A stretch of 39,778 nucleotides of DNA from a virus. Each line of letters begins with the position of its first letter. Positions within the stretch are counted from its first letter, which is position 1. The translations under genes were made by a program, and so were the position numbers. The notes below the pieces were generated by a model. The model saw only the letters and a program-made list of their open reading frames with translations. It did not search any database and was not told the origin of the DNA. The stretch covers positions 1-39,778 of the IMG/VR virus record IMGVR_UViG_3300036760_000153, one strand, 5' to 3'. Of the stretch, positions 1 through 39,778 are shown piece by piece.

Positions 1-73
1 GGACATCTCGTCGGTCTACTACACCGAGTTCGCACGGCATCACTTCGGCGACTTGCTCCGCGAGGGTGGTCAC
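1..73 (-). CDS. partial hypothetical protein, runs off left edge
   Basis: Seen: a GTG start at 73-71 overlaps the TGA of the preceding minus-strand gene as GTGA, and an open frame of 24 codons continues past base 1. The readable product begins VTTLAEQVAEVMPCELG. Its start context (GCC, then GTGACC) resembles that of the upstream genes in the same operon. Too little is present for a family assignment. It is called a gene because of the 4-base overlap, the open frame and its place in a colinear operon. Confidence 0.45.
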   Translation of the reverse strand, partial: MTTLAEQVAEVMPCELGVVDRRDV

Positions 74-144
74 GGCTTCGCCTCCTTGGCCTGGGCTGCG
101 CGGTGCGCGTCGAGAGCGGCGAGGGCGTCGAGATCGGCGGTCAT
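70..144 (-). CDS. 24-residue small protein
   Basis: Seen: an ATG at 144-142 overlaps the TGA of the alanine-rich gene as ATGA, and the frame stops at 70. The product MTADLDALAALDAHRAAQAK (24 aa in all) is acidic at the front and alanine-rich, and could form one helix. The 12 bases before the start and the first codons (GACGCC, ATG, ACCGCC) are the same as at the start of the upstream 243-residue gene. This suggests either a translation signal or an old local duplication. No function can be assigned. It could be a translational spacer. Confidence 0.4.
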   Translation of the reverse strand: MTADLDALAALDAHRAAQAKEAKP

Positions 145-872
145 GGCGTCACCCGTATCGGTGTGCGTGGCTCGCGACCAGCGAGGTACTCTAGCAAGCG
201 GCGCGATTGGGCGGCCCTCGCGGCGGCCCACGCGGCGTCCCACGCGGCACTCGCGTCCCTCGCGGCGGCGTGCGCGGCGTCCCTCGCGGCACTCGCGGCA
301 CTCGCGGCGTCCCTCGCGGCCCTCGCGGCCCACGCGGCGGCCCACGCGGCGGCCCACGCGGCGTCCCTCGCGGCACTCGCGTCCCTCGCGGCGGCCCACG
401 CGGCGTCCCTCGCGGCACTCGCGGCACTCGCGGCACTCGCGGCGGCCCCGATCTCGCCACGCGCATACGCACGCGCCGCCACGATCGCATCTCGTGGCCG
501 CGAATCAGTCGGGTACTGGCGCTCGTACAGCGGCAGCACCATCTCGGCGCAGTCAGCCGCGAAAAGTCGCGCCGTGCGATCATTCCAGGGGTCGATGCGG
601 CGCAGCAACCGCGCCTCGCGCACCACTACCTTGTTGTCGTTGATGACTCGCTCGCCGCCGCGCACCTCAACCTCGAAGATCGCCTCACCGAGCCAGTGGA
701 TCAGATCCTGGCGACGGCAGATGTGGTAGCCGTTCGAGCACGGGATCAGATCCTCGACGATCTTCGGCATCCACTTACCCGGTTGCTTGCCCCGTGGCAG
801 ATACCACTTACCGTCGCCACCATGGCATGTGTCACCATTGACGGCGAGCACCTTGTAGTACTTGGCGGTCAT
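141..872 (-). CDS. DUF7666/Imm5-like protein with alanine-rich helical repeat tail
   Basis: A 243-residue protein. Residues 1-90 (start MTAKYYKVLAVNG, with PCSNGYHICR and a WLGEAIFEVEVRGGE stretch) resemble N-terminal domains found in phage and bacterial DUF7666 proteins. Residues about 95-145 contain a cysteine near VLPLYERQYP and the RPRDAIVAARAYARGEI pattern typical of the Imm5 immunity-protein family. From about residue 145 to 220 it is a run of AARDAAWAAA-type units, expected to form long helices. The ATG at 872 overlaps the upstream stop as ATGA, and the gene is fourth from last in the leftward operon. From family resemblance it may be a protective or immunity-type factor. The exact role is unknown, and the repeat number may vary between relatives. 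Confidence 0.75.
   Translation of the reverse strand: MTAKYYKVLAVNGDTCHGGDGKWYLPRGKQPGKWMPKIVEDLIPCSNGYHICRRQDLIHWLGEAIFEVEVRGGERVINDNKVVVREARLLRRIDPWNDRTARLFAADCAEMVLPLYERQYPTDSRPRDAIVAARAYARGEIGAAASAASAASAARDAAWAAARDASAARDAAWAAAWAAAWAARAARDAASAASAARDAAHAAARDASAAWDAAWAAARAAQSRRLLEYLAGREPRTPIRVTP
193..455 (-). repeat. GC-rich short tandem repeats inside the alanine-rich gene
   Basis: Units such as GCGGCCCACGCG, GCGTCCCTCGCG and GCACTCGCG recur in register with codons over about 260 bp. On the minus strand they encode AARDAAW, AARDAS and AAWAAA units. The period is a mixture of 9, 12 and 15 bp, so the array is degenerate rather than a clean satellite. Other frames stay open here only because of the repeats. 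Confidence 0.85.
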
Positions 873-1225
873 GGCGTCACCGGCTTCGCCAGCTCGGCAG
901 CCAGCTCGTCAGCCGCAGCCTTGCGGCGCTCGTCGAGGGCGGCAAGTTCTGCCCCAAACTCGCAACGGTATCGCTCAAGCTCGGCTGTGAGCGTGGCGAC
1001 CTGAGCCTCTGCGCGCTCCACCTGTCGACGGGAACTCTCGCGGTGCGCCTCACAGGTTTCGGTCACGCCATCAATCACTCGCTGCTCAGTCGAGCGCAGC
1101 TCGTACCGTTCGAGGACGTAGAGGGCGGCGATGGTGGTCCAGCTTTCACCGGGGTTGCCCTGCACCCATGCGGCGTACAGGCGCTCGGCCAGCTCTTTCA
1201 CTTCTGCGTAAGTGGGGGCGATCAT
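869..1225 (-). CDS. hypothetical coiled-coil protein, 118 aa
   Basis: The ATG at 1225 overlaps the upstream TGA (1224-1222) as ATGA. That sets the start at MIAPTYAEVKELAERLYAAW rather than the longer open frame. The N-terminal half is helical and has two tryptophans (AAWVQ, ESWTT). The C-terminal half (from about residue 60) is a heptad-like run rich in E, R, A and L (SRRQVERAEAQVATLTAELE), predicted to be a coiled coil. It ends AKPVTP, close to the VTP end of the next gene. No enzyme motif is visible and no family is recognised. It lies between a coiled-coil recombination-module protein and the alanine-rich protein. Confidence 0.65.
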   Translation of the reverse strand: MIAPTYAEVKELAERLYAAWVQGNPGESWTTIAALYVLERYELRSTEQRVIDGVTETCEAHRESSRRQVERAEAQVATLTAELERYRCEFGAELAALDERRKAAADELAAELAKPVTP

Positions 1226-1899
1226 CGCGTACCCACCCGTGGCTTCGCGTAGATTCGGACACCGGGGTAGGTCTGCGTCCCCTTGACCGCGCGCGCCATC
1301 TGGCCGATCGCCGTCTCGTTCGGCTGCAGGAACGCCAGCGGTGCGCTGCCGCTGGCGCATGCAGCGACCAGTGCCTTCAGATCCGTCACCTCAAACGTCC
1401 ATGTCTCGCCAATCGAGATGCCGGCCACCTTCACCGGCGGCGGCAGCACCGGCGCCGCCGATGCAACCGCGCTCTCTTCGCGCACCGCATCGGCAAGCTC
1501 GCGCTCGCCCGCGGCCTCGAGCTCGCGCGCTTCCTTCTCTGCTTTCTCGCGCGCCTCGCGTGCGAGAGCCTCGGCGAGCGCTGCGACTTCTCTGGCCTTG
1601 CGCTGCTGCTCTGCAGCGTAGGCACCGACCTTGCTCTTGAAGAGCGTCTCCGCTTGGACGAGCGGGTCCTCGATCTTCTTGCGCTGTGCGATCGTGACCT
1701 TGCGCGCCTCGATCTGCGCGCGGTCGATCGGATCGAACGTGCGTCCGATCTCGGCCCGCAGCGCCTTGATGTCGCGCAGACGGTCGGCGACGAGCTCGCA
1801 GTGCTCTTGCGAGGCGACGATGAAGATCGTCGCTTCCTCGGGCCAACTGAGCGCGCGGGTTTCGAGTTCGGCGAGCGGGATGAGAGCGGCGTCGCTCAT
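1222..1899 (-). CDS. coiled-coil phage protein of the recombination module
   Basis: A 225-residue protein whose ATG at 1899 overlaps the Acb2-like gene stop (ATGA). Residues about 20-150 form a long charged helical region (QIEARKVTIAQRKKIEDPL, then A/E/K/R-rich repeats). The end has the pattern typical of a widespread phage family found beside recombination genes: ETWTFEVTD, a proline-rich or aliphatic stretch ending FLQPNETAIGQMARAVKG, then YPGVRIY. Family members are usually annotated only as coil-containing proteins. The role is not established here. Operon position suggests a helper of the upstream nuclease, or of an annealing protein that is not seen in this window. Confidence 0.75.
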   Translation of the reverse strand: MSDAALIPLAELETRALSWPEEATIFIVASQEHCELVADRLRDIKALRAEIGRTFDPIDRAQIEARKVTIAQRKKIEDPLVQAETLFKSKVGAYAAEQQRKAREVAALAEALAREAREKAEKEARELEAAGERELADAVREESAVASAAPVLPPPVKVAGISIGETWTFEVTDLKALVAACASGSAPLAFLQPNETAIGQMARAVKGTQTYPGVRIYAKPRVGTR

Positions 1900-2120
1900 G
1901 GCTTGTCCTGGGTAGCGATCGCCTGGTTCGCCCACATTCGCGCTTCCTCGAGCTTCGTCAGCGCCATCGCTTGACCTCTCCCGGCCGGGGTCAAGAAGAC
2001 AATCGTTTTCGCGACCCTCTCCAGGAGGGCGGTGACAGCTCCGTGCAGCTCGGCCTTCACGGCATTCGGCTCGTGGTAGCGGAATCGGTTCTCGATCTCG
2101 GCATCCGTCGGTTTGCTCAT
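1896..2120 (-). CDS. acb2: Acb2/Tad1-type cyclic-nucleotide sponge (predicted anti-CBASS/anti-Thoeris)
   Basis: A 74-residue protein beginning MSKPTDAEIENRFRYHEP. The FRYHxP segment near residue 13 and the helical motif ALTKLEEARMWANQAIA (residues 53-69) match the small Acb2/Tad1 hairpin-domain proteins of phages as I remember them. The length matches the family (about 65-95 aa). Family knowledge: these proteins form oligomers that bind cyclic di- and trinucleotide messengers and so block CBASS, and in some cases Thoeris, effectors. The start at 2120 overlaps the nuclease stop as ATGA, so it would be made early with the nuclease and the gp3-like protein. Which messenger it binds cannot be read from the sequence. 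Confidence 0.82.
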   Translation of the reverse strand: MSKPTDAEIENRFRYHEPNAVKAELHGAVTALLERVAKTIVFLTPAGRGQAMALTKLEEARMWANQAIATQDKP

Positions 2121-2737
2121 GGCAGTGCGATCCCCTCTTTGTTGAGGCGCCAGTGCGCCACTCGATTGCACGCGAGGAAGTCCGGGAAATCCGAACGGTC
2201 CGCGTACTCCGTGATCGTGTAGGTGCCGTCCTTCTTCAGCCGCAGCGCCATCCGCCGCATTCGTGTCGTCTCGAGCATTGGTCGCGCGAGCTGGTCGTAA
2301 CCGGCGAGCTGCAGGGCGACCCAGGCAGCCAGACCGATCGAGGTCTTGAGATCGACGATCCAGCACCAGCCGTCGCGGGCGACACCGAGCCGGTCAAGTG
2401 TCCCGGCGTAGCGGAACTCCTTCGAGACCATGCTGTACTCGATGAGGGTGGGCTTGAAGCCGGTGTCCTTGAGGAACCGCAGATAGCCCTCGAGATAGCC
2501 AGCCGTCTCTTCGTAGGCTTCGTCCTTGCTCGGGTCTTCACCGAGGTCGTGGAGGGCGGTGACTCTGTGTGCGGCGCGGCCTCGTTGCGCGGCTTGGGCA
2601 AGCACGTCCGCGCCGATGCCCGAGAAATCGACGACGCCCGCGAGCGCGAGAACTTCGGTGACGCTGGGAACGCGGCGACCGTCGACGACATACTTCGAGG
2701 TATCTCGTTCGATGTAGAGCCGAGGAGCCGTCTGCAT
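2117..2737 (-). CDS. PD-(D/E)XK nuclease (RecB/Cas4-like)
   Basis: A 206-residue protein. It starts at ATG 2737 (frame TGATG with the upstream stop); a GTG three bases earlier is equally possible. Visible nuclease signature: SVTEVLALAG near residue 25, an RGRAAH motif (51-56) like the RGxxxH of Cas4/RecB-type enzymes, E100 in LIEYSMVSK, D115 in YAGTLDRLG, and D129-L-K131 in IVDLKTS. After the DLK come helices with LAGYDQLAR, the conserved tyrosine/glutamine region of this fold. Such phage enzymes are exonucleases acting in recombination or replication. The neighbouring gp3-like and coiled-coil proteins form a common phage cluster with it. Confidence 0.85.
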   Translation of the reverse strand: MQTAPRLYIERDTSKYVVDGRRVPSVTEVLALAGVVDFSGIGADVLAQAAQRGRAAHRVTALHDLGEDPSKDEAYEETAGYLEGYLRFLKDTGFKPTLIEYSMVSKEFRYAGTLDRLGVARDGWCWIVDLKTSIGLAAWVALQLAGYDQLARPMLETTRMRRMALRLKKDGTYTITEYADRSDFPDFLACNRVAHWRLNKEGIALP

Positions 2738-4155
2738 CACGCTTTCTTCGCGTTCATCGCGAACGTCAGGATTCTCCCAACATCCACCTTCTTCAGATCC
2801 CGCGTCGCCTCGACGCCGAACTTCTTCAGCACAAGCCTCAGTAACTCCGTCGGCTGCATGTCGAGCCGCGTCGCACGTTTCTTCGTCACGTCCCAGAGCT
2901 GCTCCCGCTGCTCGGCGTCGAAGTAGAGGTGCTCGTCTACGCGCGCGGCGGGGGCCGACTGCGGAGGAACAGCGGCTGAAGCCGCCCCTTCTGCGCCAGG
3001 CGCCGGGGAGAGGGAGCTCTCCGTCGGTTCCTCCGCTGCGGGTGCGGCCGGCTCTGGCACAAGGGCATGCACCTCCTCGGCGCCCCCGCTCGCAGATTCA
3101 GCGCCGCCCCCGTCGCCGGAGCTCTCCGGCTCCGTCACGTCTACGACAGGGGCGGCGTCCGCAGCCGGCTCGACCTCGACACCCGCCGCGCGGTCGCGTG
3201 CATCATTGTCGTGGTCGAACTCGGCGCGGAACTCCTCGACTTCCTCGGGCGAGAGCTCCCACGTCCGGGAGATGGTCGCCTCGAGCTTGCGAACCTCGTC
3301 TAGCATCGGCGCGCGAATCGCAAGCTGCCGGTGGACGGTCTCTAAGAGCTGCTGCGGGCCGCCCTTGAATCCAATGCGAGCGATGAGCTGCTTCGACGCA
3401 GGCTTTCCGCTCCGCGGCTGCACCGTCTGATACCCGACGCTGAAGGTCAGCGGAATCCAGGCGAGCGTGCCGCCGGTGATCCGCTTGACCATCTCCAACG
3501 ACTGCTGAATGTTCGCGATGCTGTTCCAACTCGTCGTGCGGAACTCGTAGCAGCCACCGACCGACTGCTGCGCCTGCAGGATGAACCGGAGCCGAGCGGC
3601 TGGTTTGCAGCGCGGCGGATCGCCGTCGAAGTCCGGACAGCCGGGGCCGCAGGGGCGTGCGGCAACGGTGGGGTCCCCAGATTCGCCCCAGGCCCATAAT
3701 TCCATCGGGCCGAGGATCTGAACCGTCTTGCCGTTCTTCGTCTCGCTCCGCAGCACCGTGGCGCGCTGAGCGCTCTGCATGTCCCCGTGGCAGAAGACCG
3801 TTCGGCCGCGGTAGTAGGCGAGCCGGTTCGGGAAGCAGAGCTCGATGTCGTCGAAGGGCAGCCCGATCTCCAGTTCCACGGGGAGACCGTGCTCGAACTC
3901 CTCGAGACCCGTCAGCTCGAGGATCAGCTTCGAGCGGGGGCAACCGCCGCAGGTCCGGGCGCCCTGTTGAATCAGGGTCTGCATGAGATCCACGTCGACC
4001 TCGAGTCGCCCCTGCTCGTCCCGATTGGTCGTGGTGAGCTCGATGTGGTCGTACTTGGTCGGCGGCGCCATCTTGCCCGCCTGCGCCGGGTTCGGCTCCC
4101 CGATCTTCGCGCGGCCGTACACCGGCAGTCCCTCTCGAAGCCCCTTGATCGCCAA
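2737..4155 (-). CDS. gp3-like / 'hydrolase or metal-binding' phage protein
   Basis: First gene of the leftward operon, 472 aa. The start is TTG at 4155, chosen because GGAGG lies 8 bases upstream and the product then begins with AIKGLREGLP, the family's usual N terminus. Residues about 1-280 match a phage family annotated variously as gp3-like, recombination-directionality-factor-like or hydrolase/metal-binding: AYYRG, WCYHGD-like VFCHGD, RPCGPGCPDFDGDPPRCKP, FRTTSWNSIANI, ITGGTLAWIPL. Clustered cysteines (ARTCGGCPR, CGPGC, RCKP) suggest a zinc site. A long A/P/E-rich linker (about 310-410) joins a separate C-terminal helical domain (YFDAEQREQLWDVTKKRATR). A direct role as excision factor for the integrase at 7183 is only inferred. 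Confidence 0.7.
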   Translation of the reverse strand: MAIKGLREGLPVYGRAKIGEPNPAQAGKMAPPTKYDHIELTTTNRDEQGRLEVDVDLMQTLIQQGARTCGGCPRSKLILELTGLEEFEHGLPVELEIGLPFDDIELCFPNRLAYYRGRTVFCHGDMQSAQRATVLRSETKNGKTVQILGPMELWAWGESGDPTVAARPCGPGCPDFDGDPPRCKPAARLRFILQAQQSVGGCYEFRTTSWNSIANIQQSLEMVKRITGGTLAWIPLTFSVGYQTVQPRSGKPASKQLIARIGFKGGPQQLLETVHRQLAIRAPMLDEVRKLEATISRTWELSPEEVEEFRAEFDHDNDARDRAAGVEVEPAADAAPVVDVTEPESSGDGGGAESASGGAEEVHALVPEPAAPAAEEPTESSLSPAPGAEGAASAAVPPQSAPAARVDEHLYFDAEQREQLWDVTKKRATRLDMQPTELLRLVLKKFGVEATRDLKKVDVGRILTFAMNAKKA

Positions 4156-4170
4156 CTTTCGCACCTCCAA

Positions 4171-4196
4171 AGTATCAGCGCACCCTATACCTGTAA
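4171..4196. promoter_or_regulatory. operator copy 1 (before the gp3-like gene)
   Basis: Plus strand reads AGTATCAGC, GC, ACCC, TATACCTGTAA. This is nearly identical to 11262-11288 and similar to the reverse complement of 4245-4266. The half-sites AGTATCAG and TATACCT form an imperfect dyad. It lies just upstream of the GGAGG/TTG start at 4155. On the minus strand GTTACA and TACTTT are 17 bp apart, so it could overlap the leftward promoter. Predicted repressor/Cro site. Confidence 0.6.
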
Positions 4197-4244
4197 CGTG
4201 GTCAGTGCAAGGGCAGCGCCGGCTTCTTGCGCTCGATGCGTTTC

Positions 4245-4266
4245 GGGTATAAGGTCCGCAGATGAT
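4245..4266. promoter_or_regulatory. operator copy 2 (before the Cro-like gene)
   Basis: Plus strand reads GGGTATAAGGTCCGCAGATGAT. Its reverse complement matches the other two copies at about 15 of 22 positions (CTTATACC and the ATC...GC framework), with one degenerate half-site. It lies 15 bases upstream of the ATG at 4282 and contains TATAAG, a plausible -10 for the rightward transcript. The opposite orientation to copy 1 fits a divergent control region. Confidence 0.5.
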
Positions 4267-4281
4267 CTCGGAGGGTATCGC

Positions 4282-4536
4282 ATGGTCGTGAGGGAGCATC
4301 CTGGGAAGACGCTGCGCGAGGCGGTCGGCATGTCGCAGGTCGCGTTCGCGGAGGCGATCGGGGTGACGCAGCCGCGCGTCTCGGATGTCGAGGCGGGGCA
4401 CGGGAACTACGGGCGCGACACGATCCTCTCGATCATGGGGCGGTTCCGGCAGCAGTGCATTCAGCTCGGGATCACGGCGGAGGACATGGCGCGCGGGTTA
4501 GAGGATGAGACCGACGCTCTGGTCGCGCCGAGTTGA
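4282..4536 (+). CDS. Cro/C1-type (XRE) helix-turn-helix regulator
   Basis: An 84-residue protein. The ATG at 4282 has GGAGGG 6 bases upstream. Residues 10-45 are a clear XRE helix-turn-helix: TLREAVGMSQVAFAEAIG, then VTQPRVSDVEAGHG, with the recognition helix at about residues 28-37. The remainder (YGRDTILSIMGRFRQQ) is the supporting helix set, ending in an acidic tail. It is the first gene of the rightward early operon and sits directly beside operator copies 1 and 2. It is therefore a good candidate for a Cro-like switch protein. A second HTH protein lies at 11331-11756. Confidence 0.8.
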   Translation: MVVREHPGKTLREAVGMSQVAFAEAIGVTQPRVSDVEAGHGNYGRDTILSIMGRFRQQCIQLGITAEDMARGLEDETDALVAPS

Positions 4537-4979
4537 GCCGTCGGAAGGTCATCTCGCCGGCCCTCGTCGAGTGGACATGGCTCGCGCTGCGCCAGGCGGC
4601 GGCGAGGCACGGTAAGACGTGGCGCTCCGCACTCTCCGATGCGCGGTACAAGCTGATCGAGGCGGCGCTGCGGCAGGCGTCCCCGCACGAGGTCGCACAC
4701 GCGGTAGACGGCTTCATCGCGAAGTCGAGCGACTGGACGCCGGAGATCCGCGCGAACTGTTTCAATCCGGAGTACATCCTCCGCCCGACGAAACTGGATC
4801 AGCACGTAGAGGAGGCGAATGTGCGCGCGACCGTCGCCGAACGCATGGAGACGCGGCAGAGTTTGACTACGGCGGTGCTGGCTGCCGCCGTCGCGGAGGT
4901 TTCGGTCGAGCAGAACATCGCCGAGGCGAGCGAGCTGCGTGCGCTCGGGTTCTTCGGAGAGGTCGGCGATCGTGCATGA
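4533..4979 (+). CDS. replication-organiser-like protein
   Basis: A 148-residue protein whose TTG start overlaps the previous stop (TTGA). Residues about 25-90 (YKLIEAALRQASPHEVAHAV, DGFIAKSSDWTPE, then FNPEYILRPTKLDQHVEEAN) resemble the C-terminal domain of phage replisome organisers: a lysine/arginine-rich helix, a 'Y/W...G' loop and a final 'ILR....ve.f' segment. The usual N-terminal winged helix is absent, so this is a shortened form or a diverged relative. The following gene encodes an ATPase of the helicase-loader/DnaB fold, which fits replication initiation. Assignment is by pattern and position only. Confidence 0.5.
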   Translation: MSRRKVISPALVEWTWLALRQAAARHGKTWRSALSDARYKLIEAALRQASPHEVAHAVDGFIAKSSDWTPEIRANCFNPEYILRPTKLDQHVEEANVRATVAERMETRQSLTTAVLAAAVAEVSVEQNIAEASELRALGFFGEVGDRA

Positions 4980-5844
4980 CGGGATCGACCTCGCGGCCGT
5001 CCTGCGCCGCGCCCAAGCGGACACCGAGGAGCATCCGCTCGCGAAGCTCGAGCTCGATCCCACCGCAGCGCGCCGCTGGCCCGCCGGGATTGCCGGCATC
5101 GACGACGACGTGCACATGGCCGGCTTCTACGGCTTCACCGCAGTCTGCGGCTCCGCGAAGCTCGGGAAGTCGATCGTCGGCTACCAGAGCGCGCTCGTCG
5201 CCGCGATGAACGGCTGGCGCGTGATCTACGTCGACGCCGAGCTCGACGACTGGCAGGCGAATCAGCGCATCCGTAACTCGGTGCAGATGGCCCCGAAGAA
5301 TTGGCTCTACGAGCACCCAAACTTCGTCTGGCGCCAACTCTTCAAGCGCACATCGCTCGAGGTGCTCGTGAACGACGTGGCTGGGTGGGTCGAGGACTAC
5401 GACGAGAAGGTCCTGGTCGTACTCGACTCGATTCACCGGATCGCGCAGAAGATGGTGGACCGCAGGCGGCGGATCGACTTCTACGACGCGCTGCACGATC
5501 TCGTGAACTGGTGCCTCACGGCGCGGCGCATGGCGCATGGCGGCCTCGGCTTCATGGTGATGTCGGAGCAGAACAAGCACGGCGGGACCAAGGGCGAGTC
5601 GATCGAATTCGCCTGCGACGTGCTGCTGAAGCTGAAGGGCAAGGCGAGCGAGCGGACGACGGAATTGAACGTCGAACTCTCGCGCGAGGGCGGTGGCGGG
5701 TCGCTGGGGCAATACGTGCGGGACTGGTCGAGGTGCCGCTTCCGGCGACCGGAGCGGGTGGAGATGGAGGAGCAGCCGGAGTTGCCGCCCTTGCCGACTG
5801 AGCCGGACGACTGGACGCGGGACGAGCCGCCTTTCCCGATGTAA
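4972..5844 (+). CDS. RecA/DnaB-fold ATPase, probable replication or recombination ATPase
   Basis: A 290-residue protein. GTG at 4972 is preferred because GGAGAGG lies 9 bases upstream and it overlaps the previous gene's end. The Walker A motif GSAKLGKS is at residues 60-67, an acidic second motif (IYVDAELDDW) at 85-94, Walker B VLVVLD at 147-152, and a glutamine sensor region in FMVMSEQNKHGG near 200. This order fits the RecA/RadA/DnaB ATPase core, without the DnaB N-terminal domain. The C-terminal tail is proline- and acid-rich. Position after an organiser-like gene suggests a helicase or helicase-like ATPase acting in phage DNA replication. A KaiC/RadA-like recombination ATPase is the alternative. 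Confidence 0.75.
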   Translation: MHDGIDLAAVLRRAQADTEEHPLAKLELDPTAARRWPAGIAGIDDDVHMAGFYGFTAVCGSAKLGKSIVGYQSALVAAMNGWRVIYVDAELDDWQANQRIRNSVQMAPKNWLYEHPNFVWRQLFKRTSLEVLVNDVAGWVEDYDEKVLVVLDSIHRIAQKMVDRRRRIDFYDALHDLVNWCLTARRMAHGGLGFMVMSEQNKHGGTKGESIEFACDVLLKLKGKASERTTELNVELSREGGGGSLGQYVRDWSRCRFRRPERVEMEEQPELPPLPTEPDDWTRDEPPFPM

Positions 5845-5846
5845 CA

Positions 5847-5867
5847 GCGGCAACCGCCGCATGGAGG
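5847..5867 (+). promoter_or_regulatory. SD-proximal GC hairpin with ribosome site
   Basis: GCGGC (5847-5851), loop AACC, GCCGC (5856-5860), then GGAGG at 5863-5867 before the ATG at 5873. One of six leaders of this design in the window. The stem would place the SD just 3' of a stable hairpin. Confidence 0.55.
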
Positions 5868-5872
5868 CCACA

Positions 5873-6214
5873 ATGGCGAAGTCAGACGCAGAGAAGCTCA
5901 CCGAACGGGTCGCCGCCCACTACCAGCAGATGCTTGCCGAGTCGCTGCCGCGCATCAGCGAGGCGATGGACACCGACGAGGCTCGCCAGGCGAGCTTCAC
6001 GGTCACGGTCACGTTCCAGCGGGGCAAGAACGGGGTTTCGGCGAAACTCATGCCGCGCGAGCGTATCCCGATGCCCGGGATCGAGCTCAAGCTGACCGCA
6101 GATGACGACGGGCAGCTCGGGCTCTTCGCGGGACACGGCGCGCCGAAGATCGTGCCTGCGGGCAAGAGCATGAACGACAACGAGGACGAGCAGTCGGCAC
6201 CCCCGGCTCACTGA
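5873..6214 (+). CDS. conserved small phage protein, 113 aa
   Basis: The ATG at 5873 is chosen because GGAGG lies 5 bases upstream; an earlier in-frame ATG at 5861 overlaps the SD itself. The N-terminal half (KSDAEKLTERVAAHYQQ) is helical. Residues about 40-85 hold alternating hydrophobic strands (ASFTVTVTFQRGKNGVSAKL), followed by PRERIPMPGIELKL and DDGQLGLF. This strand pair ending in a D-G-Q-L-x-L-F motif recurs in small early phage proteins near replication genes, with no known activity. The tail is acidic. No catalytic residues stand out. Confidence 0.65.
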   Translation: MAKSDAEKLTERVAAHYQQMLAESLPRISEAMDTDEARQASFTVTVTFQRGKNGVSAKLMPRERIPMPGIELKLTADDDGQLGLFAGHGAPKIVPAGKSMNDNEDEQSAPPAH

Positions 6215-6216
6215 AC

Positions 6217-6236
6217 GCCGCGGAGCGGCAAGGAGG
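6217..6236 (+). promoter_or_regulatory. SD-proximal GC hairpin with ribosome site
   Basis: GCCGC (6217-6221), loop GGA, GCGGC (6225-6229), immediately followed by AAGGAGG (6230-6236) and ATG at 6242. Same architecture as 5847-5867 and 22977-23000. The arm order is reversed relative to 5847, so the stem rather than the primary sequence is kept. Confidence 0.55.
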
Positions 6237-6241
6237 CAAAC

Positions 6242-6457
6242 ATGGCGAAGAGAACGAGCATCGTGTTCCTGGACGGCATCGTGACGCTGAAGCGCACGAA
6301 GGGCGGCTACCGGATCGAGATTGTCGACGCCGGTGGGCTGAAACAGGCGGAGTCGCTGCGGAACGCCACGGAGGCGCTGATCCGGGACCTCTGCCCGCCG
6401 CTGCTGATCGTGAGTCAGCCGGTCAAGACGGAACGGATCGTCGGCCACGTCGCATGA
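6242..6457 (+). CDS. hypothetical protein, 71 aa
   Basis: The ATG at 6242 follows AAGGAGG at 5-base spacing. The product MAKRTSIVFLDGIVTLKRTK reads as short strands in a mixed alpha/beta fold, with a helix near ESLRNATEALIRDLCPP. No motif or family is recognised. Its stop overlaps the start of the RusA-like gene as ATGA, so the two are probably translationally coupled. Confidence 0.6.
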   Translation: MAKRTSIVFLDGIVTLKRTKGGYRIEIVDAGGLKQAESLRNATEALIRDLCPPLLIVSQPVKTERIVGHVA

Positions 6458-7005
6458 GCGAGTCGGCGGTCAGGGAGGTTCGGTTCGAGGTGCTCGGCAC
6501 GCCCGCGCCGAAAGGCAGCTCACGCGCCATCCTGATCGCCGGCTTAGCCCGCAACGTCCCCAGCGGCTCCGACGTGAACCGCAAGCGCCTGCGCTCGTGG
6601 GACGTCAACGTGCGAGAGGCCGCGCTCGCCGCCGTCGGCGGACCGCCGCCGTTCATCGGGGTCGCGCTCGACGTCTTTCTGCGCTTCGCCCTGCGGCGGC
6701 CGGCGGGGCACTACGGCAAACGTGGGCTGCGGCCATCCGCGGCCCTGTATCCGACGACCAAGCCCGACTGCGACAAAATTGCTAGGGCGACTCTCGATTC
6801 ACTCACCGGCATCGTGTTCGACGATGACAGCCGGATCGTGCGGCTCCTGGTCTACAAGCTCTACGCTTCTCCGGTATGGCCGGAAGGCGCCACTATCTCG
6901 GTAACAGCGCTGGAGCAGCCTGACGATCGACGAGATATGCAAGCTGCGCCTGCGCCCGATCGTCTCGGTGCAGCGGAACCTCATCCGTCCGCGCCTGGAA
7001 GATGA
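6454..7005 (+). CDS. rusA: RusA-type Holliday junction resolvase
   Basis: A 183-residue protein. The family signature is clear: FEVLGTPAPKGSSRAI at the N terminus (the RusA GxPxPKxR-like strand), KPDCDK at 103-108, D115 in ATLDSLTG, and FDDDSR at 122-127. These give the acidic cluster that binds metal in RusA. Family role: cuts four-way junctions in replicating or recombining phage DNA before packaging. RusA proteins are usually 120-150 aa. The extra 30-residue polar tail here is encoded in the stretch that also codes, on the other strand, for the end of the 6893-7183 gene. It overlaps the upstream gene by ATGA and ends the rightward early operon. Confidence 0.92.
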   Translation: MSESAVREVRFEVLGTPAPKGSSRAILIAGLARNVPSGSDVNRKRLRSWDVNVREAALAAVGGPPPFIGVALDVFLRFALRRPAGHYGKRGLRPSAALYPTTKPDCDKIARATLDSLTGIVFDDDSRIVRLLVYKLYASPVWPEGATISVTALEQPDDRRDMQAAPAPDRLGAAEPHPSAPGR

Positions 7006-7183
7006 TCGTCACCGCGTAGCGGTCGCTCCGATCTGACGCGACCTTCACGCTCGGAATCACGAAAGCGGAGAGCTCTTCCGCCATGAAGATGTCGCGCAGC
7101 AGGTCGAGCATGCGGACCTGGCCCTGCACCCTGCACCGAAAGAACGTCTCGGCGTCGGTGTAGTCGCTTTTTTTGATCTGCAT
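6893..7183 (-). CDS. hypothetical protein, 96 aa, overlaps rusA tail-to-tail
   Basis: The ATG at 7183 overlaps the integrase stop (TAATG), with GAGGAG 7 bases before it. The product has a helical first half (VQGQVRMLDLLRDIFMAEE) and a strand-rich middle (AFVIPSVKVASDRSDRYAVTIIF). Its last 37 codons lie opposite the end of rusA, giving an unusual convergent overlap of 113 bp. No family is recognised. Coupling to the recombinase suggests joint expression. Confidence 0.6.
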   Translation of the reverse strand: MQIKKSDYTDAETFFRCRVQGQVRMLDLLRDIFMAEELSAFVIPSVKVASDRSDRYAVTIIFQARTDEVPLHRDDRAQAQLAYLVDRQAAPALLPR

Positions 7184-7782
7184 TACCAGCTCCTCTTCGT
7201 CGTGGCAGCGATCACTTCGGTCGCGCCGATCGAGGTGAGGTAGCGCTGTGTGGTATCGAGCCGCCGATGTCCTAGCGCCAGCATGATTTCGACCATCCCC
7301 ACGCCCTCGTCGTAGAGTTCCCGCGCGAACGTGTGCCGCAGCGCGTGCGCGTGCACCCGGCGCGAGAGGCCGGATTTCTTCCCGAGCCGCGGCACGAGCG
7401 CGCGGATGTACGTGGCCGAGAGAGGTTGGCCCGCGCGAGTTGGGAAGAGCAGCCCGGGAGAGACCCCGCGGAACTCAAGCCACGCCGCGAGCAGTCCCGC
7501 CGCCTTCGGGTCGAGTCCGACTTCGCGCGGGGGGGCGCCTCGCCGGAATCCCTTCGGCCGCTCGACGCGCAGCACGACGCCGCCAGGTACGTTTCGCACG
7601 TCGGAGAGGGAGAGGCCAAGCGCCTCCGAGCAGCGGAGTCCGGCGCGGTAGTACGTCGCCAGCAGCGCGCGGTTTCGGGCGCCGATCCATCCCTCGCCGG
7701 CCGCCTCGAGCAGCCGCGCCGCATCGGCCGCGTCGACCGCGTGGGCTGGAAACTTCCGGCCTCGATTCTGACCGCCGGTCAC
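7183..7782 (-). CDS. int: tyrosine recombinase, catalytic domain only
   Basis: A 199-residue protein with the full catalytic set in order: R50 (AGLRCSEALGL), K77 (ERPKG), H146-A-L-R149 (HALRHTFA), H172 (LALGHRRLDTTQ) and Y181 (QRYLTS). The catalytic domain begins almost at the first residue. The arm-type and core-binding (SAM-like) N-terminal domains of phage integrases (usually 320-400 aa total) are missing. The start is GTG at 7782, overlapping the previous stop as GTGA. The gene upstream (7779-8096) does not look like a core-binding domain split off by frameshift. It could integrate the phage, resolve multimers or invert a segment. No attachment core was found nearby. Confidence 0.9.
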   Translation of the reverse strand: MTGGQNRGRKFPAHAVDAADAARLLEAAGEGWIGARNRALLATYYRAGLRCSEALGLSLSDVRNVPGGVVLRVERPKGFRRGAPPREVGLDPKAAGLLAAWLEFRGVSPGLLFPTRAGQPLSATYIRALVPRLGKKSGLSRRVHAHALRHTFARELYDEGVGMVEIMLALGHRRLDTTQRYLTSIGATEVIAATTKRSW

Positions 7783-8096
7783 GTTCGCTCGAGATCGGCT
7801 TCGGCGTCGCGCTCGGCCTCGGTTGCTTCATGCGTCGCCTGGTCGCCATGTATGCGCTCAAAAGCTGCGTCTTCGGCCCGATTGCGCGCGAGCTCCGCGG
7901 CGTGCTCTTCGGCCGATGCTGCGATCGCGCCGCGTACCAGCGCGCGGCAGACCCTGATTCCGCCGATTCTGAGCGTGTCTCGCATGTACCGAGCCACGCG
8001 GTCGATTGACTCCGCGCCTCGATCCGGCCCGAGCCAGCCGAGAATCATCGCGCGCGCGCTCGGAGTTGCGTACTGCGCTTCGGTGTAGGTTCTCAT
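7779..8096 (-). CDS. hypothetical helical protein, 105 aa
   Basis: The ATG at 8096 has GGAGG 1-2 bases upstream within GGGCGGAGGC and follows the 8097-8192 structured leader. The N-terminal half has two tryptophan/glycine turns (ILGWLGPDRG) and basic helices. The C-terminal third is a charged helix rich in A, E, R and D (AASAEEHAAELARNRAED). It overlaps the recombinase start by GTGA, so it may be a partner or directionality factor, but no DNA-binding motif is evident. Confidence 0.6.
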   Translation of the reverse strand: MRTYTEAQYATPSARAMILGWLGPDRGAESIDRVARYMRDTLRIGGIRVCRALVRGAIAASAEEHAAELARNRAEDAAFERIHGDQATHEATEAERDAEADLERT

Positions 8097-8192
8097 GCCT
8101 CCGCCCTTTCAGCGCCATCGGGCGCCTCTACCTCGAAAGCCCCGATCGCTGGCATCCCAGGAGATCGGGGCGAGGCTCGCGCGCGCTGCGGA
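8097..8192 (-). promoter_or_regulatory. structured intergenic leader: long plus short hairpin
   Basis: On the minus strand a long hairpin comes first: arms GCCCCGATC at 8139-8147 and GATCGGGGC at 8163-8171, with an inner CTGG/CCAG pair. About 13 nt later a short one follows: GCGCC 8112-8116 and GGCGC 8121-8125, loop of 4. Then GAAAGGG and the start at 8096. The arrangement is the same as in the leaders at 8941-9077 and 10902-11000. The long stem is followed by only three U residues, so a rho-independent terminator is doubtful. Confidence 0.6.
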
Positions 8193-8348
8193 TCACTTCG
8201 CCCGCTTCTCCGCCTCCTGCACCGCGTCGTCGATCACGAGCCGCCTACGGCTGCGCCAGGCTGCGCGAGCGGACCGATGCCGCAGTCGCGCGTCTATCCT
8301 GTCGAGTAGCGCGACGATCGCCGCGCGTAGCCTGCTGCGCGCGCTCAC
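8193..8348 (-). CDS. basic small protein, 51 aa
   Basis: GTG at 8348 overlaps the upstream TGA as GTGA. The product (SARSRLRAAIVALLDRIDAR and onward) is strongly basic and helical, rich in R and A, with a final acidic helix (DDAVQEAEKRAK). A nucleic-acid-binding role is possible on charge alone. No family is recognised. Evidence is the overlap, the codon-length fit between neighbours and the colinear operon. Confidence 0.5.
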   Translation of the reverse strand: MSARSRLRAAIVALLDRIDARLRHRSARAAWRSRRRLVIDDAVQEAEKRAK

Positions 8349-8683
8349 AGCCACCTCACCGGGATCACCGGATAGCTCGGCAGAATCGGCGCGTTCCGCA
8401 GCACTTCCCGAATAACGTCCATCCGCCGCGCACACGGCCAGAACCCCGAGAGCTCAACACCCTGCACCGGCCAGAAGTCCGCCGGGAGCTCGTCGTGATC
8501 CTCGAGAACCGCCACCTCTCCCGCCTCCTTGTCGCCCGAAGCCCGCACCGCGAAAGTCAGCCGACCCGTGGCGCCGACCGTCGGCCCCCAGATTCTCAGC
8601 GCCTCTCCGTCCAGAGCTATTGCGAGCGATTCCAGGTCACGCCGTACGTGTCCACTCCAAGGCAGCTTTACCGCCCGCATCAT
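8345..8683 (-). CDS. hypothetical protein, 112 aa
   Basis: ATG at 8683 is chosen because it overlaps the upstream stop as ATGA and has GGGAGG 8-10 bases before it. Two further in-frame starts lie within six bases on either side. The product is strand-rich (AIALDGEALRIWGPTVGATG, then LTFAVRASGDKEAGEVAVLE) with a cysteine-containing GFWPCARRMDVI segment and a proline-rich end. It looks like a small folded domain. No known family or active site is visible. Confidence 0.6.
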   Translation of the reverse strand: MMRAVKLPWSGHVRRDLESLAIALDGEALRIWGPTVGATGRLTFAVRASGDKEAGEVAVLEDHDELPADFWPVQGVELSGFWPCARRMDVIREVLRNAPILPSYPVIPVRWL

Positions 8684-8940
8684 CGCCACACCTCCCGACG
8701 CTCGAACGTCTCGACGGCCTCGAGCACGTCGCGCGCCTCGCCCTCGTCGGGCATCTCAAGCAGCTCCCGACCATCGGGCAGCTCGACATTTCGCAGCACC
8801 ACGCACGCGCGCAGGCTCACGCGGTACTCCGTCCCATCCACGCGGTAACGCCGAAACGCTCTCACGCCGGAAATCTGCTCCCGGTCGCGCGCGATCGGCC
8901 CAACTTCCCAGCCGATCCCCTCAAACTTCCGACGCTCCAT
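8680..8940 (-). CDS. hypothetical protein, 86 aa
   Basis: The ATG at 8940 has AAGGGG 5 bases upstream and is preceded by the structured leader 8941-9077. The product MERRKFEGIGWEVGPIARDR is a series of short strands (GTEYRVSLRACVVLRNVELPDGRE) ending in an acidic helix (EARDVLEAVETFERREV). No recognised family. Its size, leader and overlap with the next gene suggest a small regulatory or accessory phage protein. Confidence 0.6.
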   Translation of the reverse strand: MERRKFEGIGWEVGPIARDREQISGVRAFRRYRVDGTEYRVSLRACVVLRNVELPDGRELLEMPDEGEARDVLEAVETFERREVWR

Positions 8941-9077
8941 CGCATCCCCTTTCCGGGCATCTCGCCCGATTGTGCTGCGCCGCAGTGCGCAGAGAGAACC
9001 GGCCAGCCTGAAGTGAGTGCGGCACGCGCCGCGCTGGCCGGTTGACTCCGCCCGCTACCTCGCGAGCGATGCCGCTT
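8941..9077 (-). promoter_or_regulatory. structured leader, homologous to 10902-11000
   Basis: Minus-strand order: GGTAGCG, long stem with arms AACCGGCCAGC (8997-9007) and GCTGGCCGGTT (9033-9043), inner GCGGC/GCCGC pair, then AATCGGGCG, short stem CGGGC (8954-8958)/GCCCG (8964-8968), GGAAAGG and the ATG at 8940. Shared blocks with 10902-11000 are GGTAGCG, GCCGCACTC, AATCGG, ATGC and CCGGAAAGG. The stems differ in sequence but still pair. Either a conserved regulatory RNA or an attenuator. Confidence 0.65.
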
Positions 9078-9458
9078 TCAATCCCAGTGCGGCTCTCCCA
9101 ACCGCTCCGGCTTCCGACCCTCGCACCGCGCAAGGAATTCCTCGTAGTACGCGTTAGAGCTCGGGATGCTCTCACCGGCATCCGGGACGGAATCCAGCGC
9201 GAGCAGCTTCGCGAGCTCGGCTCGATCGGTCGGACTCATGCCTCGGCCCGGCTCGCCCGTGTCGTATGCTTCCCAGGTGTCTCGCGCCGTCGCCGTCTGC
9301 GGCGTCACCTGGCGATGGCCCCACGTCCTCCGCGCCGGCGGCGACGTGATCTTCAGCCAGCCGTAAGCGGTCCCGATGCCGCCCGTAACGCTCCATCGCT
9401 TCCCCGAGCGCTTCTCGAGCGCGGCCTTCATGGCCTTCATCGTCTCGTTGCGATTCAT
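9078..9458 (-). CDS. hypothetical protein, 126 aa, 'GGxGTAxGWLxI' domain
   Basis: The ATG at 9458 overlaps the upstream stop (ATGA). The first 20 residues are a basic helix (MNRNETMKAMKAALEKRSGK). Then RWSVTGGIGTAYGWLKITSP resembles a small domain seen in phage and plasmid proteins, where a glycine-rich turn leads to a W-x-x-I strand, followed by a short segment with a conserved GMSPTDRAELAKLLAL helix. The end is polar. Such proteins are often neighbours of DUF3560 and DUF7007 genes, as here. Function unknown. Confidence 0.65.
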   Translation of the reverse strand: MNRNETMKAMKAALEKRSGKRWSVTGGIGTAYGWLKITSPPARRTWGHRQVTPQTATARDTWEAYDTGEPGRGMSPTDRAELAKLLALDSVPDAGESIPSSNAYYEEFLARCEGRKPERLGEPHWD

Positions 9459-9889
9459 CGCTCCACCTCCCGCAGTGCGCAGCCGTCCGGCGCATCCGCA
9501 TGCGTCCGCGGCAGCTCGCCCACGAGCGAGCCCGGCCCGATCGGCTCGTCACTCCCGGCGCGCAGAACCGCCGCGTAGACCGGATTCCGCGCTCCGAATA
9601 CTCTGACGCCGGCCTCGATCCACTCGCGGACCTTGCCGCGAGAGATGCCAAACGCCTCGGCGAGGTCGGGATAGATCCACAGCGGGAACGCCATGTAGGC
9701 GTCTTCCTCGTACCACCCCGGCCCGCTCATGCTGGCGGCCGCAGCGCGCGCGATCTCCGGCATGCCGAGTTCGAGCTCCGCCGGCAGGTAAACGCCGCCG
9801 TGACTCGATGTTTCGACGTGCCAGGCTCCGCGCGTGAGATCCCGCGCGCTTTGAACGTGCCCCCAGGGGCTTGTGATCGGCTTGCTCAT
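9455..9889 (-). CDS. DUF7007-like protein, 144 aa
   Basis: ATG at 9889, overlapping the DUF3560-like stop (ATGA). Residues 5-75 fit the DUF7007 pattern as I know it: PWGHVQSARDLTRGAWHVET, then SSHGGVYLPAELE and GWYEEDAYMAFPLWIYPDL. After that a short HTH-like stretch (AEAFGISRGKVREWIEAG) and a polar tail follow. DUF7007 is common on plasmids and phages beside DUF3560, with no known activity. The HTH-like part hints at DNA contact but is weak. Confidence 0.7.
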   Translation of the reverse strand: MSKPITSPWGHVQSARDLTRGAWHVETSSHGGVYLPAELELGMPEIARAAAASMSGPGWYEEDAYMAFPLWIYPDLAEAFGISRGKVREWIEAGVRVFGARNPVYAAVLRAGSDEPIGPGSLVGELPRTHADAPDGCALREVER

Positions 9890-10671
9890 ACTCCTCCCTC
9901 CTCGGCGACGCTCGCAAGCGCCGCAACTTCGGCCGGCAACCTCTCGGAGCGCCCGCTCCAAGATCCGCCGCCCCAACAAAACCCCGCGCCCTTCAATGCG
10001 TCGATCACGGCGCGCTCCGGCTTCTCGGCGAACGTCACGACCACGTACTCGCTCGTCGGAGTCGCGCGCGCGACCTGCACCCCGCCGGCCGCCTCGGCCG
10101 CCTTCGCGCGAGTCTCGCGCGCCCGGATAGCCTCGATCCGCTTCCGGTCCGCCCCGATCCGGCCGCCCAGGTTCGCCAACTGGAACTTCTCGAACGGCGC
10201 CCGAACGAAGCTCAACCCGATCGCGGCCACGCTCACGCGCAGCTTCTTGAGGTCGAGCCCGAGCTCCGCCAGGCCGGCCGCGTCGCCCTTCCGGTACAGC
10301 CGATTGACCAGCACCATACGCGCCCGCGTCGCCTCGAGCTCTCGGATTCGAGCCTCGAGCGATGCGATGGCGTCGTGGTCGTCGCTGTAGATGCTCCGCT
10401 CGAGCGCGTGTTCCAGGTTGCCGGCAACGCTCTCGTGGTGCTCGGCCATGTCGGCAGACTCGAAGCCGCGACGCATGCCGCTGTGGATGCGCTCCTGATC
10501 TCGCCGCGCGTGCTTCTCGCTGTGATGGCCGACTAGGATCGGCTGGCCGAGCGGGATTCCGTCCGCGATCCGCTTCGCCGCACCGAAAGCGGCCGCCGCC
10601 TTCCGTTCGCGACCCTCCGCCCACTCCCGGCGCTTCTCGATCCGCGCCTCGATTCGCTCTCGTCTCGTCAT
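9886..10671 (-). CDS. DUF3560-like protein, 261 aa
   Basis: ATG at 10671 overlaps the upstream stop. Residues 1-70 (RRERIEARIEKRREWAEGRE, then AAKRIADGIPLGQPILVGHH and a SEKHARRDQERI basic helix) are the DUF3560 hallmark. The central region is a long coiled coil (SLEARIRELEATRARM). The C terminus (SEYVVVTFAEKPERAVIDAL, then KGAGFCWGGGSW) matches the small terminal domain often attached to DUF3560. The family is typical of plasmids and temperate phages. Its function is not established. It is the largest protein of the accessory operon. Confidence 0.8.
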   Translation of the reverse strand: MTRRERIEARIEKRREWAEGRERKAAAAFGAAKRIADGIPLGQPILVGHHSEKHARRDQERIHSGMRRGFESADMAEHHESVAGNLEHALERSIYSDDHDAIASLEARIRELEATRARMVLVNRLYRKGDAAGLAELGLDLKKLRVSVAAIGLSFVRAPFEKFQLANLGGRIGADRKRIEAIRARETRAKAAEAAGGVQVARATPTSEYVVVTFAEKPERAVIDALKGAGFCWGGGSWSGRSERLPAEVAALASVAEEGGV

Positions 10672-10901
10672 CGCGACACCCCTGCAATCGCAGCAACAAC
10701 CAGCGTTCCGATTCGAGTAGTCGTTTCCCACTCGATGACGGTCACGTCAGGCTTGCCGCTGGTTTCGGCTCGCGCAGTGGCGCGAGCTAACACGGCGTGC
10801 TGGGCTGCGGCGGCGGTAGGGTAGAACTCGCCGACTGCGATGCCGGTCTCTTCGACGTACCACCCTTCGCTTTGTTCGCTGATTTCGACGCGCACGCTCA
10901 T
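10668..10901 (-). CDS. hypothetical protein, 77 aa
   Basis: The ATG at 10901 follows GGGAG and is preceded by the structured leader 10902-11000. The product MSVRVEISEQSEGWYVEETG has a beta-hairpin-like front, a helix in PTAAAAQHAVLARATAR, and a hydrophobic end (RIGTLVVAAIAG). It could be a small single-domain protein. No family is recognised. It overlaps the DUF3560-like gene by 4 bases. Confidence 0.6.
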   Translation of the reverse strand: MSVRVEISEQSEGWYVEETGIAVGEFYPTAAAAQHAVLARATARAETSGKPDVTVIEWETTTRIGTLVVAAIAGVSR

Positions 10902-11000
10902 CGCTCCCAACCTTTCCGGCGCATCCGCGCCGATTCTCCGCTCGTAAGTGAGCAGACCGGAACCGCACTCCCGCATGCGAGTGCGGCTCAAGTCTGCGCG
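10902..11000 (-). promoter_or_regulatory. structured leader, homologous to 8941-9077
   Basis: Minus-strand order: GGTAGCG, outer stem GCAGAC (10952-10957)/GTCTGC (10992-10997), inner stem CCGCACTC (10963-10970)/GAGTGCGG (10979-10986), AATCGG, short stem CGGCGC (10917-10922)/GCGCCG (10927-10932), GGAAAGG, GGGAG and the ATG at 10901. The short stem keeps pairing although its bases differ from the 8954-8968 stem. A further 7-bp hairpin (GCGCGCT/AGCGCGC, 10996-11014) covers the end of the upstream gene. Confidence 0.65.
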
Positions 11001-11219
11001 CTACCCAAGCGCGCTCATCAAGTCGAGCTGATCCCGACGCGCCATCGGCTCGCCCGTCTCCAACTCATGCGCCACCGCGCGCAGCTCCGCCGCTAGCGCC
11101 GCCCTCACCCCCTTCAGGTTCGCCGCGTTCGTCGGAATCCCCAACCGCTCGCAGATAGACTCGGGACTCGCTCCGACCTTCCAAAGCCTCAGGATTCTTG
11201 CCCCTGCCGGGTTCATCAT
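11001..11219 (-). CDS. small HTH-like protein, 72 aa, first gene of accessory operon
   Basis: Starts at ATG 11219 (or the adjacent ATG 11216) behind GGAGAGGGG. Residues 8-35 (ARILRLWKVGASPESICERLG, then IPTNAANLKG) read like a helix-turn-helix of the 'response to position' type found in small phage regulators. The rest is a single long helix (RAALAAELRAVAHELE). It is expressed from the promoter region that contains operator copy 3. It may regulate the accessory operon or excision. Confidence 0.6.
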   Translation of the reverse strand: MMNPAGARILRLWKVGASPESICERLGIPTNAANLKGVRAALAAELRAVAHELETGEPMARRDQLDLMSALG

Positions 11220-11261
11220 GCCCCTCTCCCTTCCCGGTCCACCTCGGACCGCAACCGTATC

Positions 11262-11288
11262 AGTATCAGCAAACCTTATACCTGTCAA
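11262..11288. promoter_or_regulatory. operator copy 3 with overlapping minus-strand promoter
   Basis: Plus strand reads AGTATCAGC, AA, ACCT, TATACCTGTCAA, matching copy 1 (4171-4196) at about 22 of 26 positions. On the minus strand it starts with a perfect TTGACA (11288-11283); 17 bp further is TACTGA preceded by TG. The -10 is uncertain. The site lies between the end of the HTH repressor gene and the first accessory gene, as expected for a repressed promoter. Confidence 0.65.
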
Positions 11289-11330
11289 CCCCCTCGCCAA
11301 TGCTCAGGATTCCATCGCTCCCGCGCCCGA

Positions 11331-11756
11331 TTATCCCCCTAACACCTCGAACTCACTCTCCTCCGCACTCTCCGCTTCAACCCTCGCCACCGCCTCAGCG
11401 ACCGCCCGCTCCGCCAGCGCCGAGCACCGCTTCCGCGTCGCGGCCTCTCGAGCTCGCCGCGCCATGATCCGCCGCTGCAACGCACTGTGCTGCGACGTCG
11501 TCGCACCAGGTAGCGCCGGACGCGCATCCAATCCAGGTACCAGATCCGTCGGGCGGCAACCCACCGCACTCGCCAGTAGCACCAGATGCGTCACGGTCGC
11601 TTCCGAGTATCGCCCCGCCCGCAAGTTCGACACAACCCGACCGCCCAAACCCGACAACGCGCACACATCCGACACCCGAAGCCCCAACTCGTCCATCATC
11701 CGCGCCAAAGGCGCCCGCGTGTCGATCCGATTCACCGCCGGCTCTGTCCCCTTCAT
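11331..11756 (-). CDS. XRE-family HTH repressor candidate, 141 aa
   Basis: Starts at ATG 11756 (ATGA overlap with the upstream gene). Residues about 15-70 form an XRE helix-turn-helix: PLARMMDELGLRVSDVCALS, then GLGGRVVSNLRAGRYSEATV, with a following helix TVTHLVLLASAVGCRPTDLV, which is the classic 'L...L.v....L' end of Cro/C1 domains. The C-terminal part is basic and helical (ALQRRIMARRAREAATRKR), with an acidic end. There is no LexA-type autocleavage motif (AG...S...K), so SOS-style induction is not visible. It is the most likely lysogeny-type repressor, and its gene ends 42 bp before operator copy 3. Confidence 0.75.
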   Translation of the reverse strand: MKGTEPAVNRIDTRAPLARMMDELGLRVSDVCALSGLGGRVVSNLRAGRYSEATVTHLVLLASAVGCRPTDLVPGLDARPALPGATTSQHSALQRRIMARRAREAATRKRCSALAERAVAEAVARVEAESAEESEFEVLGG

Positions 11757-12019
11757 CCCTCCACCTCGGCCGCCGCACGCACCGCCGCACGCTCAAGCAC
11801 CCGCTCCCGGTGACCCACCCGCAACACCTCGAGCGCAGCCGCGATCACCAGACCATTCGGCCCCAACGTCGGCGCCATCAACCGATACCGCGCCAACGCG
11901 TCGTGCATCATCGCCCAGACCACCGTCGCCACCGGCACACCCCATCCATCCGCGATCACATTCAAGTCCTCGAACTCTCCCTTCCTACACGATACCACCA
12001 CAGGTTCCGAGCGACGCAT
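11753..12019 (-). CDS. ribbon-helix-helix-like small regulator, 88 aa
   Basis: ATG at 12019 is chosen because the resulting N terminus EPVVVSCRKGEFEDLNVIAD supplies the strand expected before two helices (DLNVIADGWG, then VPVATVVWAMMHDALARYR), an RHH-like layout. A TTG at about 11961 with a stronger SD (GGAAGGGAG) would remove the strand. The rest is a helical tail. It overlaps the HTH repressor start (ATGA). It could be an auxiliary repressor or Arc-like protein. The fold call is from pattern alone. Confidence 0.5.
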   Translation of the reverse strand: MRRSEPVVVSCRKGEFEDLNVIADGWGVPVATVVWAMMHDALARYRLMAPTLGPNGLVIAAALEVLRVGHRERVLERAAVRAAAEVEG

Positions 12020-12194
12020 CGCATCCGGACCCCGACGTGCTCCAGATCCACGCTTCGCCCCTCGCGCGTTCGGTGACGACACTCCACTTCTCCTCAGGCT
12101 CTACTCCGAGCCTCTCCGAAACGAGTAGCGCATCGAGCGCAAGGAGCGAGGATCCGGCCGGGTTCGTAGCGTGAGCGATCGTCTCTTGCGCCAC
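11985..12194 (-). CDS. doubtful small ORF, 69 aa
   Basis: An open minus-strand frame from GTG 12194 to TAG 11985 gives VAQETIAHATNPAGSSLLAL and onward. The composition is plausible for a folded protein (a leucine-rich helix, then EEKWSVVTERARGEAWIWST). No strong SD is seen, and the end overlaps the 12019 start region by 35 bp in another frame. It sits just after a strong hairpin (12194-12225). It may be a real leader gene of the repressor operon or chance. Confidence 0.25.
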   Translation of the reverse strand: MAQETIAHATNPAGSSLLALDALLVSERLGVEPEEKWSVVTERARGEAWIWSTSGSGCDASLGTCGGIV

Positions 12195-12653
12195 TGTCGC
12201 CAGGCTCGAGGCCTGGCGGTGACAGGGTGAAACAGGGTCGGCAGTGTCGCAATGGCGCAGAAGCGCTACCGGCCGAGGCGACGCGCAGGCCGTAGCGTGC
12301 TTCCCGCCCCGCCGTCGCGTTCCCGTTCGCCCGCCGTGCCCGTGCTCAAGCCCGCTGGGGCACCCGCGGACCCGCAGGGACCCATCGCGCGCGCCTGGTT
12401 CCATCTGACGGGACCCGTTTCTCTTTGCTCCCGGGGAAATTTGCTGTTGAAAATTCTGGGGAGTAGGGAATGGGTCGAACATCAGCGGCAGTGATAGGGG
12501 GATTGGGTGCAGGCTCACGGCAGGTGCGAGGCTTAGCGAGAGTAGCGACTTCGAGTCTGCGCTTACTCAGAGAAGAGAAGAGAAGGCAGAGGAGGAACAG
12601 CCCCTGGCCCTGGTTTCGGCCGGTGGGGAGAAGAGGGTCTGATGGTGCGCCCT
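12195..12653. other. gene-poor stretch with hairpin, A+T patch and purine tract
   Basis: No convincing gene was found. It holds a strong hairpin (CTGTCGCCAGGC at 12194-12205, loop TCGAG, GCCTGGC then GGT then GACAG to 12225); direct words TGACAGGGTG and AAACAGGGTC; an unusually A+T-rich patch for this genome around 12428-12462 (GGGGAAATTTGC, TTGAAAATTC); and a purine-only run near 12570-12597 (AGAGAAGAGAAGAGAAGG). Possible roles are origin, attachment or promoter region, none proven. Confidence 0.5.
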
Positions 12654-12983
12654 CTACGAGTGTGAGCCACTCCGCAAGTTCGTTGCCCCCCCGCCCTGAT
12701 TCTGCCCCTCGACTTGCAAGAGGGGCTCCACCCGGTCGGCGTGCTGTCGTGCCCGCTGTCGGTGGAGGGCCATGTCGGCGCGCGCTAGCTCTGCTCGAGC
12801 CTTGGCGTGCTCTGGCCGCTTGCCGCTACTGGATCTCCGCGCCTTGCGGCGCTTTGTTTGCCCAGGTTTCGCGGCCTTCGATCCTTGTGGTCCTGGTAGA
12901 CCTTTGAGTTTTGCGAGGGTGGTTCTTCCGAGCCAGCCTGGTTCGGCGCCTCCGCGGTTCTGTAGGGTGACACCGCGCTTCAC
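12654..12983 (-). CDS. basic hypothetical protein, 109 aa
   Basis: GTG at 12983 overlaps the stop of the 40-residue membrane gene as GTGA. The product begins VKRGVTLQNRGGAEPGWLGR and is rich in K, R, A and Q throughout (KAAKPGQTKRRKARRSSSGK, then a helix around ARAELARADMALHRQRARQH). Predicted pI is very high. No family is recognised. A nucleic-acid- or membrane-surface-binding role is compatible with charge. It is coupled to a membrane peptide, which also suggests a membrane partner. Confidence 0.5.
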   Translation of the reverse strand: MKRGVTLQNRGGAEPGWLGRTTLAKLKGLPGPQGSKAAKPGQTKRRKARRSSSGKRPEHAKARAELARADMALHRQRARQHADRVEPLLQVEGQNQGGGATNLRSGSHS

Positions 12984-13102
12984 GGGCGTTTCCCCTGGAG
13001 CCAAGCGCGGGCGAGGGAGAGTGCGAGGCAGACGACGACGGCGGCGATGAAGAGGGTCTCGAGAGCGCCGGAGCCTGCGTTGCCGCCGAGGGCGTCGGTC
13101 AT
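12980..13102 (-). CDS. 40-residue membrane peptide
   Basis: The ATG at 13102 shares the start context GACGCC-ATGACCG with the genes starting at 872 and 144. The product is polar and glycine-rich for 14 residues (MTDALGGNAGSGAL), then one hydrophobic segment (LFIAAVVVCLALSLARAW), then a basic end (LQGKRP). It is a single-pass peptide, probably N-out/C-in by charge. It is the first gene after a promoter (13190-13218) and hairpin (13121-13148). It could be a small lysis, exclusion or toxin-type peptide; this is unresolved. Confidence 0.55.
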   Translation of the reverse strand: MTDALGGNAGSGALETLFIAAVVVCLALSLARAWLQGKRP

Positions 13103-13109
13103 GGCGTCG

Positions 13110-13148
13110 CCCAAGAGAAAGCCCCGGAGGTCTTGCGACTTCCGGGGC
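13110..13148 (-). terminator. strong GC hairpin followed by T-rich tract (terminator or attenuator)
   Basis: Arms GCCCCGGAGG (13121-13130) and CTTCCGGGGC (13139-13148), loop of 8, 10 pairs with one G-T. On the minus strand the stem is followed by TTTCTCTT (about 13120-13113). It sits between the minus-strand promoter at 13190-13218 and the 40-residue gene start at 13102, so it would act inside the leader as an attenuator. The sequence is a typical phage terminator type. Confidence 0.65.
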
Positions 13149-13189
13149 CTGACTTGCGGTCTGGTGAGGGCCACAAATACTGAGACTGG

Positions 13190-13218
13190 ATTGTATTTCT
13201 TCCCCTCACCGTGCGCAA
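13190..13218 (-). promoter_or_regulatory. sigma70-like promoter for the minus-strand mini-operon
   Basis: Minus strand: TTGCGC (13218-13213), 17-bp spacer, TACAAT (13195-13190). The -10 matches consensus at 5 of 6 and the -35 at 3 of 6. It lies in the least GC-rich part of the gap between the divergent late and mini-operon genes. Transcription would start near 13183 and run through the 13121-13148 hairpin. Confidence 0.5.
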
Positions 13219-13302
13219 GTAATTCATCGTTTCGCGCCGTTCGTCAAGGCTTTTTTTTGCGGTGGGTTCGGGATGGGCGTAGGATTGGGTGGTTCGGATG
13301 GA

Positions 13303-13356
13303 CCCTGCCGTCGGTTCGGGGGCTGTTCAGGGGGGGGCTTCGAGTCGGCGGCAGGG
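13303..13356 (+). promoter_or_regulatory. inverted repeat in the leader of the first late gene
   Basis: CCCTGCCG (13303-13310) and CGGCAGGG (13349-13356) are perfect 8-bp arms separated by a G-rich 38-nt loop. GAAGGAGGA follows at 13363-13371, and the ATG is at 13378. It is a leader stem just 5' of the SD, longer-looped than the six short ones. A clear late promoter was not recognised upstream. Confidence 0.4.
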
Positions 13357-13377
13357 TTTGACGAAGGAGGAGCGGGG

Positions 13378-13869
13378 ATGTTTCGGTGGGTAGTGGTCAT
13401 CGCGTTCGTTCTGGGGGCTGCGGGTACGGCATGGTCGCAGACGGTAGCGGCGGCGTGTGGCGCGGGCTATGCGGTTCGGCCTGGTGAGAAGTGCATGTTC
13501 ATCGCGCGGGGTCTGACGCAAACGGGTGGTGAGACGTCGGCGGGGCCGATCATCCTGAACATCAAGGACGGGGAGCGGTTCTCGAATATGTGCGTGGCCT
13601 ACGGGAACGCGGCGGCGTCGTGTGAGCCTGGGATTGCGACGGTGCTCTGGTCGGCGAAGACGGGCGCGGCGGCGCCGGCGGTGTGGAACACGCTGACGAG
13701 CTTGACTGGAATTGTGTCTCCGCTGGTATCGGGGTACTGCGGTCCGATCGTGGGGCCGAACGTGATGGCAACGCTAGATGGCGATGCGAACGGCTCGCAA
13801 TCGGCGATCACGGACACGGACTGCAACAGCTCGAACGGCGTGGACCTTGTTGTCATCCTGTACCCGTAA
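13378..13869 (+). CDS. exported cysteine-containing protein, 163 aa
   Basis: The ATG at 13378 follows GGAGGAG at 5-base spacing. Residues 1-21 form a Sec-type signal peptide (MFRWVVVIAFVLGAAGTAWS, cleavage near SQ/TV). The mature part has six cysteines (AACGAG, EKCMF, NMCVAY, ASCEPG, GYCGPI, TDCNSS), compatible with three disulphides. It is strand-rich and ends VDLVVILYP. No family is recognised. It leads the late operon and overlaps the phosphoesterase gene, so it may act with it at the cell envelope or in the particle. Confidence 0.75.
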   Translation: MFRWVVVIAFVLGAAGTAWSQTVAAACGAGYAVRPGEKCMFIARGLTQTGGETSAGPIILNIKDGERFSNMCVAYGNAAASCEPGIATVLWSAKTGAAAPAVWNTLTSLTGIVSPLVSGYCGPIVGPNVMATLDGDANGSQSAITDTDCNSSNGVDLVVILYP

Positions 13870-14983
13870 CGGCCTGCGTTTCGGGCTCGTGGTCTGGCTC
13901 GTGTTCGCAGCGGGTGCGGAAGCGGGTGGGACGGCGGGTCTGCCTGGGCAGGCAACGAGCGTAGGGGAGGCGCGCACTCGAGTTCGAGCGCGGATCGCGG
14001 TCATCCCGGACACGCAGAATTACTGCAGCTCGAGTCCGATCGGTGCGGGGACGCCAAACGCGGCCGAGCTCGCGATCGGTCCTGCTCAGCTCGACATACT
14101 CGTGAACGACGTGATTGCATGGGGGCCGGACTTCGTGGTGCAGGTGGGAGACGTGGGCGACCAGGCGGGATCGGACAGCGATGACCGGACCGATGCGGAC
14201 AACTTCACGACGGATGCGGCGAAGTATGCCGAGTCGACCTGTGCAAAGACTCATCTGTTCGACCGGCTCGACGGCGCGGGGATTCCGTGGCTGATCTCGC
14301 CGGGCAATCACGACAGCTATCGAGACTTCGAGCGGGTGTTCACGCGGGCGGCGTTCCTCGCGACCTCCTACGACTACTCGGCGCAGAACGAAATGGATCG
14401 CTTTCACGCTGGCTTCAACGACACCGAGGAGCGAGCGGCGCTCATGCCGAGCCCGATCGGAACGATCTGCGTGGTGTCTGCAGACTACGTTCTCGACCCG
14501 GCTGGGGGGACGCTTGACGACACCTACGCCCAAGGCGCGATCGGCTGCGGAGCGAGTCGTCCGACGATCGGAGTGCGCCATTACGGCGCCCTGCCGGGGA
14601 TGAGTGTTGCCGGGAATTCCGAGGTCTTCATGCGAGTGAATGGGCACTCGACTCCGACGCAGCCAGGCCAGATGCAGACGTTTTCGGTCTACTCGACTGC
14701 GGGCGGCTTTGAGATATTGGATCTGTTCACCAACTCGCAGGAGCAGAGCCTTTCCTGTGGGTCCACGGACAGCGCGCGGACGGGTGCGGACGTGCATACG
14801 GGGGTCACGTGGTGGACGATGGTTGAGATCGTCCCGGCGGAGAACGCGATTTTCATACAGGCTCGTGGTCCCCTCTATGGCGCGGTATCGCAAGACTGGG
14901 CTTGTGGGAACACCTACCAAAACGGCGTCGCGACATTTGCGCCGAGCTTCTGCACTCGTTTCCCAGGAGGTCCGGGATGCTGA
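13850..14983 (+). CDS. exported calcineurin-like metallophosphoesterase
   Basis: About 377 aa. There is no ATG near the front. TTG at 13850 (or 13847) gives a signal peptide with basic RNGLR then GLVVWLVFAAGAEA; GTG 13889 is an alternative. Metallophosphoesterase blocks in order: IAVIPDTQNY (D at the first metal position), FVVQVGDVGDQ (GD block), ISPGNHDSY (GNHD block) and a later RVNGHST, compatible with the final H block. The usual domain length (about 250 aa) fits. Six or more cysteines suggest an oxidising compartment. Family enzymes hydrolyse phosphomono- or diesters. Substrate unknown. It lies between two exported proteins, upstream of terminase. Confidence 0.82.
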   Translation: MSSCTRNGLRFGLVVWLVFAAGAEAGGTAGLPGQATSVGEARTRVRARIAVIPDTQNYCSSSPIGAGTPNAAELAIGPAQLDILVNDVIAWGPDFVVQVGDVGDQAGSDSDDRTDADNFTTDAAKYAESTCAKTHLFDRLDGAGIPWLISPGNHDSYRDFERVFTRAAFLATSYDYSAQNEMDRFHAGFNDTEERAALMPSPIGTICVVSADYVLDPAGGTLDDTYAQGAIGCGASRPTIGVRHYGALPGMSVAGNSEVFMRVNGHSTPTQPGQMQTFSVYSTAGGFEILDLFTNSQEQSLSCGSTDSARTGADVHTGVTWWTMVEIVPAENAIFIQARGPLYGAVSQDWACGNTYQNGVATFAPSFCTRFPGGPGC

Positions 14984-15402
14984 CACGAAATCGCGCTGTG
15001 CTCTTGATCGGAGCGGTGTCCGTCTTGCTGCTCGGAGGGGTGACGGATGTTCCGCTGGAGAAGCGCTGGGTGCAGTGTCAGAACTACGATGCGCTGCTTG
15101 CGGCTGCGGACCCGATTCTTCTTCATGGCTACGCGCCGAACGCGCTCACGTTGGAGCGGATCACCTGTGCCGTGTCGGGTACAGAGACGCCGACGCTCAC
15201 GATCACGACGCAATCGCGTTCACTCGCGAACGGTAGCGCGGTGGAGTTGGAGTCCGGCACGGTCTGCGACGAAGATGGGACGACTCAGACGACGGCCTTC
15301 ACTGCGACGGCGATTGCGGCGTTGAGCTATCTGACGATTGACGTGACCGCGGTGGGCGGCACGACGCGCACACGTCTCTTGGTCTGCCTATCGGGGCGGT
15401 AA
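14977..15402 (+). CDS. exported beta-rich protein, 141 aa
   Basis: The ATG at 14977 has GGAGG 6 bases upstream and overlaps the phosphoesterase end by 7 bp. The N-terminal signal sequence is MLTRNRAVLLIGAVSVLLLG (possible cleavage after GGVTD). The mature part has four cysteines (QCQNYD, ITCAVS, TVCDED, LVCLSG) and alternating strands ending IDVTAVGGTTRTRLLVCLSG. This ending is like small knob or decoration domains of phage tail and head proteins. It could be a secreted or particle-attached beta-sandwich. Function unknown. Confidence 0.7.
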   Translation: MLTRNRAVLLIGAVSVLLLGGVTDVPLEKRWVQCQNYDALLAAADPILLHGYAPNALTLERITCAVSGTETPTLTITTQSRSLANGSAVELESGTVCDEDGTTQTTAFTATAIAALSYLTIDVTAVGGTTRTRLLVCLSGR

Positions 15403-15845
15403 TGGGGTTCAAGTCCGGGCTGCACACCGCAGGAGGCCAGGGGACGCTTGCGCATCGCCGGAAGGAGCTGCAGGAGGCCGAGCTACAGGCGACGCTCGAG
15501 GCCGCGCAGATCAACGAGGCGCAGCGGCTCGCGCAGGAATCCACGCCCGCGTGTATGCGTGAGCTCAAGCGCATGGCGACCTCGCACGCGAAGCAGATTG
15601 TGGTGTCGGAAGCCGTGCGTCTGGCGGCGATCCGTCTCTTGTTGGAAACCGCGTGGGGCAAGCCGAGCGTGCGTGAGTCGAAGGACGGCGGCACGCGGCG
15701 CGCGGGCGCAGGGGGCCGGCGCATCGTCGTGAACATCAACACGCACGGCGCCGGGGTCGGGAAGCAGGTTCGCGTGACGGCGATGGGCTCTCTTGTGGCG
15801 GCAAGTGAAGCTGCGCAGGATGCGGAGTACGAGGAGGGCTTGTGA
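15402..15845 (+). CDS. terminase small subunit-like protein
   Basis: A 147-residue protein with ATG at 15402 overlapping the previous TAA (TAATG). It is predominantly helical, with a charged coiled coil at about residues 18-50 (RKELQEAELQATLEAAQINE) and a repeat-like helical pair (ELKRMATSHAKQIVVSEAVR, then LAAIRLLLETAWGKPS). The AxxLLexawGKP ending is common in phage proteins directly before terminase large subunits. The C-terminal part is glycine-rich, then acidic. The stop overlaps the TerL GTG start, as expected for a TerS/TerL pair. The assignment is mainly positional. Confidence 0.6.
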   Translation: MGFKSGLHTAGGQGTLAHRRKELQEAELQATLEAAQINEAQRLAQESTPACMRELKRMATSHAKQIVVSEAVRLAAIRLLLETAWGKPSVRESKDGGTRRAGAGGRRIVVNINTHGAGVGKQVRVTAMGSLVAASEAAQDAEYEEGL

Positions 15846-18094
15846 CGGGAGCGCATTCCGACGCGGCCCTGGATCTCCCGTACCTGTGGACGCCGCGGGA
15901 GTACCAGTTGCCGGCGTGGCACGCGCTGCACGAGGGCTATCTGCGGACGTACCTTGTCTGGCACCGGCGCGCGGGCAAGGGCGCTTGCATGGTGAACTTC
16001 TGCGTGACGCAGGCCGCGCAGCGCGTGGGGCTGTACTGGCACGTCCTGCCGACCTACAAGCAGGGGCGGAAGATCATCTGGGACGGCATGACGAAGGAGG
16101 GTCGGAAATTCACCGACTACTTCCCGCCCGAGCTCGTGCTCCGCAGGACTGAGGCGGAGATGTCGGTTTGGATGACGAACGGGTCGCTGTATCAGGTGGT
16201 CGGAGCCGATGACGTAGACAAGCTCGTCGGTGCGAATCCGATCGGAGTCGTGCTCGACGAGTACGCGCTGATGGACTCGAGCGTGTGGAACTTCTTCCGC
16301 CCGATCCTGGCTGAAAATGGGGGCTGGGCGGTGTTCACGACGACGCCGCGGGGCCGGAATCACGCCTACGAGCTGTGGCAGCGTGCGAAGAAAAACAAGA
16401 ACTGGTTCACGCAGCTCCTGACGGTCGATGACACCGGCGCGGTGACGCCGGAGGCGATCCAGGAGGACCGCGACTCCGGCATGCCCGAGGAACTGGTCCA
16501 ACAAGAATACTGGTGCCTGCCGCCGGGGGTGCCGATCCTGACCGATCGAGGACAGGTGCCTATCGAGCAGGTGCGGACCGGGATGCGAGTGCTGACCCAC
16601 TCGGGGCGGTGGCGTTCGGTGCTCGAAACAATGGAGCACGAAACGACTGGCGGGCTCGTCGAGATCCAGACTTACGGCAACCGCCGCACGCTGCTCGTCA
16701 CGCCGGAGCATCCGGTGCGCACGCTGCAGCCGGACTCGCAGGTCTACGCCTGGCGCCCGGCGGGCGAGATCAAACGCGGCGACTGGCTGACGATGCCGCG
16801 TCCGAGAAAGGGCCGCCCGATCGTTCCTCCGCATCTGGCGAAGCTGGCAGCTTGGTACGTGGCGGAAGGCTCCTGCTCCAAAACAGCGGTGCAGTTCTCA
16901 CTCGGGTCGACGGAAGGGGACTACGCCGACGAGATCGAAGCCTGTGCCCTCCTGTACGGGGCGAGTAGCGCGCGCGCGACCAGCGACCTGAATTGCTTGA
17001 CGGTCCAGGTCCGTTCCGCCGCGCTTTCGGATTCTCTCGCGAACGCCTGCGGCTCTGGTGCCGCTAGCAAGCATCTTCCGTGGGAGTGGGTCGCTGGGCA
17101 CGAGGCTCTGTTCTTGGACCGGCTCATTCGAGGTGATGGCTGCGAGATCAACGGCGGATGGATGTACACGACGATCAGCGAGTCCCTGGCCTACGACGTG
17201 CAAATGCTCGCGTCGGCGTGTGGGTACGGCTCTGGGATCAGCGAGCGGCGTGGCGGCCATGCCGTGATCCAAGGCCGGAATATCGTGAGTAGAGACAGTT
17301 TCTGCGTGCGGATCTCGACAACTCCATCGTCGAAGATTTTGCCGGCGAAGAATGCGATTGGCGTGCGAGTCCGTTCGGTCGCGCGGCTGCCCTACGCTGG
17401 GCGTGTCCACAACCTGCGCGTGCAGTACGAAGAGAGCTTTGTTGCGGCGGGTCGCGTCGTCCACAATTGCTCGTGGGACGCGCCGCTCGTCGGCTCGTAC
17501 TACGGCGATCAGGTCAACGCGGCGACGAAGGCGGGACGGATCACGAAGGTGCCGTGGGAGCCGACGGCGCTTGTGGAGACCGCCTGGGATCTCGGCGTGG
17601 GCGACGCGACCGCGATCCTATTCTGCCAGCAGATCGGCAAAGAGGTCCGGATCATCGACTACTACGCGAGCTTTGGGAAAGGGCTCGACCACTACGCGAA
17701 GGTGCTGCAGGAGAAGCCATACGCTTACAAGCACGCGCTCCTGCCGCATGACGCGGAGCAGCGGTCGATGGAGTCGGGGAAGACGCGGGTGGCGATCCTG
17801 CAGTCATTGGGCATGCGCTGCCGCGTGCTGCCGCGCATGCCGATCGAGGACGGGATCGCGGCGGTGCGAATGCTCTGGCCGCGGCTCTGGATCGACGAGG
17901 AGAAGTGCGAGGTGTTCATCCGCGCCGCCCGCGAGTATCGCAAGGAGTTCGACGTGAAGTCGGAGACGTATGGGGACCATCCGAGGCACGACTGGACATC
18001 AAATCCGATGGACGCGCTGCGTTATTTGGCACTCGGCTTGCGACCGGCGCAGCCCAAGCGCGAGAGTCTCGCGCCGCGGCTCGCTATCGTGTAG
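15842..18094 (+). CDS. terL: terminase large subunit interrupted by an intein
   Basis: The 750-residue precursor starts at GTG 15842 (GTGA overlap). Extein 1, residues 1-224: ATPase with Walker A-like HRRAGKGA (41-48), Walker B VVLDE (136-140) and coupling motif FTTTPRGRNH. Intein residues 225-542. Extein 2, residues 543-750: nuclease domain with ETAWDLGVGDATAIL, LLPHDAEQR and HDWTSNPMDALRYL, giving the RNase H-like acidic residues. After splicing the product would be 432 aa, a normal TerL length. It pumps and cuts phage DNA during packaging at the portal. The next genes are a small helical protein and the portal. Confidence 0.93.
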   Translation: MTGAHSDAALDLPYLWTPREYQLPAWHALHEGYLRTYLVWHRRAGKGACMVNFCVTQAAQRVGLYWHVLPTYKQGRKIIWDGMTKEGRKFTDYFPPELVLRRTEAEMSVWMTNGSLYQVVGADDVDKLVGANPIGVVLDEYALMDSSVWNFFRPILAENGGWAVFTTTPRGRNHAYELWQRAKKNKNWFTQLLTVDDTGAVTPEAIQEDRDSGMPEELVQQEYWCLPPGVPILTDRGQVPIEQVRTGMRVLTHSGRWRSVLETMEHETTGGLVEIQTYGNRRTLLVTPEHPVRTLQPDSQVYAWRPAGEIKRGDWLTMPRPRKGRPIVPPHLAKLAAWYVAEGSCSKTAVQFSLGSTEGDYADEIEACALLYGASSARATSDLNCLTVQVRSAALSDSLANACGSGAASKHLPWEWVAGHEALFLDRLIRGDGCEINGGWMYTTISESLAYDVQMLASACGYGSGISERRGGHAVIQGRNIVSRDSFCVRISTTPSSKILPAKNAIGVRVRSVARLPYAGRVHNLRVQYEESFVAAGRVVHNCSWDAPLVGSYYGDQVNAATKAGRITKVPWEPTALVETAWDLGVGDATAILFCQQIGKEVRIIDYYASFGKGLDHYAKVLQEKPYAYKHALLPHDAEQRSMESGKTRVAILQSLGMRCRVLPRMPIEDGIAAVRMLWPRLWIDEEKCEVFIRAAREYRKEFDVKSETYGDHPRHDWTSNPMDALRYLALGLRPAQPKRESLAPRLAIV
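16514..17467 (+). mobile_element. intein with LAGLIDADG-type endonuclease in terL
   Basis: 318 residues, from Cys at 16514 (CLPPGVPILTDRGQVPIEQV, block A) to HN at 17462-17467, followed by Cys+1 (17468). Block B is TLLVTPEHPVRTLQ, with its His. The end block is GRVHNLRVQYEESFVAAGRV then VHN. In between, LAKLAAWYVAEGS and FLDRLIRGDG correspond to the two LAGLIDADG helices, with acidic residues E and D. All splicing residues are present, so it is predicted active. Insertion falls just after the ATPase domain, in the conserved QEYW-C-SWDAPLVG segment. Confidence 0.92.
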
Positions 18095-18106
18095 GAAGGG
18101 GGAGCG

Positions 18107-18382
18107 ATGGGGGAACTGGCGACAATCGCGCGGCTGAACGGGATCGACGGGCGCATGAACGTCTTCGCAGAAGTGATCGAGCAGCTCAAGTCGCAGGTAG
18201 GGGTCGCGTTGGAGCAGATCGCAGAGATCCGCGTTCAGATGGCGACGCTCGAGAAAGCGATTGTGGACGTGAAGGCGCTGCACGGCATGAACACGACGCG
18301 GATCACGGTGCCGCCGGTGCCGAAGATTCTGCGCGACATCGGGCTCGTGGCGCCGGCGGCGGAATCGGAGGGTGAGCGGTGA
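18107..18382 (+). CDS. hypothetical helical protein, 91 aa
   Basis: The ATG at 18107 follows AAGGGGGAG. The first 60 residues are amphipathic helix (FAEVIEQLKSQVGVALEQIA, EIRVQMATLEKAIVDV), a short coiled coil, followed by a polar/proline stretch. No family is recognised. Between terL and portal, small coiled-coil proteins are common and may be packaging or assembly cofactors. Its end overlaps the portal start (GTGA). Confidence 0.6.
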   Translation: MGELATIARLNGIDGRMNVFAEVIEQLKSQVGVALEQIAEIRVQMATLEKAIVDVKALHGMNTTRITVPPVPKILRDIGLVAPAAESEGER

Positions 18383-20517
18383 GCGCGCCTTTCGAGGAGC
18401 TCCTCTCTCTCGAGGACGGCACCGGCGCCTTCGACGAAGAGTCTGTGGAAGAGTCGCCGGGCATGTCCGAGGAGGACGTGAAGAGTGCGATCGGGGCGGA
18501 GCTCCAGGACGCGCGCGAGATCATCGAAGGCGATGTTGGAGAGCGCCGTCGGCTCGCGCAGTCCTACTACAAGGGCGACCTGTTCGGGAACGAGGTGGAG
18601 GGCCGCTCGAGCGTCGTGCTGACGCCGGTCGCGGACACGATCGACTGGATCATGCCCTCGCTCATGCGGATTCTGTTCGGCGGCCACGAGGTCGCGAAGT
18701 ACAACCCGGTTGCCGAGGGCGACGAAGCGGGTGCGGAGCAGGCGACCGACTACTGCAACCACGTCTTCATGCAGGAGAACAACGGCTTCAAGATCGGCCA
18801 CACGCTCTGCAAAGACGCTCTGCTCGAGGGGCTCGGTGTTGGGCGCGTGTACTACGAGGACAAGCTTGAGCCGATCTACAGCCGGCTCGAGAGCGTATCG
18901 GCCGAAGAGTTCGCGCTCATGCAGGAGGACGACCCGAGCCTCGAGATCATCGAGTCGTCGCCGAGTCCGGATGTCGTGCCCGCGCCGCTGCCGCCGCCTG
19001 GGGCAAACGGCGCGGAGGCCCCGCCCCCGCCTGCGCCTGTGGAGCGGTTCGACGTGAAGGTGAAGACGATCCGGAAGACGAACCGGATTCGCGTGCGGGC
19101 GATTGCGCCAGAGAACTTCCTGATGGCGCGGCGCCACGCGGAGCTCGACGAGGAGACACCGTTTTGCGCGGAGCGGTCGAAGCTCACGCGCTCGGATCTG
19201 GTCGCGATGGGCTTCTCGCGCGAGCAGGTCGAGACGATTCCATCGCACGGCGACATGGCGGAGATGACGTCTGCGAACGTCGAGCGTTACGAGGACGAGC
19301 AGCCGACCTACAGCGACGACTTCCGCACGGGCGCGATGCAGACGGTTTGGGTCTACGACGGATTCATCCGGCTCGATGTGGACGGCGATGGTCTGGCGGA
19401 ACTCCGCCATTTCATCGCCGGGGGCGAGAATGCCGAGGTGCTGCTGGTGGATGAGCCGGCATCGTGGGTGTCGTTCTTCGACCTGTGCCCGATCCTGATG
19501 AGTCACAAGTTCCACGGCCGATCAGTCGCGGATCTGGTCATGGACCTGCAACGCATCCAGTCGACGATCCTGCGGCAGATCCTCGACAACATGTACCTGA
19601 CCAACAACGCGCGCACGATCGCAGTGGAGGGGCAGGTCGAGATCGACGACCTGCTGGTGTCGCGTCCGGGTGGGGTGATCCGCGTTCAGCAGCTCGATGC
19701 GGTCGGTCCGTTCGTGACGCCTGCGCTTGGCCCGATGGCGCAGAACACCCTCGACTACATCGACGGGGTGAAGGAGTCGCGGACGGGCATGAGTCGGGCG
19801 TCGCAGGGGCTGGACGCCTCGACGCTGCGCAACACGACCGCGACGGGGATCTCTCAGCTGATGAGCGCGGCGCAGATGCGCGTGGACCTGATCGTGCGAA
19901 TTTTCGCGGAGTGCGGCCTGAAGCGGATGTTCAAGCTGATTCTGCGAGAGATGGTCGAGCGCCCGCTGAAGAAGCGCGTGCTGCGGCTGCGCAATCAGTG
20001 GGTGCCCGTCGACGCGACGAAGTGGAATGCGGAGATGGACTGCACGATTCAACTCGGGCTCGGCGTGGGCCAGGCGACCGAGCGGATCGAGTTCCTGGGG
20101 CGGATTCTGGAGCTGCAGGCGCGGGCCGTGGAGATGGGCGGCATGGGAACGCTCGTCGAGCTCGACAACCTCTACAACGCCACGCGCGAGATGACGCGCG
20201 CGATGGGCTTCAAGATCGACAACCAGTTCTTCACGAACCCGGCCGGGAAGCAGCCGGCGCCGCCGAAGCCTGATCCGCTTCTGGTCGAGGCGGAGGCGAA
20301 CGCGAAGGAAGGGGAAGCCAAGGTACGGCTCGAGATGGCGAAGCTAGAGTTCGAGTCTCAGCAGGCCGCTGCGGAGCTCGACTTCAAGCGGTATGAGTGC
20401 GAGAAGAGGGCAGAACTCGAACGCGAGAAGATCGAGAGCCAGGAAAGGATCGCGCTCGCAAACGCGAGCACGAAGGAGCGGGTGGCGCGAAAGAAACCCG
20501 CGAAGGCGGCGGCTTGA
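18379..20517 (+). CDS. portal protein (podovirus head-tail connector type)
   Basis: A 712-residue protein. GTG at 18379 has GGAGGG 7 bases before it. The sequence around residues 30-130 is characteristic of long podovirus portals: YYKGDLFGNEVEGRSSVVLT, DTIDWIMPSLMRILFGG, ATDYCNHVFMQENNGF, CKDALLEGLGVGRVYYED. The central crown/wing region includes FHGRSVADLVMDLQRIQSTI and the RTGMSRASQGLD segment seen in this family. The C-terminal 90 residues are a long charged coiled coil (EAKVRLEMAKLEFESQQAAA), as in tunnel-barrel extensions. A proline-rich insert lies near 190-220. It forms the dodecameric DNA entry ring. Confidence 0.92.
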   Translation: MSAPFEELLSLEDGTGAFDEESVEESPGMSEEDVKSAIGAELQDAREIIEGDVGERRRLAQSYYKGDLFGNEVEGRSSVVLTPVADTIDWIMPSLMRILFGGHEVAKYNPVAEGDEAGAEQATDYCNHVFMQENNGFKIGHTLCKDALLEGLGVGRVYYEDKLEPIYSRLESVSAEEFALMQEDDPSLEIIESSPSPDVVPAPLPPPGANGAEAPPPPAPVERFDVKVKTIRKTNRIRVRAIAPENFLMARRHAELDEETPFCAERSKLTRSDLVAMGFSREQVETIPSHGDMAEMTSANVERYEDEQPTYSDDFRTGAMQTVWVYDGFIRLDVDGDGLAELRHFIAGGENAEVLLVDEPASWVSFFDLCPILMSHKFHGRSVADLVMDLQRIQSTILRQILDNMYLTNNARTIAVEGQVEIDDLLVSRPGGVIRVQQLDAVGPFVTPALGPMAQNTLDYIDGVKESRTGMSRASQGLDASTLRNTTATGISQLMSAAQMRVDLIVRIFAECGLKRMFKLILREMVERPLKKRVLRLRNQWVPVDATKWNAEMDCTIQLGLGVGQATERIEFLGRILELQARAVEMGGMGTLVELDNLYNATREMTRAMGFKIDNQFFTNPAGKQPAPPKPDPLLVEAEANAKEGEAKVRLEMAKLEFESQQAAAELDFKRYECEKRAELEREKIESQERIALANASTKERVARKKPAKAAA

Positions 20518-20678
20518 AGACGGAGGCTGAGTTTCTCGAGGCGCTGATCGAGGTGATCGAGAGCGAGAAGCCGAGCGTGGAGATCCTGAACATCGTGGAA
20601 GGGCGCGTCAGCGGTCGACTCTATCGTCTCTTGAACGATGCGGAGGAGAACCGGCGAGTAGAGGGACATGATGCCTGA
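20514..20678 (+). CDS. small helical protein, 54 aa
   Basis: The TTG start overlaps the portal stop as TTGA. The product (KTEAEFLEALIEVIESEKPS, then VEILNIVEGRVSGRLYRLLN) is two acidic amphipathic helices. Proteins of this size often sit between portal and scaffold genes in this phage type. There is no family name. The TTG start is weak, but the frame fills the gap exactly and its stop overlaps the next gene. Confidence 0.5.
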   Translation: MKTEAEFLEALIEVIESEKPSVEILNIVEGRVSGRLYRLLNDAEENRRVEGHDA

Positions 20679-20988
20679 CAGGATGACTCCCGAAGAGAAG
20701 ATCCAGCGTGGGCACGCTGCCGAGCAGCTGCTGGCGAATCCACTGCTCGACGATGCGTTCTCGGGAATCGAGCAGGGGCTGATGAAAGCCTTCCTGGAAC
20801 CCCCCCGAGAAAGCAATTCCGAGATGCGCGAGGGGATCTACTTCCAGCTCCAGGCACTCCGAAAACTGCGCGACGCCTTGACGAAGTACGTTCGTGATGG
20901 GAAATTCGAGGCCGTGACGATCCAGAAGCGCGATGAAGCCGTAGCCCGTGCTCGGGCTGTGAGCGATGCCGGATCAGGAACAGCCTGA
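20671..20988 (+). CDS. hypothetical head-module protein, 105 aa
   Basis: Two ATGs (20668, 20671) follow GAGGG; 20671 has the better spacing. The product contains TPEEKIQRGHAAEQLLANPL and LDDAFSGIEQGLMKAFLEP, then a helix around LQALRKLRDALTKYVRDGK. This pattern recurs in a small family next to portal and scaffold genes (helical, about 100 aa), without assigned function. It overlaps the scaffold start by 23 bp. Confidence 0.6.
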   Translation: MPDRMTPEEKIQRGHAAEQLLANPLLDDAFSGIEQGLMKAFLEPPRESNSEMREGIYFQLQALRKLRDALTKYVRDGKFEAVTIQKRDEAVARARAVSDAGSGTA

Positions 20989-21997
20989 CCTACTCGAGCG
21001 CATGGCATCCCTCATCGGGGAGCCAGGCGAGGACACGGAAGCGAAAGCGAATTCGGTTGACGCCTCAACCGAGGACGCGCCGGAAGTAGAGTCCGAGACC
21101 GAGGTTTCTTCCGACGAGGAGACTCCCGAGGAGGAGTCCGACGAGGAGTCCGAAGAGACGCCGGTGGAGGAGACTCCCGAGGCGCTCGAGACGATCGCGC
21201 AGCTCGCGAAGGTCTGGGACATGGAGCCCGACGCGCTGCTCGCGAACCTGAAGCTTGACGGCCCCGACGGCTCGCTGATCCCGTTGTCTGACATCGTGTC
21301 GGGCTACCGGAGCGCGGCTGCGGGTGGCGCGCTGAAGGTGCAGGTCGAGGCGCGTGCGAAGGAGCTCGAGGTCGAGCGCGCCACGATGATCGCGGAGCGT
21401 GACCAGAAGTTCGGCGCGCTGCAGACGCTCACGGCGCAGCTCGTGGACGCGATCAACGCGGAGCCCGCGGTCGATTGGGACGCGCTGAAGACGGAGGACC
21501 CGCTCGGCTACCTGAAGCTGAAGGAAGAGCGTCGCGAGAAGCACGAGATCGCGCAGGCGGCGATCCGCGAGATGCAAGCTGAGGCGACTCGGATCAGCGC
21601 GGATCGGTCGAAGGCGTTCCTGCAGTATCAGACCGCGGAGTCGGCGAAGTTCATCGCGGCGATGCCGGAGTTGAAGGACGAGGGGAAGCGGAAAGAGGCG
21701 AGCGACATGATCGTCGGGTATCTCACGACGAACGAGATCCCCTACGAGCAGTTCCAGGAGATCATCACGGACCACAGGGTCATGCAGACGGTCTTGAAGG
21801 CGGCGCGTTGGGACGCGCTGCAGGGGAAGGCGAAACTGACGACTGCAGCGCTGAAGAAGGCGCCGCCGATCGTACTGCCCGCGCGCGCGCGCACGGATGC
21901 GCCGAGCAAGGGGAAATTGACTGCGGATTTGCGCAAGCAGCTCCGTCGCACAGGCAGCGAACGGGTCGCTGCGAAGCTCATCGAGGGGATGATCTAA
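20966..21997 (+). CDS. scaffolding protein
   Basis: A 343-residue protein directly before the capsid gene. Residues 20-75 are extremely acidic (ESETEVSSDEETPEEESDEE). The middle is coiled coil (VEARAKELEVERATMIAERD), followed by helices with a WDALKTEDPLGYLKLKEERR motif typical of podovirus scaffolds, and a basic C-terminal tail (KGKLTADLRKQLRRTGSERV) of the kind that binds the capsid inner face. It would guide procapsid assembly and leave before or during packaging. Confidence 0.85.
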   Translation: MPDQEQPDLLERMASLIGEPGEDTEAKANSVDASTEDAPEVESETEVSSDEETPEEESDEESEETPVEETPEALETIAQLAKVWDMEPDALLANLKLDGPDGSLIPLSDIVSGYRSAAAGGALKVQVEARAKELEVERATMIAERDQKFGALQTLTAQLVDAINAEPAVDWDALKTEDPLGYLKLKEERREKHEIAQAAIREMQAEATRISADRSKAFLQYQTAESAKFIAAMPELKDEGKRKEASDMIVGYLTTNEIPYEQFQEIITDHRVMQTVLKAARWDALQGKAKLTTAALKKAPPIVLPARARTDAPSKGKLTADLRKQLRRTGSERVAAKLIEGMI

Positions 21998-21998
21998 C

Positions 21999-22970
21999 AT
22001 GGGACAGCCGGCCGACACATTTTCGGCTTATGACGCGATCGGAAACCGCGAGGATCTCGAGAACGTCATCTACGACATCTCGCCGACCGAGACGCCGTTC
22101 ATGGCGATGATCGGGCGCACGAACGCGAAGGCGAAGCTGCACGAGTGGCAGATGGACGGGCTCGCCGCCGCTTCGACCACGAACCGCGTGATCGAAGGCG
22201 ACGATGCCACGACGGACGCGACCTCGCCGACGCAGCGGCTGCGGAACGAGTGCCAGATCAGCGACAAGGTGCCGCGCGTCTCGGGGACGCAGGAGGCGGT
22301 CGACAAGGCCGGCCGGAAGTCCGAGATGGCCTACCAGCTGATGAAGAAGGCCAAAGAGCTGAAACGCGACATGGAGTCGATGCTCTGCCAGGACGGGCAA
22401 AAGATCCCCGGAGACGACTCGACCGCGCGGAGCACGGCCGGCTTCGAGACGTGGATCTACGACGGCCAGTCGAGCCGAGGTGCGACCGGCACGGACACCG
22501 CGGGCCTTTCGGCCACGGTCAACCAGCCGAACGATACGGCCGGTCCGGCTCCCGGCACGCAACGCGCCTTCTCGGAGGATCTGCTGAAGACGGTGCTGTC
22601 GGCGGTGTGGAGCGCGGGCGGAGATCCGTCGAAAATCATCCTCGGCCCGATCAACAAGGCGCGTGCCTCGACGTTCGCGGGCAACGCGACTCGCATGGAC
22701 CGGAGCGAGGACAAGAAGCTCACGGCCGCGGTGGACGTGTACATCTCCGACTTCGGCGAGCACATGTTTGTGCCGAGCCGGTTCTCGCGGGAGCGCAGCG
22801 GCCTCGTGGTCGACCCGTCGCTGTGGGCCGTCGGCTACCTGCGGTCGTTCCGGCAGTGGGACCTCGCGAAGACGGGCGACACCGATCGCAAGCAGCTCCT
22901 GGTGGAGTACTGCCTTGTTGCGAAGAACCCGACGGGTTCGGGGATCATCGCCGACCTGACCACGACCTAA
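21999..22970 (+). CDS. major capsid protein (DUF5309 / SU10 type)
   Basis: A 323-residue protein. The first 60 residues are diagnostic: YDAIGNREDLENVIYDISPT, ETPFMAMIGRTNAKAKLHEW, QMDGLAAASTTNRVIEGDD. Other family segments are RVSGTQEAVDKAGRKSEMAY (E-loop to spine helix) and DVYISDFGEHMFVPSRF (P-domain), ending YCLVAKNPTGSGIIADLTT. Size and order match SU10-family HK97-fold capsids. It assembles the icosahedral shell. The short C terminus lacks an added Ig domain; Ig-like or decoration proteins follow as separate genes. Confidence 0.93.
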   Translation: MGQPADTFSAYDAIGNREDLENVIYDISPTETPFMAMIGRTNAKAKLHEWQMDGLAAASTTNRVIEGDDATTDATSPTQRLRNECQISDKVPRVSGTQEAVDKAGRKSEMAYQLMKKAKELKRDMESMLCQDGQKIPGDDSTARSTAGFETWIYDGQSSRGATGTDTAGLSATVNQPNDTAGPAPGTQRAFSEDLLKTVLSAVWSAGGDPSKIILGPINKARASTFAGNATRMDRSEDKKLTAAVDVYISDFGEHMFVPSRFSRERSGLVVDPSLWAVGYLRSFRQWDLAKTGDTDRKQLLVEYCLVAKNPTGSGIIADLTTT

Positions 22971-22976
22971 ACGCAG

Positions 22977-23000
22977 GCGGCGTGAGCCGCAAGGACGGGG
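22977..23000 (+). promoter_or_regulatory. SD-proximal GC hairpin with ribosome site
   Basis: GCGGC (22977-22981), loop GTGA (a GNRA tetraloop), GCCGC (22986-22990), directly followed by AAGGACGGGG (22991-23000) and ATG at 23001. It separates the capsid gene from the first of three tandem structural paralogues. Same architecture as 5847-5867 and 6217-6236. Confidence 0.6.
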
Positions 23001-23459
23001 ATGCACAACCAGACGCAGCGCTCCGACGGCTCCTCTCGATTCGTCGAGGGGGAAACCGCGTTGGAGTCTCTTCGGCTCTCCAACGGTGGGGCCGAGTGGT
23101 ACGATGCTCAGATCACATTCGGCGCAGAGGGCGCGGCGGTAGCCGATCGCATCGACATCACGATTCAGCTTCTGGATCGCGCTGGGCGGTCGATCAAGAG
23201 CCAAAGTGCTCTCATCGTGTGGCCTGCGGTCGCAGACGGCACGAAGGTCGCGTCGGCGGTCACGACAGTCACGGTTCTGACCGGTGTGCTTCTGTTTCGC
23301 CCGTTATCGCCGACGGCAAGCGCGCACATCATGTACCCGGACGTGAACGGCGTCGTCTCGGTCGGGTTCACGCAGACGGGCGGAGCGGCGACGCGAACGT
23401 GCTGCGTCATGCTGCCGGATGGCCGTGTGATTGAGGGCGCGACAATGACGTGGGCATAG
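23001..23459 (+). CDS. tandem structural paralogue 1 of 3 (probable decoration/Ig-like)
   Basis: A 152-residue beta-rich protein. Shared core with the next two genes: FVEGETALESLRLSNGGAEW, then AAVADRIDITIQLLDRAGRS, a VWPAVADGTK strand, YPDVNGVVSVGF, and an end CCVMLPDGRVIEGATMTW. The repeated strand pattern and D-x-T-I-Q-L-x-D-R motif suggest an immunoglobulin-like sandwich. Position just after the capsid points to a head decoration protein. Two adjacent cysteines near the end are unusual. Confidence 0.7.
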   Translation: MHNQTQRSDGSSRFVEGETALESLRLSNGGAEWYDAQITFGAEGAAVADRIDITIQLLDRAGRSIKSQSALIVWPAVADGTKVASAVTTVTVLTGVLLFRPLSPTASAHIMYPDVNGVVSVGFTQTGGAATRTCCVMLPDGRVIEGATMTWA

Positions 23460-23463
23460 ACGG

Positions 23464-23928
23464 ATGCACAATCAGCAGCCAGCTCCAGACGGTTCGACAC
23501 GCTTCATCGAGGGCGATCCTCGCCGCGAATCCATGCGGCTCTACAACGGTGGGGCCGAGTGGTACGGCTGCACGTTCACGGCCGGGGTGGAAGGAGCAGT
23601 CGAAGCGGACGGAATCGACGTCACGATTCAGCTCACCGATCGCGTCGGGAAGGCTGTCGCGAAGCGCATCCCTCTCTACGTCTATCCCGCGGTTGCGGAT
23701 GGGTCAAAAGCGCTCTCCGCCGTCAGTGCGAGCATCACGGTCTCGACGGGGACGCTCATCTATCGGCCGGTCAACAGCGGTACGACGGGTGTTCATTTCA
23801 TCTACCCGGACGTGAATGGGATTGTGGTCATCCGGTTCGTCACCGCAGGCGCGGATACACGTACCTGTGTCGTGATTCTGCCGGACGGGCGTGTCGTGGA
23901 AAGCGCGACGTTGACGTGGGCGGCCTGA
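23464..23928 (+). CDS. tandem structural paralogue 2 of 3
   Basis: A 154-residue protein starting 4 bases after paralogue 1. Same layout: MHNQQPAPDGSTRFIEGDP, LYNGGAEWYGCTFTAGVEGA, IDVTIQLTDRVGKAVAKRI, VYPAVADGSKALSAV, YPDVNGIVVIRF, CVVILPDGRVVESATLTWAA. It is closer to paralogue 1 in the YPDVNG block and closer to paralogue 3 in the TIQLTDR block, which suggests mosaic gene conversion. A probable decoration or head-fibre subunit. No separate SD hairpin, so likely translationally coupled. Confidence 0.7.
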   Translation: MHNQQPAPDGSTRFIEGDPRRESMRLYNGGAEWYGCTFTAGVEGAVEADGIDVTIQLTDRVGKAVAKRIPLYVYPAVADGSKALSAVSASITVSTGTLIYRPVNSGTTGVHFIYPDVNGIVVIRFVTAGADTRTCVVILPDGRVVESATLTWAA

Positions 23929-24380
23929 TGCACAGCCTCGTCCAGGAAAACGACAAGTCGGCGCGGTTCATCGACCCGACAACAGGCATCGAGGCCGCGC
24001 GGCTGACCGCTGCTTCGCTCGAATTCTACGGCGTGACATTCACGGCAACTGCGGAGGGCGCGGCGGTAGCCGATCGCATCGACGTGACGATTCAGCTCAC
24101 GGATCGGAACGGGACGCCCATCGCGAAGCAACTCGCGTTGAAGGTCTACCCAGCACTGGCCGATGGCACTCTCGGATTCACCACGGCGACGCAGACGACG
24201 CTAACCGGCTTGGATCTGTGGAATCTGGGGCCTGGCGGCACTACTGCGCACATGCGCTATCTGACCGCGGCGGGCGCCTGTTCTGTCGGCTTCACAGTTG
24301 CGGGTGCGGGGACGCGCCGCATTTGCGTGGTCCTGCCCGATGGTCGCGTGATCGAGTCGGCGACTCTGACGTGGGTGTGA
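23928..24380 (+). CDS. tandem structural paralogue 3 of 3
   Basis: A 150-residue protein with ATG at 23928 overlapping the previous stop (TGATG). Layout: RFIDPTTGIEAARLTAASLE, FYGVTFTATAEGAAVADRID, VTIQLTDRNGTPIAKQLALK, VYPALADGTLGF, CVVLPDGRVIESATLTWV. The segment encoding EGAAVADRID is nearly identical at DNA level to paralogue 1 (about 23126-23170 versus 24052-24096), although the rest has diverged. The N terminus and the YPDVNG block are replaced. Probable heteromeric partner of paralogues 1 and 2. Confidence 0.7.
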   Translation: MHSLVQENDKSARFIDPTTGIEAARLTAASLEFYGVTFTATAEGAAVADRIDVTIQLTDRNGTPIAKQLALKVYPALADGTLGFTTATQTTLTGLDLWNLGPGGTTAHMRYLTAAGACSVGFTVAGAGTRRICVVLPDGRVIESATLTWV

Positions 24381-24387
24381 GGTAGCG

Positions 24388-24753
24388 ATGCCCGGCGGTC
24401 GAAAGGTCAAGAGCCAGGTCGAGGTGATCCTCGCCTCGGCCGCGCGCGCGGCTTCGGCGCAGTCGATCGGCTCGGGGCTCGCGGCGCAGTTCGACGACGT
24501 GATCTTCGTCTGCGACGTAACCGCGATCAGCGGCGTCGCCGCCGCTCTGGAGCTCGTGTATCAGATCAGCCTGGACGCGGGGACGACCTGGGTGGATCTC
24601 GGCGCGATCGGCACGCCGATGACTGCGACGGGCACGATGGCGGCTCGTATGACCGCTCCGATTGGGCACTTCTTCCGCGTCGATGCGCGCATCACCGGCA
24701 CGACGCCGAGCGTTACCTTCTCCCTGCTGGCGGACTTCGGAATCAGGGGGTAG
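24388..24753 (+). CDS. small beta-sandwich structural protein, 121 aa
   Basis: The ATG at 24388 lies 7 bases after the previous stop. The N terminus is basic (MPGGRKVKSQ). The rest is strands with the pattern FVCDVTAISGVAAALELVYQ, ISLDAGTTWVDLGAIG, MTAPIGHFFRVDARIT, TTPSVTFSLLADFG. This 'VTAISG..ltv.iq.S.DgGtTW.dl' arrangement is common in small phage head proteins, likely decoration-type or head-completion. No catalytic motif. Family name not known to me. Confidence 0.65.
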   Translation: MPGGRKVKSQVEVILASAARAASAQSIGSGLAAQFDDVIFVCDVTAISGVAAALELVYQISLDAGTTWVDLGAIGTPMTATGTMAARMTAPIGHFFRVDARITGTTPSVTFSLLADFGIRG

Positions 24754-24755
24754 CC

Positions 24756-25109
24756 GTGGGCTTTTTTTCGCCCGCGCAGCTCGCGCCTCTGCTCGCGAAG
24801 GCCACCGCGTCGGGTCTGCTCGTCGATGAGTGGCACTACGACGAGGCCGACGATCGGATGCTCCTGCGGCAGACGCAGGACGTGGAGCCGATCTTCAACG
24901 CCAACAAAGAGGACTACGCACTCGACGATGGGGGTGGCTGGACGCCTTCGCGTGACATGCGGCGGATGGCGAACATCCCGAACATCATCATCGAGCAGTG
25001 GTTCCGCGAGGGAATCAACGTCTACCGGGCGGAGGACTGGCCGAAGGTTCGTGCGAAGTTGAATTCCTCGGAGTACCTCTATCTGCGTACCGCGCCGGGG
25101 AGGATCTGA
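24756..25109 (+). CDS. conserved head-tail region protein, 117 aa
   Basis: GTG at 24756 is two bases after the preceding stop. The product has a helix with VDEWHYDEADDRMLLRQTQD, then VEPIFNANKEDYALDDG, a WTPSRDMRRMANIPNIIIEQ helix and a C terminus SSEYLYLRTAPGRI. This matches a conserved phage family found between capsid and adaptor genes, remembered from podo- and siphoviruses. The APGRI terminus is typical. Function unproven; probably assembly or head completion. Confidence 0.7.
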   Translation: MGFFSPAQLAPLLAKATASGLLVDEWHYDEADDRMLLRQTQDVEPIFNANKEDYALDDGGGWTPSRDMRRMANIPNIIIEQWFREGINVYRAEDWPKVRAKLNSSEYLYLRTAPGRI

Positions 25110-25110
25110 G

Positions 25111-25740
25111 ATGCCGTTCGATAGCTACGCCGATCTGAAGGTGTCGGTCGCGGCCTGGGTCGACAACGATTCGCTCACGTCCGTGATCCCCGACTTCATC
25201 CGGCTCGGCGAGCTCCGGTTGCAGCGGGACCTGAAGCTCCGGTTCACGGAGGTGACAACCCTCGGGAATCTGGTCGCGCTGCAGGACTACCTGACGCTCC
25301 CGACCGGCTGCATCGAGCCGATCGCTCTGGTGCTCGAGCAGGACGCTGATCGAACGGTGAGCATCGTTGCCGAGAGCGAGTTCACGCGGGTGAAGAACGC
25401 CTACGGTGACACGGGCATCCCGCTCGTGGCGCAGTCGCGTGGTCTGACGCTCGCGCTCGCGCCCACGCCGTCGAGTGCGCTTGCCTACCGGCTGCGTGCG
25501 TGGCACGGGATCACGCCGCTTTCGGTGACGGTGACGACGAATTGGCTGCTTCAGCAGGGTCCGGACGCACTGCTCTTCGCGTCGCTGGTCGAGGCGGGCA
25601 TCTACATGGGGAGCGATGAGCGTCTAGCGACCTGGCAGCCGCGGTATGACGTTGCGATGAGCGGGCTGCGGCGGCAAGAGTTCCGCGCGCGCACGGGCGG
25701 CGGGCCGCTGCGCATGCGGAGTGACGGACTGACGCCGTGA
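25111..25740 (+). CDS. head-tail adaptor (SU10 adaptor / gp6-like)
   Basis: A 209-residue protein. The opening helices FDSYADLKVSVAAWVDNDSL, TSVIPDFIRLGELRLQRDLK are the signature of the podovirus adaptor family, where E/R-L-x-R-D-L precedes a beta domain. Strands then follow with LTLPTGCIEPIALVLEQDAD, and C-terminal helices (DALLFASLVEAGIYMGSDER). It docks beneath the portal as a ring. It overlaps the tail-hub gene start by GTGA. Confidence 0.85.
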   Translation: MPFDSYADLKVSVAAWVDNDSLTSVIPDFIRLGELRLQRDLKLRFTEVTTLGNLVALQDYLTLPTGCIEPIALVLEQDADRTVSIVAESEFTRVKNAYGDTGIPLVAQSRGLTLALAPTPSSALAYRLRAWHGITPLSVTVTTNWLLQQGPDALLFASLVEAGIYMGSDERLATWQPRYDVAMSGLRRQEFRARTGGGPLRMRSDGLTP

Positions 25741-27245
25741 GCGAGCGCGTGGCGCTTGGGAAGTGGCGTCCCGACCAGCCGACGCTAGGGGCGCCCGGGC
25801 TCTACGGCGCGAAGAACACGCTGCCCCGTGGAATTGGCTACGGTCCAATGCCTTCTCTATCTCGGCTCGCGAGCTACGGGAGCCTGGGCGCCCGCGTGCG
25901 CGGCGCGATGCACCTCACGGATTACGACGGAGCGGTTCACAACTTCGCGGGCGATGCAACGAACCTCGAGAAGATCGAGGCGGGCTCGTGGGCAGATGTC
26001 TCTCAGGCTGGAAACTACACTCTCGGAGCCAACAGCCGCTGGGAGTTCGCCGCATTCACGTCGCAGGCGGTCGGTCGTCTTCCGATGGTGATTGCGACCT
26101 GCTACGACGAGGCGGTGCAGGAGTACACGGTTGGCTTGAGCACGCTGTTCGCGGACCTGTCCGCGGCAGCGCCGCACGCGCGCCACTGCGCGGTCATCGG
26201 TCAGCAACTGCACCTCGGCTACACGAGCGATCCGGTAGACGGGAAGGTGTCCAACCGCGCCTGGTGGTCCGTGCTCGGGAATGCTGCGTCGTGGCCGACG
26301 CCTGGCAGCGATGCCGCAGTAAGCGCGCAGTCGGACACCAACGAGCTCTTCGGCGATGGCGGCGAGATCACGGCGATCATCGGCGGTTCGGAGTACGGGG
26401 TGTATTTCCAGGAGCGTGCGGTCTGGCGCGCGGACTACGTGGGCGGAGATGTGATGTACGCCTTCCGCCGCATGGAGAGCCAGCGCGGTCTCATGGTCCC
26501 GGGTCTCGCAGTCGCGTTCGGGCGGAACATTCTCTACTTCGCAGATGACGGCTGGTACGTGTTCGACGGGGTTGGGTCGCGTGCGGTGGGGAAGGACGTC
26601 TGCGATGACTGGTTCCGCCGCGATTTTCAGTTCGAGTTCCGGAGTCGTGTATCGACGATGGTAGACCCGGACGCGCCGATCATCCACATCGGCTACACGG
26701 GAGTTGGACACCAGAACGGCGTGCCGAATCACGTCCTGCACTACAACTACCTGCGGGACTCGTTCTCGTGGAGCGAGATCGAGCACGACTATCTCTGCTC
26801 CGTGGTGAACCCTGGTCCGAGCATGTCGATGGATCGGTCGCCGTCGCCGGTTCCGGATGAGCTGGCTGACTCCTGGGATGACGTGCAGACGGCCACGCGG
26901 GTTGCCGGTGCGTTCGACTCTGGGCACTACCTCGCAACGCTGTCAGGCTCAGCACTGGCGGCCGAGTTCGAGACGGGCGACTTCGAGCTCGCGCCGGGTC
27001 GCCGGTCGAATCTGCAGTCGGTGCGCCCGATCGTCACGGGCGGGACGGCGACGGTCGCGGTGGCGGGCACGGCGACGCGCGCGGAGGTGCCGTCGTTCGG
27101 CTCTTCGGTGGCGCTGGATTCGACGGGGAAGGCGAACATGCGCAAGGGAGCGCGCTATCACCGCTTGAAGCTCGGGGTCGGTAGCGGCTGGATGGGGGAT
27201 GCGATCGCGATGGACTGCGAGTTCTCGCCGGCTGGGCTTCGGTAG
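25737..27245 (+). CDS. tail hub / DNA stabilisation protein (P22 gp10-like)
   Basis: A 502-residue protein, GTG start in GTGA overlap. It is rich in short beta strands with WSVLGNAASWPTPGSDAAVS, ITAIIGGSEYGVYFQERAVW, the repeated W-x-Y or F-D-G turns (FADDGWYVFDGVGSRAVGKD) and LHYNYLRDSFSWSEIEHDYL. These are hallmarks of the phage stabilisation/nozzle family related to P22 gp10. It forms the tail tube tip below the adaptor and holds the packaged DNA. The ending AMDCEFSPAGLR is also typical of the family. Confidence 0.85.
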   Translation: MSERVALGKWRPDQPTLGAPGLYGAKNTLPRGIGYGPMPSLSRLASYGSLGARVRGAMHLTDYDGAVHNFAGDATNLEKIEAGSWADVSQAGNYTLGANSRWEFAAFTSQAVGRLPMVIATCYDEAVQEYTVGLSTLFADLSAAAPHARHCAVIGQQLHLGYTSDPVDGKVSNRAWWSVLGNAASWPTPGSDAAVSAQSDTNELFGDGGEITAIIGGSEYGVYFQERAVWRADYVGGDVMYAFRRMESQRGLMVPGLAVAFGRNILYFADDGWYVFDGVGSRAVGKDVCDDWFRRDFQFEFRSRVSTMVDPDAPIIHIGYTGVGHQNGVPNHVLHYNYLRDSFSWSEIEHDYLCSVVNPGPSMSMDRSPSPVPDELADSWDDVQTATRVAGAFDSGHYLATLSGSALAAEFETGDFELAPGRRSNLQSVRPIVTGGTATVAVAGTATRAEVPSFGSSVALDSTGKANMRKGARYHRLKLGVGSGWMGDAIAMDCEFSPAGLR

Positions 27246-27247
27246 GG

Positions 27248-29098
27248 ATGGCGAATCGGTTCACGACAGTACCTCTGGACGAACCGGAGTGGCGTGGATG
27301 GAGTCGACGACTCGCACTCGCGATCAACGGGCTCTTCGAGGGGAAGAGCAACAACACGTTCGAGGTGACGCTCGCGGTCGCGCCGGCGACGACAACTGTG
27401 ATTGCGAAGTCACGGATCACGCCCGACACGAAAATCTTCCTCATGGCGAAGACGGCCAATGCTGCCGCCGCTGTCGCCGGGTTGTACGCCACCGCTGCAG
27501 CGGGAGCCATTACTCTGACCCACAGCGCGAGTGCCGCGGTCGATAGGACGTTTGCTTACATCCTCGTCGGGTGTGTGGTCGCCGGCCTTCTGATCTGCGG
27601 CGATGCGCAGGCGCAGCGGTATTACGACGAGGGTGTGAAACTCGGCTTCCGTGACAAGATTGATTTCACGGGCGGCGGCGTGACGTGTACGGCGAGTACC
27701 GAGTGGATCACCTGCGATGTCCCAGCCGGAGCGGGCGGCGGCGAGGCGAACACGTCGTCGAGCGCGGGCGGCGGCTTGGCGGTGACGAAGGCGAAGGTCG
27801 GCGTCAACCTGCCGTTTGCGAGCTTCAGCGCCACGGACTTCGACCTTGCGGCGGACCTGTTCACGATCGACGCAACGCTCGCGCGCGACGCAGAGGTCGC
27901 TGCTGGCTACCAGCCGCTCGACGCCGATCTGACTTCGATCGCTGCGCTGACCACGACCGCTACCGGGCGTGGCCTACTCGACGATGCCGATGCGACTGCG
28001 TTGAGAGTGTCGATCGGTGCCGTGATCGGAACGGACGTGCAAGCGTGGGACGCCGATCTCAATTCCATCGCAGCTCTCACGACCACCGCCGCCGGGCGCG
28101 GCCTGCTCGACGATGCTGACGCATCGGCGCTGCGGACTTCGATCGGTGCCGTCATCGACACCAACGTGCAAGCCTGGGACGCTGACCTCGATTCTATCGC
28201 TGCTCTCGCGACGACGGCGACCGGGCGCGGCCTGCTCGACGATGCTGACGCATCGGCGCTGCGGACTTCGATCGGTGCCGTCATCGGCACCAACGTGCAA
28301 GCCTGGGACGCTGACCTCGACGATCTCGCCGATGGCTCGCTCACGGGCAGCAAGGTCGCCGCGATTCCCGATGCGAGCATCACGCCTGCGTACTCGGGCG
28401 TTGCTGCGTGCGGCGCGAATACCTGGGCGTCCACGCTCAACCGCAACGCGGTCCCGACCTGCACGCAGCCCGCGTTCTCAAACATCTCCGGCACGGTCGC
28501 GATCGGGCAGGGCGGCACGACCGAGACAGCCTCGGCCGAGGACGCGGTGCTGGTCGGCGCGTCCACGACGGACTGGCAGCCGAAGACACTCCCGAGCTGC
28601 TCCGCCGCGACGACCTCCAAGCTGCTCTACGACAACTCCGCGAACACGTTCTCGTGCGGCACGGATAACACGGGACGCACGCTGCTGCGCGTCACGGGTG
28701 ACGTTGCCAACTCGACGCTCAACTTTGCCGACGTGACGGGTCTGACGATGGCCGTGTCTGCCAGCACGACCTACTACTTCGACTGCAAACTGACGTACAC
28801 CACAGCGACGAGCACCACCGCGCTCCAGCTCAGCGTCAACGGGCCAGCCGTCACCGCGCTCGACTACGGTGTCGAGATCGCAACCACGACCGCCATTCCT
28901 TTCTACTCCGCGCAAACCGCATACGACACCAACACGAATCCGGGCACGGGCGGCGGTGCAACGCGGCTCACGGCGCAAATTCACGGCTCGGTCATCATCG
29001 CGGGAGCCGGTGGTACGTTCGCGATCCGGTCGAGAAGCGAAGTCAACGCGAGTGCGGCAACAGTCAAACGCGGCTCGTGGTGTCAGGTGTCATTGTGA
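27248..29098 (+). CDS. tail fibre-like protein, apparent fusion of two genes
   Basis: 616 aa in one frame. Residues 1-108 resemble a small stand-alone phage structural protein of about 100 aa (LDEPEWRGWSRRLALAINGL ... TLTHSASAAVDRTFAYILVG), which as I remember usually stops after a final V-G. Here TGT at 27572 is where a stop would be expected. Residues 110-125 (VVAGLLICGDAQAQ) look like the signal sequence of a separate exported fibre gene starting at GTG 27575. Then follow a GGGVTC domain, three 43-residue repeats (residues 225-358), and a C-terminal beta domain (VTGDVANSTLNFADVTGLTM). Likely receptor-binding or side fibre. Confidence 0.75.
   Translation: MANRFTTVPLDEPEWRGWSRRLALAINGLFEGKSNNTFEVTLAVAPATTTVIAKSRITPDTKIFLMAKTANAAAAVAGLYATAAAGAITLTHSASAAVDRTFAYILVGCVVAGLLICGDAQAQRYYDEGVKLGFRDKIDFTGGGVTCTASTEWITCDVPAGAGGGEANTSSSAGGGLAVTKAKVGVNLPFASFSATDFDLAADLFTIDATLARDAEVAAGYQPLDADLTSIAALTTTATGRGLLDDADATALRVSIGAVIGTDVQAWDADLNSIAALTTTAAGRGLLDDADASALRTSIGAVIDTNVQAWDADLDSIAALATTATGRGLLDDADASALRTSIGAVIGTNVQAWDADLDDLADGSLTGSKVAAIPDASITPAYSGVAACGANTWASTLNRNAVPTCTQPAFSNISGTVAIGQGGTTETASAEDAVLVGASTTDWQPKTLPSCSAATTSKLLYDNSANTFSCGTDNTGRTLLRVTGDVANSTLNFADVTGLTMAVSASTTYYFDCKLTYTTATSTTALQLSVNGPAVTALDYGVEIATTTAIPFYSAQTAYDTNTNPGTGGGATRLTAQIHGSVIIAGAGGTFAIRSRSEVNASAATVKRGSWCQVSL
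27920..28320 (+). repeat. 129-bp in-frame tandem repeats in the tail fibre gene
   Basis: Three copies begin at 27920, 28049 and 28178, and a partial fourth begins at 28307. Each encodes DADLxSIAALxTTAxGRGLL, DDADAxALRxSIGAVIxTxV, QAW. The second and third copies are almost identical from about 28090 to 28330, which points to recent unequal exchange. The DDADA-SIGA pattern is common in phage fibre shafts. Confidence 0.9.
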
Positions 29099-29508
29099 GC
29101 GAGAAGCTCGAGCTCATCCGTGTTCCTCCGGAAGAGGTTGACGATCTGTGGCCTCTGATCGAGCCGTTAGTCGCGAAATCTCTGAAGCGCGCGTGCGGGC
29201 GAGTGAGCTTGGCGTCGCTGCGCGAGGGCGCGATGGCGGGGCACTACGGCATTTTTCTCGTTGGCGGTCCCGGCTATGGGGTTGTCGCGGTGGCGGCGAC
29301 TGAGATCCTGGTGTTCCCGGCCAAGCGGGTTCTGTCGGTGTTCCTTTACAGCGGCGAACGACGGCAAGCGATGCACCTATGGCCTAAAGTGTACGAACAC
29401 GCGCGCGAGATGGGGTGTTCCGAGGTTCAGATCGCGGGGCCGAAAGCATGGGGCAAGCTCTTCCCAGACTTCCGGGCGGAGTTCATCGTGTACACAAAGG
29501 AGGTCTGA
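29095..29508 (+). CDS. GNAT-like protein of the tail locus, 137 aa
   Basis: GTG at 29095 overlaps the fibre stop (GTGA). The sequence follows an acetyltransferase-like order: VPPEEVDDLWPLIEPLVAKS, a GHYGIFLVGGPGYGVVAVAA strand pair, TEILVFPAKRVLSVFLYSGE, a helix with MHLWPKVYEHAREMGCSEVQ, and FPDFRAEFIVYTKE. Phages often carry such a gene between fibre and internal-protein genes. The acetyl-CoA pyrophosphate loop (Q/RxxGxG/A) is not clear, so it may have lost catalysis. Confidence 0.65.
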   Translation: MSEKLELIRVPPEEVDDLWPLIEPLVAKSLKRACGRVSLASLREGAMAGHYGIFLVGGPGYGVVAVAATEILVFPAKRVLSVFLYSGERRQAMHLWPKVYEHAREMGCSEVQIAGPKAWGKLFPDFRAEFIVYTKEV

Positions 29509-29509
29509 T

Positions 29510-30280
29510 ATGGGTGGTGGTGCCGGCGGCCAGCAACGCGACAGCAGCACATCGTTCAGACCGTGGAAGGAACAGGCACCCTACCTGAAGGCGCTCTACA
29601 AGAACGCGAGCGAGTTGCCGGAGCAGCAATACTACCCGGGCTCGACGGTGGCGCCCCAGGATCAGGCGTCGATCGACGCGCTGAAGATGACCGAGGCGCG
29701 CGCGCGAGCAGGCAACCCGCTGCTCGGTCAGTCTCAAGACTACACGAGTCGCGTGCTCGGTGGCGAGTACCTGAACGCGAACCCGTACCTCGATCAGACC
29801 TACGATCGCGCGGCACAGGGCGTCGCACGGAACTTCAACCTCGCGACGCTCCCTGCGCTCGAGACGCGCTTCGCGACGTCTGGGAGGTCGGGCGGCGGCG
29901 CCTACGGAAACGCGCTCGGTCAGGCGTCGAGACAACTCGGAGACTCGCTGTCGGGGTTGGCGACCGACATCTACGGCGGGAACTACGCACGCGAGCGCGG
30001 GGTGATGGACACCGCAGCGGGTCGAGCTCCGGGTCTTGCGGCTGCGGACTACGAGGATTCCGCGCGCCTCGGAGGAGTGGGCGCAACGAGGGAGGCGTTC
30101 AGTCAGACCACCCTCGACGATCTGGTTAATCGCTTCAACTTCGGGCAGGACGCGCCGATTAACCGGCTGCAGACTCAGGCAGGACTGTACGGTCAACCTG
30201 TCGGCGGAAGTACGACGACCTACCGGGGCGGCGAGGAACCAGGGTGGTTAAAGACTATAAAAGGCTTCCTTGGAAAGTGA
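29510..30280 (+). CDS. virion protein, ejection/tail-assembly type, 256 aa
   Basis: The ATG at 29510 follows AAAGGAGG. The N terminus (GGGAGGQQRDSSTSFRPWKE, QAPYLKALYKNASELPEQQY, YPGSTVAP) and the central segment (YLNANPYLDQTYDRAAQGVA, ATSGRSGGGAYGNALGQASR, LSGLATDIYGGNYARERGVM) match a family of podovirus structural proteins usually found before the large internal virion proteins. The A/G-rich middle and C-terminal helix (GWLKTIKGFLGK) could interact with membrane. Probable internal or ejected component. Confidence 0.75.
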   Translation: MGGGAGGQQRDSSTSFRPWKEQAPYLKALYKNASELPEQQYYPGSTVAPQDQASIDALKMTEARARAGNPLLGQSQDYTSRVLGGEYLNANPYLDQTYDRAAQGVARNFNLATLPALETRFATSGRSGGGAYGNALGQASRQLGDSLSGLATDIYGGNYARERGVMDTAAGRAPGLAAADYEDSARLGGVGATREAFSQTTLDDLVNRFNFGQDAPINRLQTQAGLYGQPVGGSTTTYRGGEEPGWLKTIKGFLGK

Positions 30281-30289
30281 GAGGTCCCT

Positions 30290-31543
30290 ATGTGGGCAGC
30301 ACTGATCCCTTTTCTCATCAGTCTCTTCACGCGCGCAGCGCCTGCGGCTGGCGCGGCTGGCGCGGCTGGCGCGGCTGGCGCGGCTGGTGCGGCTGGCGCG
30401 GCTGGCGCGGCTGGCGCGGCTGGTGCGGCTGGTGGGTCCGCAGCACTCGGGTCCACAGCACTCTCCGGGGTGAGCGCACTCTCCGGTGGGGCCGCGCTGC
30501 CGGCAGCAGCAGCAACGAAGGTTCCCTACGCGCTGCCGGCGGCTGCGGGCGCGAGTGCGATCCCGGCCGCGACGACGGTTCCCTACGCGCTGCCGGCAGC
30601 AGCGGGTTCGGCTGTTCCTGCGGCAACTCAGCAGGGCTTCGGGGCTGGCCTCTGGAATGCGCTGAAGGCGGCCGGCAAGGAGCAGCTTGACCCGGCCAAG
30701 CGAGTCCTCGGTGCGATCACGGGAGGAGGCGGTCGTGGTGGAAGTCAACCTGATGCCTCGACGACTGAGAAGCCTGGATTCCTCAGCCGCACGAAGACCG
30801 GCTTCGAGAACGCCATGCTCGGCCCAGAGGGGCAGAGCCTCACTGGATCTGCGCGAAACGAAGCGTTGTGGCGGACCAGGCTGGCGGCGATCGGGGCTGG
30901 CCTAAGCGGTCGCGGGGTGGGTGGCGCCCTGCTCACGGGGCTGCAAGTAGGCCCAGGATACGCTCGCGATGCCGGGTTCTCTAGCTGGATCGGGGATCAG
31001 ATCGCAAGCGCGAAGACGCCAGAGGACAAGGCGCGCTGGCAAGCCATGCAGCAGACGGGCACGGACGTGCTGCGCCCGCGTGAAGCTGCGCGGAATACGA
31101 CGACGCAGGAGCCGGACCCCGAGAATCCGGGGATGGCGCGGATGGTCACGCGCGATCCGCAATCGGTCATCATCACCCGCGGCGAGCCGTTCGCGCGGTA
31201 CAAGAAGCCGAGGGATACCGTCGACTCGAGCGCGCGGACGATGCGTGCGCGGAACTACTTCCTGAGCCTGCCGCCGGCCGAGCGCGACGGGTTACAGTTC
31301 CGGTTCCCTGCGTTGTGGACGACGGCGACGAAGGCGGATGAAGGGCTTGAGCCTTTCATGGCGGCGATGAACCAGCAAACGCCGGCTGCGCCGGAGAACA
31401 CGGGGCCGGGTGCCATCGGACGCGGCTGGGACCAACTCAAGGACTGGTGGAAAGACGACGCGCCGAATCAAAGCGTCGATCCCGGTGCCGTGTCCGAGGA
31501 GGAGCGTATGCGTCGGATTCGCGAGAAGTACGCTCCGCGGTAA
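30290..31543 (+). CDS. virion protein with membrane anchor and (GAA)9 repeat
   Basis: A 417-residue protein. Residues 1-17 are hydrophobic (MWAALIPFLISLFTRAA), then nine perfect G-A-A triplets (residues 21-47), and a duplicated VPYALPAAAG...PAAT unit (about 78-116). Next is a helical domain (FGAGLWNALKAAGKEQLDPA), a linker (ARNTTTQEPDPENPGMARMV) and a charged C terminus ending RMRRIREKYAPR. Between an ejection-type protein and the giant virion protein, it is probably an ejected or internal protein. The G-x-x repeat may give a collagen-like or flexible stalk. Confidence 0.65.
   Translation: MWAALIPFLISLFTRAAPAAGAAGAAGAAGAAGAAGAAGAAGAAGAAGGSAALGSTALSGVSALSGGAALPAAAATKVPYALPAAAGASAIPAATTVPYALPAAAGSAVPAATQQGFGAGLWNALKAAGKEQLDPAKRVLGAITGGGGRGGSQPDASTTEKPGFLSRTKTGFENAMLGPEGQSLTGSARNEALWRTRLAAIGAGLSGRGVGGALLTGLQVGPGYARDAGFSSWIGDQIASAKTPEDKARWQAMQQTGTDVLRPREAARNTTTQEPDPENPGMARMVTRDPQSVIITRGEPFARYKKPRDTVDSSARTMRARNYFLSLPPAERDGLQFRFPALWTTATKADEGLEPFMAAMNQQTPAAPENTGPGAIGRGWDQLKDWWKDDAPNQSVDPGAVSEEERMRRIREKYAPR
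30350..30430 (+). repeat. 9-bp tandem repeat (nine units)
   Basis: Nine GGC-GCG-GCT-like units (GGCGCGGCT with GGTGCGGCT variants) in phase with codons, encoding (Gly-Ala-Ala)9. Only a C/T change at the third base varies between units, so the array looks young and prone to slippage. It is flanked by similar but imperfect triplets. Confidence 0.9.
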
Positions 31544-31552
31544 CTTAAGCGC

Positions 31553-34500
31553 ATGGCGGAGCGCAAGCCGACGATCTTCGACGACGACGACTTCCGCGCG
31601 CTTACGCCCGCGAACCAACTCACATCGCTGCGGGAGGTTGATCCCGACTTCGCGGCGCTCTCAGAGCCCAATCAGCGGACCTTCCTGGCGGAGCGTACAG
31701 GTCAGCCTCTCGCGTCTGCGCCTGTAGGCGGCATCGGCCGGCAAGTGCAGAGACTCATGGCGACTGGTGCGCCGATCTCTTCTTTTGGCGCACTCGATCC
31801 GCTTCTCAATCAGGCAGCGGGCTTGGCGACTCCCGAGGGCTTGCAGGAGAGGGGACGCAACCTGAAGGCCGGCCTGAAGCTCGGGGCGGCGGGCGCAGTA
31901 CATACCGGCACGAATCTCGCTGCACTTTGGACGAAGCTGCCCGGCGCTGAGAACATTCCAGGGCTGGCCGAAGGCGTCGAGGCTGGCCGAGATGTCGAGC
32001 GGCGCCTAATCAAGAGCGCAGAGCCAGACAGGGGCCGCGATCTGCTTGGACAAGCGGCCGAGGTGGTCGGCGGACTGGCGCCTGCGGTTGTTCCAGGGGG
32101 CCTCGCGGCGAAGGCGCTTGGCGTGATCCCCGGCTTCGCGGCGCTCGAGGGTCTGTCGGCTTCGGACCGCGGCGCGAAGGCAGCCCTGAAGGGCATACTG
32201 CGAGGTGGAGCGCTCGGCGCGGTGCTGAAGTACACCGGCACGTTGCCTGCGCCGGTGCGCGGCGCGGCGGTCGGTGCGACGGCTTACGCGCTCTCGGACG
32301 AGCCGGACACGGTGCGCCGGGTAATGGATGCCGGGGCGATGGCGATTCTTGCCCTGCCGGGGCACAAGCGGCTTGGGCCGCAGGAGGTTCGCAACGCGCT
32401 CGATGCGCGAGCTCAAGAGGCGTTGCCGCGTGCGGAGACTCCGGCGCCGGTAGAAGTCACGCCACCGCGCGCTGCGGAGCCGTTGCCGCCTTCACCCACT
32501 GCGGAGCCGAGTTCACCCATTACACCGCCGGTCACTGCAGCTCCGCGTCGCCCCGAGACGCTCACGCAGGGGCAGATGGACGAGATCAGCGCACGCGATG
32601 CGGCGCCGCCGCTGCCTCCGGTCGCGCCGCCCTTGCCTGGTGCTGTAGATCAGGTGCCCACCTCGCCGACTCGCGTCGCGTCGCCGTGGATTCCGATTAC
32701 GGAACGAGTCTTCCGCCCCGAGCCGGTGACGCCGGAGACGAGGCCACTGGAACCGGCGGAGGAGACTGCGCTTGAGACCGGTGCCCCGATTGCCGAGCCG
32801 CAGCCGCGACCGGGTGGGAACGTCTACTCGGCCGAGCGGCTCTCCGAGGCTACCCAGCGACACGAAGCAGCGGCGCTCGAGTTGGATGCGCTGCGCCGCG
32901 CGGATGCGCCGGAGGCCGCGATTGCTGCTGCAGAAGTTGCAGAGGCGTCGGCATGGGCAGACCGTATCGAGGCGGACAAGGGGCGCCCTGAATTGCCGGA
33001 CGTGGAAGTGTCCCAGGATTGGGGCACGTCCATGCAGCCTGCCTCGCCGCCTGTGAAGCCCCCGAAGGACACGCGCGCGCGCGGGTACAAAGAGCTGGAG
33101 CGAACCCTCGAGGAGGTGAGGCTCGACGACCCCGAGCTCGGTCTGAGGCTGCCGAAGTACCCGATCATCGACTTCATCAAGCGGCGAGGAGGCGTAGATC
33201 CTCGCAGTCAGGTCGCTGGCGATCTTCGTAGCCTGGGAATCACCTCGCAGTCGCACCGGGGCTTCTACCGCAAGGGTGGGCGGAAGTCGCTCGACACCTT
33301 TGACGTTGCGAACGAGCCGTTCATGGTCGGAAACGTCAGACGGCCAGACGCCTACGGCCGGGTTGGCGAGCAAGAACTTCTCGATCTGATCGACAATGAA
33401 TTGAGGGGTTCTCCACTTCGTAGCGAAGAGCAGCTACAACGGATCATGGAACGCAAAGCGGCGGCGGCCGACCTGCGTCAGTTCCTGGAAGACGCTGGCC
33501 TCGAAGTCAACAAGACGACGGTGGATGAGATCCTGAAGGTGCGGCAGCGCGTTGAGACAGAGAACCAGATCGTCGAAGAGCAAGAGCGGGACATCTCACG
33601 CGACGAAAGGCTGGATGAGCCTCTCCCGGAGTATGCGGAGCCCAACGACGACATCCCGTTCATGCGCGTCCCCATGCGGCAGGGTGTGAAGGCCGCGCGT
33701 GGCGCACCCGCGACGATCGGAGCAGGCGCGAACTACGTTTTGCCGCGCGACATCGCGAACGTGCCTCCCGGCACGCCGCTCCCACGCTCGGTCGTGAAGA
33801 GAGGCGACGTGCTCGAGACCCTCGCGCGCGCCCTCGGCCAGACCGTCCAGCAGGGCAGTTTGCGGCCGTTCATCAAGGGCGAGCCGGGCGATGTGGCTGG
33901 CGTGTTCGAGAAGAAGCTCAACACGCTGAAGATCCAGAAGTGGGGCGACATCACGGCCGCCTCGCACGAATTGTTCCACCGGCTCGCGCAGGATCACTTC
34001 GACCTGAAGGGGTTTTTCTCGGAAAGGGCCGCCCGGCAGTCGGCGCGCGCGGCTGGCAGGCCGTTCGATCGCGCTGCCTTCAAGGCGCGCCAGGATGAGG
34101 TGAGGCAGCTCTCCTACGACCGGACGAATGCGGAGGAAGGCTTCTCCGAATTCGGGCGCCTGTGGCTCACGGAGAAGGCGACGCTGCCGACCTCGGCACC
34201 CCGCGCGCTTCGCGACTTCGAGCGCTGGCTCGCAGCGCAGCCGAAGAAGATCCAGAAGGCGATGATCGAGGCGCAGGCCGAGATGCACCGCTACTTCGAG
34301 CAGGGCGGCGAAGCGGCGATGGAGTCGGTCTTCGGTCCGAACAACGAAGCCGGCTCCGTCATGTCGTCGGCCAAGGACCGCTGGATCTACCGGAACCTCG
34401 ACGATCTGCACGGGATCTTCGTCGCAGAGCGAACGATCGACCCGGCGAACGCTGGGGCAGCGAACGGGGTCTACGCCCGGTTCCGTTTGCTCCGCTCGGT

Positions 34501-36955
34501 TCCGCAGCTCGTAGAGAAGATGTGGACGAGTGGCGTGCCGCGATGGGACGGCGCTGTGGGCGAGAAGATCGTTCTCAGTGGCAAGGGGCTGCGTGACATT
34601 CTTGCGCCGGTCGCGACCTCGCGCCGAGAGCTGCGGCAGTTCAAGAAGTACGCCGTCGCGCGCATGGGCCAGGAGCTCGTCGCACAGGGCCGGGAGAACC
34701 TGCTCACGCCGGAGATGATTCGGCAGCACCTCGCGATGGAGACACCCGCCCGAAGGACCGCCTTCGACGAGCTCGTCCAGTTCAACCGCGGTGTCGCCGA
34801 CTTCGCGCAGGCTTCGGGTCTCTTCAACCAGACGCAGCGCGCGCTCTGGAAGCGTGACGAGTACGCCTGGGGGCTGTTCCGCGAGATGGGCGAACGCGCG
34901 GCCGGTCGGAGCGTCGCAGACCCGCTCTCGGCGAGCTCCGGCGTCTATGCGCTGCGCGGGTCATCCCGCAATCTGAAAGATCCGCTCTCGTCGATCATGT
35001 CCGGCCCGGGTCGGCTCGTGCAGCTCTCGCTCGAGAACATCGCCAAGCGGGATCTCGCGATGCTGCTCGACCGGCCGCGTGGTGGACTCATGGGCCGCAG
35101 GCTTCCGCCGGACGCGAAGATCGTCCGAGCGTCGATGGCGGCGATCGAGGACGCGATCACCAAGACAGCGCGCGACGCGGGCGTCATGCTGCCGAAGGGC
35201 CACCTCACGAACCAGGGATACGCGGACTTCCTCTCGATCTTCGCTGGTCAAAAGAAGCCGTTCGGGGAAAACGTGATGTCATACTTGGCGGATGGGAAGC
35301 CCCTCTACGTCGAGCTCTACGACCCACTGCTCGTCAACTCCGTCGGGATGATGCGGCGTCCAGTACAGGGCACGATGCAGAATCTGCTCTTCAACGCGCC
35401 ACGGCGGTTCTATCAGCGCGCGGTGACGAGCTTCCCGAACTTCTGGGTCGCGCAGCTCGCGCGCGATCCCGTCATGGCGTCGATGACGACGAAGACGGGC
35501 ATGCAGGCGATCACGTCGTCGCTGCGCGGCTACGCCGAGTCGCTGAGGAACTCGCCGCTGCGCGAAGAGCTCGAGACGAACCTCGGCGGGATCGGAGGAC
35601 TGCGGCCGGCCGGGCACGAGGCGCGGCGTGCCGATCTGCTGCGCTACGCGCACCGGACGCAGGGTTCACCGGCGGCTCTGCTCGACATCGCGAACCCGGT
35701 GAACTGGTTCCGCGCGATGGAGCGAATCGGGGTCGCGATCGAAGAAGGACCGCGGCTTGGCGAGGCGCTGCGCGCGAAGCGGCAGGGTGCGAGCACGCGC
35801 GAACAGGCGTACCTCGCCCGCGAGGTGACGACCGACTTCTCGATGCAGGGCGCGGGCGACGTCAATCTGTGGATGACGGCCTCGATCCCGTTCTTCCGCG
35901 CGATGATGGCCTCGAGCTACCGCTCCTATCGCGCGAACGTGACCGATCCAAGTTGGCGTGGCGCCACACGCGCACGGTTCGCAACGATGGCCGGCCTCGC
36001 GGGAGCCTACTACCTCTACGCGCGCAATCAGGACTGGTACAAGAACGCTCCGCGGTGGGAGCAGTGGACTAAGTGGATTTTCCCGCCGATCAACTTCGGC
36101 ACCGCAGAAGAGCCGGTGATGATCCAGCCGACGCTCCCGAAGGCGTATGAGGTCGGGTTTCTCGGCAACCTCGTTGAGCGGCACATGGAACTCCTGATTG
36201 ACTGGTCGCAGGGCAACGACCCGAGCATGCGCGAGTACGCGGAGGACGCGCTCGGCATGCTCGCGCTGAACTTCGGCGTGGGACTGCCGATCGTCCTGTC
36301 GGCCGGGCTCGAGCAGTACAGCAACAAGGCGAGTTTCACCGAAACGCCGATTGAGACGATGGGGATGTCGAAGCTGCAGCCGTGGGCGCGGCACGGTCCT
36401 GGAACGTCGCTCGTGCTCGAGGACTTGGCTGCACTCGGGCAGGAGCTGCCATCGAAGTACCAGATGTCTGCGCCGCGGATGCAGGCCGCGTTCCGTGCGT
36501 TCATAGGTCCCTACGCTCAGTATGGCTTGCTCGCTGCGGATTCACTCGTCTACGGGGACGCGAAGCCCGATCTACACTGGACCGATCTCCCGATGGTGAG
36601 TCGCGTTGCGCGCCGAGAGGGCCAGTACAGCCGCACCACGAACGACTTCTACGACTTCCTCGAGCAGGCCGGGCAGGCGACCGCGACCTACAAGGAGCTG
36701 TTCAATCGCGGCGACGCCGCGGCAGCGCAGAAACTATACGCGAGAGATCCGATGGTTCCGTTCGGTCCGGAGACGTCCCGCTGGGAGAATGCAGTCACGG
36801 GGATGAACAAGCAGATCGACATGGTGCGGCGTGGCCCGCTCTCCGGCGCCGAGAAGCAGAAGAGGATCGACAGGATCGAGGAAGAGAAGCAGGATTTCAT
36901 GGCGCAGCGGCTCGCGGAAGCGAAGCGGCGGATCACAGGGATGGAGAAGAAATGA
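31553..36955 (+). CDS. giant virion/polyvalent protein with HELFH metallopeptidase motif and LPD38-like C terminus
   Basis: 1800 residues. N-terminal 60 aa: DFRALTPANQLTSLREVDPD, then FAALSEPNQRTFLAERTG. Glycine/alanine-rich hydrophobic segments lie at about 105-275, and a long P/E-rich linker at about 285-420. H805-E-L-F-H809, in AASHELFHRLAQDHF, is a zinc-peptidase HExxH motif. The C-terminal 600 aa (MTASIPFFRAMMASSYRSYR, DALGMLALNFGVGLPIVLSA, WTDLPMVSRVARREGQYSRT) resemble LPD38-type large polyvalent phage proteins. It is probably packaged and injected to modify the envelope or host at entry. No lysozyme or transglycosylase signature was seen. Confidence 0.8.
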   Translation: MAERKPTIFDDDDFRALTPANQLTSLREVDPDFAALSEPNQRTFLAERTGQPLASAPVGGIGRQVQRLMATGAPISSFGALDPLLNQAAGLATPEGLQERGRNLKAGLKLGAAGAVHTGTNLAALWTKLPGAENIPGLAEGVEAGRDVERRLIKSAEPDRGRDLLGQAAEVVGGLAPAVVPGGLAAKALGVIPGFAALEGLSASDRGAKAALKGILRGGALGAVLKYTGTLPAPVRGAAVGATAYALSDEPDTVRRVMDAGAMAILALPGHKRLGPQEVRNALDARAQEALPRAETPAPVEVTPPRAAEPLPPSPTAEPSSPITPPVTAAPRRPETLTQGQMDEISARDAAPPLPPVAPPLPGAVDQVPTSPTRVASPWIPITERVFRPEPVTPETRPLEPAEETALETGAPIAEPQPRPGGNVYSAERLSEATQRHEAAALELDALRRADAPEAAIAAAEVAEASAWADRIEADKGRPELPDVEVSQDWGTSMQPASPPVKPPKDTRARGYKELERTLEEVRLDDPELGLRLPKYPIIDFIKRRGGVDPRSQVAGDLRSLGITSQSHRGFYRKGGRKSLDTFDVANEPFMVGNVRRPDAYGRVGEQELLDLIDNELRGSPLRSEEQLQRIMERKAAAADLRQFLEDAGLEVNKTTVDEILKVRQRVETENQIVEEQERDISRDERLDEPLPEYAEPNDDIPFMRVPMRQGVKAARGAPATIGAGANYVLPRDIANVPPGTPLPRSVVKRGDVLETLARALGQTVQQGSLRPFIKGEPGDVAGVFEKKLNTLKIQKWGDITAASHELFHRLAQDHFDLKGFFSERAARQSARAAGRPFDRAAFKARQDEVRQLSYDRTNAEEGFSEFGRLWLTEKATLPTSAPRALRDFERWLAAQPKKIQKAMIEAQAEMHRYFEQGGEAAMESVFGPNNEAGSVMSSAKDRWIYRNLDDLHGIFVAERTIDPANAGAANGVYARFRLLRSVPQLVEKMWTSGVPRWDGAVGEKIVLSGKGLRDILAPVATSRRELRQFKKYAVARMGQELVAQGRENLLTPEMIRQHLAMETPARRTAFDELVQFNRGVADFAQASGLFNQTQRALWKRDEYAWGLFREMGERAAGRSVADPLSASSGVYALRGSSRNLKDPLSSIMSGPGRLVQLSLENIAKRDLAMLLDRPRGGLMGRRLPPDAKIVRASMAAIEDAITKTARDAGVMLPKGHLTNQGYADFLSIFAGQKKPFGENVMSYLADGKPLYVELYDPLLVNSVGMMRRPVQGTMQNLLFNAPRRFYQRAVTSFPNFWVAQLARDPVMASMTTKTGMQAITSSLRGYAESLRNSPLREELETNLGGIGGLRPAGHEARRADLLRYAHRTQGSPAALLDIANPVNWFRAMERIGVAIEEGPRLGEALRAKRQGASTREQAYLAREVTTDFSMQGAGDVNLWMTASIPFFRAMMASSYRSYRANVTDPSWRGATRARFATMAGLAGAYYLYARNQDWYKNAPRWEQWTKWIFPPINFGTAEEPVMIQPTLPKAYEVGFLGNLVERHMELLIDWSQGNDPSMREYAEDALGMLALNFGVGLPIVLSAGLEQYSNKASFTETPIETMGMSKLQPWARHGPGTSLVLEDLAALGQELPSKYQMSAPRMQAAFRAFIGPYAQYGLLAADSLVYGDAKPDLHWTDLPMVSRVARREGQYSRTTNDFYDFLEQAGQATATYKELFNRGDAAAAQKLYARDPMVPFGPETSRWENAVTGMNKQIDMVRRGPLSGAEKQKRIDRIEEEKQDFMAQRLAEAKRRITGMEKK

Positions 36956-37908
36956 GCGCGATCGAGACGTGGAGCACGACGGCGGGACTCAACAATGCGG
37001 CCAGCCCGAACGGCTTCCCGGAGGGCATGGCGCAGAACGGGTACAACAACAGCGTGCGCGAATTGATGGCGGCGCTGAAGGCGTGGTACACCGACCCCGA
37101 GTATCTCAAGCTCTCCTACGGCTACACGGTGACGCGCGACTCGGCAACGGTCGTGAGAATCTGGGGCGTGAACCTCACTGCGGTCTACGCCGTCGGGCGG
37201 CGCGTGAAGCTGCGCGGCGGCGGCGATACGATCGGCACGGTGACGGCAGTTTCGTTCCCGGCTGCGGATACGCTCGTCACGGTCGCGTCGGTCCCGGTGG
37301 GTACGACCGCGATTGACGCCCACTTCGGTTCTTCGCTGCGCTCGGCTGCGTTTCTTGCGACCGGCAACACGGTCGGGCAGGTTGTGCTCCACACGAGCAC
37401 GGGGCCGCTACTTACTGGCGCGTACAAGAACCACGGCAACGCGATCGGGGAGCTCGCGTTGCACTCACAGACGGGGCCTTTACTGTCGGGCGCGTACTAC
37501 ACCCCGGCGACTCATCGGAGTTTCACGAACCTGACGGGTGGCAACCAGGCGTACACGCTGGCAGCCGAGATTGCGATTTCTGGCATGGCCGCTATAGCGA
37601 TTCCTGGTGGCGGTGACGGAGTAAAGAAGTTCCGCGTGACCGCCGTAGTGCAGTACAACGGAGAGACGGCCTCACAGGATCTGGATATTCGGCTCCATGT
37701 AGGTGCGGCCGGACTAATTACCGACCCCGAACTGACTAGAGTTGAGACTTCAGTAGGCACGAACGACGAGATGATAACTTTATCGACGTACATCATCACT
37801 CCGGCCAATGGGCATCTCGTCACGATTGGCCTGCGATCGGACCAAAACGGGACCATCTACAAGAACGCGACCAATAGCTCTTGGCTCGCGATCGAGCGTG
37901 TCCAGTGA
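36952..37908 (+). CDS. modular tail fibre/receptor-binding protein 1, 318 aa
   Basis: The ATG overlaps the giant-gene stop (ATGA). N-terminal anchor: TWSTTAGLNNAASPNGFPEG, MAQNGYNNSVRELMAALKAW, YTDPEYLKLSYGY (shared with the next gene). A beta domain follows. The hinge ATGNTVGQVVLHTSTGPLLT, GAYKNHGNAIGELALHSQTG is almost identical to that of protein 2. The C-terminal half (from about residue 185) is unrelated to protein 2 and more A+T-rich in codon use. This is a typical layout of an exchangeable receptor-binding tip. Confidence 0.75.
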   Translation: MSAIETWSTTAGLNNAASPNGFPEGMAQNGYNNSVRELMAALKAWYTDPEYLKLSYGYTVTRDSATVVRIWGVNLTAVYAVGRRVKLRGGGDTIGTVTAVSFPAADTLVTVASVPVGTTAIDAHFGSSLRSAAFLATGNTVGQVVLHTSTGPLLTGAYKNHGNAIGELALHSQTGPLLSGAYYTPATHRSFTNLTGGNQAYTLAAEIAISGMAAIAIPGGGDGVKKFRVTAVVQYNGETASQDLDIRLHVGAAGLITDPELTRVETSVGTNDEMITLSTYIITPANGHLVTIGLRSDQNGTIYKNATNSSWLAIERVQ

Positions 37909-38855
37909 GCGAGGTGTACCAATGGTCTCTTGATCCTACCAATGGGTATCAGGCGGTGACAGCGCCGCCCGATGGTATCCCTGAAGGATCATCACAAGAC
38001 AAGTTCTGCGGGACAGCACGCGAGATCATGGCCGCGCTGCGCCGGTTCTACGCTGACCCCGAATGGCTGAACCTAACCGACGGTATTACTACCTACTTCT
38101 ATGACCCGAGCACCGTGTTAGTTGAAGCCGATGTTGCGAGCCAATACCCGATTGGGTGTAGAGTCAAGTTCACTGGCGCAGGCGATGTGATCCTTGTCGT
38201 CAATCACTCGGAATTTCAGTCGCCGTACACAGCCATCGTAGTGACCGGATCTTTTCCGCCTGGCACTGATGCGTTTTACCGATACATCTCTCCAGCCATC
38301 AGCCCTGGTGCTTTAGTCGAAACAGGCAATACCGTCGGCGAGGTGCCGATTCATTCCAGCACAGGCCCGTTGCTCACGGGCGCGTACAAGAACCACGGCA
38401 ACTTGATCGGGGAGCTCGCGTTGCACACGGAGAGCGGGCCATTGCAGGCAGGCGCCTATTTATCGGCGCCGATGTCGTTCAAGTACGGCAGCCATGCACA
38501 GCAAGCATTCAATTCGACCGACCAACAACCGCTCTGGCAATCACTCACCTTTCCTGTCACACCGAACGGTGCGATGAAATTCATGGTGACAGTCAATCTG
38601 GCATGGAACGTAGTGAGTGCGCCGTCAAATGGACGTACAACACTATACCTGTACAGCGGTCCCGCTGGAACGATCCTTGATCCGATCGTCGCCAGAGTCT
38701 CAAAGGGCTACACCGAGTCCGGGGGGAACAACCTGTTCATCACTCGCTTTCAGGTTACTCCAGGGGCGAGCGACACGATCAGTATAAGCTTCAGTTGCGA
38801 CACCTCGTCTACCATATTAGAGGAAACTGGTTATGAAATTGAGCGCGTCGAGTAG
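37905..38855 (+). CDS. modular tail fibre/receptor-binding protein 2, 316 aa
   Basis: GTG at 37905 overlaps the previous stop (GTGA). Paralogue of the preceding gene: anchor with PPDGIPEGSSQDKFCGTARE, IMAALRRFYADPEWLNLTDG, hinge ETGNTVGEVPIHSSTGPLLT, GAYKNHGNLIGELALHTESG, then a different C terminus (SFKYGSHAQQAFNSTDQQPL onward). Both end in IERV plus one residue. The base composition is lower in GC than the head genes throughout most of the gene, a sign of separate acquisition. Probably a second specificity or a partner fibre. Confidence 0.75.
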   Translation: MSEVYQWSLDPTNGYQAVTAPPDGIPEGSSQDKFCGTAREIMAALRRFYADPEWLNLTDGITTYFYDPSTVLVEADVASQYPIGCRVKFTGAGDVILVVNHSEFQSPYTAIVVTGSFPPGTDAFYRYISPAISPGALVETGNTVGEVPIHSSTGPLLTGAYKNHGNLIGELALHTESGPLQAGAYLSAPMSFKYGSHAQQAFNSTDQQPLWQSLTFPVTPNGAMKFMVTVNLAWNVVSAPSNGRTTLYLYSGPAGTILDPIVARVSKGYTESGGNNLFITRFQVTPGASDTISISFSCDTSSTILEETGYEIERVE

Positions 38856-38865
38856 CGAGTCATCT

Positions 38866-38880
38866 GATGGATGATCCATC
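38866..38880. repeat. perfect palindrome over a start codon
   Basis: GATGGATGATCCATC: arms GATGGAT and ATCCATC around a central G. It includes the ATG at 38867 and could form a stem occluding translation, or be a protein or endonuclease site. No other copy was noticed. Confidence 0.5.
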
Positions 38881-39013
38881 GTGGAGTGAGCACGGCTTCG
38901 CGGGCGGGATACGCGTCGGTGCGCCGTGGGCGGCGCTCAAGAAGGCGCGGGTGATCGAGACGGTACTCAGAACGGACGGGCTGACCGATCTGCGCGTGGT
39001 GGAGGTGACCTGA
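38867..39013 (+). CDS. small protein before the lysis genes, 48 aa
   Basis: ATG at 38867; the frame ends with TGA at 39011-39013, overlapping the next ATG (TGATG). The product MDDPSWSEHGFAGGIRVGAP, then WAALKKARVIETVLRTDGLT, is a compact mixed helix/strand peptide with a basic helix. Supported by the tight overlap and coding-like composition. The palindrome at 38866-38880 covers its start. There is no clear SD closer than CGAGTAGCGAG. Function unknown. Confidence 0.5.
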   Translation: MDDPSWSEHGFAGGIRVGAPWAALKKARVIETVLRTDGLTDLRVVEVT

Positions 39014-39276
39014 TGCTCGACACCATCTTCGTTGAGCTGATCCGGTCGGGCGGCATCTCGGGCGCGCTGATCGCGCTCGCGCTGCTCTACCTCGCGCTCC
39101 AGGTGCGCGGGCTGCAACACAGCGTCGAGCGAGTACAGACGCTGATCGAGAAACTAGAGACGCTGATCGGGGAGCGAGTCTTTCCCGCGCTCAACTCACA
39201 CGAGGGGCGGATCTCCAACCTCGAAGGGCACTACGAGGTCTGGCAGGTGATGCGCGACACCAGCAAAGGTAACTGA
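39013..39276 (+). CDS. membrane protein with coiled coil, lysis module
   Basis: An 87-residue protein; ATG 39013 overlaps the previous stop, with GGAGG upstream. One membrane segment (SGALIALALLYLALQV, about residues 14-30) and then a heptad-like helix (LQHSVERVQTLIEKLETLIG) and a polar end (EGHYEVWQVMRDTSKG). The layout is like small phage proteins paired with holins (XhlA-like or spanin-like). The topology suggests a short periplasmic or cytoplasmic tail beyond the helix. Assigned to the lysis module from its neighbours. Confidence 0.65.
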   Translation: MLDTIFVELIRSGGISGALIALALLYLALQVRGLQHSVERVQTLIEKLETLIGERVFPALNSHEGRISNLEGHYEVWQVMRDTSKGN

Positions 39277-39277
39277 C

Positions 39278-39481
39278 ATGAAGGGCTACCTCTCACAGCT
39301 CTGGAACGATCCTGAGTTTTTCACGAACTCGATGCGCTCGCTGATCGGCGCAGCCGCGCTCGGTGCCACCGCTGCGATCGGCATGCCTGTCGGACGCAGC
39401 GTCGGCGAGAAGATCGTCGTCGGTATCGTGGCGGCGCTCGGCGGCGGACTGCTCGGCCTGCCGAGCGCGCGGAAAGACTGA
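39278..39481 (+). CDS. holin-like membrane protein, 67 aa
   Basis: ATG at 39278, one base after the previous stop. Two hydrophobic G/A-rich segments (SLIGAAALGATAAIGMPV and KIVVGIVAALGGGLLGLPSA) with an N-terminal WNDPEFFTNSMR region and a basic end. This is a class II-like holin layout. It is likely to form the membrane lesion for endolysin release. No endolysin gene is seen inside the window and it may follow to the right. Confidence 0.6.
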   Translation: MKGYLSQLWNDPEFFTNSMRSLIGAAALGATAAIGMPVGRSVGEKIVVGIVAALGGGLLGLPSARKD

Positions 39482-39482
39482 C

Positions 39483-39778
39483 ATGAGCGGCAGTCAGGTC
39501 GGCGAGCGATCGGGCGTGCGGCGCTGGACGTGGGGAGTGATGATCGCGCTCGACCAGCTCGGCAACGCGCTGGCCGGCGGGAATCCCGACGAGACGATCA
39601 GCTCGCGCCTGGGCAAGCTCCAGCTGCGCCACGGCGGCACGATTCCGCGCTGGGCCTGGCTCGGGCTCGCGCGGCCGCTCAACGCCGTGCTCGACTGGCT
39701 CGACCCGGGGCACAGCCTCGGCGCGATCGAGTGGGACGAGGCGCGCATTCGCGCGGAGGGCGTCACAGCGCTGCTCGC
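39483..39778 (+). CDS. partial conserved lysis-neighbour protein, runs off right edge
   Basis: The ATG at 39483 follows the holin-like gene, and the frame is open to the window end (98 codons). The product has IALDQLGNALAGGNPDETIS, SRLGKLQLRHGG, then ARPLNAVLDWLDPGHSLGAI, EWDEARIRAEG. The LDQLxNxLxGGxPDETISSR pattern is a widespread small phage protein near holin/lysis genes, with unknown function, as I remember it. The gene continues past base 39778. Confidence 0.65.
   Translation, partial: MSGSQVGERSGVRRWTWGVMIALDQLGNALAGGNPDETISSRLGKLQLRHGGTIPRWAWLGLARPLNAVLDWLDPGHSLGAIEWDEARIRAEGVTALL

Follow-up and report, generated by a model that had tools for sequence, protein, structure and literature searches.

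An operator-like element upstream of three early operons in a probably temperate environmental phage

Results

Gene layout

The window, which is the whole stretch of DNA analysed here, is an IMG/VR virus contig of 39,778 bases with 65.6% GC and is known only from environmental DNA. A leftward recombination operon begins with a Gp3-like gene (PF18897, Pfam E 1.3e-26) at 2737–4155 on the minus strand. This gene has a TTG start at 4155 and is followed by exonuclease genes with phrog matches. The rightward replication genes start at 4282 and encode an XRE protein, then an AAA ATPase and RusA. A second leftward run extends from 12082 to 6893 and contains, in order, a companion gene, the gene for a 141-aa HTH protein, an intergenic element (site 3, below) and the genes for a small HTH protein, DUF3560, DUF7007 and an integrase. 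The structural genes run rightward and lie beyond this run.

The integrase gene (7183–7782, minus strand) is near the end of the operon that follows site 3. Its product is a 199-aa tyrosine recombinase with the catalytic domain only (PF00589, E 3.4e-27). The core-binding domain that is usual in tyrosine recombinases is absent, and in length the protein is comparable to its weak matches, the tyrosine-type DNA invertases. The portal protein belongs to family phrog_1216, and among the phage records closest to it are many from Pseudomonas and Escherichia phages. Because of this portal family and the tyrosine recombinase gene, the phage is probably temperate.

Several other features of the window are recorded here. 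The large terminase (15842–18094, plus strand) contains an insertion of about 317 residues at approximately 226–542 that starts with CLPPGVPILTDRG and ends with VHN before a Cys. This insertion is absent from the relatives L102 and L103 and is very probably an intein. Seven early genes (starts at 5874, 6242, 8096, 8940, about 10904, 11219 and 12082) have a short, GC-rich, perfect hairpin immediately 5' of the ribosome-binding site, with its end 12–15 nt from the start codon. Start-proximal hairpins are also present in L102, L205 and L196. Any hairpin of at least 5 bp within 45 nt occurs at 21% of random positions, without this fixed distance. The hairpins recall the start-associated sequences of cluster K mycobacteriophages (PMC3203893). 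Tandem repeats based on 9 bp are found in low-complexity stretches at 168–490 and 30324–30440, and the structural-gene region contains three similar tandem segments at 23064–24380 with a spacing of about 463 bases.

HTH proteins

The earlier note on this DNA named two phage HTH regulators, and both are supported by Pfam matches above cut-off. The XRE protein (4282–4536, plus strand, 84 aa) matches HTH_3 (PF01381), is encoded by the first gene of the replication operon and is a Cro-like candidate. The repressor candidate (11331–11756, minus strand, 141 aa) matches HTH_26 (PF13443, Pfam E 1.7e-6) and, weakly, phrog_2328, annotated as a transcriptional repressor. The HTH of both products is of the XRE/Cro-C1 fold. 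In the AlphaFold2 model of the 11331 product (mean pLDDT 78), the HTH occupies approximately residues 16–73, and one long helix (87–139), rather than a peptidase domain, is predicted for the C-terminus. The structural neighbours of this HTH in Foldseek are C.AhdI, DdrO, 434 Cro and P22 C2 (E 0.007 and weaker). The product has no Pfam S24 or NCBIfam match to a LexA/S24 autocleavage domain, in agreement with the note. No sequence match to it is found among the phage records searched.

The companion gene (11753–12082, minus strand, 109 aa) overlaps the start of the repressor gene, and four phages keep the two genes together. The companion protein has no family match in the libraries searched. A ribbon-helix-helix protein was suspected from its sequence pattern; no library supports this assignment. 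The gene directly under site 3 (11001–11219, minus strand) encodes a small HTH_23-like protein (E 0.0015, below the Pfam cut-off).

Three copies of one element

The core GGTATARGGTNNGCWGAT occurs with zero mismatches at 4174–4191 (minus strand), 4246–4263 (plus strand) and 11265–11282 (minus strand). Site 1 (GGTATAGGGTGCGCTGATACT, 4171–4191, minus strand) is upstream of the leftward recombination operon and site 2 (GGTATAAGGTCCGCAGATGAT, 4246–4266, plus strand) is upstream of the XRE gene. Site 3 (GGTATAAGGTTTGCTGATACT, 11262–11282, minus strand) is upstream of the leftward operon that carries the integrase gene near its end, and is directly preceded by a TTGACA hexamer (11283–11288). These are the three sites that the earlier note described. 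Sites 1 and 3 are identical at 22 of 26 bases, as it reported, and site 2, when reversed, matches site 1 at 19/26 and site 3 at 18/26. The left half of site 2 is kept and the right half is degenerate.

No further copies of GGTATARGGTNNGCWGAT with two or fewer mismatches are present elsewhere in the 39.8 kb window, and shuffled sequence gives 0.35 matches at that threshold. The shorter GGTATANGG alone is found at the same three places only (expected 0.08). A matrix built from the three 21-mers scores its own sites at 31–34 bits and the rest of the genome at 10.6 bits or less. This full-genome scan, which the note had proposed, yields nothing beyond the three sites, and the element is absent from the other gene starts in the window. 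When each site is left out in turn, it ranks third genome-wide with 20.6–26.1 bits, and the next position scores about 12. The score of site 2 under a matrix of sites 1 and 3 is reached by 0 of 200 Markov genomes. In IMG/VR, an exact scan for the core returns 17 single matches, none of them paired, and in its exact form the site seems to be particular to this phage.

All three sites are intergenic and point to the next downstream gene. Site 2 was previously described as reversed; relative to the downstream gene, all three are oriented alike. The statement that each site precedes the first gene of a transcription unit stands as regards intergenic position and direction, and fails for site 3 in one respect, which is that this site precedes the gene at 11219 and not that at 11331. 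Site 3 comes after the stop codon of the 11331 gene, which is upstream of the site and shares its strand. As laid out in the sequence, the 11331 gene is not controlled by site 3, and site 3 can control the run from 11219 leftward to the integrase. Uniqueness and placement thus bear out the view of one operator-like element at three putative early promoters.

Symmetry and promoter geometry

The dyad is weak. The symmetric positions are paired at 5/10 in site 1, 3/10 in site 2 and 6/10 in site 3, which has the best dyad (GTATAAG-gtttg-CTGATAC). The term dyad operator, used in the earlier note, is therefore a moderate fit for sites 1 and 3 and a poor one for site 2. Sites 1 and 2 share the same geometry, with 36 nt from GGTATA to the start codon (TTG at 4155 and ATG at 4282, respectively) and a GGAGG between. 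A consensus promoter scan at the sites finds no promoter. Candidates for the -10 box are TATARG or a box downstream of TTGACA; the relative L102 favours TTGACC and TAGAGT flanking the palindrome. A downstream -10 box in sites 1 and 2 would put the ribosome-binding site outside the transcript. The conserved stretch GGT-nn-GCWGAT extends well past any promoter hexamer.

A diverged site in the nearest relative

The 14.9 kb contig L102 was found by terminase searches, and its terminase is 63% identical in the best segment. It encodes an orthologue of the 11331 repressor candidate (52% identical) and shares with the window the gene order companion, repressor, DUF7007. In the interval between the repressor gene and the next gene, L102 contains TTGACC-CTAGGCATAGCCTAG-AC-TAGAGT, which is a perfect palindrome inside a 17-bp spacer with good -35 and -10 boxes on either side. 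This site was picked by position and palindromy. The second L102 site (3055–3075) was first noticed as the best match to the window motif in L102, with 4 mismatches. Its palindrome core was seen afterwards, and a search for the core, TAGG-N5-CCTA, returned the same two places only (two copies on the contig, expected 0.017). The second core copy, at 3059–3071, is upstream of a rightward gene. Of the seven CTAG words on L102, five fall within the two palindrome regions. The rightward gene that follows 3055–3075 (plus strand; ORF to 3589) has a secreted-looking product and is possibly a lysogenic-conversion gene under repressor control.

The two sets of sites recover one another. Under a symmetrised window matrix, the L102 sites rank 1 and 4 of 14,880 positions, with P 0.0008 by permutation of the matrix columns with symmetry kept and P 0.0026 for the minimum-rank part alone, which concerns the L102 site chosen by position. 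Under an L102 matrix, window sites 1 and 3 rank 1–4 of 39,758 with trims of 17–21 bp (P ≤0.0007) and 6–19 with shorter trims (P up to 0.004); window site 2 ranks 24–141. Likeness to the window motif played a part in the choice of the second L102 site, which makes all the P values given here somewhat too favourable. The half-site register is the same in both phages, with five bases between the halves.

Conservation in relatives, which the earlier note made a test of its proposal, is thus partial, since in this nearest relative the place of the site is kept and its sequence only partly so. The L102 contig stops short of the region with sites 1 and 2; the orthology therefore covers the position of site 3 only. 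The site appears to have diverged together with the repressor. This fits operators drifting alongside their repressor; a bare promoter or chance would not readily account for it.

Other relatives

The companion and repressor pair is kept in the more distant L205 and L196. Dyads after the repressor gene in these two contigs were considered as operators; none is significant or is found a second time on its contig. Companion homologues are present in L126 and L127, where no repressor is detected. Searches with the Gp3-like protein and the XRE protein, and searches of phage records, find no close relative. The portal-based relatives (34–39%) have no detectable early genes, and a portal search of genome contigs returns only four matches, all distant.

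Discussion

The three sites are best explained, with a probability of roughly 0.7, as operators of the immunity system of a temperate phage in which the 11331 protein is most likely the lysogeny repressor. The sites would overlap the core promoters of the three early operons, those for recombination, replication and integrase, respectively. In a lysogen, the 141-aa HTH protein (11331–11756) most likely occupies all three sites and blocks RNA polymerase. After infection, the 4282 XRE protein probably binds to these sites too, in the manner of a Cro-like autorepressor; both HTH proteins may bind them, as CI and Cro do in lambda. As the repressor candidate lacks an autocleavage domain, induction would not use RecA-stimulated self-cleavage and would instead depend on an antirepressor, on degradation or on loss of expression. 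The description of a complete repressor/Cro circuit was overstated, and the circuit is better called predicted. Binding, the identity of the binder, repression and the lysogenic role are all read from the sequence, and the choice of 11331 over 4282 as the binder is suggested by the L102 neighbourhood and by analogy.

The 4282 XRE protein could instead be the sole binder and autoregulate the early operons, with the 11331 protein acting elsewhere. This reading, which overlaps with the favoured one, is possible if on the unlikely side. Autoregulation is common among small XRE proteins, and the 4282 gene immediately follows site 2. The diverged operator of L102 argues the other way, as it comes directly after the 11331 orthologue, and site and protein differ from the window together. 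The argument is weak because the L102 contig lacks the 4282 region.

The sites might also be plain core promoters of the early genes, recognised by the RNA polymerase of the host or by an alternative sigma factor, with no phage repressor involved. Their common direction toward the downstream gene would suit this, GGTATAAG could be a -10 box, and TTGACA precedes site 3. It is nevertheless a distinctly unlikely account, given that conservation continues past any hexamer, that all other gene starts lack the element and that the spacer between the -35 and -10 boxes in L102 holds a different palindrome, which is repeated at a second place. Binding of a CII-like activator that switches on all three operons would be consistent with the constant orientation relative to transcription, and is very improbable. 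Known activator sites are mostly further upstream, whereas sites 1 and 2 end at the ribosome-binding site and the L102 element is inside the -35/-10 spacer. Chance likeness of AT-rich intergenic stretches, to which the small number of sites and the conspicuousness of AT-rich words in a 66% GC genome might point, is hardly credible given the Markov genomes and the recovery of sites in both directions between the window and L102.

The immunity circuit favoured here is not undescribed in kind, as had been proposed. Mycobacteriophage BPs has a comparable circuit and is the closest described system. Its repressor, gp33, is a short HTH protein (136 aa in the viral form) with a Cro-like partner, and the repressor and integrase genes are transcribed leftwards together (PMC4557955). 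The window likewise has a short HTH repressor candidate, a Cro-like candidate and a leftward run with the repressor-candidate and integrase genes. BPs has four regulated promoters and few palindromic operators, with half sites of unequal quality, and its PR operator lies between -35 and -10 (PMC4557955). Site 2 similarly combines a conserved half site with a variable one, and the promoters here are putative. The repressor and cro genes of BPs are adjacent and divergent, whereas the two HTH genes here are 7 kb apart. In BPs, attP is inside the repressor gene.

The repressor of L5 and the cluster A phages, which does not resemble lambda CI, acts at asymmetric sites that are oriented with transcription (PMC9283540), and L5 is a precedent for the orientation-fixed sites of the window. 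The 13-bp sites of L5 number more than twenty, and stoperators are among them; the window has three sites, all at putative promoters. The second DNA-binding domain of the L5 type is not apparent in the 11331 model, which predicts one long helix instead. As in lambda CI/Cro, there are two HTH regulators, with predicted operators at early promoters that diverge. Three features that define the lambda switch are absent. Lambda has adjacent, divergent repressor and cro genes, whereas 4282 (plus strand) and 11331 (minus strand) are 7 kb apart; it has three operators per early promoter rather than one; and its repressor has a LexA/S24 self-cleavage domain, which the repressor candidate lacks.

As BPs is the closest system and these lambda features are absent, this kind of viral on/off circuit counts as already known, and the uncharacterised companion gene is its most interesting part. 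A more speculative reading, offered tentatively and rather doubtful, is that the companion and repressor pair of the four environmental phages defines a new immunity group of uncultivated temperate podoviruses. Single, direction-fixed operators would drift with the repressor and give rise to new immunity types, and the companion would set induction instead of SOS self-cleavage. The predicted immunity circuit of the window can be tested, and comes from a phage group without a close match in the phage records searched. The window and L102 also provide a natural repressor/operator pair, with proteins that are 52% identical and sites that are related but different, which would suit studies of how immunity specificity diverges.

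Follow-up and report, generated by a model that had tools for sequence, protein, structure and literature searches.

A small family of structured leaders before genes of a phage leftward operon

Two leaders of one leftward phage operon, here termed A and B, are members of a real, small family of structured leaders whose role is most likely conventional. Their sequence family is undescribed, and the kind of device is familiar. The operon lies in a 39.8 kb virus record, the whole of which is called the window below, and which encodes podovirus-type head genes (terminase, portal, scaffold, and major head protein), all on the plus strand. Our best explanation, to which we assign about even confidence, is that A/B-type leaders are hairpin-plus-Shine-Dalgarno cassettes predicted to tune mRNA processing, stability, and translation start.

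Genomic setting

The leftward operon extends from ~11300 to 7000 and contains small unknown genes, DUF3560 and DUF7007 genes, and a phage integrase (7183–7782). Leaders A and B were located on the minus strand as the initial annotation had placed them, 5' of genes 10668–10901 and 8680–8940, respectively, and coordinates for all features are in Table 1. The candidate promoter of the operon (−35 at 11288–11283) was not called by a consensus scan. A 24-base sequence, ACAGGTATA[A/G]GGT[T/G][T/C]GCTGATACT, precedes both leftward operons of the window (11262–11285 and 4171–4194, minus strand) and is probably a shared promoter/operator. DNA comparisons found no relatives of the operon within the phage collection, and a tRNA search found none.

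Two other loci in the window had unusual content. The gene at 141–872 (minus strand) contains imperfect tandem repeats encoding Ala-rich units (GCC GCG AGT / GAC GCC GCG TGG). The terminase large subunit (15842–18094, plus strand) carries a ~317-residue insert (residues 226–542) that starts with CLPPGVPILTDRG, ends with VHN before C, and is missing from contigs L007, L008, and other relatives. This insert looks like an intein.

Table 1 Coordinates of leaders, helices, hairpins, and neighboring genes in the window.
Feature	Coordinates	Strand	Description or support
Candidate promoter/operator of the leftward operon (TTGACA ... TGATACT)	11262..11288	minus	Seen in sequence
P3-type hairpin (CGGTCCG AGG TGGACCG) before the first gene's Shine-Dalgarno	11235..11251	minus	p 0.005
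Leader A, between genes 11001–11219 and 10668–10901	10902..11005	minus	Begins at upstream gene's TAG stop; sequence, related to B; fold z −4.2
Leader A helix P1	10952..10997	minus	P1a 10997–10991 with 10958–10952, P1b 10989–10979 with 10969–10959; minimum-energy fold
Leader A alternative hairpin P2 (CTGCTC ACTTAC GAGCGG)	10938..10955	minus	CTGC common to P1a 3' strand
Leader A hairpin P3 (CGGCGC GGAT GCGCCG)	10917..10932	minus	Adjoins Shine-Dalgarno; shuffle p 0.026
Shine-Dalgarno GAAAGG of gene 10668–10901	10911..10916	minus	Sequence
Gene 3' of leader A	10668..10901	minus	77 aa, without family match
DUF3560 protein gene, same operon	9886..10671	minus	Pfam PF12083, E 2.3e-30
P3-type hairpin inside DUF3560 gene end, before DUF7007 Shine-Dalgarno	9905..9924	minus	p 0.028
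DUF7007 protein gene	9455..9889	minus	Pfam PF22653, E 4.3e-17
Leader B, between genes 9078–9458 and 8680–8940	8941..9063	minus	Internal GTAGCG copy is not the upstream stop codon; sequence, related to A; fold z −3.7
Leader B helix P1	8989..9051	minus	P1a 9051–9046 with 8994–8989, P1b 9043–9033 with 9007–8997; minimum-energy fold
Leader B alternative hairpin P2 (CTGCGC ACTGCG GCGCAG)	8975..8992	minus	
Leader B hairpin P3 (CGGGC GAGAT GCCCG)	8954..8968	minus	Shuffle p 0.032
Shine-Dalgarno GAAAGG of gene 8680–8940	8948..8953	minus	Sequence
Gene 3' of leader B	8680..8940	minus	86 aa, without family match
Leader C	8097..8192	minus	Long stem ~8176–8131, P3 8125–8112, GAAAGG 8110–8105; layout shared with A and B

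Leader architecture

Leaders A and B and a leader of the related contig L007, folded side by side, gave one common layout. In all three, the 5' strand GTAGCG[C/G]GC[A/G]G opens helix P1a, next to which lies P1b (~10–11 bp), whose sequence is wholly different among the three leaders and which has a variable apex beyond it. The 3' strand of P1a is CTGC[G/T]CAC, and the same bases can pair onward as a hairpin, P2. A spacer of 5–6 bases separates the P2 region from hairpin P3, in which the outer CGG/CCG is constant and the inner pairs vary. The Shine-Dalgarno follows directly 3' of P3, as GAAAGG in the window and AGGAGG in L007.

The 5'-strand GTAG of A and of L007 includes the codon at which the upstream gene stops. 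The sequence blocks listed in the initial annotation occur in the same order in A and B, and the first of them, GGTAGCG, is present in A at 11005–10999, where it holds the upstream TAG stop and so begins beyond the range originally given for that leader. In B, the upstream gene ends at a TGA (9078–9080) and the GTAGCG copy is internal to the leader, suggesting on sequence grounds that the cassette was duplicated along with its stop codon.

In each of the three leaders, P1a and P2 exclude one another, and P2 is fully paired. Predictions for the intact RNA favored P1a over P2 in B (10.2 kcal/mol) and L007 (7.2 kcal/mol) and gave a tie in A. Predicted folds of 3' fragments contained both P2 and P3, and blocking the first 16 nt freed P2. 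Apart from one forced state of B, every state computed for the three leaders contained P3, with the Shine-Dalgarno outside that hairpin. The exclusive helices, the one switch-like feature of the leaders, extend the initial annotation, as does the presence of the hairpin-plus-Shine-Dalgarno unit at other starts, including that of the promoter-proximal gene.

Such exclusive pairing could be read as a ribosome-responsive attenuator, in which a ribosome finishing translation of the upstream gene masks the P1a 5' strand and P2 forms, while P1a forms when no ribosome is there. The exclusivity, the full pairing of P2, the release of P2 when the first 16 nt are blocked, and the position of the P1a 5' strand directly after the TAG stop in A and L007 are consistent with this. 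However, there is no T run or terminator 3' of the leaders, P3 and the Shine-Dalgarno lie outside the switch, the upstream stop of B is too far 5' for a ribosome to cover P1a, and A has no energy preference between P1a and P2. We consider this attenuator the least probable of the readings weighed here; a switch operated by a terminating ribosome is possible for A and L007 and less so for B. No terminator-like site, meaning a G+C-rich stem then a T run, was found on the minus strand of 7000–12100, and classical transcription attenuation is therefore unlikely. Classical attenuators have mutually exclusive helices, and antitermination leaders such as HK022 put have paired stems. The leaders share paired stems with these systems and exclusive helices with attenuators, but lack a terminator or Rfam match and are present in several internal copies rather than at one promoter-proximal site. 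The attenuator function first suggested for the leaders has little support, given that no stem is followed by a T run and the terminal hairpin excludes the Shine-Dalgarno.

Relatedness of the leaders and conservation of pairing

The local Smith-Waterman score of A against B was 56, compared with 22.5 ± 3.9 in dinucleotide shuffles, none of which scored as high (0/1000). The likeness was strong in the 3' halves (34 vs 17.6 ± 3.2 in shuffles, 0/1000) and marginal in the 5' halves alone (45/1000). Both leaders folded better than shuffles (Table 1). Leader C, which had been described as having the same order of long stem, short stem, and GAAAGG, does have that order, and its likeness to A and B consists of this order alone: sequence comparison detected no relation to A or B (144/1000 and 743/1000 shuffles, respectively), and its fold was unremarkable (z −1.6). 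The proposal of a duplicated structured leader family was supported for A and B, with a third copy in the related phage L007, and C showed no demonstrable homology.

The initial annotation also claimed that the stems of A and B use different bases that still pair. Evidence of such changes lies in the outer P1, P2, and P3 and does not extend along the whole long stem; P1b does not align among A, B, and L007, and P1 is therefore based on layout and outer pairs. The small stem pairs CGGCGC with GCGCCG in A and CGGGC with GCCCG in B, and these are real two-sided changes. Block GCCGCACTC, by comparison, was not an aligned pairing block, as in A it builds the long helix's 5' arm and in B it supplies the loop and 3' arm of an inner hairpin. 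Its differing places in the two folds provide no evidence of compensatory change.

MAFFT alignments of the leaders broke the structure, and a hand-fitted alignment, biased towards structure, was used for the covariance model. Across the 3' domains of A, B, and L007 in this hand-fitted alignment, all 36 of 36 P2 and P3 cells were standard pairs, and sliding the register reduced pairing to 26–51%. Four of the 12 P2/P3 pairs changed on both sides, which 7/500 shuffles matched. With three sequences and a fitted alignment, this covariation of P2 and P3 is suggestive, not proof.

Alternatively, the leaders could lack any regulatory role and stem from an intergenic segment that was duplicated long ago in a G+C-rich genome, their hairpins being by-products of composition. 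Only A and B are clearly related, few homologues were found, and the folds of leader C and the L007 leader hardly surpass those of shuffles (z −1.3 for the latter), all of which fit this explanation. High G+C also eases strong stems and weighs against the cassette reading. Nevertheless, P2 and P3 pairing survives two-sided changes, and P3 keeps a fixed position with respect to the Shine-Dalgarno, which is seen again at other starts and in a second phage. We regard a functionless duplication as unlikely, albeit as the least improbable of the alternatives to the cassette.

Relatives in other phages

Searches with the repressor-like gene and terminase proteins found L007, whose terminase is 63% identical in the best segment and whose upstream repressor-like gene is 53% identical to that of the window. 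A genome scan with terminase gave distant matches only. Protein searches with the genes after A and B found no relatives, and the DUF3560 protein had one, on L002. The L007 leader (256–372) lies in a syntenic leftward operon and precedes a DUF7007 gene, whereas leader B in the window precedes an unrelated gene. The L007 homologue of the window's DUF7007 protein, encoded by the gene after this homologous leader, is 49% identical. By plain sequence, the L007 leader was marginally similar to A (37/1000 shuffles) and B (51/1000), with 8/1000 for the 3' halves of B and L007.

The initial annotation called for a covariance model built from A and B and searched against phage genomes, and this model did yield a further match. 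L007:261–305 led the held-out matches across 866 kb with 27.8 bits, corresponding to E 0.0035 in that search and E 0.00025 in 61 kb. A match in L031 reached a nearly equal 27.2 bits in the same 866 kb search, and for L007 context consequently weighs as much as score. The L031 match was doubtful and was rejected, with P2 unpaired and no start codon close 3'. Scanning viral contigs with a DNA pattern of the A and B 3' end gave four matches, and the two inspected (L003 and L006) were chance-like. L029, the only match to the L007-type pattern besides L007 itself, was a chance match in a coding region. None of 58 other DUF7007 contigs had such a hairpin at two or more starts, indicating that the feature does not travel with DUF7007.

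L002 is a distant phage contig with a DUF3560 gene and its own repeated leaders. In two successive leaders the long hairpin is nearly identical, while the short hairpin differs in sequence yet pairs and is followed by ATAGGAGATGA. This gives an independent case in which a short hairpin persists despite sequence change. Between its accessory-operon genes, L002 has three copies of a hairpin core, GCGCACATCGCGC (468–560, 1519–1590, and 1912–1985); after two of these come a variable short hairpin and then AGGAG.

Hairpins at gene starts

P3 hairpins of 5–8 bp adjoin the Shine-Dalgarno at five starts in the window operon and three in L007, where two were found in addition to that of the leader (starts 1388 and 608). 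Shuffles served as the reference for 17 leftward-operon starts of the window and L007 that carry a Shine-Dalgarno-like motif, and for 13 late starts. P3 was present at p ≤ 0.05 in 6/17 leftward-operon starts (binomial p 1.2e-4), with the hairpin offset by 0 to −2 bases from the Shine-Dalgarno in these six. Among rightward late starts, 2/13 had P3 at this level (binomial p 0.14), and the direct comparison of early and late enrichment was not significant (Fisher p 0.21). P3 of leader C had a shuffle p of 0.075. Starts at overlapping gene junctions of the leftward operon were mostly without P3, and none was present in the second leftward operon (gene at 4161), although its promoter-like sequence is similar. 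A P3-like hairpin, GCCGCGGAGCGGC, adjoins AAGGAGG on the opposite strand (6223–6242, plus strand; shuffle p 0.02), so the unit is not limited to the leftward operon.

At the first gene of the window operon, P3 lies a few bases 3' of the predicted transcription start, given the promoter position read from sequence. The putative promoter of the first gene in L007 has its −35 at 1461–1456. A palindrome identified by eye, CTAGGCATAGCCTAG (a central mismatch-free inverted repeat; 1439–1461, minus strand), fills the spacer of this putative early promoter and is probably a repressor operator.

Comparison with known systems

Rfam 15 gave 0 matches at gathering score in the window and one sub-threshold microRNA match on the other strand. 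Integron attC sites were set aside after inspection by eye revealed no GTTRRRY-type ends.

T7 early mRNA has intercistronic RNase III sites, which are long imperfect helices between early genes of one operon. The leaders are alike in having long intercistronic helices; those of A and B are ~17–18 bp and tied to P2 and P3, and their cleavage is putative. The processing-site role proposed at the outset is a reasonable one for these long helices.

Stem-loops at the 5' end beside ribosome sites are reported to stabilize mRNA (PMC2254391, PMC3997798). The first genes here and in L007 resemble the T7 gene 10 leader and ompA in having a stable short hairpin near the predicted 5' end and a strong ribosome site (PMC2254391, PMC3997798). 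A leader of the T7 gene 10 type would have such a hairpin at or near a transcript 5' end and close to the Shine-Dalgarno; here the hairpin adjoins the Shine-Dalgarno, and the transcript 5' ends are putative, placed from sequence. T7 gene 10 and ompA differ in being primary-transcript leaders with measured stabilization, whereas most window copies are intercistronic and predicted.

SAS elements of cluster K mycobacteriophages are start-associated and mostly outside structural genes, and about half of the sites are extended by a longer inverted repeat as ESAS (Pope 2011, PMC3203893; PMC12699233). Their function was called unverified in both the 2011 and 2025 papers (PMC3203893; PMC12699233). Like the leaders, SAS/ESAS are repeated just 5' of mostly non-structural starts and before unrelated genes, have an extended form, and have inverted-repeat sequences that differ among relatives. 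SAS is a fixed 13-mer, GGGATAGGAGCCC, whereas P3 of the window ends before the Shine-Dalgarno and varies in sequence; the 13-mer had no match in the window within 2 mismatches and 8 within 3, vs 11.9 expected. ESAS consist of 17 bp inverted repeats, imperfect and closely spaced, that lie immediately 5' of SAS, and while A and B carry long inverted repeats 5' of the start element, they have no SAS and no common P1b consensus. Judged by sequence features, the window leaders are an analogue of SAS/ESAS and not a member.

Factor binding is also left open for SAS/ESAS, the nearest described architecture. The leaders may likewise be RNA (or DNA) binding sites for one phage or host protein that represses, activates, or antiterminates the operon, as they are repeated in one operon before unrelated genes and conserve the outer CGG/CCG of P3 and CTGC[G/T]CAC. 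The P3 interior and loop vary freely, though, clear sequence sharing is limited to A and B, and no known Rfam RNA family matches. We judge a protein-binding role rather improbable, and somewhat more so than a functionless duplication.

Proposed function

For the cassette, we propose by analogy with the T7 gene 10 and ompA leaders that P3 would act as a 5' boundary hairpin, stopping upstream RNA from masking the ribosome site and shielding an mRNA 5' end against decay. At the first gene of both phages, P3 would lie ~5 nt from the likely primary transcript start, as placed by promoter-like sequence. At internal genes, P1 may serve as an intercistronic processing stem, cut for example by RNase III. 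Cutting P1 would leave 5' ends capped by P2 and P3, with P2 replacing P1a when the P1 5' strand has been removed by cutting or is masked. The predicted outcome is gene-by-gene, translation-uncoupled expression inside one operon.

A further-reaching version holds that the leaders form a new phage RNA family in which every intercistronic member has exclusive P1a and P2 helices whose switching after cleavage or ribosome passage sets the next gene's expression separately, and which spreads from gene to gene by duplication with a fossil stop codon. We find this doubtful, ranking it below the protein-binding role and above the attenuator.

Implications

Phage accessory operons contain many small genes whose relative dosage must be set without separate promoters. 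A portable cassette consisting of a processing stem, a boundary hairpin, and a ribosome site would, if true, account for the way in which newly acquired genes are connected to such operons. The like layout in L007, in L002, and, according to the literature, in cluster K mycobacteriophages suggests repeated origin, and the window leaders are further examples for testing ideas on the function of SAS/ESAS.

Follow-up and report, generated by a model that had tools for sequence, protein, structure and literature searches.

The window analysed here is the full IMG/VR virus record IMGVR_UViG_3300036760_000153 (39,778 bases), whose structural region includes the portal, scaffold and major head genes, and in which several neighbouring structural genes lie 1–2 nt apart or overlap by 4 nt. 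The locus of interest comprises the following features:

25737–27245, plus strand: P22 gp10-like nozzle/DNA-stabilisation protein gene (phrog_3287, E 1.4e-36), 2 nt upstream of the putatively fused open reading frame
27248–29098, plus strand: putatively fused open reading frame of 616 aa (small tail-protein domain, leader and fibre), with no stop in 616 codons
27248–27571, plus strand: small tail-protein domain of 108 codons, which usually forms a gene of its own that ends at an aligned Gly (profile built without the window, E 9e-23)
27572–27574, plus strand: TGT codon where relatives have a stop codon (TGT accounts for 4 of the 5297 codons of 11 main ORFs)
27575–27616, plus strand: GTG codon and truncated signal-peptide-like leader (VVAGLLICGDAQA/Q; 13 residues, no K or R)
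27617–27733, plus strand: fibre leader domain (RYYDEGVKLGF...VPAGAGGGE), not shared with contig L001 (IMGVR_UViG_3300036760_000102)
27734–29101, plus strand: fibre body, matching at 87–89% DNA identity a fibre gene of L001 that is separate and has a signal peptide
27934–28320, plus strand: 129-nt tandem repeat (unit of 43 aa, QAWDADL...GRGLLDDADASALRTSIGAVIGTN) within the fibre
29095–29508, plus strand: GNAT-like acyltransferase gene (HMM built without the window, E 3.9e-21), whose GTG start overlaps the fibre stop (GTGA)

An earlier sequence-only reading had observed that the frame stays open through TGT 27572–27574 and that a GTG follows at 27575, and the sequence bears this out: the seam reads ...ATC CTC GTC GGG TGT GTG GTC GCC... 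in one frame, while the forward frames other than that of the ORF are both full of stops. The same reading noted that TGT is one base from TGA; the point is weak alone, as 23% of this phage's codons lie a single step from a stop, but TGT itself is rare. Start-like codons make up 5.7% (11 main ORFs). A Pfam search gave no match above the cut-off. The most hydrophobic 19-residue segment of the fused protein (mean 2.1) lies around RTFAYILVGCVVAGLLICG, where the small domain's last strand and the leader together form a stretch that is odd for a soluble virion protein and counts against a fusion.

The upstream gene, which we take to be tied to P22 gp10, has relatives in 14 phage records, where they are named stabilisation or nozzle protein; a pattern search with the nozzle protein matched no viral contig. 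Twelve of these records were opened, and in seven of them a relative of the small gene lies directly after the nozzle gene, the other five having no profile match at that place. In three of the seven (L084, L090, L091) the small-family protein has the usual ending and a long insert in its middle. In Methylophilales phage Venkman (gp48), Bradyrhizobium phage ppBeUSDA76-2 (WAX24421.1) and the uncultured ctDrO704, the gene stands alone in the same position after the nozzle gene, is homologous over the whole 108 aa and ends at a conserved Gly with the GNAT gene directly next, whereas the frame in the window continues into the fibre. Used as the sole query, the 108 window residues found nothing in viral contigs or phage records, and a profile built from the phage-record relatives was needed.

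Residues 1–108 match the family profile built without the window over profile positions 1–106, and this whole-domain match, together with the place directly after the nozzle gene, assigns them to the small tail-protein family. Aligned with 24 viral-contig relatives, they are 28–41% identical. The expectation of a stand-alone family ending at ILVG proved real: among 94 relatives, 90 stop exactly after the Gly matching G108, two stop one residue later (GP, then stop), two one residue earlier, and none reads through. These 94 consist of 80 IMG/VR loci fetched with a profile of the short family members (the best 80 of 117 confirmed, with 54 distinct proteins among the 80), six viral contigs, one bacterial contig and seven phage records. 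The peptide pattern in the scan that gave the 80 loci did not include the stop, that of a second viral scan did not contain the glycine, and a scan of bacterial genomes was run too; the seven added contigs (six viral, one Bradyrhizobium) comprise three that stop after the Gly, two with GP and then a stop, and two that stop one codon earlier. All three stop codons are used right after the aligned Gly in the best 80 of the 117 loci (TAA 32, TAG 26, TGA 22). The ORF in the window does not end at this conserved final Gly. A fusion as the norm of the family was rejected on the same count of 0/94, and a single long gene as the consistent state, which would have spoken against a joining of two genes, was looked for among the 94 relatives and not found. 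That the fibre contains the small domain again was likewise rejected (the profile's second match has an independent E of 380). In the two relatives that stop early (L195, L196), the small domain forms the C-terminus of another protein, of 190 aa.

With a GNAT profile that left the window out, a GNAT gene was detected downstream of the small gene in 76 of the 80 loci, within ~50 nt of the small gene's stop in 73; in L134, L136 and L141 it follows after 550–950 nt of other sequence. The remaining four loci comprise two that break off within 100 nt (L108, L168) and two with other sequence at this place (L095, L162). A different gene sits between the small gene and GNAT in L213, and the window has 507 fibre codons at this point. 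The slot therefore takes up extra genes now and then; the interval is a variable slot, and the fibre of the window is an insertion in it. Since the nozzle–small gene–GNAT order is the same as in relatives, with the fibre exactly between the last two, a chimeric join of the contig is unlikely. The closest relatives by major head protein (L216, 51%; L217, 38%) have no profile match to the small gene, and thus do not show the ancestral state.

The inserted part is homologous to fibre proteins, with a match to the tail fibre family phrog_24210 (E 1.1e-4) and 82% protein identity to the L001 fibre over window residues 163–616. The block shared with L001 is bounded at 27734 and 29101, ending at the stop and the overlapping next start with the same overlap in both, and no DNA match between the window and L001 was found outside the fibre. 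Of the 453 codons that align, 334 match exactly, 77 carry synonymous differences and 42 nonsynonymous ones, from which we infer that the fibre protein is under purifying selection. L001 encodes the fibre separately, from its own start (GTG 4866) and with a full signal peptide (VRGRLALMLLLIVPLYAHA/Q); the window fibre has no such start with a complete signal peptide. Alignment with relatives, proposed by the sequence-only reading as a check, thus finds both sides as separate genes elsewhere: no small gene out of 94 reads on, and the L001 fibre has its own GTG and signal peptide. The 129-nt tandem repeat has more copies in L001 than in the window, so that copy number varies between phages. Signal-peptide-led, fibre-like genes also occur in many environmental phage contigs and, judged by eye, in Bradyrhizobium phage ppBdUSDA122-1 (WAX24263.1); the loci are L002, L004, L005, L007, L014, L047, L048, L059, L063 and L067, and also L271 at 2163–4760.

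Translation from GTG 27575 would yield the leader MVAGLLICGDAQA/Q. The stretch had been described as signal-peptide-like, which holds for its cleavage-like AQA/Q end but not for the rest if this GTG is the start, as 13 residues are too short and K or R is missing. Twelve fibre signal peptides picked by eye from a separate set of 80 loci measure 19–24 residues with at least one K or R each, and against the L001 peptide the leader is ~6 residues shorter and lacks the positive n-region. A simple signal-peptide rule was passed by 18/78 fibre ORFs and by 62/756 other ORFs in the same loci, a crude measure in which two or more passes are doubtful (L026 and L036 among them) and L001 is scored from a start other than GTG 4866; the window leader fails it, and the fibre has no complete signal peptide of its own. 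The leader therefore looks like a signal-peptide stub, and separate export of the fibre from this GTG is unlikely. These values bear on the suggestion that two products arise, the long fusion and a separately exported fibre made by internal initiation at GTG 27575. The GTG is in frame and the leader has its AQA/Q end, as such a scheme would need, but the Shine-Dalgarno energy at this codon (−2.2 kcal/mol) is equalled or beaten by 69% of the 652 GTGs in the window, the 13-residue leader is uncharged, and it fails a rule that fibre ORFs elsewhere can pass. Although comparably weak energies occur at some accepted starts (scaffold −2.6, the 1800-aa ORF −3.0 kcal/mol), internal initiation finds little support here, and we regard dual products as very improbable.

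The viral collection, which may omit records very near the window, yielded no other assembly of the junction, so that one wrong base could produce the same frame. If base 27574 were a base-calling or assembly error and the true codon TGA, the small gene would end as in its relatives and the fibre would be made separately from GTG 27575 by translational coupling. The absence of read-through in all 94 relatives is what this explanation predicts, as is a very rare codon one step from TGA with GTG directly next, and the junction is supported by no second contig. However, the fibre would then begin with an uncharged 13-residue stub behind a weak ribosome-binding site, and the prior chance of a single error at just that base would be low. 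We consider an error fairly unlikely, if the most serious challenge to a real fusion.

The short leader also invites a different account of a real fusion, in which recombination within the incoming fibre's signal peptide replaced stop, start and n-region in one step and the TGT was never a TGA. The ~6 residues missing relative to L001, positive n-region included, fit such a seam, as does the contrast with the 12 hand-picked peptides of 19–24 residues with K or R, and phage mosaicism is evident at the locus in the bounded block shared with L001. It would, however, take chance to place TGT (4/5297) at the stop position with GTG next and the small domain kept to its last residue, and we hold a one-step junction to be doubtful, more so than a base error.

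The explanation we prefer, with a confidence only a little beyond even, is that the ORF is a real in-frame gene fusion, in which a fibre gene was inserted between the small tail gene and the acyltransferase gene and the stop of the small gene was lost; with that stop gone, one protein of 616 residues is predicted to be made. The intact end of the small domain, the rarity of TGT, the GTG next to it and the close packing of the genes all favour a former TGA/GTG arrangement, while the short uncharged leader speaks against a fully working fibre gene ever having started at GTG 27575. The two observations agree if a fibre that carried only a stub landed first and the stop was lost later. First, the fibre cassette would have come to lie directly behind the stop of the small gene, keeping only its GTG-started signal-peptide stub, and so would no longer have been a good Sec substrate; second, the stop would have changed from TGA to TGT, joining small gene and fibre. 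A single TGA-to-TGT change had been proposed from the sequence alone, and of that proposal the joining in frame of two genes that are separate elsewhere stands; the base change itself is probably the most economical route to it. The viral collection showed no near relative that has TGA here, and neither the same fusion nor the ancestral TGA/GTG arrangement was seen in any relative.

Under the gene-fusion reading, the small protein, placed at the tail, would carry the fibre as a C-terminal extension and so hold it on the virion, in place of a fibre made as a separate protein with its own signal peptide. Tail attachment through the N-terminal small domain is suggested by gene position. A fusion, with a formerly separate fibre tethered to the tail, is the best reading of the locus, and both the synthesis of the fused product and its presence in virions are predictions from it. 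A further step, that this marks a change of delivery route, whereby a member of a fibre class with Sec signal peptides, possibly exported, lost its signal peptide here and, once fused to a small tail protein, came to be held at the tail, strikes us as unlikely.

The small domain itself is intact. In a structure model of residues 1–187, mean pLDDT per ten-residue block is 77–90 over residues 11–110, except for 68 at 31–40, and the model is unreliable at residues 111 to 142; the predicted fold is good to about residue 108, with a last strand at 100–107, so its end could accommodate an extension. The best match to this predicted fold, over residues 34–108, is the C-terminal beta domain of tailspikes: VIA-align gave Z 6.9 over 67 residues for Klebsiella phage K64-1 S2-4, 5.9 for cyanophage Pam1 and 5.4 for Sf6, and Foldseek likewise ranks tailspike domains first (best E 0.046). 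Z values below 8 are middling, and the likeness is therefore a lead only; a five-sequence profile matched Pam1 weakly (E 0.4), and a larger profile gave no match. The match falls close to the chain end in the three spikes, whereas in the window the domain precedes the fibre. If the likeness is right, a domain that caps a spike, or stands alone elsewhere, here stands before a fibre.

That phages evolve by joining tail-associated modules to fibres is known (PMC8262889, PMC10408124); among the papers listed by a literature search, none was on point. Like modular receptor-binding proteins with an N-terminal tail anchor, the ORF has a putatively tail-associated N-terminal part and an exchangeable fibre part; it differs from them in that the N-terminal part stands alone in relatives and that a signal-peptide stub lies at the seam. 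On the fusion reading, the locus is a clear but fairly ordinary case of phages building new fibres by joining parts, whose points of interest are the loss of a strictly conserved end and the stub left at the seam. If true, the fusion would be well bounded, with both parents known as separate genes, a seam of a single codon and one parent whose end is strictly conserved, and would offer a testable route by which a free fibre gains a tail anchor. It also draws attention to environmental phage fibres with signal peptides as a group.

Repeats occur elsewhere in the window as well. Near its left end, positions 210–443 hold an irregular GC-rich repeat with units of 9–42 bases, and at 30344–30432 a nine-base repeat (GCGGCTGGC) in ~10 copies encodes Ala-Gly-Ala runs in the ORF at 30290–31543.
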